Assembly (NCBI GenBank): GCA_021234155.1 | Contig: JAJEKV010000017.1 | Span: 11,353,525-11,417,524, forward strand | DNA: 64,000 nt | Reading direction: 5' to 3' | DNA from: Isoetes taiwanensis | Lineage: Eukaryota > Streptophyta > Lycopodiopsida > Isoetales > Isoetaceae | Shown here: positions 1-64,000 of the stretch, piece after piece | How the letters are laid out: the number at the start of each line of letters is the position of its first letter | How positions within the stretch are numbered: position 1 is the stretch's first letter | Made by a program: the position numbers and the translations under genes | The notes under the pieces: generated by a model | Databases searched by the model: none | What the model saw: only the letters and a program-made list of their open reading frames with translations | What the model was told of the DNA's origin: nothing

Positions 1-565
1 CTCTGCCATGAAATCGGCTCCTCTTATCTGTTTCTTACAAATCTTTCAAATCTTGCTGTGACAAAAAGGTCTGCATTCAAAGTCTGTAGCAGAAAGAAAA
101 CAAGAAGAGAAGAAAGATATGCATTACCTGCCAGAGCCACAGCCGCCCTGCCTATTGCCGAATCCATCTGCCGCCAGAAGCTCTGTCTCTACCATCGCCA
201 CCTGCAAGCAAGAAATGGGAAAGGAAGAAGAGAAGAGGAAGAAGGAAGTCTGCCATAGTCGCCGTTCTGATCGTCGTAGCCAAAGAAACAAAAAAAAAAA
301 AAAAATTGCCCTTTCTTTTATTTTCTTGCCACGTTTTGAATATTCTTAGCCCATATTTATGATCTGCATATTTTTGTTTGGGCGAAGAGCCTTCGCTTTC
401 CTCTCCTCCTCACCATGCCAAAGCCAAGCAAAAAAAAATTGTGAACCTTATTAAGATTTTATCCTTTGCCGTAACATTTAATGGTGCCCTATCCCAAGCT
501 CTTATGCGAAATTTTGACATCTCATTATTTCATTATTTTGACACAATACATTATCATCATTTTCT

Positions 566-770
566 GGTGTTGGAGTACACCCTAAAACCTCCAAGTTTTA
601 TTATCATTCTATGGTGTTGGAGTACACCCTAAAACCTCCAAATATTATTATTATTCTATGGTGTTGGAGTACACCCTAAAACCTCCAAATATTATTATTA
701 TTCTATGGTATTGGAGTACACCCTAAAACCTCCAAATATTATTATTATTCTATGGTGTTGTACATCCTAA
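566..770 (+). repeat. 47-bp minisatellite inside family C (copy 1)
   Basis: About four and a half units with start points 47 bp apart (571, 618, 665, 712). Each unit has the core TTGGAG-TACACCCTAAAAC-CTCCAA, so TTGGAG can pair with CTCCAA, followed by an ATT-rich spacer ending in TCTATGGTG. The last unit is degenerate. The same array sits at 2133-2340. Confidence 0.9.
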
Positions 771-831
771 AAACCTCCAAGAAACCTCCAAATCATTGTA
801 CTCAAATAGAGAAAAAGATGTTGAAACATTT

Positions 832-850
832 GGGCCGAGGGGACCGGCCC
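832..850 (+). promoter_or_regulatory. Polypurine-loop hairpin before LTR C1
   Basis: GGGCCG (832-837) pairs with CGGCCC (845-850) around the loop AGGGGAC. It lies about 20 nt upstream of the LTR start at 870. The second copy is at 2396-2414, with one stem mismatch, and family A has a differently sequenced equivalent at 18454-18470. It is probably part of the plus-strand priming (polypurine tract) region. The purine run touching the LTR, GGGCGAGA, may be the actual tract. Confidence 0.5.
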
Positions 851-869
851 ATTTTTTGTTTGGGCGAGA

Positions 870-1398
870 TGTTGACCGGGATTTTGGCACCCGGTCAACA
901 TAAAAAAGGAGGGGGCGTGAAAGAGTATTTGTAACCTAAGGGCCTAGATTTATAAGGGTCTTTGGGATGTTTATTACAATTATTTTAAATGGATAAGATA
1001 AAGAGGTGAAAATAGAAGGCTAAGATGAAGGGGCATAAATCAAAGGTTGAGATGAAGAGGTTGGAATGGAAGGTGAAGATTATGAGGTGCAAAGTATTTA
1101 AAATTTTTGAGGAACACAAGTTCCTCCTCTCTCCCTGATCCAAGATTCTTGAGAGGGTTCAGAGACCTCTCTTGATCATGGATTCAGAGGCCCTCCATGT
1201 TTCAGAGGCATGGAGGACAATTTGCATTGTATTTCCTTCTCTTATTCTTATAGATTGAAGATTATTTTGGGCCCAGATTTGTTCTTAATTTCTTGCTTTT
1301 GTCCAATCCATTATGTTTTGCATTGTAGCAGCCACTAGAATGATCCTGATTTCTGCCTTTGAGGTCGAATGATGGGGGTGTGGGAAAACCCGCCATCA
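870..1398 (+). mobile_element. Family C LTR, copy 1 (complete, about 529 bp)
   Basis: It begins TGTTGACCGGG and ends CCATCA, followed by the 3-nt spacer TTA and a primer-binding site at 1402. The first 31 bp form a perfect hairpin: TGTTGACCGGG pairs with CCCGGTCAACA around a 9-nt loop. The same LTR recurs at 2434-2934. As one LTR is flanked by internal sequence on both sides, it belongs to a head-to-tail array and is not a simple 5' or 3' LTR. Confidence 0.75.
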
Positions 1399-1401
1399 TT
1401 A

Positions 1402-1420
1402 TGGAGGTTCTACCGGAGAT
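1402..1420 (+). promoter_or_regulatory. Primer-binding site of family C
   Basis: The site begins with TGG (the complement of tRNA CCA) three bases after the LTR end. Its core TGGAGGTTCTA is shared with family A (12397) and, with one change, family B (57290). The reverse complement ends TAGAACCTCCA, which resembles the acceptor end of plant tRNA-Gln as I recall it. That tRNA assignment is an inference. Confidence 0.6.
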
Positions 1421-2132
1421 CTTAATTTTCCCCCGGATCATGCTTTGGTGCTGCTCTCTTCTATATGTTCACTGCTTGCTGCTTGAAGATGCTGCAGAAA
1501 GAAATACTTCTTGAATATTTTCAGGAGAGCCAGCCTTCCACGAGCTTCAAAGCTTCTTCTCTTACACTCTGCCATGAAATCGGCTCCTCTTATCTGTTTC
1601 TTACAAATCTTTCAAATCTTGCTGTGACAAAAAGGTCTGCATTCAAAGTCTGTAGCAGAAAGAAAACAAGAAGAGAAGAAAGATATGCATTACCTGCCAG
1701 AGCCACAGCCGCCCTGCCTATTGCCGAATCCATCTGCCGCCAGAAGCTCTGTCTCTACCATCGCCACCTACAAGCAAGAAATGGGAAAGGAAGAAGAGAA
1801 GAGGAAGAAGGAAGTCTGCCATAGCCGCCCTCGATCGTCAGAAGCCAAAACAAAAAAAAAAAAAAAAAAAAATTGCCCTTTCTTTTATTTTCTTGCCACG
1901 TTTTGAATATTCTTAGCCCATATTTATGATTTGCATATTTTTGTTTGGGCGAAGAGCCTTCGCTTTCCTCTCCTCCTCACCATGCCAAAGCCAAGCAAAA
2001 AAAAATTGTGAACCTTATTAAGATTTTATCCTTTGCCGTAACATTTAATGGTGCCCTATCCCAAGCTCTTATGCAAAATTTTGACATCTCATTATTTCAT
2101 TATTTTGACACAATACATTATCATCATTTTCT

Positions 2133-2340
2133 GGTATTGGAGTACACCCTAAAACCTCCAAGTTTTATTACCATTCTATGGTGTTGGAGTACACCCTAAA
2201 ACCTCCAAATATTATTATTATTCTATGGTGTTGGAGTACACCCTAAAACCTCCAAATATTATTATTATTCTATGGTGTTGGAGTACACCCTAAAACCTCC
2301 AAATATTATTATTATTCTATGGTGTTGTACACCCTAAAAA
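2133..2340 (+). repeat. 47-bp minisatellite inside family C (copy 2)
   Basis: Same array as at 566-770, with the same unit, order and degenerate last unit. It was therefore present before the two internal regions separated and was not expanded independently. Confidence 0.9.
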
Positions 2341-2433
2341 CCTCCAAGAAATCTCCAAATCATTGTACTCAAATGGAGAAAAAGAAGAAACATTTGGGCC
2401 GAGGGGACCAGCCCATTTTTTGTTTGGGCGAGA

Positions 2434-2934
2434 TGTTGACCAGGATTTTGGCACCCGGTCAACATAAGAAAGGAGGGGGCATGAAGGAGTATTTGTAACC
2501 TAAGGGCCTAGATTTATAAGGGTCTTTGGGATGTTTATTACAATTATTTTAAATGGCTAAGATAAAGAGGTGAAAATAGAAGGCTAAGATGAAGGGGCAT
2601 AAATCAAAGGTTGAGATGAAGAGGTTGGAATGGAAGGTGAAGATTATGAGGTGCAAAGTATTTAAAATTTTTGAGGAACACGAGTTCCTCCTCTCTCCCT
2701 GATCCAAGATTCTTGAGAGGGTTCAGAGACCTCTCTTGATCATGGATTCAGAGGCCCTCCGTGTTTCAGAGGCATGGAGGACAATTTGCATTGTATTTCT
2801 TTCTCTTATTCTTATAGATTGAAGATTATTTTGGGCCCAGATTTGTTCTTAATTTCTTGCTTTTGTCCAATCCATTCTGTTTTGCATTGTAGCAGCCACT
2901 AGAATGATCCTAATTTCTGCCTTTGAGGTCGAAT
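2434..2934 (+). mobile_element. Family C LTR, copy 2 (interrupted)
   Basis: It matches 870-1370 closely and then stops at 2934. The last 21 bases of the complete LTR (1378-1398) are found again, exactly, at 6097-6117. The simplest reading is that this LTR was split by about 3.2 kb (2935-6096), with a few bases lost at the junction. Confidence 0.65.
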
Positions 2935-5639
2935 ATGTAGCATAATAACAGGGGGTTTTTTTTGTATTTTTGTACGGTTTTTCCAATGGTTTTTATATGA
3001 TTTGATGGGCGTATTACACAAGGCCTACTAATTAGTACATCTAGAGTGCCCATTGTATTTGCATACGCTTGAATTAATTTTAATGCCTCTTTTCAATGGT
3101 GTAGACCCATATATGTAGTATTTTTCAGTTAAGTTTTATTTTTCGTATTATATTTTTTTTTGCTCGACATGCAAAGCTCGAGCAAATTCATTTTAGGTTT
3201 TTTGTTGTAAGGGCGTGGTTATGTGGGTCGGATTCAAGCAAAGATCGGATTTGGGCAGCGCTTAACCGTTCCCAGAGAGCTACCCCGAGTGCTTGAAGCG
3301 GATGCTTGCCAATCCATGAAAGTCCTTCCTCCTCCTTTTGTGTTTTGAACGATGGAGCTATTTTCCTTTTTTCATCTCTCGTGAACCAAGCCCTTTACAA
3401 AGATCATCCCGCAAACCCACTTGGGAATCAAGGGGAAGAATGCCCTAAGCTGAAACTTCCAACATTGCGATTTGGGGTGGATCAAAAAGGACTTGCTGGT
3501 TTGACTAGCGGGTAGGAAGCGCAGAACGGAAAAAAATGAACGGGTTTGAAGAGGTATGGCGTGGGAAGGCATATGCGAGTTTGGATAAACTAAACTCATT
3601 GTTTCGCCTCGACCCTTTACTTTTTCCCGCCCTAAAGCACTACCAAAGGCGAGTCTTCTTCGCCCGGAGCTGGAGTTCGAGTACCTCTTTTTTTTTATTC
3701 ATCTCAGATCTCTCATGCCATACACTTCATTTCTATGGTAATTGAATTACCTTATGGCGTTGAATTTGATGCTTGTAGCCGGGCTTTTGGATTCCATTTA
3801 TTTTCTCGTGATCTGTGATGAATTGTCGCCGGTAGAATTTCTTTTGATCGAGTAGGCTCAGATTTAAACGTAAAAGCTTTTGCTTGACAAAAACATGCGA
3901 AAGCGAATAATGGGTTGTGTTCCTTCGAGAGAAAGCGTAAACAAAGCCCAAGCATTCGTGAGATACGTAGGCTCAATTGCCATGTAAAATTTACCTTTGC
4001 AATCTGCCGTTAGGGGAAGCCCAATCAGTCATTAGACTCCATGAGAATATTCATCTCGCACCATAAATCTCTGGCGGGGGGCTATCGATTTGCATTCATT
4101 TCCTAAGACAACAAAGAGATGTTTTTGCATTAGGGGATTTGAGTGTTGTTCATTGGTGTTCATGCCGTGGACATGCAATTGTGAAAGATGGAATGCATGA
4201 ATTTCTCGGATTGTTCTCGATTTATTTGATGTTTTGCAGCCTATGGACCTGAGGGTCTGTGATTGGCCGTAGAAAATACATTACATTACATTTCCAATAT
4301 ATGTATAGTTGAGGCATTGTAACATTGAACCAGCTATTCTAAGGCATAGCCTACATATGTTGGTGTTTTTCCCATTTGAAGCATTGTTCCGCATTGGAGG
4401 AAATCCCTTTAGGCAAGGATTTGAGGCATGTCCAAAGGACGTTAGTATTTGATGAAGATTTAAATAGATGCACTTGCACATGCTACCCGAATTGCTTAAA
4501 CACGACCATTTGAATAGGAACTAGTCATGTGTTGACGCTGATGAGAGGGAGCATCCATCTTCACTTCTTTATACAATGCTTATGCAAGGAGAACCATGCC
4601 TTAAAAAAGTACCCAAAAATGCTTTGGTGTCTAGAAGAAAGAATTTAATATTGGTTAGAGCCTCTTGAATCGTGTGTGGAAGCCGCAAAGAATTGGAGGG
4701 ATAACTAGTTAAGTGGGAACCGCAGAGAACAATGTGCGTAATCTACGGCCTAATCATGGAAGTAAGTTCAGAGCAAAGGGAAAGAAAAACTAGAAAGCTA
4801 CACCTTTTAATTGCTTCTGTAGTAGACTTTAGAAGACCAACTTATGTTGAACCGTTGTTTTGGAGGGCTGATGTATCCTGCTATAAAACTGGAAAGTCAA
4901 TTTTTGTTGACCCTATTATGTTCCATGATGGGGGAAGGGAAGAGGTTTCTTTCTTTGTTCTTAAGCCTCTTACTGCTCTTGGTTAACTGTAATCACTGAG
5001 GCGGAAGGAGGACGCTCGCTGTTTATGATTATTGGCCGAGAAAATGTTGTGTTCCTTTCCGTGCGAGACTTGAAAGCAAGAGACTGCCTTGTCTCATTGT
5101 TTCCTTTGGTGAGGGTAAGAGTTTATATAAAGTTATCTCATTGGTGCAACATGAGTTAGCATTTTTTTAGAGTCTTTTTGCAGTTAGGGCTTTTTCAGTT
5201 TGTTAATTTCAAAGTGTTTAGTTGAGTTCGTTGTGACCAACGCCAAGGCATTGTGAATTGCATTGGTGGGCTACTCGTAATAACAAAGCATGTAGCATAA
5301 GAAGACGACTACCCTTCCTATCTTAGGGGTAATCCCCTATCTTGTTGGTGTTCATGGCTGGTTCCATGTTATGCCTAATGAAATAGTATTCAACCCTTGA
5401 AAGTGAAGTATCTTTGGACAACCGCTGATATCTAGCTACCTCATGTATTAATATTGGTATTGGTATAATATTAATCAACACAATGAAATTGATATTTTAT
5501 ATCACAAGGATTTGTATGTGGAAAGGCACAGATTATTTCATGCTTTTAGAAAGAAAATAATAGGAGTTTTGCATGTTTTACATGTTTTTACGTATGTTTG
5601 CTTTTTTTAGGGCCCGAAGGGCCCAAAATTTTTTTTAGT
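2935..5639. other. Stretch without a recognisable gene
   Basis: I see no protein similarity, RNA gene or clear repeat here. Short open frames (such as 3306-3515, 3536-3745 and 4732-4986) have no recognisable motif, no supporting splice structure and overlapping rivals on the other strand. The stretch interrupts LTR C2 and so is probably insertion-derived, but its left end at 2935 does not resemble the inverted-repeat arms at its right end. Confidence 0.4.
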
Positions 5640-6096
5640 ATAACAACCAACACATAACTACCATTAACATTAATTAACACAACCATTGGGTCCAACACAT
5701 TTAAATTAAAATCCCCCTTAGACCCCCTTTGGTTTGGGTGCATATTCACACGGGGGGTGACGTAGGGCAGCGAGAGCCCCTATAATTATATTTTGCACGT
5801 ACAAAATCAACACCATATAGTATTTTGGTTCAAATCTTATAGTATTTTGCAAATCTTGTTATACAGTATAGCAAATTTTGTACTTGCATACCCCACAAAC
5901 GAGGAACTTTACGTACGGTGTAGATTAAGGAATAAGGGGTGAATATGCCTATCCAACAGCTCTCGTTGCCCGGAGTCACCCCCCGTGTGAATATGCACCC
6001 AAACCAAAGGGGGTCTAAGGGGGATTTTAATTTAAATGTGTTGGACCCAATGGTTGTGTTAATTAATGTTAATGGTAGTTATGTGTTGGTTGTTAT
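5640..6096. mobile_element. Inverted-repeat (MITE-like) element with 122-bp arms
   Basis: Bases 5640-5761 are the reverse complement of 5975-6096 with hardly a mismatch. Weaker pairing extends inward to about 5778 and 5958. The AT-rich loop between them has no open frame of note. Long near-perfect arms and lack of coding capacity fit a foldback or MITE-type non-autonomous DNA transposon. I could not find a convincing target duplication, so the superfamily is open. Confidence 0.7.
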
Positions 6097-6117
6097 GTGT
6101 GGGAAAACCCGCCATCA
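6097..6117 (+). mobile_element. Detached 3' end of family C LTR
   Basis: These 21 bases are identical to 1378-1398, the terminal bases of LTR C1, and abut the inverted-repeat element on its outer edge. The following base would be the right flank of the family C insertion. Confidence 0.6.
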
Positions 6118-6139
6118 CCATGAACTGCTGATTACTGAA

Positions 6140-6685
6140 CTACTGATTACCATGAATGTATTCATAGCCAAAAGATTGTTCTGGAACATCGGGAACATTT
6201 GCAAAAGGCTGATTATATGGCGTACTCCCAACAATTTTGGAAGCTAGCCGACCACATAGCTGCTTAAATTGCTGGGATTGCTCTTCAAGATTATGCAAAC
6301 TGGACATTAAATTCTTAGGATCAAATCTTGTTCCATTCTTAAAAATGGCCAAAAGGAACGTGCCTTCCCAATTCGCATGCATTGGAAAACATCTGCAAAG
6401 AAAAGCAGCAGCTGCATTCTCCCAAACAAATGGAGCTTTGGGAAATTTGCCCGCCAATTGCAAATTCCAAGCACCAGCCGAATAGCTACATGGAATTAAA
6501 GAATTCAAGAGCACTTTCGAATTAGTGAGATGAATATGCAATGGATCTTTGGCACTAAGGTATATTGTGCTTTTGGATTGTAAGAAAAAATAAAGATGGG
6601 GCATTACACTATGAGGAGGAAGCATACCAAGATAGCTTACTGCAAGAAGAGGAAAAAGAACTATGTGGAGCTGCAACAGACTCAC
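6140..6685 (-). pseudogene. Unrecognised protein-like fragment
   Basis: An uninterrupted 181-codon frame on the minus strand. Its second half looks protein-like: a stretch with WNLQLAGKFPKAPFVW, then AAAAFLCRCFPMHANWEGTFLLAIF, then a polar segment with EEQSQQFKQLCGRLA. I do not recognise the family. The N-terminal third is less convincing and may be intron or 5' sequence; an AG after a pyrimidine-rich run just upstream could be a splice acceptor. It directly abuts the end of the family C array, so it may be one exon of a host gene in which that array landed, or a captured fragment. Function is not assigned. Confidence 0.35.
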
Positions 6686-6740
6686 TCTTGAAGATCAGCT
6701 AAGGGATTGCTGTAAGTAAGGTCGGAATAATTCTTAGAGA

Positions 6741-8700
6741 GCCAGAAGCAAGGGAGCTGGATGTACACAACAACAAGGACGGACCGAGAATCACTCAGAG
6801 TTGTAATGAAACTATGAAATTGGTTGGCATATGGAAAGAACTAGAGAGCTAGATTTATTAGATATGCACTAGCTTATTGTGGAGACGAGTATTTTTTGAT
6901 GTGGAGACGAGTGATGCAGCCAAACCCTTGAATAAACTGAACTGAGCTTTGCTTTGTTATATCTTATTTTACCATCTACCTACCACATTCGCATAACAAC
7001 TCCAAAAGTTTATTCTGAATATCTGAGCCTATGCTTCATACAACTTCCTAGCCTAGTTCTGAAACTAACAAAACTATTCTTCCTTAAGCTTATGGGGATC
7101 CGAAATGCTTGTTGGTTCTGCATGTTACCTATAATCATACTTGATTTTATATGTAGATTTCGTAGCACGAAGGGCGCCGAAAAATTCTGTCAGATATCCC
7201 TTGTAAGTGTCACAATAAAACTGTGTAGGGTATTTTGGTTAATTAAGTTTGGTGTGTACTTAAATTTGGTGTAGATTGATCAAAATTGGTATATAATGGC
7301 ATTTTAGTAATAAGTTCGGTGTGTAAGAGTATTTTGGTAATTAAGTTTGGTGTGTAGGGGGCCAAGGGCCAGTATTTGAGCCAGGGGCATTTTGTTAGTT
7401 TCCTACACAAGGCAAAACTCTATGCAATTATTATCATCACCTTTAAATTATCCAACAAGACATGTTAAGGCTTAAAACACATCTGTTCATGTGGAGTGCT
7501 CCCAAATGCACCCCACAACAATATACATAGATTATAATTTATATGGTTTACGAAGTCCAACCCCCTAAAATTATTACAAAATATACTAGCTTAACTCTAT
7601 CTATGAATGCATGCAATCGATCATGGTGTAAGAAAATTATGCTTTTTCCATAGTGGCCGATGACTTCATGCATCCTATCATGCCTATCCAATTATGCCCT
7701 TCTAGAATGCCTACGCCTATTACTGAGAGGGCGTGAGGAATGGCAAAATTAGGCATGGCCACTGGTGCAGGTGCTTTTCTATCATGCATCCTATGACAAC
7801 TAGATGAATGCACTCTCCCCACCTTGGCTCACACGCCTCCCAAGGCTAGAACGCATGAATTTTTAAGGGTGGCACTTGCCTATCATGTCGAGATCGACTA
7901 ATTCAACGGTGATTCAACCCCTAAGATGCAGGTATGTTCAGTCATAAGATTGACCCCCCATTTTCTTCATAATGAAACTGGTCTCCACCCCCCCTCTCCC
8001 CCCACCCCCAAATGATGATATCCCTCAAGACCCTAGCCCCTCAATTAGTGTCGTATATAACATCATAGTTATTCTCCTCACCTTGAGAGATTATATGCCT
8101 TTTACTTATTAATTTAGTCTATTAGCCTTATCTAAACCTAACTTACCCACCTCTCATGATGGATGCATCTATCCATACAATGATGGGTTACTGAATTATT
8201 TATAGAATAATTCTAGCCTGTGAGGATTTGTCATGATGGCATCATTTTGCACCAAAAGACTATGCGATTACATATACTTCTTATTTTAGATGTACCGTAT
8301 ATGTATTATTCAATTTCATATTCTAGAGGTAACCCTTGTTTGTTATTAAACTCTTGAAGTACTCCCACCAAAAGTTGGCAGACTTGTTATTACTTCTTTT
8401 CATTCGGTTGGATTATTCCTTGGAGGTACTAGCTTTATATATGGTCAACAATTATCCTAGTAATGATTCCTTCTCAGCAAGGTGATCAAGCTCACCAAGT
8501 GATGTCAATATATTGGTTGTTTGTTAACAATCGTGTATAAATTTAGTTACTCATGTGCATTTCCTTCCCAATCCTTGACGCTTAGCTTAATCTTGGGGCA
8601 ATCCTTTCAACGAGAATATCAGGAAATGCCTCCCAATTTCAATTTAATGTTATCATCCATATACTTATCCTACTAGACCCTATTGCCTTAGATCCTCGAG
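6741..8700. other. Non-coding stretch with short degenerate repeats
   Basis: No gene seen. Features visible: a 15-base direct repeat of GTGGAGACGAGT type near 6880-6912; two or three degenerate copies of TAATTAAGTTTGGTGTGTA between about 7222 and 7360; and a C-rich run near 7940-8010. Confidence 0.4.
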
Positions 8701-10458
8701 CTTGTTAGAAGCTCATCCACATGTTCTTTACTTGGAGCAGCAAGGTGACAATCTTCTAAGTCACTTGAGAATGCGGTCTCCTTCGTTTTGTGCTCCTCTT
8801 GATGTCGAGATTGACTTCTTTATTAGGGGTCTCCATTGTTAAATGTTTTAGTAAAGTAGTTGACAACTTAAGGTCTTCTATGCCCCTTCAAAAGTCTGAA
8901 GGTGATGCCGTTGAAAAAGATCTTTCATGTTGAATTCTTCGTCTTTGAAGCTAAAAGGCGACTCTGGATTTGATATTATTGTGCAATTCCATCAACATCT
9001 CCCATGTCGAGTCATCGTGTTGCCAGAAGAGTGTTGAGGATGTTGATCGCTTCACCCCTTCGAATTGCCCAGCATCTCTTCCTTTTGATTTGTTATACTA
9101 CGTGCAAAATTTATAGCTTACACAATTACAAATACTAGTGAAGCTTTTAAATGCCTCTGGGTGCCTCCTCTTGAAGTGCACACATACTCCATGGCAGTGT
9201 TACCGATGTTCATCCTAGTGCAGTAGTGTTAAAGATCTACATCCTCCTATTTGTATGTCAACTTGTATTCTTGGTAGACTCATCAATATGTTTGATCTCC
9301 CTGATATCTGTTGTTCCCTACGACACAGTACGCTTTTGCTTCACACTCTAACTAACGATGCAACATTCGTTGATGCTTAGGTGTTCCAGTCCGTTTCCTA
9401 ATCTTGTTCTTATGCAATAATTGTCCCCCCTCCATCAAGTCTGAAGTTATTTGGAGGTGCTTCTTGAGTTGTATGCAATTCCTTCGGCTGGACTCCCAAG
9501 GAATTGTTCTCTTCATCAATTGACCTTCGAATGTTCAATTCTTGGGTTCGTCGAGTTACATGCAAGTTGTTGTATATTGACAATGTGCCTATTCACTTGT
9601 CCATATGCGATCTTGCAATGATGTTCCTTGATCCCTTGATATCATGGCATGGGCATTGCTGCTTTCTAGGGTGCTATGTTGCCTTCTTGTCTTGTGGTCC
9701 CTTAAAGTGTCACTTGATGACGCTCCTCTAATTTCAAACCTCATTTTGCCTCTATAGAGCTCGTGGAAGTAGTCGATTGCTAGCACTTGTCCAATTTCTG
9801 TTTTCTGGCCTTTGTCCCTCCTTCACCTGTGCATCTCCATGGTGGCAAGGCACCATGGCTCTTCTCTTTCTTAATGGCTATGTCATCGATGACTATGGAT
9901 CCGTATACCTATGAAGCTTGACTCTTGCACACCCTGGATATACTCTTGTCCTTTAATAGCCTGGCTATTAACTTGAGCTATTCTTTTATCGAAGGTGCTT
10001 CGACTGCTATCCTTGTTGTTGAAGTCGTCTTTCCTTTGGTTCTTAGGCATTTTTGGATTTGGAAATCTTGTTTGGACGGAGTATCCTCCTCCTTGATCTC
10101 GTCCTTGATGTTGGCATAGGCTTCCAAGTTCGAAATGTTCTTCTCCTAATATGTGTCTTCTCTTGTTCCTTCATCGTGAACTCTTACTTTCGAGCCGATG
10201 AAGTCATGAAGGTGCAAGAGAGTTGGAAGCTTGCATGGTCGAATTTGGGTGCTCTATAGTTGTCTAGCTTGGCTGCCCCTTTTACTGATGTTGCTTGTCA
10301 TCTGCTTGAGCTACTAAGCTGCAAGATCGTGGTGGTCTTCCCTCCGGTTATGCACTCCCATATCGCCATGAATTCTCAAACTGGCTAAAGATTATGCTCT
10401 CTGATCTTAGCTCATGATGCTAAGGTAGCCATCCCTATCTGACATGCTCACACTCTTG
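8701..10458 (-). mobile_element. Probable decayed retroelement on the minus strand (left part)
   Basis: Minus-strand reading frames here give broken stretches with retroelement-like composition: the acidic/basic segments NLEAYANIKDEIKEEDTPSK around 10060-10130 and a frame at 9589-9786 beginning MLAIDYFHELYRGK. Stops and frame changes are frequent. Similar minus-strand composition resumes past element A1 (20444-20830, for example EHIEVPVDEQLDEEEEAK), which suggests that A1 inserted into an older element. No diagnostic catalytic motif survives, so this is weak. Confidence 0.3.
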
Positions 10459-10463
10459 TATAT
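10459..10463 (+). repeat. Target-site duplication of A1, left (TATAT)
   Basis: TATAT directly precedes the 5' LTR and is repeated at 20439-20443 directly after the 3' LTR. Five bases is the usual duplication for LTR retrotransposons. Confidence 0.9.
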
Positions 10464-12393
10464 TGTTGCCCCCAAAGGGCAACATGCTAATTGTGTTCTA
10501 TGCATTCAAGTTAGGTTAAGTCATTTCTGAAGACTAGGTCAAAGATTGGAAGAGCTTGGTAGTCAACATTGGTGTGAAGGTCAAAGGATGCTTACCTTCT
10601 AAGTCAACAAGTGCTCAAGCCAAAAGTTCACAAGAGGTATTTTATTTGGGATCAAATGCTTAGTTAAGAATATGCTCTAGAAGAATCTGGGTTATGAAGT
10701 TTGGAAGACATCTTTTGAAGATTGGAAGTTAAGAGTTTGGAAGACCCCATGGTGTATAGTTTCTAATTTTGGCCTTTGCTTCACCCCACTACCCCCATTT
10801 TTGCACCTTTGGCTCAACATTGTTTTCATGCCCATTGTTCATTCCTTTGCCATGCTTGCTTTGCCATAATTGCCATCTTGCTCAAATTCCTTACCATTTC
10901 CTTCAATGTGCCATCATCTTGTCTATTCAAAAAACTACTTAAGCCTTTGTTTCAAAAATATCATTCCCTTTTCTTTATTATCTCCTTTGTCCCCCTAATG
11001 GTCCCTCATAATTTCTTTTGCCTTCATTCCTATTCCATCATACTCTTAGTGGTATATTCTAAGCCTTGCCAAAAGATGCCCAAAAGATTCCTTATCCTTT
11101 GCACGTGTGGAGAATTCTTCCTATGGTTGAAAGAATTGAACTATCTCTAAATATTCCTTGGGCAAATACCTCTAAACCGTTGGCCAAGATTCTTAAATAA
11201 TAAAATACAGCATATTCAAGGTATATTCTTCCGAAAATACGGAACCGTATCGCGCGAAACTCTCAAAAATACTGCTGAAGAACCCTAAAATTAGAAAACT
11301 GGCTCGAATCATGCCTTCCCGCGCTCCATTCTCTCTGAAACCACTCTATTTTTGGATTCCGGAACCTAAGCAACAAATTAAGCCTTTACCTAAAATCACT
11401 GGAATCGAAATTTGAAACTATATACAGGGGAAACACAATCACAGCATTTTTGAAGGTCCAGACGCACTCAAATCCGACATTGATCAATGCTGAGCATGAC
11501 CTGAAAGATTCTTCAAGTCCCTGAGCATTCCTCGACTGGATTTGCAAAGATCTAGTTGATATTATTTTCAAAACTTATCTTATGACTTATGATGATTATT
11601 TTCCAGTATCTGAAAGTTTGAAGTATTATTATCTATTGTTATTATGATGTATTTACCTTCATATCCCAAGTTGTCAAATCCCTCTCTGATACATTTCTTA
11701 GCAATTTTTTTACTCAAAATATTTTACAGAAAATCCCTGAGTGTTCCAAAGCACTATTGGCCTGTTTGCCATCTATCCTTAGAGCAACTGTGAGCTAAAG
11801 GCTTTGAAAATATAAAAAAAATACCACTTCTAGTTCAAGTTGGAAAAATTAGCATTCGGGTCTGATCAATGTTTTACTATATTTTGCCAAATCCAGCCAC
11901 AAAAAATGCTTCTGCAGTTTCAAATGGAAATTTGACCTCATGCCCCTCTCTCTCATCACCATCAGAACACATGTGCTTTGGAAATTCCCAAAAATACGTC
12001 CAACAACTCCAAATCTTATTTTCTGATCACTGTTTTCCATAGTTGACCTCTCTATTGACCAATTTTTGACCCCACTTTGAGATTGAATATCTTTCGAATT
12101 TATAGTCTGACTTGGTCAGAAACTTCATCACTGGATTCCTACAACTTTCTTGAGCAAGTCTGAGGTGGTTGACCCGAAAAATCAATCCCTTTCTCGCCAC
12201 CACAACTGTTTGAGTCAAGATCCCATTTCCTAGAAATGGGAAATGTATGAAATTTGAGTTTTTTGGACTTCTCTTTAGATTTACCTTGCATAGACTGATC
12301 ACCTTAAGTGATCTGGAGGTTCTAACCCCTATTTGGGTGTAAACTCAAGTTGGTTCCTTGTGGTTGACCTATAAGCCAGGTTTAGGGTCAACA
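10464..12393 (+). mobile_element. 5' LTR of A1 (1930 bp)
   Basis: Starts TGTTGCCC and ends GGGTCAACA. The first 21 bases form a hairpin (TGTTGCCC pairing with GGGCAACA). Near its 3' end it carries a second hairpin, GATCAC-CTTAA-GTGATC (12297-12313), followed at once by TGGAGGTTCTA (12314-12324), the same 11 bases that open the primer-binding site at 12397. Short open frames here are duplicated in the 3' LTR and have no recognisable product. Confidence 0.92.
12297..12324 (+). promoter_or_regulatory. U5 hairpin plus primer-site mimic in A1 5' LTR
   Basis: A six-base-pair stem with loop CTTAA at 12297-12313, then an 11-base copy of the primer-binding core. The 3' LTR has the same at 20342-20369. 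Families B (57218-57245) and E (about 25325-25347) have analogous arrangements with different stems. It could help tRNA annealing or packaging; this is inference. Confidence 0.5.
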
Positions 12394-12396
12394 TTT

Positions 12397-12415
12397 TGGA
12401 GGTTCTACCGAGATC
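12397..12415 (+). promoter_or_regulatory. Primer-binding site of A1
   Basis: TGGAGGTTCTACCGAGATC, three bases after the LTR end (spacer TTT). It starts with TGG as expected for pairing to tRNA CCA. The core suggests tRNA-Gln (inferred). Confidence 0.75.
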
Positions 12416-12434
12416 TTCCTGGATTTCAGAACTC

Positions 12435-14285
12435 ATGGCTCCAAAACAAAAATTCCCAGCAGAACAAGAACCATTAGAGGATGTTGATGTATCAGATCAT
12501 TGCAGGGAGAGACCATTGCCCTCAAGTTTTTCAACCAGTTTGCTTCAGAATCTGCCTTGTCAATTTGAACTGAATGTCCCTGTTCCCTTACCTACTTTTT
12601 ACTCCAGTATGAGTGCTAACAACTTTCTGAGAATATTTAAAGATTATTACAGGGATTATGGCTTCAAAAAAGGGTGCAAGCTCTCAGAATTTGAAAAATG
12701 CTTCAAAGAAGAGAGTGAGGCTGGTGCTTGGCTAACTTATGAAAAGTTAATGGGGACCACCTTATGGGATGAGCTTGTTAAGAAGTTCTTAGATAGGTTT
12801 GGTAAGTTGGCTGCTCCCAAAGATTTGGTTAATGAGTTGCAAAGTTTTTCTATACATGCAGGGGAGAGTGTGAATCAGTACAAAGAAAGATTTAGCACAT
12901 TCATGAGTAGGTGCCAAAGAGCTCAAGTTACAATTCCAACTCTTTTTCTGGTCACTGCTTTCATCAATGGTTTGGAAAGGAGACCAGATATCCAAGGAAG
13001 CTGCTCAAGATCCAAGCTGTTGAAGGTTTCGATTCTATATACAAAGTTTTTGCCAAAACCACTGACCTTACTCAGATGCTTTCCACCTTACCAGACAAAC
13101 ATCATGTTTCCTATCATAATCATGACCCCTTCTACCCTGATGCCACTGATGCACATTATGATCATCACCCTTCCATTCCAGTTTATGCCATACAGAAGGA
13201 AAAGAAGAAATCTAAAGAGGAAGAAGCTAACTCTCAAGTTGCAGAGGTCAAGGCAGATTTATCTAAAGTCACTGAGGCTTTGGCAGAATTAACCAAACAA
13301 TTAGTCGAGCTCAAGACTACAAGAACAGGTAAAACTTACCCTGAATGTATCCATTGCAATAGGAATTCTCATCCATCAGAAATTTGCTATTGGCAAGTGT
13401 GTCCTAAATGCAATAGAAAAGGCCACTTTAGAAAGGAATGTTCTATTTGTTCTTTTTGTAAAGAAGTTGGCCATACTGATATTAGGTGTGCTGTTAAGGA
13501 ATACTTTGCTAAGCAGGAAAAGGAAAAGAGACCAGAACCTAAACCTCCTGTGAGATTTGCTGAACCAAGTACTTCTATAAGGTTTATCCAGGCTACAGAA
13601 GTTCCCAAAGCTGAAGAAGTTGTGGTGGTGCAAACTAGAAGCATGAATGAAGCTCATGTACATACTGAATCAAGTAGACATCCCACTGCCAGGTCTTCAC
13701 CACCTATAGTGGAATCACCTGCTCAAATGATAGCTCCACCCCCACAGCAAAAATATGGTAAGAAAGATCAAGACCTTGATGAAGTTGATGTTTTGCTCAA
13801 AAACTCTAAAGTACGTGTGGATCTTTTTACCTTGCTAAAAATTGCGCCTAGCTATAGAAAAAGAGTAATGCAGCAAACTGGTGGTGAGACATTGAATGCT
13901 TGTGTGAATTTTACTGATGCCACTAACCTCGTTCTAGCACAGAATGAAGAAGACCCTGGGGCATTCACATGTTCAGCTGCTTTAGGAGGTTACACCTTCT
14001 CAAATGTGTTACTTGATGGGGGATCCCCCTTAAACATCATGCCATATCACATTATGAAGAAGTGTGGTTTCGAGGTGGACAAGAAAGCTTCTATATTATT
14101 GAGATCTTTTTATAATGCTAAGATTACTCCTATTGGTGTGGTGACTAAAGTGCCTGTTAATACAGAAGGCATAACTGTAGCTGCTAACTTTATTGTAGTG
14201 GCTTTTGAAGATATAGGGGATGAATCTGACATCTATGATCTACTTTTAGGAAGGAGATGGTTGGCTACTGTGGATGCTAGGCCAG
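12435..14285 (+). pseudogene. gag-pro: gag and protease of A1, with frame breaks
   Basis: Structural polyprotein. The start ATG at 12435 (MAPKQKF) is matched by MAPRRTN in family B at an equivalent distance from the primer site. The capsid-like part (frame of 12435) runs to about 12994, where one base is missing compared with family B (RKLLKIQ follows directly there), and reading resumes one frame over. Then come an acidic/basic linker and three tandem CCHC zinc knuckles (about 13346-13492), all of C-x2-C-x4-H-x4-C type: CIHCNRNSHPSEIC, CPKCNRKGHFRKEC and CSFCKEVGHTDIRC. The aspartic protease active site reads LLDGGSPLN (DGGS at 14015-14026), with the LLLGRRWL segment near 14242-14265. The frame is lost again at about 14280 before pol. 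Nucleic-acid binding and particle assembly are the expected roles. Confidence 0.88.
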
Positions 14286-14394
14286 TCTGGTCTCAATGGA
14301 GATGCACCATCTCCAAATGGCTCTCAAACTGCCACAATTTACAATCAAGATGGCTCCTATGGCTCCAAAGAAGAGGTAAACTTTATTAAGGGAA

Positions 14395-17300
14395 ATGTTA
14401 ATTGAAGAGCCTTCAGGATCTTACAGGATAAAAAATACAAGATCAAGAAAATATGAAATGGTTCCTCTTATTATGGAATGTGCACTTCCCAGCAGACAAG
14501 GACCATCAGGATTCTTATGGTTTGATGGAGGTATTTCTAAAAAATTAAATGTTGCATCATCTGCTGCTATTTTGAAAGACTCTTCTCACAAAATCTTAGC
14601 TAAAGTAGGAAGAATCTTCCCTCAAGTCACCTCTAATGTAGCAGAATATAAAGCTTTGATTGCAGGTCTTCTGGAAGGCAAAGCCATGGATATTGCTAAT
14701 ATCCACATTTATGGTGATTCACAATTAATCTGCAGACAAGTTTTAGGAGATTATCAAACAAAGAATGCAGATATGGAACTCTTGAAGAATCAGGCAATGG
14801 GAGTACTCTCAAGTTTTGCTTCATGGAAGATCACTCATATCCCAAGAGAAAGACTTTTTAAAGCTGATGCTTTGTGTAGGGAGACTCCCATGTCACATTT
14901 AACTGAGGGAGCTATTCCTGAAGATGATCTCGATGACAATGAAGTAAAAGCACTCTGTCCTATTTTGACCATTGATGCATCAGAGAAAAAAGATACTGAA
15001 GAGATTGTAATCACAAAAAATGGTAAGACTAGAACCCTATTTGTTGGAGATTTGATTGAATATCAAAACAAAGAGAGCATACAAATGTTTTTTGAAGAAA
15101 GGAAAGATGTATTTGCTTGGGATTATTCAGAGCTCACAGGTATCAAAACTGAGGTATGCCAATTTGAAATTAAGATCAAGGAAGGTTGTAAACATGTCTT
15201 TCAAAAATTAAGGAGAAGTAATGCTTCATTGATGGGATTAATCAAAGATGAATTGGATAAGATGCTAGATGCAGATGTTATTATTGAAATTATTAATCCA
15301 GAATGGGTATCTTGCATTGTTCCTGTGGAGAAAAAAAGTGGTGCTTTAAGAATTTGCACTGACTATCGAGATCTCAACAAAGCCACCATCAAGGATTATT
15401 ACCCTTTGCCTTTTTTAGAGGAGATCTTATATGCTGTAGCAGGTAAAGAGGTGTACTCATTTTTAGATGGATTCTCAGGATTCAATCAGATTAGCATTAA
15501 AGAAGAAGACCAGCCAAAGACTTCCTTCATCACTCCCTGGGGCACATATGCTATGAAAAGAATGCCCTTTGGTTTAATGAATGCTCCAGCTACCTTCCAA
15601 AGGGCAATGGATGTTATTTTCAAATCAATGTCTGCTGAAGAGTTCAGGGTGTACCTAGATGATCTTTGCCTAGGTTCTCATCCTACTAATCATGTGGAGT
15701 TACTTGCAAAAATTTATTCTCTATGCAGGAGTTCAGGAGTTAATCTAAATCCAAAGAAATGCATCTTTTTTGCATCAAAAGGACAACTCTTAGGACATGA
15801 AGTATCCAACCAAGGCATTCAAGTTGCCCGAGACAAGATTGAAGCCCTCAAAAAGCTAGCACCTCCCAAGAATCTAAAGCAGGTTAAGAGTTTTATTGGT
15901 ATGACAAGTTTCCTTAGGATGTATATTCCTAATTTTGCTCATATTTTGAGTCCCATTTCTAAGTTGACGAGGGTAGGCAAGTTTTCTAAGTCTGAAAGTA
16001 AGCATATACCTATCACATGGACTTCAGAATGCCAAGAGGGTTTTGACTTTCTCATTCTATCCATATGTGAAGCCACACTTTTGAAAAACCCAGATTTGAA
16101 CATGCCATTTAAAGTTTATATCACTGTTACTAAAAAGGCCATAGGATTAGCCATTTTGCAGGATAAACACACCATAGTATTTGCAAGTAAACAATGGTCT
16201 GCCCTTGAAGAAAGATATACCAGAATAGAAAAGAGTGCTGCTGCACTCATGTTCCTTATCAATAGGCAAGGACACTTGCTTCTGAAAAGTCAAGTCCAAG
16301 TCTACATGAAGCAAAATCCAATGGGTCTACTGTTTGGTAAGGCAACCAATAAGCCAAAGATCCAGAGATGGGCTTGTAAGTTGCAAAGTTATGATATTTC
16401 TGTAAAAGAGTTGCATTTGGTACGAAGTCCTAGCCTCTATTTGCCTTACATATTTTTTGACCATGAAGATGAATTGGATACTACTGACACTTCACAATAT
16501 GGGATCATCTCTCCAAGCCTCACTTCAAGCCAAAAAAGGAGACTCAAGGACAAATGCAGACAATTCAAGATGATAGACAATGTCTTGTGCAAAGTCAACC
16601 GAGATGACGATGAGTCTGTTCTAATTATCAGGGAAATGCATAAAGGTATTTGTGGGGGACATTTTGCTGGTGATACTACAACAAAAAAGATTCTCAGGTC
16701 TGGATACTATTGGCCCACTGTCTTTAAAGATTGTTATGAGATTAGAAGGACTTGCCATCAATGCCAAATCTTTAGCAAAAGAATTTTACTGCCAGCTGCC
16801 CTTAATCCTATCATATCTCCAGGGCCTTTTCAGATTTGGGGGCTAGATTATATTGGCCCCATTAATCCTTCTTCTGCAGGTCAACATCAGCATATTATTG
16901 TAGCCACAGACTATTTTACCAAGTGGGCAGAAGCCATACCTTTGAAGCAGGCTAATGCCCTCACAACTGCAAGGTTTTTACATGAATATGTTTGCTCTAG
17001 GTTTGGTATTCCTTTCCAGTTGCATTCTGACAGGGGTACACCTTTTGTTAATGAAGTTATTGCGAACCTGTTGGACATTTTGAAGGTCAAGCATACCAAA
17101 AGTTCCTCATACTATCCTCAGGGTAATGGACAAGCTGAAGCCACTAACAAGGTGCTGAAAAATATTTTGCAGAAGACAGTTGAGGTCAACAAGAGGGATT
17201 GGCATGTCAAAATAGTAGATGCACTTTGGGCTTATAGAGTCACCATCAAAACAGCTATAAATCACACACCTTTCAATTTGGTTTATGGCATAGAGGCAGT

Positions 17301-17724
17301 TTTACCAGTGGAACTCGAGCTGCCTTCTCTAAGATTAGCTCATAAATTATGCTTACCTTTTGAACATGCCTTGCAAGAAAGATTGGATGCCTTGCTGCAC
17401 CTAGATGAATATAGAATGGAAGCTGAGAATACTAATTTGTTGAAAAAGGCTAAAGATCTGACTGCATTCAAAGCTGCACATAGAATACATGGTACTTTTA
17501 GGAAGGGGGAGCTTGTCCTTAAGTGGAATAAGTCAAAAGAAGACTCAGCTGGCAAGTTTGATAATATTTGGGAAGGACCCTTTGTGGTGCTGGAATCTGC
17601 AGGTACCAATTCATATTGGCTACAAGAGGTTGCCTCGGGAATGTTGTTACCAAATCCTATCAATATCCTGCATTTGAAAAGGTATTGGGACCAGCATGCT
17701 TGCTTGTCCCTCTTTTTGCACTAG
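14395..17724 (+). CDS. pol: pol of A1: RNase H, reverse transcriptase, degenerate RNase H, integrase
   Basis: One open frame of 1109 codons. Residues about 40-163 are an RNase H with all four acidic residues (D44 in FDGG, E84 in AEYKAL, D108 in YGDSQ, D158 in KADAL), placed upstream of RT. RT spans about 305-480, with D358 and the active-site motif YLDD at 420-423. The classical RNase H at about 571-690 has lost its first Asp (VYITVTKKAIG) and the TDH Asp (VYMKQNP), keeping only E612. Integrase has the zinc finger (H749, H756, C787, C790) and a DD35E core (D818, D879, E915), ending in LKRYWD. No chromodomain. Compared with A2 it lacks 26 residues after DTTDTS and 8 residues after VNRD, just before the zinc finger. 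No upstream ATG context is required, as expression would be as a polyprotein. Confidence 0.93.
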   Translation: MLIEEPSGSYRIKNTRSRKYEMVPLIMECALPSRQGPSGFLWFDGGISKKLNVASSAAILKDSSHKILAKVGRIFPQVTSNVAEYKALIAGLLEGKAMDIANIHIYGDSQLICRQVLGDYQTKNADMELLKNQAMGVLSSFASWKITHIPRERLFKADALCRETPMSHLTEGAIPEDDLDDNEVKALCPILTIDASEKKDTEEIVITKNGKTRTLFVGDLIEYQNKESIQMFFEERKDVFAWDYSELTGIKTEVCQFEIKIKEGCKHVFQKLRRSNASLMGLIKDELDKMLDADVIIEIINPEWVSCIVPVEKKSGALRICTDYRDLNKATIKDYYPLPFLEEILYAVAGKEVYSFLDGFSGFNQISIKEEDQPKTSFITPWGTYAMKRMPFGLMNAPATFQRAMDVIFKSMSAEEFRVYLDDLCLGSHPTNHVELLAKIYSLCRSSGVNLNPKKCIFFASKGQLLGHEVSNQGIQVARDKIEALKKLAPPKNLKQVKSFIGMTSFLRMYIPNFAHILSPISKLTRVGKFSKSESKHIPITWTSECQEGFDFLILSICEATLLKNPDLNMPFKVYITVTKKAIGLAILQDKHTIVFASKQWSALEERYTRIEKSAAALMFLINRQGHLLLKSQVQVYMKQNPMGLLFGKATNKPKIQRWACKLQSYDISVKELHLVRSPSLYLPYIFFDHEDELDTTDTSQYGIISPSLTSSQKRRLKDKCRQFKMIDNVLCKVNRDDDESVLIIREMHKGICGGHFAGDTTTKKILRSGYYWPTVFKDCYEIRRTCHQCQIFSKRILLPAALNPIISPGPFQIWGLDYIGPINPSSAGQHQHIIVATDYFTKWAEAIPLKQANALTTARFLHEYVCSRFGIPFQLHSDRGTPFVNEVIANLLDILKVKHTKSSSYYPQGNGQAEATNKVLKNILQKTVEVNKRDWHVKIVDALWAYRVTIKTAINHTPFNLVYGIEAVLPVELELPSLRLAHKLCLPFEHALQERLDALLHLDEYRMEAENTNLLKKAKDLTAFKAAHRIHGTFRKGELVLKWNKSKEDSAGKFDNIWEGPFVVLESAGTNSYWLQEVASGMLLPNPINILHLKRYWDQHACLSLFLH

Positions 17725-18453
17725 ACAGTTCAAAGATCTATGGTAGGTTTAGAATAGTTAGATCTATTTGACTTTTGAGCATATTACTTTGATAAGTTAA
17801 TTTTATGTTTGTAGGTTGGGCTGACCTGAGGACAGTATGAGTGATCTCAAGAAGAAGAGTGAATACTAATGCTTTACCAAGTGCCATATGCAGGAGCATC
17901 CTTTTGTCCATCTTTATTCACCTGCCATAAGTGGTCCTGCTATCCATCTAGACTTTTTACCCCGGTTTTCATTCCCATAAAAGCACTCTACAATTCAGCT
18001 TCACCACCATAGCAGAGTTGCAAGGATTTGAGACTAACTAGTTGTGTGTTTCCATGACAGGTGCATCCTTTCTCCATTTTTATTCATCTGTCATAATAGT
18101 CCTGCTATCCATTTAAACTCCTTATTCTTGTTTTTCATTCCCAAAAGAAAGCACTCTGCAATTCAGCTTCACCATCATAGCAGAGTTGCATTTTTAAAGG
18201 ATCAAGGAGGCATACATTCTTTTGTTTTGGCGAGATCTCAATACTTGCACATTTACCTCACCCTCATACACGCCATCCCCATCACCACCCTATCATATTC
18301 ACCCTCATTCTCACCCTTTTTTCACTCATCATATTCCATTCACATCCTCCCACCACCATATTCACTTTTATTCCATTAACACTTGCACATTACACCCTCT
18401 CTCTACCATGATTCTCACTTAGGCACCTTGGTACAAAGTTGAAGACCCTCTAT
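17725..18453 (+). repeat. A1 3' leader with 167-bp-period direct repeat
   Basis: Non-coding part between pol and the 3' LTR. Units starting at 17891 and 18058 share the words GCATCCTTT, ATCTGTCATAA and AGCAGAGTTGCA in the same order. Between them and the LTR lie C- and CAC-rich sequences. A copy of the LTR-adjacent words TTTTGGCGAGA also appears near 18228, about 260 bp before the real LTR edge. A2 shows the same duplication at about 61330-61560, so it is a family trait. Confidence 0.7.
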
Positions 18454-18490
18454 GGCTGAGGGGACCAGCCATTCTTTTGTTTTGGCGAGC
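18454..18490 (+). promoter_or_regulatory. Purine-loop hairpin and LTR-adjacent tract of A1
   Basis: GGCTG (18454-18458) pairs with CAGCC (18466-18470) around AGGGGAC, the same loop as in family C with a different stem. TTTTGGCGAGC then leads directly to the 3' LTR. The loop or the GGCGAG run is the likely plus-strand primer. Confidence 0.5.
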
Positions 18491-20438
18491 TGTTGCCCCA
18501 AAGGGCAACATGCTAATTGTGTTCTATGCATTCAAGTTAGGTTAAGTCATTTTTGAAGACTAGGTCAAAGATTGGAAGAGCTTGGTAGTCAACATTGGTG
18601 TGAAGGTCAAAGGATGCTTACCTTCTAAGTCAACAAGTGCTCAAGCCAAAAGTTCACAAGAGGTATTTTATTTGGGATCAAATGCTTAGTTAAGAATATG
18701 CTCTAGAAGAATCTGGATTATGAAGTTTGGAAGACATCTTTTGAAGATTGGAAGTTAAGAGTTTGGAAGACCCCATGGTGTATAGTTTCTAATTTTGGCC
18801 TTTGCTTCACCCCACTACCCCCATTTTTGCACCTTTGACTCAACATTGTTTTCATGCCCATTGTTCATTCCTTTGCCATGCTTATTTTGCCATAATTGCC
18901 ATCTTGCTCAAATTCCTTACCATTTCCTTCAATGTGCCATCATCTTGTCTATTCAAAAAACTACTTAAGCCTTTGTTTCAAAAATATCATTCCCTTTTCT
19001 TTATTATCTCCTTTGTCCCCCTAATGGTCCCTCATAATTTTTTTTGCCTTCATTCCTATTCCATCATACTCTTAGTGGTATATTCTAAGCCTTGCCAAAA
19101 GATGCCCAAAAGATTCCTTATCCTTTGCACGTGTGGAGAATTCTTCCTATGGTTGAAAGAATTGGACTATCTCTAAATATTCCTTGGGCAAATACCTCTA
19201 AACCATTGGCCAAGGTTCTAAAATGATAAAATACAGCATATTCAAGGCATATTCTTCCGAAAATATGGAACCGTATCGCGCGAAACTCTTAAAAATACTG
19301 TTGAAGAACCCTAAAATTAGAAAACTGGCTCGAATCATGCCTTCCCGCGCTCCATTCTCTCTGAAACCACTCTATTTTTGGATTCCGGAACCTAAGCAAC
19401 AGATTAAGCCTAAATTTATTACCTAAAATCACTGGAATCGAAATTTGAAATTATATACAGGGGAAACACAATCACAGCATTTTTGAAGGCCCAGACGCAC
19501 AAAAATCCGACATTGATCAATGCTGAGCTTGACCTGAAAGATTCTTGAAGTTCCTGAGCATTCCTCGACTGGATTTGCAAAGATCTAGTTGATATTATTT
19601 TCAAAACTTATCTTATGACTTATGATGATTATTTTTCAGTATCTGAAACTTTGAAGTATCATTATCTATTGTTATTATGATGTATTTACCTTCATATCAA
19701 TATAAATTGACTGCCAAGTTGTCAAATCCCTCTCTGATACATTTCTTAGCAATTTTTTTACTCAAAATATTTTACAGAAAATCCCTGAGTGTTCCAAAGC
19801 ACTATTGGCCTGTTTGCCATCTATCCTTAGAGCAACTGTGAGCTAAAGGCTTTGAAAACATAAAAAAATACCACTTCTAGTTCAAGTTAGAAAAATTAGC
19901 ATTCGGGTCTAATCAATTTTTTACTGTATTTTGCCAAATCCAGCCACAAAAAATGCTTCTGCAGTTTCAAATGGAAATTTGACCTCATGCCCCTCTCTCT
20001 CATCGCCATCAGAACACATGTGCTTTGGAAATTCCCAAAAATACGCCCTGCAACTCCAAATCTTATTTTCTGATCACTGTTTTCCATAGTTGACCTCTAT
20101 TGGCCAATTTTTGACCCCACTTTGAGATTGAATATCTTTCGAATTTATAGTCTAACTTGGTTAGAAACTTCATCACTGGATTCCTACAACTTTCTTGAGC
20201 AAGTCTGAGGTGGTTGACCCGAAAAATCAATCCCTTTCTCGCCACCACAACTGTTTGAGTCAAGATCCCATTTCCTAGAAATGGGAAAGGTATGAAATTT
20301 GAGTTTTTTGGACTTCTCTTTAGATTTACCTTGCATAGACTGATCACCTTAAGTGATCTGGAGGTTCTAACCCCTATTTGGGTGTAAACTCAAGTTGGTT
20401 CCTTGTGGTTGAACTATAAGCCAGGTTTAGGGTCAACA
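18491..20438 (+). mobile_element. 3' LTR of A1 (1948 bp)
   Basis: Starts TGTTGCCCCAAAGGGCAACA (a hairpin) and ends GGGTCAACA, followed by the target duplication TATAT at 20439-20443. It follows the 5' LTR base for base apart from scattered substitutions and a few indels, such as extra bases near 19408 and 19700. Confidence 0.92.
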
Positions 20439-20443
20439 TATAT

Positions 20444-20890
20444 TATTGCCTCGTGCTCTTCCATCTGGAACTCCTGAGTGTTGAAGTCAATGAAGGTGGT
20501 GAGGTCAATCTGGTTGCAACTTTGGAAGGTTTTTAATGTCGTTGATAACTAGATCAAGTGCTATGCTGCAAATGAAGATTGGGAACAAGGTAATGATGGT
20601 TTGCCCTACTGGTGTTGTTGCTAGGGGTGTCTACCATTATGCCTCCATGTTTTGTATCTCTCCTTTGGCTTCTTCCTCCTCATCTAATTGTTCGTCGACT
20701 GGGACTTCAATGTGTTCGAGGGACCTTATTTGTTGTGTCTTGTTCTTCAGTCCCTCTCATCTCCTACTCCAAAAGCAGACGCTCATCTATCCAAGAGTCT
20801 AAGGGTTGAGGGTCAAATGACTGCCTACAAGTAAAGAAGATGGCTATCTGTGTTGGAATATGTAATGGAGCGCATTTTAGGGTCTACAAA
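20444..20890 (-). mobile_element. Probable decayed retroelement (right part)
   Basis: Flank of A1. Minus-strand frames include an acidic segment with VDEQLDEEEEAK. It probably belongs with 8701-10458, being the older sequence split by A1. No catalytic motif is present. Confidence 0.3.
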
Positions 20891-21534
20891 TGTAACGAGC
20901 TTGGCCCGTTAGCAGGCATGTAATTTACATTTCATTATTGATGCTTATGGAGAATACTCTAATTGATCATTACATGAGAAATACATACTATGTATGAGGA
21001 GTTTATACTAAATTCATGTGACAAAACCAAAGGGCATCAGTTTCTATGAAGGTTTCTGGATTGGGGCAGTTTTGCTGGACGAAATTTGGAGCATCATATC
21101 TCGGCAACCCGAGATCCAATTCAGGTAATTCTTACTTTGTTGGAAAGATTTTTAAGTCAGCTTTTCGGATTGAGTCTGATAAGGCTAAAATTCATTCATA
21201 TGAGGGATATATGGCAGAAAGAGTGAAGCTGTATCAGAATTGACTGCACCATTGTATCTCTTTGTGTAGCTTGCTTCTTGGAGCTAGGAGCTGGAAAGAG
21301 GGAATATTTTGAGAAGAAAACAGGTACAAGGAGTCAAAGGATTGCCATTGAAGTGGCTCTCAGGTGGGTGGTTTTCCGCTTACACTAGGAGAAGCTTGGA
21401 TTGCTTGGATCATTCTTGTTGAAAGAGAATCATGATTTAATAATTTGAATTAAGAGTATAAAGGAATCTGGGTGATCCTGAATGTGATAATGTGAGATTG
21501 AATGTCTTTTGCCACATTGGTATATAAGAAGAAA
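20891..21534 (+). mobile_element. 5' LTR of E, first part (up to 14 bp after the TATA motif)
   Basis: Matches 26376-27034. The TATA-like TATATAAG at 21521-21528 lies just before the interruption. The sequence resumes at 25158, after the Helitron. Confidence 0.88.
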
Positions 21535-22044
21535 TCTACTTATTTAAAAAGTTTTCGGAGGTGGGTGTCCTTTTTTTTCCGGCCGCCGGTAACGCCGGTA
21601 ACACGCCATTTTCCGGCCAAAAGCGTGATTTTGGCATCGGAAATATTTTTTTGGCGAAATACAACGTTTTTTTCCTCGACCGTTTTTCTCACTTTCACTG
21701 GCCGTTTTTGTTGCTCCTTATTTCTCCGAGAGGACTTGCCGGCCATATACCAATTTGAGAAAAACATTGGGATCCTGCATCGATCCATTTCAAGAAGCGC
21801 TAGCGGCATCGGAAGCCAGGTACATCGCCTCAATCTTCATTTTCCTTGATGTTTAGGAACGAATCGCTTACAGGCAGCTTAGAGCAAGGGCTTAGAGCAG
21901 GGGCTGAAAGCATATTATTATTTCCAAAAGGGGGTTTCTGATTTCTTGAGAAGCAGTGATAGACGACTGCTGCTCTTATTTGCATTTTCCTCCTCCCCAT
22001 TTCATTTTTTCTTTCCGACTTCTTTTTACCTTTTGGCTCCACCT

Positions 22045-22158
22045 ATGATTTTGGGGAGTACTAGCAGGATTCGTGTGCCCTACTCCATTCTACGGATTGT
22101 AGCATACATCGGATTCAAGGATCGTTTGATTGCAAATTGGTTGGCTCACACAGCAAAG
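22045..22158 (+). pseudogene. Exon-like fragment in Helitron
   Basis: An open frame from an ATG through ILRIVAYIGFKDRLIANWLA to a CAAAG|GTAAGA donor-like site. I do not recognise the protein. Helitrons often carry host exon pieces, which makes this a candidate capture, not a demonstrated one. Confidence 0.3.
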
Positions 22159-22707
22159 GTAAGATTAGGTTGCGGCAATAGACAAATCGACTGGATTTAG
22201 GTTTGTATGAACTGGAGCCTTTTATTTTGGAGCATAGAGTTTGGAGCTGGAGCTGTCGCAAAAGTGCAGGTTTTGAATCTTTTTTTCTTTCTCTGTTTCC
22301 CTACTTTGTCTCACGCCTCTGTTTTAACTCTTGCTTTTTTCAGGATTTCATACTTGGGAAAGAGCGCGGTTTGATTCTCAAGAGGAATCATAGACGTGGT
22401 CTGGGCATTTTCTGAGATGTGCAAGGTCCGTTGTTCTTTGTTGATATGTTTCCTGTTTTTCCGAGGGCCCCCAAATTCTCCGGCACTTCATTCTCTGGAA
22501 ATCGAAGCTGGGAGGCCATGTGCAGAAAGCCATTAGGCAGGGCCAAGATATTTACAGGTATAAATATCCTTTCTCCGAATATAGTTTCCGCTTTCCTATG
22601 ACGTGATTTCTCCTCCCACGTTAAGCGTAGGTTTGTAGTGCCTGATTTTTTTCCCTTTTGTACCCTTGGATAATGCTTAGCCTGCCATAGCCAAAGCTCG
22701 GCCTAGA

Positions 22708-22904
22708 GTGCCAGCTTGCTGCTTTGCTTCGTCCTACAAGAAAAGGGCCTTCATCCATCTGTATGTTTTGATTTTAGACTCTGTAGAAGCACCAAGTGAA
22801 GATAACTTGATTGGATTTCTGACATTGTGCGGAATTACAGCTGCAGCACTGACCAATAGGAAACACATTGGAAAATCAAGTCCGCTTTTCCTAGCTGAGT
22901 GCAG
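22708..22904 (+). pseudogene. Exon-like fragment in Helitron
   Basis: An open frame including AFIHLYVLILDSVEAPSED and TLCGITAAALTNRKHIGK, ending at GCAG|GTAAGT, a strong donor consensus at 22905. The product is unknown. It lies in the same orientation as 22045-22158 and may come from the same donor gene. Confidence 0.35.
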
Positions 22905-23611
22905 GTAAGTCATAAATTAGAACATCTTCAATTTGGAACTCGGACTTAATACTATTAGTTGCTACAACCCTTCCTGAATTACCAGATCCAAGAGTGGGTT
23001 AGGTGTGGCACCACTGGAAAGTGGGTTTTGAGAGCTCTTAACCCATACTGCCCATTCTCTGCCATAAGCTAAGAATCAAAGAGAAAAGTGAGAGAAATGA
23101 TGAATCTGGCAAAAATATGAGTGAAGAATTGGCTGATTGTGGATCTATTGGCTGCAGTAGGCTCCATCAAAATTTGGAGAAGGTTTCCCGGATTCTTTAG
23201 GCATTTTTGTAGAACTCTTACACAAATCTTCTGTATTAGCATTTTTTTAAAATGTTATACTTTTTTTTTTTTCTACATCTATGAACAACATATATGTCTG
23301 TGTCTTTTTTTGACAGGCTGCAAATTCGAAACCATTGGAGGCTGCAAATGGAGGCATTTTCTTTTCCATTTTTTCGTTTTCCAGTTCAGTGTTGTGATGA
23401 TTAAGCATCAATGCAAGGTTGCAAGTGAATGATTATCTCTTTGTCTACTGTATCAGGATGTGCTATCACTTAAGCATTCTGTAAGCATTACAGAGTAGGA
23501 ATGTTTTTGTACAGATACACATCCATATCAAGGTTCAGTGTTTTCAGAAGAAATATTTTGTATAGGTACATATAGCAGGTCTGTAATACAAGTCCCTGAT
23601 ATAGTTAACAA

Positions 23612-23869
23612 CCAATTTTCTCCGTTGCTATCATTGTCACCATGTCCACGAGGCCAGTGTTAATTGAGAATATTTTGCTAATTGGGTATAACTTGACATA
23701 TGTAGATAAAGGGGGCGATGTGTAGCACACGTTTACTAGCTATTTGACACGTAAGATCCAATTTTATCGCTTGCTATCATTATTACCATGTCCATGAGGC
23801 CAGTGTTAATTGAATATATTTTGCTAATTGGGTATAACTTGACATAATTATGTAGATAAAGCTGGCGAT
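23612..23869 (+). repeat. 146-bp-period direct repeat in Helitron
   Basis: Units 23612-23721 and 23758-23869 share CCATGTCCA-GAGGCCAGTG and GGGTATAACTTGACATA with only a few changes. The spacer contains ACGTTTACTAG (23734-23744), resembling the true 3' terminus ACGCGTTTACTAG. Confidence 0.8.
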
Positions 23870-24359
23870 AGCTTATTGAAACAAACTTTCTTGCTATTTG
23901 TTATTATCCTTTGTAAAATTGGTCTTAGTTGTAGTTCTTAATGTAGAAGGTCATCAGGAAAAACGCCATCACCTTTGAAATCTGGATATTAAAATGTCTG
24001 CACATATGTTGTGAGAGCACCAACGATGCGAACATGTGTTTCACTCTCTGTCTTTTAGATGATGTTAATTCATCTATATAAAACTCATGGAAGCTTAATT
24101 GAGATAAAATCAGGCATTTGAAAGTGTTCTGGTTGCAAGCAAGTGTACATGGAGCTCTAAATTTGGGCTCATGCCAACCTTGGCCAAGGTAATACTGCCC
24201 ATGAATTGCATCTTAGAAGAGAAGTAGAAAGCTTTAACAATGGCAAATATGTTTATATGGGTTGCCAAATAGCATCGCATCTTGGACATGAAAGAACTCA
24301 TCCATAACATCATTATTGGTACTGATGTAGGCATTCAGAAGGCATTTCACAACATACAT

Positions 24360-24489
24360 GGGAAATTATCTAAGAACAAATATGGAGAACTATTGTAAGC
24401 ATGAATTATAGAAAGGAATATTTTGGGAAATTATCTAAGAACAAATATGGAGAACTATTGTAAGCATGAATTATAGAAAGGAATATTTT
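24360..24489 (+). repeat. Exact 65-bp tandem duplication in Helitron
   Basis: 24360-24424 and 24425-24489 are identical by eye, indicating a recent duplication (or an assembly artefact). Confidence 0.9.
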
Positions 24490-25127
24490 GGTTAGTCTTG
24501 GCATATTTTAAAATGAATCATGTAATATTTCTATGGCAAACAAAATGGCAAGTGAGTTTGCTTATGCTTAATGGGACGTCAAGCTTAACTACTTAAAGAC
24601 CATTTTTTTTTTCCCGTTAAGGAACATTGAAAGTGGAATATTTTTGTAGCTTCTAGCCGAATTGTTGCCTGGTTGTTAATGACATGCATAACACCTGATC
24701 AAATCCAATGAGATCATGTTGTAGTAGACTGCGTGGCTCCAGCAAAGTTCCATATTACATAACCATCAACATTATATAATTATTGCCCCTTTATACATTA
24801 CCTCATGCAAAGAGTCCCAAGATCGCGTGCTTATAGTGGTTACCCCCTTGCAAAACATTGATTATACAGCTTATAAAACAATAATCACTACAACTATTTA
24901 TTAGAGGCATTTAATGCAATGTTGTTTAAGTTGAATGGCTTCTTTAACATTCTTTAATTATTGCACCAATCGCACCACTGCATTAGCAGCAACATTGGAG
25001 TCCATCAAGGGTACCCTCAATCCCCGAATCTATTTAAGAGTTAACTTGGATAAAACCAAACTACTTGGATAATCAAACTCGATACATTGCTATGATGCAA
25101 CCCTAACATCATACACAATTCGATCAA

Positions 25128-25157
25128 GCCCGGCAACGCCGGGCACGCGTTTACTAG
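25128..25157 (+). terminator. Helitron 3' terminal hairpin and CTAG
   Basis: Stem GCCCGGC/GCCGGGC with loop AAC, then ACGCGTTTA and CTAG. In Helitron biology this hairpin marks the stop of rolling-circle transfer. Confidence 0.88.
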
Positions 25158-25384
25158 TAAGAATTAAGCTAAGCTTATTGTAAGAAGTCTGGGAATAGTC
25201 CTTAGAATTGTAGATAGTAGGGCAGACCTTGTATATTGTAAAGGGAATCCTGATTACAACAATATAGAGATCGTTCTGCTTGGAGAAGCCAGAACTCAAT
25301 TGGAACCTTGAGATCATGTAGCTTATGGGGGCTGCATGGAGGTTCTAACAAGGGCACGAAAGGCGCCATCGTCTCCATGAGACA
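25158..25384 (+). mobile_element. 5' LTR of E, second part
   Basis: Continues from 21534 and matches 27035-27238, with about 16 extra bases near 25185. It includes TGTAGC-loop-GCTGCA followed by TGGAGGTTCTA (about 25318-25347), the same hairpin-plus-primer-core pattern as the U5 of families A and B. Confidence 0.8.
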
Positions 25385-26375
25385 ACTATGTGTAACAGTT
25401 GAGATTGATTCCAAACTATGTGTATGCCAAATTCGTCATTGATGGTCAATACACTTAGCTTATGTAACGTACATATTTAACTTTGTTTATTATATATATC
25501 AAGCTAGGCAAGTTTGGAAAGATATGAGGCATTTGGCACTTGAATATTGAGGCAGCTTATGCTTGTTAAGGCTGTAGCAGTGTCATGGAAGGATCATCAT
25601 TTCATGTTACGTGTTCTTTTTTTTGTATGATTAAGATGCCGCATATAAAGAAAAGTATTTATTGGTGAGATGTCTCTATGGGTATGCCGGAATCGTAAGA
25701 CGAGTTGGTTGCCTCTTGGAATTATTTTGAGCTGCATTTTCTTATCTAATTCAAGTAAAGCTTTCTATGCATGTTATAGATCATGGAACATAGTTGATTT
25801 TGAAGAAGCACCTTAATGGATTCCATTTAGTGAGATAAATGGCATCTGGGTAATGTTCGGAGGAGGCATAAGTAGCCAAGATTATTTATCATGAGCACGA
25901 GCTATTTACGGTCAAGTGCTTAATTGATGTTGTCAAAGACTTCAAGACATATATGATTTACTGGCATAAGTGGCTCACAATGATATGTTGAGAAGAAGAA
26001 GAAGAGCAGTTCCTTGCAGATTGGTTTCAAGCTTGTAATTTCATTTGTTGCAATGCATGTATGCTTTTCATTCAACTAAGGAATTATGGTGCTCCAATGG
26101 GGAAACGGAAGTCTAGCTGGGTTTGATTCCTTCGGATAAAGATCTTAATGTTTAGAGAAGATTGAAGCAGTATAAGCCAGCCCAGTCAACTCTTTGATTA
26201 TGTAGAAAGAAATTACTATATTTATGACAGCTAACAAGGGAAGAAAGAAAGATTATGGTGATAAGTTGGCATTATTATATAGTTGGACATGAAGGTTTGA
26301 TTCTATGATCGATTGGGTACTCCATCATTTTGCAACGACCCATGAGGACATGGGTTAAATTTTAGAAGGGGAGAA

Positions 26376-27238
26376 TGTAACGAGCTTGGCCCGTTAGCAG
26401 GCATGTAATTTACATTTCGTTATTGATGCTTATGGAGAATATTCTAATTGATCATTACATGAGAAATACATACTATGTATGAGGAGTTTATACTAAATTC
26501 ATGTGACAAAACCAAAGGGCATCAGTTTCTATGAGGGTTTCTGGAAGGAGGCAGAAGGAGCAATTTGGGGCAGTTTTGCCGAAATTTGGAGCATCATATC
26601 TCGGCAACCCGAGATCCAGTTCAGGTAATTCTTACTTTGTTGGAAAGATTTTTAAGTCAGCTTTCCGGATTGAGTCTGATAAGGCCAAAATTCATCCGTA
26701 TGAGGGATATATGGCAGAAAGAGTGAAGCTGTATCAGAATTGACTGCACCATTGTATCTCTTTGTGCAGCTTGCTTCCTGGAGCTAGGAGCTGGAAAGAG
26801 GGGATATTTTGAGAAGAAAACAGGTACAAGGAGTCAAAGGATCGGCATTGAAGTGGCTCTCAGGTGGGTGGTTTTCCGCTTACACCAGGAGAAACTTAGA
26901 TTGTTTGGATCATTCTTGTTGAAAGAGAATCATGATTTAATAATTTGAATTAAGAGTATAAAGGAATTTGGGTGATCTTGAATGTGATAATGTGAGATTG
27001 AATGTCTTTTGCCACATTGGTATATAAGAAGAAATAAGAACTAAGCTAAGCTTATTGTAAGAATTGTAGATAGTAGGGCAGACCTTGTATATTGTAAAGG
27101 GGATCCTGACAACAACAATATCGAGATCGTTCTGCTTGGAGAAGCCAGAACTCAATTGGAACCTTGAGATCATGTAGCTTATGGGCTGCATAGAGGTTCT
27201 AACAAGGGCATGAAAGGCGCCATCGTCTCCATGAGACA
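26376..27238 (+). mobile_element. 3' LTR of E (863 bp), with Helitron empty site
   Basis: Directly preceded by AGAAGGGGAGAA. Starts TGTAACGAGC. TATATAAG at 27021-27028. It is uninterrupted at 27034/27035, where the 5' LTR holds the Helitron. Confidence 0.88.
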
Positions 27239-29444
27239 ACAAGCTAATTTAGAAGGTAGACAAAGATGTATATATACCTTTGGTGATTAGATTGAAGTAA
27301 GATGCTAAAATAACTATGATAGGGAATTGCACTGCTAAGAAACAACCATGGAGGTTATGTGCAATATGTTAATCTTTCAGTTAGATAGTAAGAGAATGTA
27401 TGCCAAAGCGGCCTAAAGAAGCTTATGGGGGCTTCTGCACTATGGCAATGGCATGAAGTATTGCTGGCCAAATAAAATGCTGTTATGTAATTAACTTATT
27501 AGTAAGAAAAACAAGCTAACATATTGAATTGCATATGAGTATTCTGTAAAATGTTCCACTCCTTATGGAGGAAGTGACTTTGGGGAAGCATGCCGGTAGA
27601 AGTATATTGTAGTCGCTAGGTGATCCTTGTACCTTATATGGATGTAAATTGTAGGGATATCATGATTGTTTGGGAATAGGACATTATGACATCCTAGAAT
27701 AAGCTTTTCTTGTGGGGACGAAAATGCTAGACCTTTTATGTGTTCTTGTATAATTTATCTAGACATGCTAAATGCTTGGATACCATAGTGATGTGTCAAG
27801 GTTGCATTATGCTAGCATGTACTTGTTGAATATTTGACATCATGTGGTAGAACATGCATTGCAAATGTGGCATTGTCTTATGTTGTTCCTGGTAAATGCA
27901 TAGGAAAAACATGTGAATTATAACTCTTGATTCTTGGATCATATGATGAAAAACATGGTTTAAACTTTGATATGTGGGGCGTATGCTAAGTTCTTGATTG
28001 ATACATGAGTGCATATTCTCCGGGGCCGGAGTCCATTTGCGGTGGCTTGGACTCGCGGTTGTTCTTGTTCTTGACATCGGGCGTTGTCACCCCAGCGAGG
28101 GTGCTTCGTCGTGCTACATGGCTTGGAAGTGGTCCTCTAGTGCTGGACGCAGGCTAGGAGGGTGTGTACACATGAGGCTTACCCCGCCCGTATTTGCTGC
28201 AGGGCCTGATCAGCCCGGGTGGCCTTCATAGAACCGGAGTAGGCACTGCATGTTTATAGATATCTCATGGTTATTTCATGGTTCTTCATGGTCTCGTGAT
28301 CATCTCTTGGTTATTATAAGGTTATGACATGTGGATTTACACCTTATTTGGATGGCCTGATGATGTTTTGATTCTTTTTATCATTATTCATGTTACGTGC
28401 TAATACTGCATTGCTGGTTTCTAGCATAGAGGGATTCTTAGGTGAGCATCTAAGTCTGACAATTATTCTTGTGATTGGTACATCGTACATGTTTCTTGTT
28501 GAGTATGCCATCATTTTCTAAATGCCTCAAATCCCCACTTAGTCTTTAAGACTAACCCCACATGTTCATGGTTTAAGCAGTTTCAGAGATAGCAGAATGT
28601 AGCAGGGCAATTGAAGGGCACAACTACGTGCAGTCTTTACTTATGAGGACTCTGTATGCCTTTAGAAAGGCCAAAACATTTCTGGAGCTTATGGATATTA
28701 AACTGCATATCATCTTGTATATGCCACAAGAGTGCTATACAATTATGTTTCAAATATGTATGTAAATCTAACTGTGGATTTGAAGACAAAGATTCAATTC
28801 TTTACCAAGATTTCTTTAGTAGAATTACATTATTCAACTCATGGATAACAATTTATCATTGACTCATGCAAGGTTAAATGGGATTTTGGATTACCTGGAG
28901 GGTTAACCCGACAAGGCCGTTACAACAAATTGTTTCGACCGACGCCAATATCTGATTCTATTATAGGACAAGCCTACCTTCGAGATGAGTTGTTTCATGT
29001 GCTTGATAGTCGTGATCGAATTGATGACTCGCACGTGCATTTATCACTTTTACCCTGAGTAAGATATTATCTGTTGTAGGAGAAGCGAAGATATCACGAG
29101 AGCATCCAAACAACATACAACATTAGGTTGGTGATATACGTCATGTGGAGATGCATATTTAGAGTTCTATCACGAACTAAAATACGCTAACAAACTAGGA
29201 CAAAATTTTGTATTTTGCATTTCCTACTATTCTTTGTTGATGTACTTAAGTACTTCGAATTGTGACATTTTAAGCATAAGTTTTGAATTTATCTTTCCAA
29301 ATTTTGAGCTTAAGTTTTGTTTTGTGTTTTGAACATTGTTTTCTTTATTGAAATCCAGAAACTCACAGTTGTATTAATGACTGTCATTAGACATTTCAAT
29401 AACAAAAATAATTATAAAAGCAAATAATATCCATTCCTCCTGGA
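27239..29444. other. Stretch without a recognisable gene
   Basis: AT-rich sequence apart from a GC-rich island at about 28015-28235. CATGGTTATT-like words repeat near 28265-28325. The island resembles LTR or leader sequence more than coding sequence; its open frame (27998-28231) has no motif. Nothing else to report. Confidence 0.4.
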
Positions 29445-31740
29445 CACTCATCCTCGAACCTTTTGGCGCAGAGTGCTTCGAAGTCCAGCCCAGCCTACAG
29501 GGGACATCACACCCGGGCAGTGGGAACAATACTTGCAGCAGCTCTATGACCCACCAGGGACGCGTACGCCCATACCCCCACAGGATGGCCCCCCATTGGT
29601 TCTCGTGGAGGAGGATGTTGAGGAGGGCCTGCAACGGCTGGCTAATGGGAAGGCAGCTGACCTCGATGGTATGCAGGCCGAGTTACTCAAATGGGCAGGG
29701 CAGCCGCTTGTGCCGGTCCTCACTACCCTGTTCAACAGAGCATTGCAGGAAGGTCTCCCCCAACAATGGACCACAAGCAAGGTTGTTCCCATTCACAAGG
29801 CGGGCGACCCACCGTCCTACCAATTCTGCGGACGATCATGGTCGGGCTCGAAGATTTGCCAAACCGCTGGCTGGCGTTCTCGGCGGCAGTTGACCCGGCC
29901 AGGCGAGGCGCCAGTCGCGAGCCCTCACACGGCGGAGCTTTAGACCCAGCCACTCAACGATTGACTATATCTTTACACCGCGGGCGATTGAAGACAAAAT
30001 TTAATCATCGGCAGGGACTTGTATTGCCGCTTTGTGGACTTCGCTGGGCTTTTGATCTGGTTCCCGGGGAAAAGCCGTAGGCTAGATCTGCGTCAACCCC
30101 AGGGGCTCCACGCTGCGCGTAATGCCATATACAAAGTTGTATGAGAGTTGTTTTGGCGGGATGCAAACGGCAGGGCCAAGCATTCACCAAGTAGTATCGG
30201 GTCCCGCCTGGTTGCCCCCCTCGCCAACACTTTTTGGCCTCTACATTGATCGGTTAGAGCCCCGGCTTCGAAAGCATGGGGGATGGCATACGACTTTTGC
30301 ACTGTGTCATCCGCCACCATCTATCTGCGGGGCGATGTTGGCTGGCCGCCCACACCCCGAAGCTATCACGGTCTCACACGGATGCCCTAGACACATTTTG
30401 TCGCTACTGAGACATGCGCTGGCGTCAATCCGCCAAGACCGGGTGGTTCTCATATCCTCTTCACGCCACCCCATGCCTCCCCGCACTCACATATCGGGGG
30501 CGGCTCGTGGACGCCACGCCCACCTACAAAGTACCTAGGGGTGGAGTTCCCCTCCTCGCCTGGCTGGAGGCTATCTATCCGGCTATGGTGACGGCCAGTA
30601 GGAAAGCGCTTTATGCCATGCGAACAACGGATCCTGTGCGACTCTATGATTGGGGCCATCGGTCACATCTTAGGGGCGGTCGAGCCCGTCCCGCCTGTGC
30701 AGACGGGTCGAGGTTTGGGGCCCTGGCCGCCTCTTTTGGCGACTGGAATGACTTGGAGCAGTGCGAAGGCATTTTGGCACGGGCACTTGGGTGAAACCTT
30801 CAGTCCCCTATCGTGATTCGGTCTGCAGAAATCGATTCTTGAACCGGCAGCCCCTTGATAGACACATCGCCTATTTTCGTGAAAGTGGTTACTATGGGTG
30901 ATGCTCGCTCCCCGCGACCGCTTTACACCGTGGGCAATGGGTCCGCAAATGCTTAGGGCCCGTTGGAGGGGTAAGAGAGATCGGGTTCGCCAGATGGAAC
31001 GTCAAGGAGAGCACGATGCGCAGTGGACACAATACGTCGATCGCGGATGCCGGGAGTACCTAGATGCTTGTTTCCTTGGCAAGCTCGGGACCCCTACGCT
31101 TCTAGAGCGTGTCAAAACGCCCATTACAAGGAGCACATCAACCCCAGTGTTAGCCTGTGGCCCACAAAATTACTACGTTCCCGGCTCCTACCGCCTCAAA
31201 AGCTGCAAGACTCATTGCCTCCATTCGCATTGTGCCCACCATCTTCGTGATCGAGATTCGGTGGATTGGGGAGCCCCGCCAGACGCGCTCTCTGGTCGGG
31301 CTTGACGGGTGCCATTGAGGATGAGTCTCACACTTTCCGAGAGTTGCCCGTTGCTCGGGCCAGATCCGGGCGACATACCCCCTTAGTACGGCCGGACTTG
31401 CCCTTACATTTGCCGATGAACACACCGCCAAGATGCGTGCCCGGGTCGTTACATTCAGAGGTACCGACTGCGAGGGGTCACCTTTGCCCCCTCCCGGTCG
31501 CCCACGATTAGGGCACTACTGGTCGCGGTGAATGATCAGATATATTTGGGTGTTTCTGCATTTTATATGTTACGACAATTTGTCAGCAGGCTGATTGCTG
31601 CCACGGTTTTTCCCTCGAAAACCCTTCGGGGCGGGGGTTTTTTAATCCGGGCAGTAATCCGCTTGCTGCGTTTTTGTATTGGGTCCCATAGACCGATTGG
31701 TCTCCGTGGACGATAAAAATACCTTCCTTCCTTCCTTCCA
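29445..31740 (+). mobile_element. Decayed LINE (non-LTR retrotransposon), 5'-truncated
   Basis: A GC-rich block unlike its surroundings. The first frame (29473-29830) gives the typical lead-in to a LINE reverse transcriptase: ITPGQWEQYLQQLYDPP, LANGKAADLDGMQAELLKW, then WTTSKVVPIHKAGDP. After a frame change come RTIMVGL, WAFDLVPG and, near 30215, PTLFGLYIDRLEP. The thumb-like KYLGVEFPSSPGW is at about 30529-30570 in another frame. The YADD catalytic box is not recoverable, and at least five frame changes occur. The endonuclease half is absent. The 3' end has a hairpin (AAAACCC/GGGTTTT, about 31618-31643) and a (CTTC)n tail at 31722-31739. Sense strand is plus. Confidence 0.85.
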
Positions 31741-32423
31741 ATAACATGTGCTATTTGTCAGAAGTCGCACATATAGACATTAAAAACCGAGTGAAAACAC
31801 ATGCCATTTGCATCAATTTATATTGGTTCCAATGGTTTAACAGTGTTGTTAACTTGTAGATTATGGTCTTAAACAATTCTACTCGTTTCTAGATGTAGAG
31901 GATAATATTGCAAACAAATCCCTTAATTTGGTTACCACAATATGAGTCAAACAAAAGGCCCGAGGAAAATATTAACTAAACGATAAATAACAAATTGTCC
32001 TTCAACAAAAAACCCAGATAAACATGTGAAGCATCACCATTTGAGCCACAAAATAACTCATAATTTAATAGAATCTAAAACCTGATGCATTATTCGAGTC
32101 TTAGCAATAATATATCTAACCTCTACTGCTGGTAATGTTTTGCTGGCTGAATCAGTTGGATTAGACACTGAAAAGTACAAAAATGATCTAATGTCCTATA
32201 GAGCTGGGTCAATCTGCAATATGCTCAATTAGAATCACATTTTTGGCTGACCATGCCTAGAAAACCAAGAGAACTCCCACCATACTTCAGATGAAAATAA
32301 CTCTAGCAAGTTTCAAATCATGTTTCATCCTCCATATAGTGAAACCTCTTTCTTGCATTTGCGCCAATATATGGACTCTACATGGACACTTAAAGCTGGG
32401 GCAAAATAATCTTACGAGTTCAC
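31741..32423. other. Intergenic / probable 3' region of TatA
   Basis: AT-rich, no gene. The part next to 32424 should include the 3' untranslated region of the minus-strand TatA gene; I cannot place a poly(A) signal with confidence. Confidence 0.4.
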
Positions 32424-33195
32424 CTAATCATCAGCAGGTACTTCGGCCCTCTCCTTTTCTTTTGTTGTAGAATTATCAACTGCCTTCATTGTTTCAGAAG
32501 CTTTTGATTCTTTAGCACCTGAGAGCTCTTCTTGAAATTCGTTTGCAGCCTGTATAAAATATGTAGTAAAATGCTGAGAATAAAGAGCAGATACGAACCT
32601 ACTATTTTGAGAGCTCATCAAAATCGTTCACATCTATAATGATGAACAAATCTACCAGCCCAGCTAAGGCAAATAGGAGAGCCACTATGGCTGGAGGTAT
32701 TTATCATACATCAAAACTACCAGTAGACAGACGGAAATAAGATGACAAGGCCAGGGAGCATAATTAATAACTTGTGAATAATTTGCGCCTACCTGCTGAA
32801 AGCTCTTGACTGTCTTGCCAAGGCTTTTCCCAATTTCTGGAAGTTTCTTGGGTCCAAAGACAAGTGCAGCAACTCCAGCAATGACAACAAGTTCAGGGAC
32901 TCCAAGCCCAAATAGACCAACAACAGTGAGATGTGTCCTCCTTTTAATCGTTCTATTTGGTGGATGCGAAAATCTGATGTTCGCATCCCCAAACAAGTTG
33001 CTAGAATTGTAATAGAATCCGCCTACGCCATAAGACCTAAATTTAGGCACTACTTGATCCGAAGCATAAAGGACCGGAAGCAATATGAAATATACCTGGA
33101 AGCCGACGAGAGCTGCGTGACAACGGTGTTAAGCTAGCGGATAAGAAAGGGCGGTGTGACAACGATGCTGAATGGCAGTGCATGATCGTCGCCAT
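32424..33195 (-). CDS. TATA: Sec-independent protein translocase subunit TatA/Tha4, chloroplast
   Basis: Thylakoid-membrane subunit of the twin-arginine (delta-pH) pathway; it oligomerises with Hcf106 and TatC to pass folded proteins into the lumen. Proposed exons on the minus strand: 33195-33096, 33022-32793 and 32549-32424, giving 151 residues. Exon 3 joins in phase after KSFQQ through a clear GT-AG intron (CAG|GTAGGC ... ATACAG|GCTGC). The first intron (73 bp, CAG|GTATAT ... CGTAG|GCGG) is my choice because it restores the frame; it is less certain. N-terminus: MATIMHCHSASLS..., rich in Ser and Arg, a typical transit peptide. Mature part: single membrane helix LFGLGVPELVVIAGVAALVF with the conserved Glu, the FGP hinge, then the amphipathic helix KKLPEIGKSLGKTVKSFQQ and an acidic tail ending VPADD. 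All key residues are intact. Strong match to plant Tha4 from memory. Confidence 0.88.
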
Positions 33196-33325
33196 GCTCC
33201 TCTTTCGACCCCTGCAACAGAGCGTGCTATGGAGAAGGATTAGGTTACCACGTCAATACAGCCTTACGGAATCACACTTCTGTCGCAAATAGTTTAATGC
33301 CACCTGGATACGTGACAGCTTTTCC
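33196..33325 (-). promoter_or_regulatory. 5' region of TatA
   Basis: Upstream of the proposed start, whose context GGAGCATGGCG is favourable. A CTCTGTTGCAG|GGGTC sequence shortly before the ATG could be an acceptor of a 5' UTR intron. No clear TATA box. Family F sequence begins about 0.6 kb upstream, so the proximal promoter is short or contained in this gap. Confidence 0.35.
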
Positions 33326-33821
33326 TTATCCAGCTAGCGCATCGTACATGGCAACCACGTAAGCAATTACATAAGCACCTGGAACAAGCCCAACAAGATG
33401 TAGGAATGCCGGATTAAGTCTAGGTTTAGATGATGATATGCATTGATATTCTTTATATAATTTAAGTCTTTTCGGATCCAGAGAAAAAAAATCAATAACA
33501 TGGTCATGGATGAACCATTCTTCGTAATAAAATGATGAAGAATTGTTTCTGTGTAGGTCCAAAGAAACAATGGATGCAGGAATAGAAGCTCTCTTCTCTA
33601 TCACTCACAACTACCTATTCTCCAAATATCAGAGGTCAGCTTTATATTTTGTTGTTCCACTTCAGAAGCATGCGCAGGGTTGTTAGAAATATTTTCCCTT
33701 TTGCAGTCTTCCAAGTATGAAATCCAAAGTGACGTGGATTATGTGTTGATGAATGAAAAAGAAGTGGCCTTGATGTCACCTCTAGCATATACTCTGTAAT
33801 AGGAGACGATGTTGCTACAAA

Positions 33822-36800
33822 TAGCAAGCGGTGCGACACTGTCGGATCGTCATCCTGGGGAGAGACATGCTATTTATATGTTATTTGATTTCTTTCTCCC
33901 TTATCAGCATATTTTCACAGCAGTTTCATTCCTCTTATTTTTTTCTCACATCCTCGTCAACTTACTTCTGAATTTCTCTTAGCAAATGTAGTTGTTATCT
34001 GTCATCTTGGCAATTATAGTTGTTATTTGTCATCTGTTATCTAGGCAATTGTTTTCCAATGCAAAGCTACGCTCTTTGTCTTTTTTCTTTCTTTCTTGCG
34101 CCATTGGTGTTTTGTCAATTCTCGTTCAAGTAGGATTTTTTGCTCTTTCGACGTTGATTATTTTGTAAAACCGTGCCCTTTCCTTCTTTCTTTCTCCTTT
34201 TCTGTGTTTCTTCTTGCAGTGTCTTGGACCGGTTGACCATTAAGTTTGGTTTTGCCCCTTTCCCTTTTCGTAAAAAACTCTGAAATACCCTTATGTTTTG
34301 ATAAAATTAACAAAACGTCCCTAGTTTTGGGGGTATTTTAATGGAAATGATCATAACTCGATGATCCAAATGAGAATATTGTAGATAGGTTGAGATCTTT
34401 CCATGAAAGTTAACATCTCCTGAATCGGATTCCGAAATCTCAAGTTATGGTCTCGTAAATCCCTCTGAAATTTCTACAATTTTCTTGTGTATTAAAAATA
34501 GCATAACTTGTGATTTAAGACTCTGATTTATATGATCTTACCTTTGATGGAAAGATCTCATCCTCCTTTACAATAGCTCTGAAAGGCTCATTTTCATTTG
34601 GGTCATCACAAAAAAGTTATGATCATTTCTATTAAAATACCCCAAAACTAGGGGCATTTTGTTAATTTTAGCAAAACATAAGGGTATTTCAGAGTTTTTC
34701 CCTTTTCTTTTTTGCTCAGATCTTCCTCTTTGGGAGCTGGTTTCGACTCCAATTTCCTCTTTAGTTTCTAAGTTTTTTTGGGTTGTTCTTCCATGGTCCC
34801 CCCTTCACCGTCCTTTATATCACTATTCTTCATGATGTTCTCTCTTCTCCAAGAGTAATTCGTGTCTGCAACTACTCCTTAGCTGGGTTCCTTTATGAAT
34901 AATCTAACAGTTCCATCGAGTTCTTTGGACAAATCTGTGAATATTTTATATTCCCTCCCCCTTGCATTCATGACTGTATATTTGCAAAAATCAGTTGCTT
35001 CCTTCTCTGAATTTATCTTACCAGTTCAATTCTCTATTTTGGGTAATCAGGTATGGGTCTTCTTCCTGCTGAATTGATCTCGTGATCCTTTTTTTGCTCT
35101 ATCCATTCCTCTCTTCTTCATTTAGCATGCCACAATCGTTAAAGTTTGGGCTTGTTTCGTGACGCCATCTCTTTTATATTGCATACATCTTAATGTTTGT
35201 ATATCGTAATGATAGCATTGTAACAGTTATACTCTTGTTTGGCCTGGCTAGGTCGGTGGATCGGCCCAACTATGGATGTGAATAGGTATTTTAGTGACTT
35301 TAGGGTATGATAGCCTATATAGCTCATTTTAACACTTCGGGCAATTTATCCCTATAATTTACATTCCCATTCATAGTAATTTCTTTAGTGGAGTTGCTTG
35401 CCAAGAGTATATGATAACCATTTCACCAGGGCAATCATGGGGACTGGATCATGACAGTTTAGAAATCAAGCAGGTGACTAGATTGCTTTTCTTTAAGACC
35501 TTTGGCCCCTGGTATCCTTGTAGGGGGTGGTGCTCCTTGAAGGGGGATTGCAAGAACATGCCATGTGCCGTCGTATGTCCTAAGGGATGCTGGCTTGTGC
35601 TACGACGTAAAAATACACCTTCCTTTAAGACAGCTTTATGTAGCCAAACCAGTTGGGTTCTTCGAAGGGAATGCAAAATGAGTAGTTCTCCATCTCACCT
35701 AGAGAGTATAACTTAACAGCATAAATTCTCCAATGGCCGTTGTGGTCTCCATTGAGACCACGAGCATATGGAAATCAAGAGTGACCATTATTTTGGCCAC
35801 GGATGATAAGGTCTAGTCATTAGAGTCTCTTATACATGTTGTGACGTAAAAACTGTTGACGTATCAAAAAACTATGAAATTGCACAAGGGAATCATCGCG
35901 ACGAGAAAATTATGCCGAGGAATTTACTAGGCGACCTTGCCAAGCGAGACGAGCACGAGCGATGGAGCCATGAGTGCAAATGCAATGCCGAGATAATTTC
36001 CAAGGCTATTTATTTTTAGTGGCTGTGATCATTTGAATTATTTGATGTAATGAACAAATTTGACATAATGAACAAATGATTCATATTACAAACTAGATTG
36101 GAGTTGACGATTGGTTGCCGACATATTTTCACGGCTATTGTGGAGGTTAACTTCTTAAAAGCCTTTTGTCCTTTGATCAATGAGCTATGCTATAAGAAAT
36201 ATTAGGGCCACATTCTTTTTCTATTCTGAGATAAAACCCTTTCAAATTGCAAAGCTTGGACGCAAAACAATAAAGAGCTCGAATTTATTTAAGGAAGAGG
36301 GGCTATTGAGCTTCAGAATGTCAAGTATGTTCCCGACGCTGCTATCGGCTCCCCAAACTGACTAGAGCAACCAGGAGGATTCGCTTGGATGAATCCTCCA
36401 AGCCATATGAGGATTCGTTTGAGTGATGAAGGTTTGACTCTTATGTTGCCGGCGTAATCAACTATGTTCCTTTTATTTATTTGTTATGATTTTTTTTTTT
36501 CCAAGTTCCGATTTGGCATTATTTGAATAATGGTTTTTCCTTTAGTTGCCATTTAGTTTTCATTTTTTGGCATGCGCTATTTGTCAATACTTTGGTCTCA
36601 AAATTAAGTTTTGGATTCTGCACCTTGAGTTTGCCTTTTTCTAACGTACGATAGCAGTAATCAACTTAGTTCCATCATTTTACACTTCTATTTCACTTCT
36701 ACATCGAGCTATCATTATGCTTCAACAATGAGTCATTGTGTAGCGAACATTTCGTAATTTGATCTTTTTAGGCAAGTCTGTATTTGGGATTTGAGCTTAT

Positions 36801-37203
36801 GTATTGTTTTTTGCGGCGCATTTTGTTACATTTGATTAATGGCTTTGCTTGGTTATCATGTCTACATTTTCATACTCGCAACGACGACTTCCATTCCCCA
36901 TTTCAGATTCTATTTTCTCCAAGGGTTTATTTATTTTAATCCTCCTCTAGGGATTCCTTTGCAACCACTTTGATGTGTTTAGCTCTCTTTAACACCTTGG
37001 CTTTGCTTTTTTCCCTAGCACTTATATTTCCATTGGCTTTGACTTCTTATTCTATGTTAGAAATGATAATGCTTTTTTCCTTCTGCTCCTTCAATCTATG
37101 TTGGATTTATGGTGGGAATCACATTTTTCTCATCATCTTCGGCCTTGAAATAGAAGTTCTCTTTTGCGCGGCCAGTTTTCCCTCCTCTAGACGAGTCTCT
37201 GAC
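33822..37203 (-). mobile_element. Family F repeat unit (minus strand), with nested MITE
   Basis: Reading on the minus strand, the unit starts at 37203 with GTCAGAGACTCG, matching the starts of the plus-strand units at 39510 and 51000, and ends near 33822 after TATAAATAGC-ATGTCTCTCC and a GATCCGACAGTGTCG segment, matching 50930-50992. The inner part shares sequence with 51000-52250 (for example PVYL-KSVASF in opposite short frames at 34970 and 51690). No polymerase is recognisable. The class is unresolved. Confidence 0.5.
34270..34699. mobile_element. MITE, 430 bp, with 8-bp target duplication
   Basis: Ends are inverted copies of about 90-100 bp: AAAAACTCTGAAATACCC at the left and its complement at the right, continuing through TAGTTTTGGGGTATTTTAAT and GATCATAAC. 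CCCTTTTC flanks both sides (34262-34269 and 34700-34707). The centre is AT-rich and non-coding. The duplication length fits hAT or, if one base longer, Mutator-type elements. Confidence 0.85.
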
Positions 37204-37207
37204 CAGA

Positions 37208-37904
37208 ATACAGGCAAATCGACACCATTGGATCGTCACTCTGAGAAGAGACGACGCTATTTATACATTATTTGATTCTTTCTCCCTTATTGGCATCTTT
37301 TTATGGCACGCGTGGCACGCATGAATAACCCCTCTGTATTTGGGAGGTTATGTTATTTTGGTATATGTTGTTATGTTGTGTGGCTCGTGTGACCAGCCTC
37401 TTCTATTATTGGAGGATTGTGATTGTGGATCAGCAGCCCCTTCTTTTTGAAGGGGATTCACTGACCGACCCGATGGCTTATATTTTTTATTTAATTGCTT
37501 ATTTTTTATGTTGTTTCCTTCCAGGTCATCTCATCCAACTGTGGAGATAACTCTTAATTTTTTAAGTTACTTCTCTAATGTCTAATGGATTTTATTAAGT
37601 TTTTCAAGTTATCAGAACTATCTATTTGTTTGATATGGCTTCTCACATTGAGTTCGAGATGAATCATCTGTTTTGCAACCTCCATCTTATGCTTTCTCAA
37701 TTTTTTCCTCAACAATATCAACTTTGACGGCCCAGGCTTTTCCTTTGGAGCACTCAGACGAAAGTTTATAACTATAGTTTTCTCGAAACCCGAAAGGGCA
37801 GGGTTGTTTTTCATCCCAGTGATAAACTTTCGCACGTTGCCTCCTGTTTGCCTTTCTAATTTTACGATGTCTTAAAGGGGTCTAGGTTGTTCCTATGGCA
37901 GGTT
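37208..37904 (-). mobile_element. Family F, second minus-strand unit (partial)
   Basis: Lies upstream (minus sense) of the unit at 33822-37203, head to tail, separated by TTCTG. It has the TATA-like TATAAATAGCGTCG and the same start-to-end order as the plus-strand unit at 39510. It contains a frame (37835-37575) starting MRKFITGMKNNPALSGF; the plus-strand unit has the same words near 39728 with immediate stops. It is cut at 37904 by the LTR of family B. Confidence 0.5.
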
Positions 37905-39509
37905 TGTTGCCACATTTTGGCAGCATAGAAGAGCAATGCACATCTTTGTCTAACTTTTGTCTAAAACATGTGTGCAAAAACTAGAAGTTTGAAGACTCTC
38001 ATCTTTGAAGATCACAAGTTGACACCTTTGTTGAAGAACCAAGGAAAGGATATTCATTGGATATCATTCAAGTGTAGCAAGGAGGATAAGATTCAAGCAA
38101 GTGTAATTAAGATTGAAGTTTGGAAGACCCCTCAATATCCTTTGGTATGTGGCTAGTTCCATATCATTTTGGCATGAGTTCTATTTCCCAATGCTTCTTA
38201 CATGACCCTACTACCTCAATCCCTTCCATAAACACCATACATGCCTCATAACACATATTTTCATGCCTTCCCATCATTTTCCCTAGTCCAAGTTTGCAAA
38301 GAGTCTTTTTTCTAGTCAAAACACACCATACATGCATCACACACCCATCATACATTCACCACCTTTGAAAAAAGCAAAACATCCCATCAAATTTGTCTAT
38401 TTCCATGGTCTAAGATCATCTTCTCTTTTCAAAAAAGCTAGAAAGAGAATGTGCATATTTTATTCAAGCAAGTGTGGAGAAGTAAAATATCCAAGTTATT
38501 GCACATAAGATCTATTGTTATGTGCACAAGTGCCAAATTGGTTGCCAAATTGTCCACATCATCCTCAAAATGCCCCAAAGAGGAAATATGTATGTCCCTT
38601 GACATTCTTAGCCTGAAAATATAAATATAAGCACCCATAAGTTTCGATAATAAGCACAATGTATGGATGGCTTAAACTCATGTCGGGAAGCTGTTCGTGT
38701 GCATCCTGTAATAAATGCCGATGACAACAAAAAATCACAGAACATAAAACAACAATTATCAACAGAACAGAAAGAACTTTGAAAAACCTCCAGAGGGGCT
38801 GGTCATGCATGCCACGCGACAATAAACCTCTATAATCAAGGAGGGGTTGATCATGCGTGCCACATGAAAATATTTAACTTTGAAAAGAACTTGAAAAGAA
38901 AACCTCCAGAGGGGCTGGTCATGCGTGCCATGTGACAAAAAACCTCTATAATAAGGAGTGACTTGTCACACGTGCCAGGTGCATATAAATAACAATAACT
39001 TTCTTAAAAACGAGAGACTTATGAAATATCTAAACCTATATGCCACTCGAGGCGATGATCTACAAAAAAGAGGAAAAACGAAGGGCAGGACGGGAGGGTT
39101 TCCCCAATGCTACTATACTGTTGTGAGATTTCTCTCTCTAAAAGTTAAACTAGAGAGAAAAAGTGCACAATTTCCCAAAACAAGCATGAAGAAGTCAAAT
39201 ATCCAAGATATTGTTTAAGAGATCCAAGGTTATGTGCACTAGTTCCAAATTATCCACATCATCATCAAAAGATGCCATGTACCATCCACATCATCACCCA
39301 AGCATGCAATGTCATCATACACATGTCACCTACCATAAAATTCTTTTTTCAAAACATTTGACCTAAGAAAAATCATTTTGATACCTAAGGTGACATGTCA
39401 TCATTCCATTGTGCCACATCATCACTAAATGCCTCCACATCATCATACATATGTCATACACATCATTTCCACTTCATAAAAAAGCTTTGACTAGAAAAAA
39501 GTCATTTTG
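37905..39509 (+). mobile_element. Family B LTR, copy 1, left part
   Basis: Starts TGTTGCCACATTTTGGCAGCA, an imperfect hairpin like the start of LTR B2 (54804). The following AAGAGCAA and the run of TGCCACATCATC-like words match the U3 of B2. It is interrupted at 39509 by family F; the homologous sequence continues at 52372. A segment is present twice (about 38459-38580 and 39165-39275), enclosing family F-like modules. Confidence 0.6.
38785..38990 (+). repeat. Family F U3-like modules inside LTR B1
   Basis: Three or four degenerate copies of AGAGGGGCTGGTCATGCG followed by TGCCACGCGAC, spaced 45-95 bp. The same modules occur in family F proper (40120-40228, 50728-50812). Each contains CCTC/GAGG and GTCRYGCG/CGCGAC pairing. 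They look like promoter-enhancer repeats carried along by recombination or an additional F fragment. Confidence 0.55.
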
Positions 39510-40228
39510 GTGAGAGACTCGTCTGGAGGGGGAAAACCGGCCATAGATAGGCATATCTTTCAATCACATCAGTGTACAACATTTTGAAAAAATATCTAAG
39601 GTGGAGGGTAGTCCACCAATTGGGTCTGACTACCCAACTAATAATAATAAAGGGGACCTGCCATAGGAACAACCCAGGCCCCTTTAAGATGGCGTAAAAT
39701 AAGAAAGGCAAATAGGAGGCAACGTGCGAAAGTTTATCACCGGGATGAAAAACCCCGCCCTTTCGGGTTTTCGAGAAAAACCCTAATGATAAACCTTCGC
39801 CCGACGGCTCCAAAGGAAAAGCCCGGGCCATCAAAGTGGAGATCATTGATGAAAAAGTCGAGGAAGCACAAGATCGAGGTCGCAAATCAGACGATGCATC
39901 TCCAACTCCATGGGAGAGCCGAACAAAAGAAAGAAATAGCCATGATCACCTGAAAACTTAGGAGAAAAGAAAACAAACAGAATGCATTAGACGTTAGAAA
40001 AGTAACGCAACAAAGTCGCCATAGGATGAGATGACCTGAAAAGAAACGACACAAAAAGAAGCAATTAACTCAAAAAATAGAAGCCATTACGCCGGCTCGG
40101 CGAAGCCTCCCAAGGGGGCTGGTCCATGACAAATCACAATCCCCCAATAAGAGAAGGGGCTGGTCACGTGAGCCACGCGACATAAGAGCATATAAACAAC
40201 ATAACCTCTCAAATACAGAGGGGCTGGT
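39510..40228 (+). mobile_element. Family F unit 1, left part
   Basis: Starts GTGAGAGACTCGTCTGGAGG after CATTTTG (39503-39509) and is split by element D at 40228. It continues at 50728-50992. The same heptamer CATTTTG stands at 50993-50999 between units 1 and 2 and at 52372-52378 at the right border with LTR B1, and may be the target duplication. Confidence 0.55.
40224..40228 (+). repeat. Target-site duplication of D, left (CTGGT)
   Basis: CTGGT immediately before the 5' LTR; the same five bases follow the 3' LTR at 50723-50727. Confidence 0.9.
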
Positions 40229-41805
40229 TGTGACGTTCCACATATTTATACGCATATTTAAGTATAAATACGTGACACGTCACTATGAATAATTAATGGC
40301 ACATTAATTATTCATAAGCTAAGGTTAGCTATGTTAATAATTAAATTATAAAGGTGGAAACCTAACCAAAACCCTAATTCGAATTTAGGGCTTATCCTAA
40401 TATTAAAAAGGTCTAAAATACCAAATTAGCTAATATTAACCAATCTAGAGCATGCCACCTGGCCCAAATCGATTGGGCAAGGTAGGGTTTCCATTTTGGA
40501 CACCCAAATTAGGGCTTTTGTGCCCCAATTCGAATTGGGAGCAATTGGGGATGGAGGAGGAGGAGTAGCAGCCAGGCGCCCTTCAGTTAGTCGAGATGGA
40601 GCAGCCCAAGACCGATTTGACGGTTAGTCAGTAGGTTAGTTTGTTGATTTATAGCATAGCGCCTCTCTGTGGTGTTCTCTCTCTGTTTTCTCTGTGGTTT
40701 ACCTGTTAGACTAACCCTTGATTGATATGGTGAGTATTCTTATCTCTAGTCTTTGTACGTGCTTTGGTTGATGGTTTAGTAGTTCTTTGCTTAGTTAGCA
40801 CTCCGGAGATGGGGGATTACGGGGGGTAGAGACCTCTGAGACCATGTATTGTAGTATGCTCCTAGATAGAGCCATGTATTATTCCCATTAGATGCGGCAT
40901 GTGTACAAGAGACCACCGAGTCGTGGATGCTATGGAGTGACTTAGCACCAAACAAGGGACACAGTGGTGAAGTGGGGGTGGGGTCTTGCACGAACATAAA
41001 AGGCTCCTGAGACTCCTACAGTGGGCTAGGCCTGATAGCCGGTCACGTAGAGGGTCGGGTATGGGTCTGACACTCCCTGGGTGTAGAGGTGTGATCCGTA
41101 TGGAGCATCTTGCACTTTGAGTAGAATTAGGGTGAGTAAGTCGGGTACGGATGCGGGGGTCGCTGATGCGGCACGTATTCTCTAGCTCACCCATGGAACC
41201 ACTGTGATCCTGGAAGGGGACGCTTCCCCGACCTGCCTCATCGGATGGGGCTTCATGAACCCTGTAGTAGGCTCGAAGGGTGATACCTTGAGTCTGCGTG
41301 TCCGGAAGGCTATAGTGATGCCATAGCATGATTGGACTCATCTGCAAAGTGTGCACAGGAGGGGCGGATGGAGTGGACAACCCTAGCCGATGTTCTATGC
41401 CAGCCAACGCCATGTCAAGATTCGGTCTGCTGATCTCTTGAGGCATAGCCGTCAGTCGATCCTCACTGGAGTCTGAGCCGGGGTAGAACCATGGGTTTGG
41501 GGTGTTTTCCTTAGGATTAGATGCATATTCTTTGCCGTTAGTACTTGGATGGATGTGCCACCCTTCGTGGTGGTTATTTATATATGATTTATGTTGTGTG
41601 CTAACATGTATTCGCGCTTCCGTGACATAGGAGCCCCATTGAAGGCGTGGGCCGAATGACCCCTCTGTGTCCTTCACTCGAGCATCTTGCCATAGATGGC
41701 CCGAGTTAGACGGAGGGCCCTGCTCTTGGCGAGTTGGTCGCCATGGGAGGGGAAAGTCCCCGTATGTATACGTCCGAGGGTCGTATATGTTCAGGGAGCG
41801 TCACA
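40229..41805 (+). mobile_element. 5' LTR of D (1577 bp)
   Basis: Starts TGTGACGTTCC and ends GAGCGTCACA, so the termini are inverted (TGTGACG/CGTCACA). It has the 55-bp block with ATTAAT words missing from the other LTR, and on the minus strand a 271-codon open frame (40862-41677). Confidence 0.92.
40862..41677 (-). other. 271-codon antisense open frame inside LTR of D
   Basis: Begins MKDTEGSFGPRLQWGSY and continues without a stop across half the LTR. The 3' LTR has the same frame shortened to 216 codons (50594-49944) by an indel near 50040. I recognise no domain. The segment DMALAGIEHRLGLSTPSAPP is protein-like but not diagnostic. The region is GC-richer than its surroundings, which lengthens chance frames. 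It may be a non-coding accident, an antisense accessory protein, or a captured gene piece. Most likely chance, but worth a database search. Confidence 0.3.
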
Positions 41806-41806
41806 G

Positions 41807-41819
41807 TGGTATCAGAGCC
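41807..41819 (+). promoter_or_regulatory. Primer-binding site of D (tRNA-iMet type)
   Basis: TGGTATCAGAGCC, one base after the LTR end. This is the widespread plant primer site complementary to initiator methionine tRNA. Confidence 0.92.
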
Positions 41820-42286
41820 ATGATTCTGGTTGACCGGAATCATAGCACTGACCAAATCTCTAACCCGTTAGTTCGGTAGTTAAGTGGGTGTTAAGCTAGT
41901 TGGACTGCCTAACTTTTCGGTGATTTAGTCTTGTGCTAGGTTGATGTAAGGAAATATTGAGTTTTAGGAAGTTTAGGGCGATTTTGGAGGGAAAAAGTTG
42001 TGACTGGAGGACCCAAGTTTAGATGGGCCATAACTTTTTGTAGGTAGCTCAGATGAAGGCGAAAATGGTTCCAATGGATCGGGCACCTCCCAAATACCCT
42101 AGGGGGCATGTTACCCGAAGTCAAAATGGCGACAGCAAGGCGAAAAAGTCAAAGGGGCGCTGCTGTCGGATTGAGTGTTTTTCTCGCAAAGTTATGACCG
42201 TATAACGCTAGCAGCGCCCCATATACGGTCCGCCGTACAAAAATACGCGTTTTTTTTGAAAAATAAAATTCTTCCCTTCCCGCCCG

Positions 42287-42340
42287 CGTTTTGAACCCGT
42301 GACCTCCTACTTCCAACTCAACACTCTTTCCATTTTGCCA
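42287..42340 (-). ncRNA. tRNA-like A/B box module 1 (antisense)
   Basis: On the minus strand, A box TGGCAAAATGG and B box GGTTCAAAACG are separated by exactly 32 nt, as in tRNA genes and tRNA-derived SINE heads. There is no full cloverleaf that I can draw. It lies in the leader of element D. Confidence 0.45.
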
Positions 42341-42441
42341 ACTCTCTTTATGTAGCAGATATATGTTCTATTCCTTTGTTATACATATCTAATATTCTGT
42401 TTTGTCCAGTTAGCAGTTCTTTTAAGAAAAAGGTACATCAT

Positions 42442-42495
42442 GGGATTGAACCCCTGACTTCCTGCACCCAAGCCAACACCTTTACCAATAAGCTA
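42442..42495 (-). ncRNA. tRNA-like A/B box module 2 (antisense)
   Basis: Minus strand: A box TAGCTTATTGG, 32-nt spacer, B box GGTTCAATCCC. Both boxes fit the RNA polymerase III consensus. Located 101 bp downstream (plus sense) of the end of module 1, same orientation. Confidence 0.5.
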
Positions 42496-42599
42496 ACTTC
42501 TTTCTTGAACGGATTAACCCGTTTTCTAGTATTTATAGTGCATCTATTCCATATTTAAATTAGAGGCGTGCCTTTGGTAAACCCACGTTGTGGAGGCAA

Positions 42600-42826
42600 C
42601 AACTCCACCGGAGCAAGCTCTCTCGCCATAGCCACCGGAGCAAGCCCTCCCGCCATAGCCGCGGGAGCAAGCTCTATCGCCATAGCCACCGGAGCAAGCT
42701 CTCTCGCCATAGCCACCGGAGCAAGCTCTTTCGCCATAGCCGCCGGAGCAAGCTCTTCCGCCATAGCCGCCGGAATAAGCAGTCTTGCCATAGCCACGGG
42801 AGTCGGCCTCTCTCTGCCATAGTCAA
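42600..42826 (+). repeat. 27-bp minisatellite in D
   Basis: About eight units of GCCATAGCC-RCCGGAGCAAG-CTCTYTC type. As 27 is a multiple of three, both strands stay open: the plus frame (42568-42822) reads as AIATGASSL-like nonapeptides. The frames are a by-product of the period and are not presented as a gene. Confidence 0.9.
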
Positions 42827-42829
42827 CCG

Positions 42830-45800
42830 GATAACTGTTAACCATATAGAAAGCTAGTATCCCCCTAGGAATAAACCGACCAAATGACACGACGTAATCT
42901 AGCAAGTCCGGCCAACTTGTTATGACAACATCAACTCACTTGGTGGGACTAATTCTGGAACTTAATTAACAACGACATGGCAACTTTCTAGAATAGCAGC
43001 GTGTATTATATCCTTGGATATTCTTTAGGCGACGATAATAATGTCCAGTTATCGGCGTTTCGCGACCTATAACTTTAATTATTTTTTTTTTCCTTTTTCC
43101 TTTGGTAGATGCCTTGATAACACAATTTCTTCGGGCTTTGCCATGATTCAATCCATACTATATTCATATGCTTTATATCAGACCTTGTTCGACGTTATAT
43201 AAGTAATGTTTTATAGACATAACTATAATTAACGTTGTCTCTCTCTAGTGTCTAAACCTTGCCTCATCTCAATTCCCAGACAAAGGATTTCTTTTCGCCC
43301 AACCAACTAGGGACTGCCATGCAGCACCCCTCTAGACCATGGGTAGCTTCAATCCTACCGCCCCTCACTACTTCTTCTCAATGGTCGTGTTCTTTTTATG
43401 GACCATTTTCCCAGACCACGGTACAAACTCTGTAATGCGTAGTGAGTGCCTGTGTTAGAACCCCCATAATAATCTCAACACTTTGTGCCAAACTTCACCG
43501 TTTATATGGATGTGATTAATTATCTGTGCCACACGCCTGTCAAAGTGACAACCGTCTACCCTCTTTTGGAGTGTTCTCCCGTACATTCCAATGCCACCCA
43601 ACCATTGTTGATTAGGGTACCTAGATAAGGTCCGAGCAAAATGTTTCCAACCATTATTTTAATACCTAAACGTCTTTAGGTTCTCCAAATGAACTTACAT
43701 ATTCCAAAGGATTATATGAATATCCCAAAGGACAGTACCACCCAAAGACCTCTAAAGATAGGCCTCCTCTATTCAGAGATCTTGTGTTCAAGTCTCTGGG
43801 GGTCCGTCATATGTCCTCATGGACGCTGCCAATATGGCATGACGTATAAATGCTATCTACCTATCTATCTATTTATAAAAAAAAGGTCCTTGACTCAATT
43901 CACCATGTTGTCCTAAGACATGGACGTCTTCTTCCCTAAGCCATACACCAAATCTTTAAAGAGTTTTTCGGCTCTTGCTGCCTTTCAAGCTGCAGGTATA
44001 TCTTTGCATGTTAGCAAAGACTAACCTTCATGTTAGGAAATAACCTATCTAGATTGCTAAATATCATGCATCAGGGTCCTTTATTCCTTCTCTTCTTCAA
44101 TATGTTTTCTAAGTCTATGATCGATTTTCAGTATTCCGACCCTTACGCCTGCCACAGCTACATATTTCACTCTTTGATTGTGACCATTATTCACTAGAGT
44201 CACCAATCCAATTACTCATTTATGTATTCATTAACCGTCTTGTGGCTTTTAAGCCGCTATTATATGCTCCCTATATTGTTAATCCACCTATCATTGGGGG
44301 TTATGATCCAACGTTGTCCTACATCCTCGAAATGTTAGTCATTACATTTCTCTGCCATGATGTTATGCTACTGTTCTGGCATTCCAAATGACTTGGCATC
44401 TTCATTTAAGCCATAGTCATGGCCTAAGAGCGGGTGAGCCTTCGTAAGTTACCTAGAGTCATCAAGGTGCTTGCCTTGTATTTAGTGAGCCTTCCTACAA
44501 TTACCTACGTTTAATATAACCCGGGCTTGTATCAATGTTCGAGTCCTCTATATGTTAACTTGCACCCCCATGTAATCCATGGCGTCACCTCTGCCTGATC
44601 CAGGTATGGATCATATGGGAAAGCTAGTCTTATGTGTCTATGCAAGACACATTCGAACATTTAGCAGGTAACTGCTATTCGCTACTTATCCTGGAATTGT
44701 ACTATTGTACTACTCAATCCCACTATCTTAAGCTTTGGCCGTTGACATTTATTTCAAGTGCCAACTGCCACATCATACCCTAGCATGCAACGGATTGACG
44801 GTCCTTTGCACATTTCAAACGTATCTCCAGATCCTTCATCAGTAACTTTAGGGTACCCTCGTCTTTCTCTCCTTGCGTCGCCACCTAAATTACCTCCCTA
44901 AGATGTTTATCGTATCTGTACAGTTGGACTACGGTTTTGCATACAATACACATCCCAAATCTAGGCAAAACCATGCCTGAGATACCCTCCCTAAATATCA
45001 AACTAAATAATTAGAACATTATGTTTCTGTGTTGAAATAACATCTAAACAACTATTGTACAAACACGAAGATCTCTTGGCAGCTGGCTGTTTGATAAATA
45101 AGAGCAATAGTCATTATCACCGTTTCTAGAATATTTGTTTTCACATTCATACCACGTAACATAAGAGATTGTTCTCACATACCCCATAACACATAGCCAT
45201 AGGAGATTGTCTGGGAAACAAGAGCTTTTTTATTTATTTTTGCTAGGCATCACTTATCTACATTTGCAAAAGTTAGCTGCCAACAGTTTTTTAATAATTT
45301 ACAGGTCGTACTGCCATTCACAAGTAGTCTTTAATTATTGACATACAAGAAGATATGTATCCAGCTCCAAACAAGTTGTAGTGATTCAGGTAGTGGTACA
45401 GTTTGTACAATGTCATCCTCTGCTCAAACCCTTGTTATGGTATGTACATAATAAACATATCTCCACATCCCGCAATGCTAGAGCTCTGCTCTAACTTAGC
45501 TAAAGTGTAAGCTTGGTAGTTCCTTGCAACAAAACCTATTACCTATGTACCTTTAGAATGTGGCTGAGCCACCGACGTCCCAACTGGGCAGTGGCCAACT
45601 CTATGTTAGAAATCTATATGCTGCCTACATTTTTGATAGGATCCCCAGCTACTTTAACCATCCCTTTAGTGCCTTATGGTATTCCAGTCGTGTATATACA
45701 CTATCATACCACCCATGGGATTATGCCATAATTCCGAAGGTTTGCTACCCCAGATGAGGAGCTTTTCTAAAGGCTTCTTTCGCTAAGGATCCTTTGTGTT

Positions 45801-48800
45801 CCATATCACCCATACTTAGTTACAATTAACCTATTGTTATTAAGTTATCAGGTCGACTTCAGCTTTTGATCAGCTTCAAATGTTGTCGCCTTTGGCTCCC
45901 TCATAATGAAGCGGAGACGCTAAAACCTCCTGGTCTCTTAACAGGAAAACCCAATGTTTCAATCTTCGTTAGTAACCGCCATATGATTATCCAATTCCTT
46001 ACCCTCTTAAGAGTTTCAAAGTCATAATCTCTAACGGGTCTATGCCTCAAAGCAACGGATCCTCCACCTTCTACTTCAGTACCTACAATTGTTCCCCGCG
46101 CGTAGCGTAACTCTTAAGATATATGGACTACTAGTCTATAAAATCTCACTCCTTGTAATCTACACGCCTCGTCTTGAATTTTATCTAGACTTGGATTGCT
46201 AGGTATTGGCCTCTTCTCGGTTATCCCTAAAAGTATAATTGTCAAAGTCATCGTACTCCTTCTTTTCTTCCATCAGGGGATGCGATATTTTATACATCTT
46301 TTTATTTCCAAAACCACATAAATGCTCTCAGCTTATAACAATGAAGTAACTCATTGGTATCTAGAACCTTTGAGCAGCTAAGCTCTCATTATCGTTTATT
46401 CCAACACCGTTCCAACCATCCTCGGGATGTTTTTGAATGTAACATCACCGTATATGCTAGACTTACTCTAGCTATTCTCACTGATTTAAACTTTTCTCAT
46501 CTTCCTTGGTACGACGTATGTAAGATAGTCAACTCTAAACATTGGGATAGCTTGAATGCTTATCTCTGGTAAAACATACCTAACCCAATATCTTCGTATA
46601 TAAGCATATCATTATGCTTATTCTTTACACCTTGTTAAGTAATGTTTCACTCACCTCGTACGGCTATTCTTCTATCTTTTAATATGATATACATCTGAAT
46701 ATCACAATTAACATCTTTGATCTCCTCACTAGTGTCGTATGTAATACTACTAAATCCTTCAAACATCCGAAACCACTACGTTGTTATTATGAGATATAGT
46801 AACACGTGTGCACCAACCCTAACTCTAGACTCATATGTAATTCATTGACGTAGCCCCCTAGCTGCTTGTACTATATATGCTGTGGGTTTCACACCACACC
46901 TTCTAGACTCTCTATCCTTAGGTTGCCTTGGTCCTCACGCTCTAGTCATAAATTCCACAGAGGCACATGCCACCCTAAGTTCCGAGTGGACATACTTAAT
47001 GTCTAGTATAGCAATTCTTATCTTCATTACCTCTGTATTCATATATGTGAACTAAAAGTTCTAGTATATATCTTATCTTCTTTTAGTTATGTTTTACTAT
47101 TAAATGTTCCTAGTACACATATACCAACGCGGAGTTACTCCTCGCAATACACACACGATACCAAGTCCAGAGCACATCCTCCTTCTCCAGACTTTGGTGT
47201 ATTCAACGCCTCATTCCAAACTTTCTATATTTGAAACGTTGTTTACAACAACTTTCAAATCCCTCTTGTCTCCCACTTGTCGTGTGGGTATATTACTTTC
47301 GATGGTTGCTTTGGTCCTACCAATTGTCGCCTTCTCTTGACCTTGTGTGGCGTCACGTTCCACACTAGTGTCCAATCGTTATCTGACATCTCGATGTTCC
47401 CAGCCGGACATCGGATGTGTCCATTTCCTTAATTTATATCCCGCATAATCGTCATGCAATTGGTAGCGTCATTAAAAGCGTATCCAAGTGACTATGTTGT
47501 CATCTTAATCATGCACACGCTTGCATCGTTATTGCACACTTTAGGAACATCAATCTCCTTCTTAAAACATAGCGTATCGTAATTTTATAATCCATAGTTT
47601 ATGGATCCGCATCCTCATACGATATTATTCTCTACCTTTCCGCGAATCATACCTCTATTCAAGTAGCAATAGCTATAAAATATTGGCCCGACATTCTATG
47701 CCTGCACCATCATGGTCGAAACCTACACTTCTAAAGTGGTTTCCCTCTCATGAGCTGGGTACTCATAATCCAGTTTCCACCTTAGTATAGTACCTCTCTA
47801 ACGTGGTATATGGTAGATAATCATAAACCAATCCTCGTAATTAAATCAATCCTCGTAATTATTAAGTCCAGTGTTTCAATCAGATACCAAACATCGTCAT
47901 ACCAATTTTTTTCGAGTATCCATCCAAAGTAGGGATACCTTAACACTCCTTATTCCCAACATTCAGCACTTCTACTTCAAGTAAGGGCCCAGGACCTGCT
48001 CAGTCATCACCATATAACAGGCTCAGGACAGACCAGGCATCAGTTCAATGCTTCCGCCGTGGACACCATAGTCACAATTGGCCTTCTGTGATACAGCACG
48101 ATTGCATAGCCATAGCACTGCCGGATAGCGACCGGTGCGGTACCAATTACGTCGAATGTATATGTCAGCTGTACCTGTCCCTTTACATATAAGAGTCTCT
48201 GTATGCGTGATAACTTTACGAAAATAGCAATAAAATAAATAAGTAATTCAAATGTAAGAATATCCGGACGTCTGGTAAATGTATAAACATAACCAATGAA
48301 TTAATATGTGTCCTCATCTGACTGTAATCTATGCTAAAGATAGAGAGTGTGAGTGTGGAAAGATTAAAGATAATCGAAAGGAGCGAGCTATTTAAACACA
48401 TAATCAAATATAATAGAAGTAGATAAGTATGTATGTCTTACACAAACTTCGGAGGGAATAACGAGACTTAGATTAGGTTATAACAAGGTTATGAATAATA
48501 AGTCATGAACAACGTCTGTCTGTACTTAATATCAAAGTATATAGGTAAGATTGTCTGATACAGTACAATATATAGTTGTATTAAAGGATAAGTATAACTG
48601 TCAAGGACCTATTAAATACTGAGGATAGGAACATACGAGTTCTTAAAACTGTAACAAAAATAGGAAAACAAACATTTGCTACAAAATTAAATTAGGATCG
48701 CTGTAATGAAATGAATTACAAAGTGAAGCGGGAATATAATACACCTACACACAGAAGTTAATATCCTTAGAATGACTTTCTACTAAACAGTGCGAGGTTA

Positions 48801-49188
48801 ATAACTCTGTATTATAATATAACAACAAATAGCAGTTCTTTATATCTATACCTATCTTTAATATACAATCAGTTACCTGTATGTATAGAAGGAACGATTT
48901 CTAAAATAGATAGACTGTGAACTCGCCACCACGAATGAAACAGTGAGACTGTTCACTTTTGACAGTCCTAACCGATGATCATGTCTGATCTATGCCTCTA
49001 CCTCTTATATCCCAAAGTTATAAATTGCACATTACAAGTCATTTCAAACTTGATCACTTTGAACATGACAACGTCTGTGTGACTTATAATCTCACGCTAT
49101 CTCTTTAAGGAGGGGAGACTTCCTTCCAATGTATGATGTGTTGCCCTGCAACAAGAGTAGTCTTGATGCTGAGGACAGCATCATTTTT
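42830..49188. other. Internal region of D, 6.4 kb without coding sequence
   Basis: No recognisable protein in any frame. The plus strand is pyrimidine-biased from about 43200 to 48180, and then changes to A/G-rich from about 48190 to 48930 with very few C. Such a switch in one transcript-length region is unusual for decayed coding DNA and may reflect strand-asymmetric mutation or constraint on the genomic RNA. Confidence 0.5.
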
Positions 49189-49201
49189 AAGGTGGGGAGA
49201 A

Positions 49202-50722
49202 TGTGACGTTCCACATATTTATACGCATATTTAAGTATAAATACGTGACACGTCACTATGAATTATAAAGGTGGAAACCTAACCAAAACCCTAATTCGAA
49301 TTTAGGGCTTATCCTAATATTAAAAAGGGCTAAAATACCAAATTAGCTAATATTAACCAATCTAGAGCATGCCACCTGGCCCAAATCGATTGGGCAAGGT
49401 AGGGTTTCCATTTTGGACACCCAAATTAGGGCTTTTGTGCCCCAATTCGAATTGGGAGCAATTGGGGATGGAGGAGGAGGAGCAGCAGCCAGGCGCCCTT
49501 CAGTTAGTCAAGATGGAGCAGCCCAAGACCAATTTGACGGTTAGTCAGTAGGTTAGTTTGTTGATTTATAGCATAGCGCCTCTCTGTAGTGTGTTCTCTC
49601 TCTGTTTTCTCTGTGGTTTACCTGTTAGACTAACCCTTGATTGATATGGTGAGTATTCTTATCTCTAGTCTTTGTACGTGCTTTGGTTGATGGTTTAGTA
49701 GTTCTTTGCTTAGTTAGCACTCCGGAGATGGGGGATTACGGGGGGTAGAGACCTCTGAGACCTGTATTGTAGTATGCTCCTAGATAGAGCCCTGTATTAT
49801 TCCCATTAGATGCGGCCTGTGTACAAGAGACCATCGAGTCGTGGATGCTATGGAGTGACTTAGCACCAAACAAGGGACACAGTGGTGAAGTGGGGGTGGG
49901 GTCTTGCACGAACATAAAAGGCTCCTGAGACTCCTACAGTGGGCTAGGCCTGATAGCCGGTCACGTAGAGGGCCGGGTATGGGTCTGACACTCCCTGGGT
50001 GTAGAGGTGTGATCCGTATGGAGCATCTTGCACTTTGAGTAGTTTAGGGTACGTAAGTCGGGTACGGATGCGGGGGTCGCTGATGCGGCACGTATTCTCT
50101 AGCTCACCCATGGAACCACTGTGATCCTGGAAGGGGACGCTTCCCCGACCTGCCTCATCGGACGGGGCTTCATGAACCCTGTAGTAGGCTCGAAGGGTGA
50201 TACCTTGAGTCTGCGTGTCCGGAAGGCTATAGTGACGCCATAGCATGATTGGACTCATCTGCAAAGTGTGCACAGGAGGGGCGGATGGAGTGGACAACCC
50301 TAGCCGATGTTCTATGCCAGCCAACGCCATGTCAAGATTCAGTCTGCTGATCTCTTGAGGCCTAGCCGTCAGTCGATCCTCACTGGAGTCTGAGCCGGGG
50401 TAGAACCATGGGTTTGGGGTGTTTTCCTTAGGATTAGATGCATATTCTTTGCCGTTAGTACTTGGATGGATGTGCCACCCTTCGTGGTGGTTATTTATAT
50501 ATGATTTATGCTGTGTGCTAACATGTATTCGCGCTTCCGCGACATAGGAGCCCCATTGAAGGCATGGGCCGAATGACCCCTCTGTGTCCTTCACTCGAGC
50601 ATCTTGCCATAGATGGCCCGAGTTAGATGGAGGGCCCTGCTCTTGGCGAGTTGGTCGCCATGGGAGGGAAAAGTCCCCGTATGTATACGTCCGAGGGTCA
50701 TATATGTTCAGGGAGCGTCACA
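49202..50722 (+). mobile_element. 3' LTR of D (1521 bp)
   Basis: Matches 40229-41805 apart from the missing block near 49262 and scattered substitutions. Followed by CTGGT at 50723-50727. Its minus-strand frame 50594-49944 corresponds to that of the 5' LTR but is shorter. Confidence 0.92.
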
Positions 50723-50727
50723 CTGGT

Positions 50728-50992
50728 CGCGCGAGCCACGCGACGGAACATCATATCTTAAAACCACATAACCTCTCAAATATAGAGGGGCTGGTCACGC
50801 GATCCACGCGAAATGGAATCACAAATCAAAAATGAAAAACATGAATGCAAACAACTTAGGGTGGGAAGGGAGGGAACTAAGACCCAACAAAAACTGCTGT
50901 GAGAAGACGCCGATAATGGAGAAAGAGCCCAAAGACGTATATATAGCCTCGTCTCTCCCCAAAATGGCGATTCGACGATGTCGAATCGCATG
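50728..50992 (+). mobile_element. Family F unit 1, right part
   Basis: Continuation of 39510-40228 after D. It contains GTCGCG-CGAGCCA-CGCGAC pairing (50727-50745), a further GGGGCTGGTCACGCG module, the TATA-like TATATATAGCC at 50939-50949, and the end GTCGAATCGCATG. Distance from TATA to unit end is about 45 bp. Confidence 0.55.
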
Positions 50993-51403
50993 CATTTTGG
51001 TGAGAGACTCGCCTGGAGGGGGAAAACCGGCCGATCAAAAGAGAACTTCTATAAGATGATGAGCAAGGTGTGATTGCCACTATAAAGCTGACATATGTTG
51101 AATGAACATCAGGAAAAAAGCAATACCATGTCTAACAAATCAAAACTCCCAAATGTAATTGCCAATATATGAAGATTGCTAAATGTCAAAGTGGTTACAA
51201 AGGAAACCTGGGGGGAATTAAAAACCACTAAACCCTAGGAACCATTTGGAAATAGAAAGAAATCATGGCAAACAAATCTAAATGGCAACTCAACAAAAAA
51301 ACACGCGGGACCAATAGTGGCAAATAAATAAACGGAATAAGAAGTCATTTGTAAGGAAGACGGTTGAATAAGAAATCACTTTTAAAGGGTACGGTTGATT
51401 GGG

Positions 51404-51457
51404 AGACTCAAACCTTCACCACCAACATACGAGTCAAAGCCTGTAACCACTAGGCTA
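51404..51457 (-). ncRNA. tRNA-like A/B box module 3 (antisense)
   Basis: Minus strand: A box TAGCCTAGTGG, 32-nt spacer, B box GGTTTGAGTCT. The A box fits the RNA polymerase III consensus fully. The spacing equals that of the two modules in element D. Confidence 0.5.
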
Positions 51458-51799
51458 AACCAAATATAACTTTTAAAACACAAATCGAAATTTCATAAAA
51501 CCATCATATGGTGTGAATAGGTAACCGAACAAAAGGCGGCAGAGAAAAGAGAGAACTCCTGAATGCTAAAAACGAAGAAGAAAAGAACGAGTAGAACAAA
51601 TCCGATCACAAAATCAAACCAGAGGGAAGAAGAGCTATGCTTGATGATCATAATTAGACTAGTAAGAGTGATTCACAAAAAGGAAGCAACCGATTTTTCC
51701 AAATAGACAGGTATGGGAGCAAAAAGGGAAAAAATATTAAACAGCCAGAGATCGATCCAAGGAAATCGCCGGTTAATCATAGAATACTGAAAGCACTCA

Positions 51800-52160
51800 A
51801 TCACATGAGAATTTGAGGCAGTACCTTCCAAGATCCCTGCATGCAAGCCAAAATTCAAGAGCCAAAGCGAGCAAAATCATTCATAAAACTGATAAATCCA
51901 CAAATGTGTGCATGTAAGAGAAGCAAAGGAACGAAAACATGAACGAATCACATGAGAATTTGATGCAGTACCTTCAAGATCCATGCATGCAAGCAAAAAT
52001 TTAGCCCAAGCGAGAATCATTCATAAAACGTATAGATCCACAAATTCATGCATACAAGAGACACAAAGGAACGAAAACATGAACGAATCACATGAGAATT
52101 TGATGCAGGACCTTCAAGATCCATGCATGCAAGTAAAAATTCCACAGCCAAAGCGCGCAA
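51800..52160 (+). repeat. Threefold direct repeat of about 120 bp in F unit 2
   Basis: CACATGAGAATTTGA-GCAG-ACCTTC-AAGATCC-TGCATGCAAG occurs at about 51802, 51950 and 52090, each followed by AAAATT and an AAAGCG-like word. The copies differ by small indels. Confidence 0.8.
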
Positions 52161-52371
52161 GAATGATTCCTAAAACTTACAGATCCACAATTTGGTGCAT
52201 GCAAGAGAAGCAAAAGAATGAAAACATGAACTAATAATCAATGCTTGGCCGACGACTAAGACCCAACAAAAACTGCTGTGAGAAGATGCCGATAATGGAG
52301 AAAGAGCCCAAAGACGTATATATAGCCTCGTCTCTCCCCAAAATGGCGATCCGACGGTGTCGAATCGCATG

Positions 52372-53785
52372 CATTTTGCCACTTTGCTTGACACATCATC
52401 ACTCCAAAATGCCACGTCATCATTCATTTGCCAAATCACCCTACCAACTTGCCACATCATCAAATTTGACCTCCATTTTGAGCCAAAAAATTCAAATGCT
52501 CTTTCTTGTAAAAAGGTTCTCCCATATCGTAGAGCATCAAAAAAGATTCCTTGTGTTTTTTTTTTTTTTTTGAAAAAGACCTCATTTTGACCTTCATTTT
52601 GAGTTCTTGGGATTCGTGCCAAGTTGTAAAAAAAATCCTATCTGCCCCCCGCCCTAGTCACTCCCCCATCCAATCTCCCCTCGCCACGTGGTACACCCAG
52701 GCGTGTGGGGCGGTAACGGACTGAATCCCACATGGGCATAGCACACTCAATTTAATTATTAAGGTTTTTAGGCCTTATATACCCGATCTGCCTTTTTGCA
52801 AAATTCCCGTTGGATATTTCGACCAAAAATCTCAAGAACCCTAAAAACTTTTCATGCCAAGATCTGAATTTTCTGATCGATTTAACCGTCTAATCATAGC
52901 CAATGCTCCCGAATTCACCTATTCTAAGCCAAGAACCCTTAAATTAAGCAAAAGAACAAGGATCTGAGCCGGATTTGCCAAGAACAGGCCGGAAACAGTG
53001 GATTAAGAAGAAAAAATTGTATACAGAGAATTTTCGAGGGCTTTGGGCACAAGAAGTGATCGAGACATCTCTCTTAGAGATCAATTTGGCTGACTGTAGC
53101 TTGAATCTGCCTTCCTTGCTTCATAAATCTATGGATTACCTGAAGCAAACTGCTTATTTTCCATTATGAAGACTTTTTGATCCTGTGCCCAAGACATTAG
53201 AGCTTGGGAATGTTCTGATTGACTGTATGAATGAAAATGCAACCCTTGGCATTAAATTTATGTTCAACTTGCACTCCACATTGCAGATGAGGTAAATTGA
53301 AAAGGTAAAAGTGGTATTTGGAAAGAGTTAATTAATTTTAAGCATAACATATCTTAGATTGCATCACACTTTGCTCTATGAACAGATTTCTAAATAAAAA
53401 TTAGATTAGGCTGCCATAAGTCTATGGCCATTTGTTGCATTTAGTAAAATATCGCTATTCATTTTGAGAAACACTTTGCATGCATTAAAACTCAGAAAGG
53501 TGTCAAAAAGAAAAAATATATTTTACAAAAGCCTGTTTTCTATTTTTGCAAAATTATTGCAATTTAGTCAAAAAATCATCCATCTTGATCATTTGTGCAT
53601 CAATTCTTGCCAAACAAAAGTGTTCTCCCTCTCCTGCAGACATATCAAAGATGTCAGGAATTGTCAAAAGTTAAATAAGATCAGTAAAACTCGATCTGCA
53701 AAAAACTTGCTTGCTGTTTTGGATTGTGACAGTCTCCTTTGCAAAAAATTGAATTTCAGGTCACTTTAACATATTTCTTTGCAAA
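52372..53785 (+). mobile_element. Family B LTR, copy 1, right part
   Basis: Continues LTR B1 from 39509 across the F and D insertions: GACTAGAAAAAAGT at 39489-39502 and GCTTGACACATCATC here correspond to one continuous stretch in LTR B2 (around 55593-55640). It includes CCACGTGG (52684-52691) and TTATATAC (52775-52782). It ends near 53785, where a gag fragment begins without a primer-binding site, so LTR end and gag start were deleted. Confidence 0.65.
52684..52782 (+). promoter_or_regulatory. LTR B1 core promoter: G-box and TATA
   Basis: Perfect palindrome CCACGTGG 84 bp upstream of TTATATAC. LTR B2 has the same pair at 55895-55902 and 55989-55996. G-boxes bind plant bZIP and bHLH factors. 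Confidence 0.6.
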
Positions 53786-54803
53786 AGGATTTGATACCAT
53801 ACACCAAGTCTTTACTAAGGCTACTGAAATTGCTGACATGATTTCCTATCTTTCGGATGATATGCACTCACCTCATGATCCTTTCTTTCCAGATTATGAG
53901 CAGGAGTACGTGGGACCTGGACCAGTGCCAATTTATGCTGTTCAAAAGGACAAGAAAAAGCCAAAGATGGAGGATCCAGATGGTCCTGTGGCAGATGTCA
54001 AAGCTGACATATCTAAAGTGTCTGAAGCATTGGTTGAAGTCACAAAGCAGCTCCAAGAAATGAAGAGTTCAAGACCCGAGAAGAGGATAAACCCCCCCAT
54101 GTGCTCATTGCTCAAGAAATACTCATTCATCTGATTATTGTTGGTACAGACCATGCACCTAGTGTGGTAAGAGAGGGCATTTTGGTAAAGAATGCTCTGT
54201 TTGTGCTTTTTGCAAACCAATAGGCCATTATGAAGATAGGTGTAGTGTGAAAGAGTACTTTGCTAGGCAAGAAAAGCCCAAAACGAGCCAAGTGCCTCAG
54301 TTAGATTTGTGCAGGAAATTGAAGATCAGGAGGAGAACATGGCTGTCCATACCAGTGGGATGAATAAGTCAAAGGATAAAGAACAAATTCAGGCCAATGA
54401 GGAAACTTGTGCACTCAAGTTTAAGGAAAATGAGCCAAATCAGGTTGTGCCTCCTCCCCCTTGTCAAAAATACTTGAAAACAGATAAGGAGAGTGAGGAT
54501 TTCGAATCTTTATTGAGAAATTCCAAGATCGGTGTGGATTTGCTGACTTTGCTTAAGATTGCTCCATCTTATAGAAAAAAGGTTTTGAATCTAACCAAAG
54601 AGGATGAAGTTGCTCTTACAAATCACATTGAGGAGCATGTGTTGACCTAAGAGGATTATGATCCCGGTGCTTTTACATGTGTGGCCAGAATGGGTACGAA
54701 AGTATTAACCAGAGTATTGCTAGATGGGGGATCACCACTTAATGTGATCCCTCACCACATTATGATATTATGTGGTCTAGAAATTGATAAGAAGGCTCCC
54801 ATG
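53786..54803 (+). pseudogene. gag-protease fragment of family B
   Basis: Begins GFDTIHQVFTKATEIADMIS, matching mid-gag of the copy at 57330, and runs through the linker. The zinc-knuckle region is broken by a frameshift near 54090-54110. The part after it (54309-54650) is again open and includes LLKIAPSYRKKVLNLTKEDE. The protease motif LLDGGSPLN is at about 54717-54743. It is cut by LTR B2 at 54804 within the protease. Non-functional. Confidence 0.82.
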
Positions 54804-57286
54804 TGCTGCCATGCTATGGCAGCATGGAAGAGCAAGACATATTTTGAACACTAATTCTCACACTTTGATCTGAATTTTGAGGCACAAGAAGAATTCTTTT
54901 TGCACACCTTGAAGACTTGAAGAGCAAGGTGAGGACAGTTGACTCAGGTCATACAAGCAATGCAAAAGGAGAATCAAGCAAAAGATTGAAGATCCCTTGA
55001 AGATTTCTTAGTATGTTATCATTTGAGTTCTTGGCATGATTTCACCCTTTGATCCTCAGCTTACATCCCCTCTACCTTCTACCATGATGAAATGCCCATG
55101 AGATCTTAAGTTCCATGCCTACACCTCATCTCCAAGTCAAATTTGGCCTTGAAGATTTTTTCTAGTCAAAACTACACTTTCATGAGTCATTCACATGCCA
55201 TACACTTACCATACCATTTCTACATCATTCAAAGCCCTAAACTCCACTTGACTTGGTCATACATGTGGTCAAAGGTCAACATCCTCTCCCTAAAAGTCAA
55301 AGAGGAGGGAGAATGATAAAATTCCTAAGGGAAACATTCAAAAATCAAATTTGCCTAGAAAATGACAATGATATGCATTTATACCATAGTTGACCCATGA
55401 AAACACATTTGAGATGCCAAGTCATCACACATGTCACCCTTGTTGCCATGTCATGTCATACACTTGTCACCATGTTCATACTCCAAATGTTTTGCAAAAA
55501 GGCCTTCAAGTTGCATGTTTGAACCCATAAGGTGACACATCACCATGCCATATCCACATGTCACACACATCATGTCCACCTCACTTGAAGTTTTGACTAG
55601 AAAAAATATTCTAAGCCAAGTTGATTGACACGTCACCATCCTTGTTTTGCCATGTCACCCCTACCTTGCCATGTCATCATTCTCACATGCCACATTCTCA
55701 TTCTCACATGCCAGGATCTTCTAGAGCATGAGAAAAGATTCCCATTGGAAAAAAAGAAAATCAAAAAATTCATTTGTTTTGGCCATTAAAATTGGTTCCT
55801 TGGGAATCGTGCCATAGTCTATGCGATAAAAAAAATTTCCTATCTACCTACCCCCCCCCCAAGCCTATTTTTCTCCCCAGCCAATCTCCCCATGCCACGT
55901 GGAACATCCGGGTGTGTGGGGCGGTGGAGGTACCGAATCCCACGTGGATATTGCACGTAATAATTATAAATAAGGAATTTGTTATTCCTTATATAACCTG
56001 GTATGCCAACCCTAAATTGGCCTGTGGGATGTATCGCCGAGAATTTCCAAGAACCCTAAACCTATGAATGCCAAGATCCGGTCGATTCGGCCAAAGTAAC
56101 TGTGCAATCATGATCTAAACCTGCCGAATAACCTTGTATAATGCCAAGAATGCGTCAGAGGAGCAAAAGGACAGAGAATTAAATGGAATTGATCAAGAAT
56201 GCAACAGAACAAGGGAATTATTAAAAGGGGCTTTTGTGCAGAAGAAAAATTCGAGGGCTTTGAGGTGAAGAAGCGATTGTTTACCTTGAAGAAGGACCGG
56301 CTTGCTTGATTGAAGCTTGATTCTGCCTTCCATACTTGATTTCCAGTTTGAATTTTTGACGAATTCATCTGAACTACTTGACTGTCTACCTATTTGATCA
56401 TGTACCCAAGACTCATAGCTTGGGATTCTTGTTATTTGCCTATGTGTACCTGATTCAATTGATCCGAGCCTTGTTGTTGAATTCTCGGTGTTCTACATCA
56501 ACCTACTGTCAAAAATTACTATGCCAGCTTTATTTGCCTTTTGCATTTCATTCCAAGAGTTATAGTATCATTAGCTTGGCATTTAGGCATGCACAGCACA
56601 AGTGTTATCTAGTTCCATTGATTGCCTGAGTCACCAGCACAAGAAACTGAATTCTTAATACAACTTACTGAAGCAGAGACTTACATTCAGCCATATAGCA
56701 ATGCATAAAGATTCTCAGAGTCTTCAGGACCTTATCTCATGCATAAAGAACAACATTTGCACACATTCGCTCTAGAAATAGATTTGTTCTCATCTCTGTT
56801 CATGATTTATAATAGTCAGCCCAAGAAAATTCCAAAAAATAAGGGATCTTGATTTCCATTAACAAAGACCATCAAGGCCCATTGAGTGCAGACATTTTCA
56901 GAATAGGAAAAGGTGTCAAATCTCAAAAAAGAAGTCCCAGCATCGAGTTCAAAAATTGAGCTCTCTGCCAGGGATATTGACCAAAAATTGACTTGGTCAG
57001 GAATGTCCTTTTGATCTACTAGCCTTATCAGATCCCCTCAGACTTTTGTACTGTGATAAATGTAGGTTTTGGGCAACCATGCATGCAAAAATCACAATCA
57101 AAGCTCATTTGGTGTGCATTTGGCAAGCTTTTTTCTGAGACAGACTTTTTGCTCTTTAGGGAAAGCTATACCAGATAATTGTTGGAGCATTTTCCTTGGA
57201 ACTTTTGCACTCAGAGTGGTTGCCTTAAGCAACCCGGAGGTTCTAAACCACTGAGGTTGAAGGTTTTGCCAGGAACACCTTCAACA
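54804..57286 (+). mobile_element. Family B LTR, copy 2 (2483 bp, complete)
   Basis: Starts TGCTGCCAT-GCT-ATGGCAGCA, a perfect hairpin, and ends CACCTTCAACA. Order: hairpin, array of TGCCAYRTCATC-like words (about 55410-55720), G-box CCACGTGG (55895-55902), TATA TTATATAA (55989-55996), long R-U5, hairpin GGTTGC-CTTAA-GCAACC (57218-57234) followed by CGGAGGTTCTA, then the LTR end. A primer-binding site follows after TTT. Confidence 0.85.
55895..55996 (+). promoter_or_regulatory. LTR B2 core promoter: G-box and TATA
   Basis: CCACGTGG at 55895-55902 and TTATATAA at 55989-55996, 87 bp apart, matching the spacing in LTR B1 although the intervening bases differ in many places. Confidence 0.65.
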
Positions 57287-57289
57287 TTT

Positions 57290-57308
57290 TGGAGGTTCCA
57301 CCGAGATC
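57290..57308 (+). promoter_or_regulatory. Primer-binding site of family B
   Basis: TGGAGGTTCCACCGAGATC, after LTR end plus TTT. One base differs from the family A site in the first eleven, so the same or a closely similar tRNA is probable. Confidence 0.75.
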
Positions 57309-57329
57309 ATTTTCTTGGAATTTGAACTC

Positions 57330-58766
57330 ATGGCACCCAGGAGAACTAATGAGGCATCTGACCATGCTGAAGCACATGAGAATTATAAAGCCACTGCTGC
57401 AGCACCTACTGTGATTATACAAGTAAATTCAGGTATGCCTTGTCACTATTTCGAGTTGAATATGCCTATTCCAGTTCCTACCTTTGATCCAAGCATGAAT
57501 GCTAACAATTTTCTAAAGACTTTGAGGAGTACTACCAAGAGTATGGGCACAAAAAGGGTTGTAAGTTCTATGAATTTAAGAAATGTTTCAAAAATGATGA
57601 GGTTAGAGCTTGGCTTGAGTATGTTATAAGTTTAGGAGCTAACTCTTGGGATGAATTGGTTAAGAAATTCTTAACACGTTTTGGTAAGCTTTTGGATCCT
57701 CAAGATTTGATATTTGAATTGCAAACTTTTCGCATCAAGCATGGTGAAAGTATGCATCAGTATGTGGAAAGGTTTAATCTTTATCTTGTTAAATGCCAGA
57801 TCAACCAAGTTCCTAATCACACCCTGCATCTTGTGGCATCTTTTATCATAGGGTTGAGTAGTAGACCAAGAATACACAGGAAGCTGCTAAAGATTCAAAA
57901 GCAAGAAGGCTTTGACACAATACATAAGGCTTTTACTAAGGCCACTGGAATTGCAGACATGATTTCCTACTTGCCAGATGACATGCACTCACCCCATGAC
58001 CCTTTTTTTCCAGATTATGAGCAAGAATACATGGGACCAGGATCTGTGCCAGTTTATGCTATCCAAAAGGAAAAGAAAAAAGTAAAAATAGAGGATGCTG
58101 AAGCTCCTACAGCAGATGTGAGAGCTGAGATCACCAAAGTATCAGAAGCATTAGTTGAGGTGACTAAGCAACTCCAAGAGCTAAAAAACTCGAAGTTTGA
58201 GAAGAAGACCTATCCACCCTGTGTTCATTGCTTCAGAGATACTCATTCCTCTGATTACTGCTGGTATAGACCTTGCACAAAGTGTGGAAAAAGAGGGCAT
58301 TTTGGTAAGGAGTGCCCTGTGTGTACCTTTTGTAAAGCTGTGGGACATTTCGAAGATAGATGTAGTGTGAAAGAATATTTTGCTAGGCAAGAGAAATCTA
58401 AGCCTAGTGAACAAAATGCTTCCATTAGATTTGTGCAGGAAATTGAAGAACAGGGAGAGATAATGGCTATGCATACTAGAAGAATGAACAATGCAAAGGA
58501 AAAGGAACCAGCATGTGCCAATGAGGAAGTTGATGTAGTAAAACACAAGGAAACTGAGCAAGTTATGGTTGTACCTCCTCCACCTGCTCAAAAATATTTG
58601 AAAAAAAAAAGGGATTGTGAGGATTTTGAGTATTTGCTAAAGAATTCTAAGATCTGTGTTGAACTGCTAACTTTGCTCAAGATAGCTCCATCTTACAGGA
58701 AGAAAGTGCTTAACTTGACCAAAGAAGATGAATTTGCTCTAACTAACCATATTGAAGAGCACATGT
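57330..58766 (+). pseudogene. gag: gag of family B, truncated
   Basis: Start ATG at 57330 (MAPRRTNEAS). The capsid-like part shows one frame break around 57515-57530 (the frame with AWLEYVISLGANSWDELVKK continues it), then an open frame to 58766. Three CCHC knuckles are kept: CVHCFRDTHSSDYC, CTKCGKRGHFGKEC and CTFCKAVGHFEDRC (about 58221-58365). The C-terminal LLKIAPSYRKKVLNLTKEDE precedes the missing protease. The frame then runs into LTR sequence at a GTG microhomology (58765-58767), so everything from protease to the 3' LTR start was deleted. Confidence 0.85.
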
Positions 58767-59124
58767 GCAGACATCTTAGAGGAAGGCTGAAGCATCAAAT
58801 CTTAAAAAGAGGCCATCTGTATCGAGTTTGAAAATCTAGCTCTCTGCCAGGGATATTGACCAAAAATTGACCTGGTCAGGAGTGCTTATTTGGCAAGCTT
58901 ACCCTCATCAAAATCCTTCTGACTTTTGTCCCAAGATCCTTCAAGGTCTTGTGCAGCTCTAGAAACAAGAATCATGAGCAAAATCCCTTTGGTTTGCATC
59001 TGACACACATTCTTGCAAAGCAGACTTTTTTCCCTTCAGGGAAAGCTGTTTTAAACTATTGTTTGAGCAATCTTCTTGGGATTTTCTCATTTAGAGTGGT
59101 TGCCTCAAGCAACCTGGAGGTTCT
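58767..59124 (+). mobile_element. Family B LTR fragment, copy 3
   Basis: Matches 56887-57244 of LTR B2 (for example TCTCTGCCAGGGATATTGAC, and the hairpin GGTTGC-CTCAA-GCAACC followed by TGGAGGTTCT). It stops at 59124, where A2 begins. The remaining LTR end should lie beyond the window, past A2. Confidence 0.8.
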
Positions 59125-61076
59125 TGTTGACCCTAAACCTGGCTTAAAGGTCAATCACAAGGAAACAATCTGAGTTTCCACTCAAATTGGGGTTAGAACC
59201 TCTAGATCACTTAAGGTGATCAGTCTATGCAATATAAGTTTAGAGAAAAGCTGAAATTTTGAAGTTCTATACCTTTCCCATTTCCAAAAACTGGTACCTC
59301 TACCAAAACAGTTGTGGTGATGAGGTATAGGTTGATTTCTCAAGTCAAACACTATAGACCTGTTCCAAAAAGTTGTAGGCAGCCAATGGTAAAACCTCTG
59401 ACTAAGTCAGCGACTAAGTTTAGGAGTTATTCAAGCTCAAAGTGAGGTCAAAATGTGGTCAATAGCAGTCAAACCTAGAAAACAGTGATCAGAAAATAGG
59501 ATTTGGAGTTGCCAAGCGTATTTTTGAGGATTTTCAAAGCAAATATGTTGTAACGGTGATAAGGAAGAGAGCCAAGTGATCAGATTCCCATTTGGATATG
59601 TAAAAGTATTTTTTATGGCTGGATTTGGCAAAATACAGTCAAAACTGTTCAAAACAGAGAGCAATTTTTTATAACTTGGGCTAGATGTGGTATTTTTGGA
59701 TGATTTCAACTCCTTTGGTTCACATGAGCCCCAAGAATAGGTGGCAGGTAGGCCAAAGGTGCTAAAAATCACTCAAGGATTTTCTGTAGAATATTTTGTG
59801 GCAAGAATTGCTAAGAAAAATATCAGAGATGAATTCAACAACTTGACAGTCAATTTGAATTGATATGAAGGTAAATATATCATGATAACACCAGATAAGG
59901 ATGCTTCATAGTCTCAAGTACAAGAAAATAATCATCAAGAGTCATAAGACAATTTCTGAAGGTAATGTCAACTAAATCTTGTAAATCCAGTTGAGGAGAG
60001 CTCAAGAACTTCAAGGATCGTTCAGATCTTGCTCAGCAATGATCAATGTAGGATCTGAATACTTCTGGGCCTTCGAAAAGCTTCTGTTGATGATCCCCTG
60101 GTATATAAGTTTGCATTTAGTGATTCCGGCATCTCAGGGCTTAGATTTAGGCTTGATATAATGCTTAAGAGCGGGAGTCCATGTTTAGGTAGTTCTTATG
60201 ATTTAAAAGTTCGGTTCCGGCATGATTCGAGCTTGTTTCCAGATTTAGGTTTGAAGCAGCTGTATTCTCTGGAGATTTGCGCGATACGGTCACCGTATTT
60301 CTTGAGGTATAAACCAAGAATATGTTGTATTTTATGATTTCGAGAAGTTAAGCCATGGTTTAAGGGGTTACCTATGAAAAATATTGAAGGAGTGGATCAT
60401 TTGAGCAATGATAACCCTAATGTTTGGGGAATATGCCAAATTTTGGGCATTATGAACGGGAATATTCCACAAGGTATACACATAATATGGCTTTTTAGGG
60501 CACAATGATAGATAGGCATAAGGGTGTGGGAAGTTGCAAAAGGGTTTAGGCTAAAGGATTTTGCAAAAATGTGGCATAGGGAGTAAGAGGGCAAAAGATA
60601 TGGATGCAATGATGGGAATAACTTATGGGGAAATAAGGATGTATTGGGTAGGCAAGGCATGATAGGGTATATAAGGGTGAACAAAAGAGAATATAGGTGT
60701 AGGGAAAATGGCTAAGAAATTTCAAGGGATAAGAATAGAATATGAATGAAAATGGGTAAAAATGGCTAGGAAATGGAATCAAGTAGCATGGGGTCTTCCA
60801 AACTCTTAACTTCCAATCTTCACAAGGTGCCTTCCAAACTTCATAACCCAGATTCTTCTAGGGAATATTCTTGACTAAGCATTTAATCCTCAAATGAAGT
60901 ACCTCTTGTGGACTTTCAACTTGAACTCTTGTTGACTTGAAAAATGAACATCCTTTGACTTGCATATCAATGTTGAATGCCAAAAACCTCTCAAACTTTG
61001 ACCTAGTCTTCCAAGATGAGTTGACCTAGTTTGAATGCATAGATCACAATTAGTATGTTGCCCTTTGGGGGCAACA
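59125..61076 (-). mobile_element. 3' LTR of A2 (minus strand, 1952 bp)
   Basis: Reverse complement of the family A LTR: begins (minus sense) TGTTGCCCCCAAAGGGCAACA at 61076 and ends GGGTCAACA at 59125. More divergent from the A1 LTRs than those are from each other. The U5 hairpin and TAGAGGTTCTA (one change from the primer core) are at about 59192-59222. GTTCT at 59120-59124 would be the target duplication if repeated at the other end. Confidence 0.9.
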
Positions 61077-61858
61077 TCTCGCCAAAACAAGAAAAAGACT
61101 GGTCCCCTCAGCCATATGATGTCAGAAATAGATAACTAGAGGGGTCTTCAAATTTGTACCAATGTGTCTTAGTGAAAAAAGTGTAAAGTGCAGATGTTGA
61201 TGGAATGAGTGTAAATATGGTAATGAAATGATGTGAATGGAGTATGAGAAAAGGCAGAGTGGTAATGGGATGAAGATGGAGTGAGTGTGCAGGTATTGAA
61301 ATCTCGCCAAAACAAGAAAATGCATGTCTTCTTCTTGGTCTTCAGCAAGTGCAACTCTGCTAAGATGGTAAAGATGAATTGCAGAGTGCTTCTCCTCTTT
61401 AGGGAATGAGAACAAGAATAAGGAGTTTAAATGGAAGGTAGGGCTACTTATGACAGATGAAAAAATATGGAGAGAGGGTGCACCTGTCATGGAAACACAC
61501 AAACCAATTAGTATCAAATCCTTGCAACTCTGCTATGATGGTGAAGGTGATTTTGCAGAGTGCTGTTAAGGTATGGAAAAAACAAGAATAGAAGGCTAAA
61601 TGGATGGTAGGAATGCTTTAAGACAGGTGAATAAAAATGGAAGAAGAATGCTCCTGCATATGACACTTGGTAATCATTAGTATCAACCCTGTTCTTGAGA
61701 TCATTTGTACTGTTATCTGGTCAAATCAATCTATAAACATGAAACAAATCCCATTAGAGTAATGTGCTCAAAGTCAAGCTAATCTAACTACTGGAGTAAT
61801 GTGCTCAAAAATCAAACTGAGCTAACTACTTTAAACCTACCATAAATCTCTAAACCTT
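61077..61858 (-). mobile_element. 3' leader of A2 with duplicated segment
   Basis: Minus-strand equivalent of 17725-18490. Purine-loop hairpin GGCTG-AGGGGAC-CAGTC (61113-61097), LTR-adjacent TTTTGGCGAGA, a second copy of that word near 61305, and the direct repeat with GCAACTCTGCTA (about 61355 and 61525). Confidence 0.75.
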
Positions 61859-64000
61859 TTAATGTAAAAAGAGGGATAAGCAGGCATGCTGGTCCCAATA
61901 CCTTTTCAGGTGCAGGATATTGATTGGATTTGGCAGTGGCATTCCTGAAGCAATCTCTTGTAACCAATAAGAGTTAGCACCTGCAGGTTCCAGCACTACA
62001 AAGGGTCCTTCCCAAATATTATCAAACTTGCCAGCTGAGTCTTCTTTTGACTTATTCCACTTAAGGACAAGTTCCCCTTTTCTAAAAGTACCCTGTATTC
62101 TATGTGTAGTTTTAAATGCAGCCAGATCTTTGGCCTTTTTCAGCAAATTAGTATTCTCAGCTTCCATCCTATATTCATCTAGGTGCAGCAAGGCATCCAA
62201 TCTTTCTTGCAAGGCATGTTCAAAAGGTAAGCATAGTTTATAAGCTAATCTCAGGGAAGACAACTCGAGTTCCACTGGTAGGACTGCCTCTATGCCATAA
62301 ACCAAATTGAAGGGTGTATGATTTGTAGTTGTTTTGATAGTGACTCTATAAGCCCAGAGTGCATCCACTATTTTGACATGCCAATCCCTCTTATTGACCT
62401 CAATTGTCTTCTGCAAAATATTTTTCAACACTTTGTTAGTGGCTTCAGCTTGTCCATTACCCTGGGGATAATATGAGGAGCTTTTGGTATGTTTGACCTT
62501 CAAAATGTCCAACAGGTTAGCAATAACTTCATTAACAAAAGGTGTACCCCTATCAGAATGCAACTGAAAAGGAATACCAAACCTGGAACAAACATTTTCA
62601 TGTAAAAACCTTGCAGTTGTGGCAGCATTAGCCTGCCTCAAAGGTATAGCTTCTGCCCACTTGGTAAAATAATCTGTGGCCACAATAATATGTTGATGTT
62701 GACCTGCAGAAGAAGGATTGATAGGGCCAATATAATCTAGTCCCCAAATCTGGAAGGGCCCTGGAGATATGATGGGATTAAGGGCAGCTGACAGTAAAAT
62801 TCTTTTGCTAAAGATTTGGCATTGATGGCAAGTCTTTATAATTTCATAACAATCTTTAAAGACAGTAGGCCAATAGTATCCAGACCTGAGAATCTTTTTT
62901 GCTGTAGTATCACCAGCAAAATGCCCTCCACAAATACCTTTGTGCATTTCCCTGATAATTAGAGCAGATTCACTTTCATCTACACATCTCAATAAGACTC
63001 CATCTCGGTTGACTTTGCACAAGACATTGTCTATCATCTTGAATTGTCTGCATTTATCCTTGAGTCTCCTTTTTTGGCTTGAAGTGAGGCTTGAGGGGAT
63101 GATCCCATGTTGTAAAAAGTCTCTAATAGGTTGTTGCCATCCCTCATCAGCTTGATCTTGTGGAATTACTTCTACATGAGCTACTGCAAGTGAAGTGTCA
63201 GTAGTATCCAACTCATCTTCATGGTCAAAAAATATATAAGGCAAATAAAGGCTAGGACTTCGTACCAAATGTAATTCTTTTACAGAAATATCATAACTTT
63301 GCAACTTACAAGCCCATCTTTGGATCTTTGGCTTACTGGTTGCCTTACCAAACAGTAAACCCATTGGATTTTGCTTCATGTAGACTTGGACTTGACTTTT
63401 CAGAAGCAAGTGTCCTTGCCTATTTATTGATAAGGAACATGAGGGCAGCAACACTCTTTTCTATTCTGGTATATCTCTCTTCAAGAGCAGACCATTGTTT
63501 ACTTGCAAATGGTGTGTTTATCCTGCAAAATAGCTAATCCTATAGCCTTTTTAGTAACAGTAATATAAACTTCAAATGGCATGTTCAGATCTGGTTTTTT
63601 CAAAAGTGTGGCTTCACATATGGATAGAATGAGAAAGTCAAAAGCCTCTTGGCATTCTGAAGTCCATGTGATAGGTATATGCTTACTTTCAGACTTAGAG
63701 AACTTACCTATCCTTGTCAATCTAGAAATGGGACTCAAAATATGGGTAAAATTAGGAATATACATCCTGAGGAAACTTGTCATACCAATAAAACTCTTAA
63801 CCTGCTTTAGATTCTTGGGAGGTGCTAATTTTTTGAGGGCCTCAATCTTGTCTTGAGCAACTTGAATGCCTTGGTTGGATACTTCATGTCCTAAGAGTTG
63901 TCCTTTTGATGCAAAAAAGATGCATTTCTTTGGGTTTAGATTGACTCCTGAACTCCTGCACAAAGAACAAATTTTTGCAAGTAGCTCCACATGATTAGTT
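61859..64000 (-). pseudogene. pol: pol of A2 (3' part; runs off the window)
   Basis: Minus strand. From the window end: RT C-terminal part (NPKKCIFFASKGQLLGHEV, about 63900), connection (FLRMYIPNF), degenerate RNase H (VYITVTKKAIG; VYMKQNPMG), a segment missing from A1 (AHVEVIPQDQADEGWQQP), integrase zinc finger (HKGICGGH ... CHQC) and the DD35E core (GLDYIGP, HSDRGT, QAEATNK), ending LKRYWDQ at 61859. Two small indels, a 5-base loss near 63510 and a 4-base gain near 63423, break the frame across RNase H. It retains the stretch GVLLRCVDES that A1 lacks, so it serves as the reference for A1 deletions. Confidence 0.9.

Follow-up and report, generated by a model that had tools for sequence, protein, structure and literature searches.

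We identified a 3,623-bp insert in the 5' LTR of a putative LTR retrotransposon as, with a probability of about 0.95, a non-autonomous Helitron of the canonical kind that inserts between A and T (A^T, where ^ marks a junction here and below). The insert lies in the window, the whole 64-kb stretch of Isoetes taiwanensis DNA that was analysed. The Helitron reading, which an earlier note had proposed and our analysis supported, is based on a 5' TC, a 3' CTAG, a GC hairpin, A^T flanks and an empty site, all at ends that the sister LTR defines independently. The coordinates of the features are collected in Table 1.

Table 1. Features of the insert and of the LTR pair that it interrupts (window positions)
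Feature	Position	Strand	Basis
Insert, very probably a non-autonomous Helitron (TC...CTAG, between A and T)	21535..25157 (3,623 bp)	+	LTR alignment and empty site
Interrupted 5' LTR, first part	20889..21534	+	LTR comparison
Interrupted 5' LTR, second part	25158..25386	+	LTR comparison
3' LTR, carrying the empty site GAAA^TAAGAA	26374..27240	+	LTR comparison
5' terminus, starting TCTACTTATTTAAAAAG	21535..21564	+	Matches itself alone in the window (≤3 mismatches)
CpG-rich first 316 bp, which may be a captured promoter/5' exon	21535..21850	+	CpG observed/expected
Two diverged repeat copies (23606-23719 and 23752-23869), 86% identical	23606..23869	+	Repeat comparison
Perfect 65-bp tandem duplication	24359..24488	+	Repeat comparison
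3' hairpin, perfect 7-bp GC stem and 3-nt loop	25128..25144	+	Hairpin scan and DNA folding
3' terminal CTAG	25154..25157	+	Sequence

Insertion site and empty sister site

The 3' LTR was compared with the 5' LTR region by BLASTN; one part of the alignment ended at 21535, and further parts began at 25158. When the two 5' flanks were joined, they matched the 3' LTR as one continuous LTR of ~870 bp. The junctions of the insert read AAGAAGAAA^TCTAC...TACTAG^TAAGAAT, and the sister site in the 3' LTR is uninterrupted (AAGAAGAAATAAGAACTAAG, in the stretch starting at 27021). These results confirmed the coordinates previously given for a TC...CTAG element splitting the 5' LTR between A and T, and the intact GAAA^TAAGAA that had been read in the 3' LTR was present. 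No target duplication was detected beyond a single shared T. This T opens both the insert and the 3' flank. Two placements of the insert are therefore equally valid, and we chose 21535-25157 by the Helitron convention (TC...CTAG between A and T). The claim of base-precise ends thus stands in that the ends are fixed by the sister LTR, and needs to be relaxed by a one-base slide of the T. The 40 bp around the target contained 75% A+T, compared with 60% in the window. The use of paralogous empty sites to define where rolling-circle elements begin and end is established (PMC4067079), and vacant sites in other maize lines have been used likewise (PMC2267711).

Without the insert, the interrupted element measures ~2.7 kb, and its LTR pair encloses 987 bp. 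The element appears to be non-autonomous too, because this 987-bp interior contains no ORF of 120 aa. A purine run (AGAAGGGGAGAA) lies directly before the 3' LTR, no standard primer binding site was recognised by eye in the element, and its likely target duplication is imperfect (ACAAA/ACAAG). The term LTR retrotransposon is accordingly used as a reading of the repeat pair, and the empty-site argument holds regardless of the class of the element, because only the repeat pair is needed.

Terminal structure and comparison with known systems

The earlier note had placed a perfect GC hairpin nine bases before CTAG, and we found it there: the sequence GCCCGGC-AAC-GCCGGGC (17 nt) is followed by nine bases (ACGCGTTTA) and CTAG, and it ends 13 bases before the end of the element. 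Folded as single-stranded DNA, the last 36 bases gave -9.6 kcal/mol (z -3.2), and 1 of 200 shuffles was as good. A scan of both strands of the window detected two GC-rich hairpins with a stem of at least 6 bp near CTRRT, and only that of the insert has 7. In shuffled 64-kb windows (n = 30, both strands), the mean numbers were 0.83 for stems of at least 6 bp and 0.27 for stems of at least 7 bp. Since such hairpins near CTRRT are not rare in shuffles, the hairpin by itself proves little; it carries weight because the sister LTR independently fixes the end at which it is placed.

The window contains 409 CTRRT sites (both strands), and the frequency per position is 0.31% for CTAG and 6.1% for TC; a rough, after-the-fact estimate from the window frequencies puts the joint chance of Helitron-like ends on the order of 1e-7. 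This figure bears on whether the insert could be filler DNA from double-strand break repair in the 5' LTR, with ends that resemble those of a Helitron by chance. Filler DNA would agree with the lack of a target duplication, of a recognised protein in the insert and of a second copy in the window; however, TC, CTAG, A/T flanks and a perfect GC hairpin would all have to coincide at independently fixed ends, and we consider this origin very improbable. A DNA transposon of another kind (a terminal-inverted-repeat or TA-target element) would account for the T at both junctions, but at most one base is duplicated, no transposase domain was found, and the terminal stretches compared contain no terminal inverted repeat, their longest exact inverted match being 4 bp. 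Such an element is just as hard to credit as filler DNA.

The features of the insert agree with published Helitron definitions, which specify TC, CTRR or CTAG, flanking A and T and, near the 3' terminus, a GC palindrome of 15-20 bp (PMC2575219, PMC2267711, PMC4683698). The insert has the canonical 5' TC and 3' CTRR (TCTAC...CTAG), an A-T insertion point with no target duplication (empty sister site, 1-bp T slide), and a GC hairpin that falls, at 17 nt, within the 15-20 nt range. The distance of 13 between hairpin and end is within the 10-15 of PMC2267711 and one beyond the 10-12 of PMC4683698. The insert is a clean but ordinary example.

Among known systems, the plant non-autonomous Helitrons of maize and rice likewise have TC/CTAG ends, A^T insertion and a GC palindrome near the 3' end (PMC2267711, PMC4683698), and the rice element Mothra has a 16 bp palindrome 13 bp from its end as well as internal repeats, as in the insert (PMC2267711, PMC4683698). 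Unlike the maize and rice Helitrons as described in these excerpts, the insert has its own terminal sequence, with a 5' end that fits only 11 of 17 positions of the 5' search consensus of maize (PMC2267711), and no captured gene fragment was recognised in it. The bat element Helraiser/Helibat1 shares the TC/CTAG ends and the AT target, and its 19-bp palindrome lies 11 nt from the end (PMC4778049); it encodes a RepHel transposase, whereas no such domain was found in the insert. Helentrons, HINE and DINE-1 are similar in being of the rolling-circle type, with no target modification and with ends checked by paralogous empty sites (PMC4067079), but they prefer T-rich or TT targets, whereas the insert has A^T flanks and TC/CTAG ends. 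Helitrons are also mentioned in the literature on ferns, gymnosperms and lycophytes, including a conifer transposon database (PMC6301336).

By analogy with Helitron work, a RepHel enzyme encoded elsewhere in the genome would have cut the donor at the 5' TC, one strand would have been moved up to the stop signal given by the 3' hairpin and CTAG, and this strand would have been joined between A and T of the LTR with no target duplication. The anatomy of the insert fits the Helraiser model: in Helraiser experiments, deletion of the 3' hairpin resulted in less transposition and more read-through, insertions were mostly into AT, and an AT-rich preference was reported (PMC4778049). Speaking against a general role of the hairpin as terminator, markedly strong 3' hairpins were present in only 9 of 35 maize Helitrons, with little evidence reported for their role (PMC2575219).

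No RepHel partner was found in the window, where a Pfam search covered all 29 ORFs of at least 120 aa (nine with a threshold of E 0.001 and 20 with one of 0.01); the matches comprised retroelement domains, one TatA family and one C2H2 zinc finger that scored under its cut-off. The 30-bp 5' end and the 29-bp 3' end gave no second copy in the 64-kb window (≤3 mismatches), which is too little DNA for a refutation. In the viral collection, neither the 20-base hairpin stretch of the 3' end nor the 27-base 5' end had an exact match. The first 20 bases of the 3' end matched five loci in the bacterial and archaeal collection, and we took these as chance GC palindromes, since none of the five carries the full 30 bases exactly in the sequence compared.

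Interior of the insert and its surroundings

The six frames of the insert contained no Pfam domain, a Rep/helicase gene included, at E up to 1, nor did Pfam yield a match at this threshold for the 10 ORFs that were scanned out of the 34 listed. Rfam yielded nothing at the gathering score across the window, insert included, and NCBIfam nothing for the three pieces queried. Searches against solved structures with the six frames gave matches in three of them (best E 0.24). The longest stop-to-stop stretch fully within the insert is 105 aa (21883-22200). We called the insert non-autonomous because of this short stretch and because no Pfam domain and no Rfam match were found.

The first 316 bp of the insert showed a CpG observed/expected ratio of 1.39, compared with 0.48 in the window, 0.33 in the adjoining part of the LTR, and between 0.15 and 0.60 in the five slices that come next within the insert. 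As a guess, these 316 bp could come from a host gene whose 5' end was captured, and the interior may more generally stem from captured host DNA; no source gene for the CpG-rich part was recognised by Pfam, NCBIfam or solved-structure searches. Using a splice consensus, we counted three donor-like and two acceptor-like sites on the + strand of the insert and none and one on the - strand, compared with shuffle means of 0.7 and 0.4 per strand (200 shuffles). These signals are at most a hint, because other 3.6-kb slices of the window reach up to five donors or three acceptors on one strand. We consider it unlikely that the Helitron carries a captured, still CpG-rich promoter and spliced host 5' exons and drives its own transcript from inside the LTR, which would make it a gene-capturing Helitron of a gymnosperm or clubmoss.

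An exon-like ORF piece (22681-22908, + strand) ends at CAG^GTAAGT. Three query versions of this piece matched a flagellar outer-arm dynein light chain (E 0.086, 0.36 and 0.12), and the match was judged not significant because the whole frame containing the piece gave nothing at E up to 10.

Several other features were observed in the window. A Ty3-like element occupies 10464-20439, with repeats at 10464-12394 and 18491-20439 (97% alike) and ORFs at 12375-17724, and an inverted copy related to it lies at 59125-63999. In the pol ORF of the Ty3-like element (14380-17724), an RNase H-like domain (Pfam RVT_3) precedes the reverse transcriptase. A further RNase H in this upstream position is reported for three clubmosses and all gymnosperms studied, and only the other RNase H/reverse transcriptase arrangement for ferns and early angiosperms (PMC10508981). 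The sequence thus probably comes from a land plant, and if the Ty3-like element is of the reported type, its domain order would point to a gymnosperm or a clubmoss as host. The ORF at 32685-33128 (- strand) matched the TatA/Hcf106 family (E 2.9e-16) and appears to be a plastid Tha4/TatA gene, complete or fragmentary. Two direct repeats were also present, one at 1-1370 and 1567-2934 (97% identical, about 200 bp apart) and one of about 1.47 kb at 40344-41810 and 49261-50727 (98% identical, starts 8.9 kb apart), and the latter may represent the LTRs of a young element. A cluster of overlapping + strand ORFs (29381-31305) resembled, by eye, a decayed LINE-type reverse transcriptase, and had no Pfam match.

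Relative age and use of the insert

The two LTRs of an element are copies of each other at insertion. Since the sister LTR holds the empty site, the Helitron is younger than the element that it interrupts, as the earlier note had concluded. The LTR pair is identical at 822 of 848 ungapped columns, with 23 transitions and 3 transversions (K2P 0.0315), and its alignment contains 51 gap columns, 5 of which are overhang at the end. Other indels also separate the two LTRs, which would be compatible with an insert once present in both and then lost from the 3' LTR, but such a loss would require a base-exact deletion at the Helitron ends and an LTR of ~4.5 kb, whereas a single gain in one LTR would be simpler, so that we give this history almost no credence. 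Substitution rates per site per year are 1.3e-8 in rice and 2.2e-9 in conifers. With these rates, which may not be those of the host, the upper limit for the age of the Helitron is about 1.2 or 7 million years, respectively.

The insert changes no general idea about Helitrons. It provides a Helitron whose limits are known to the base, whose ends have a built-in control and whose age has an upper bound, and for these reasons it is a good seed for annotating the Helitron family in the host.
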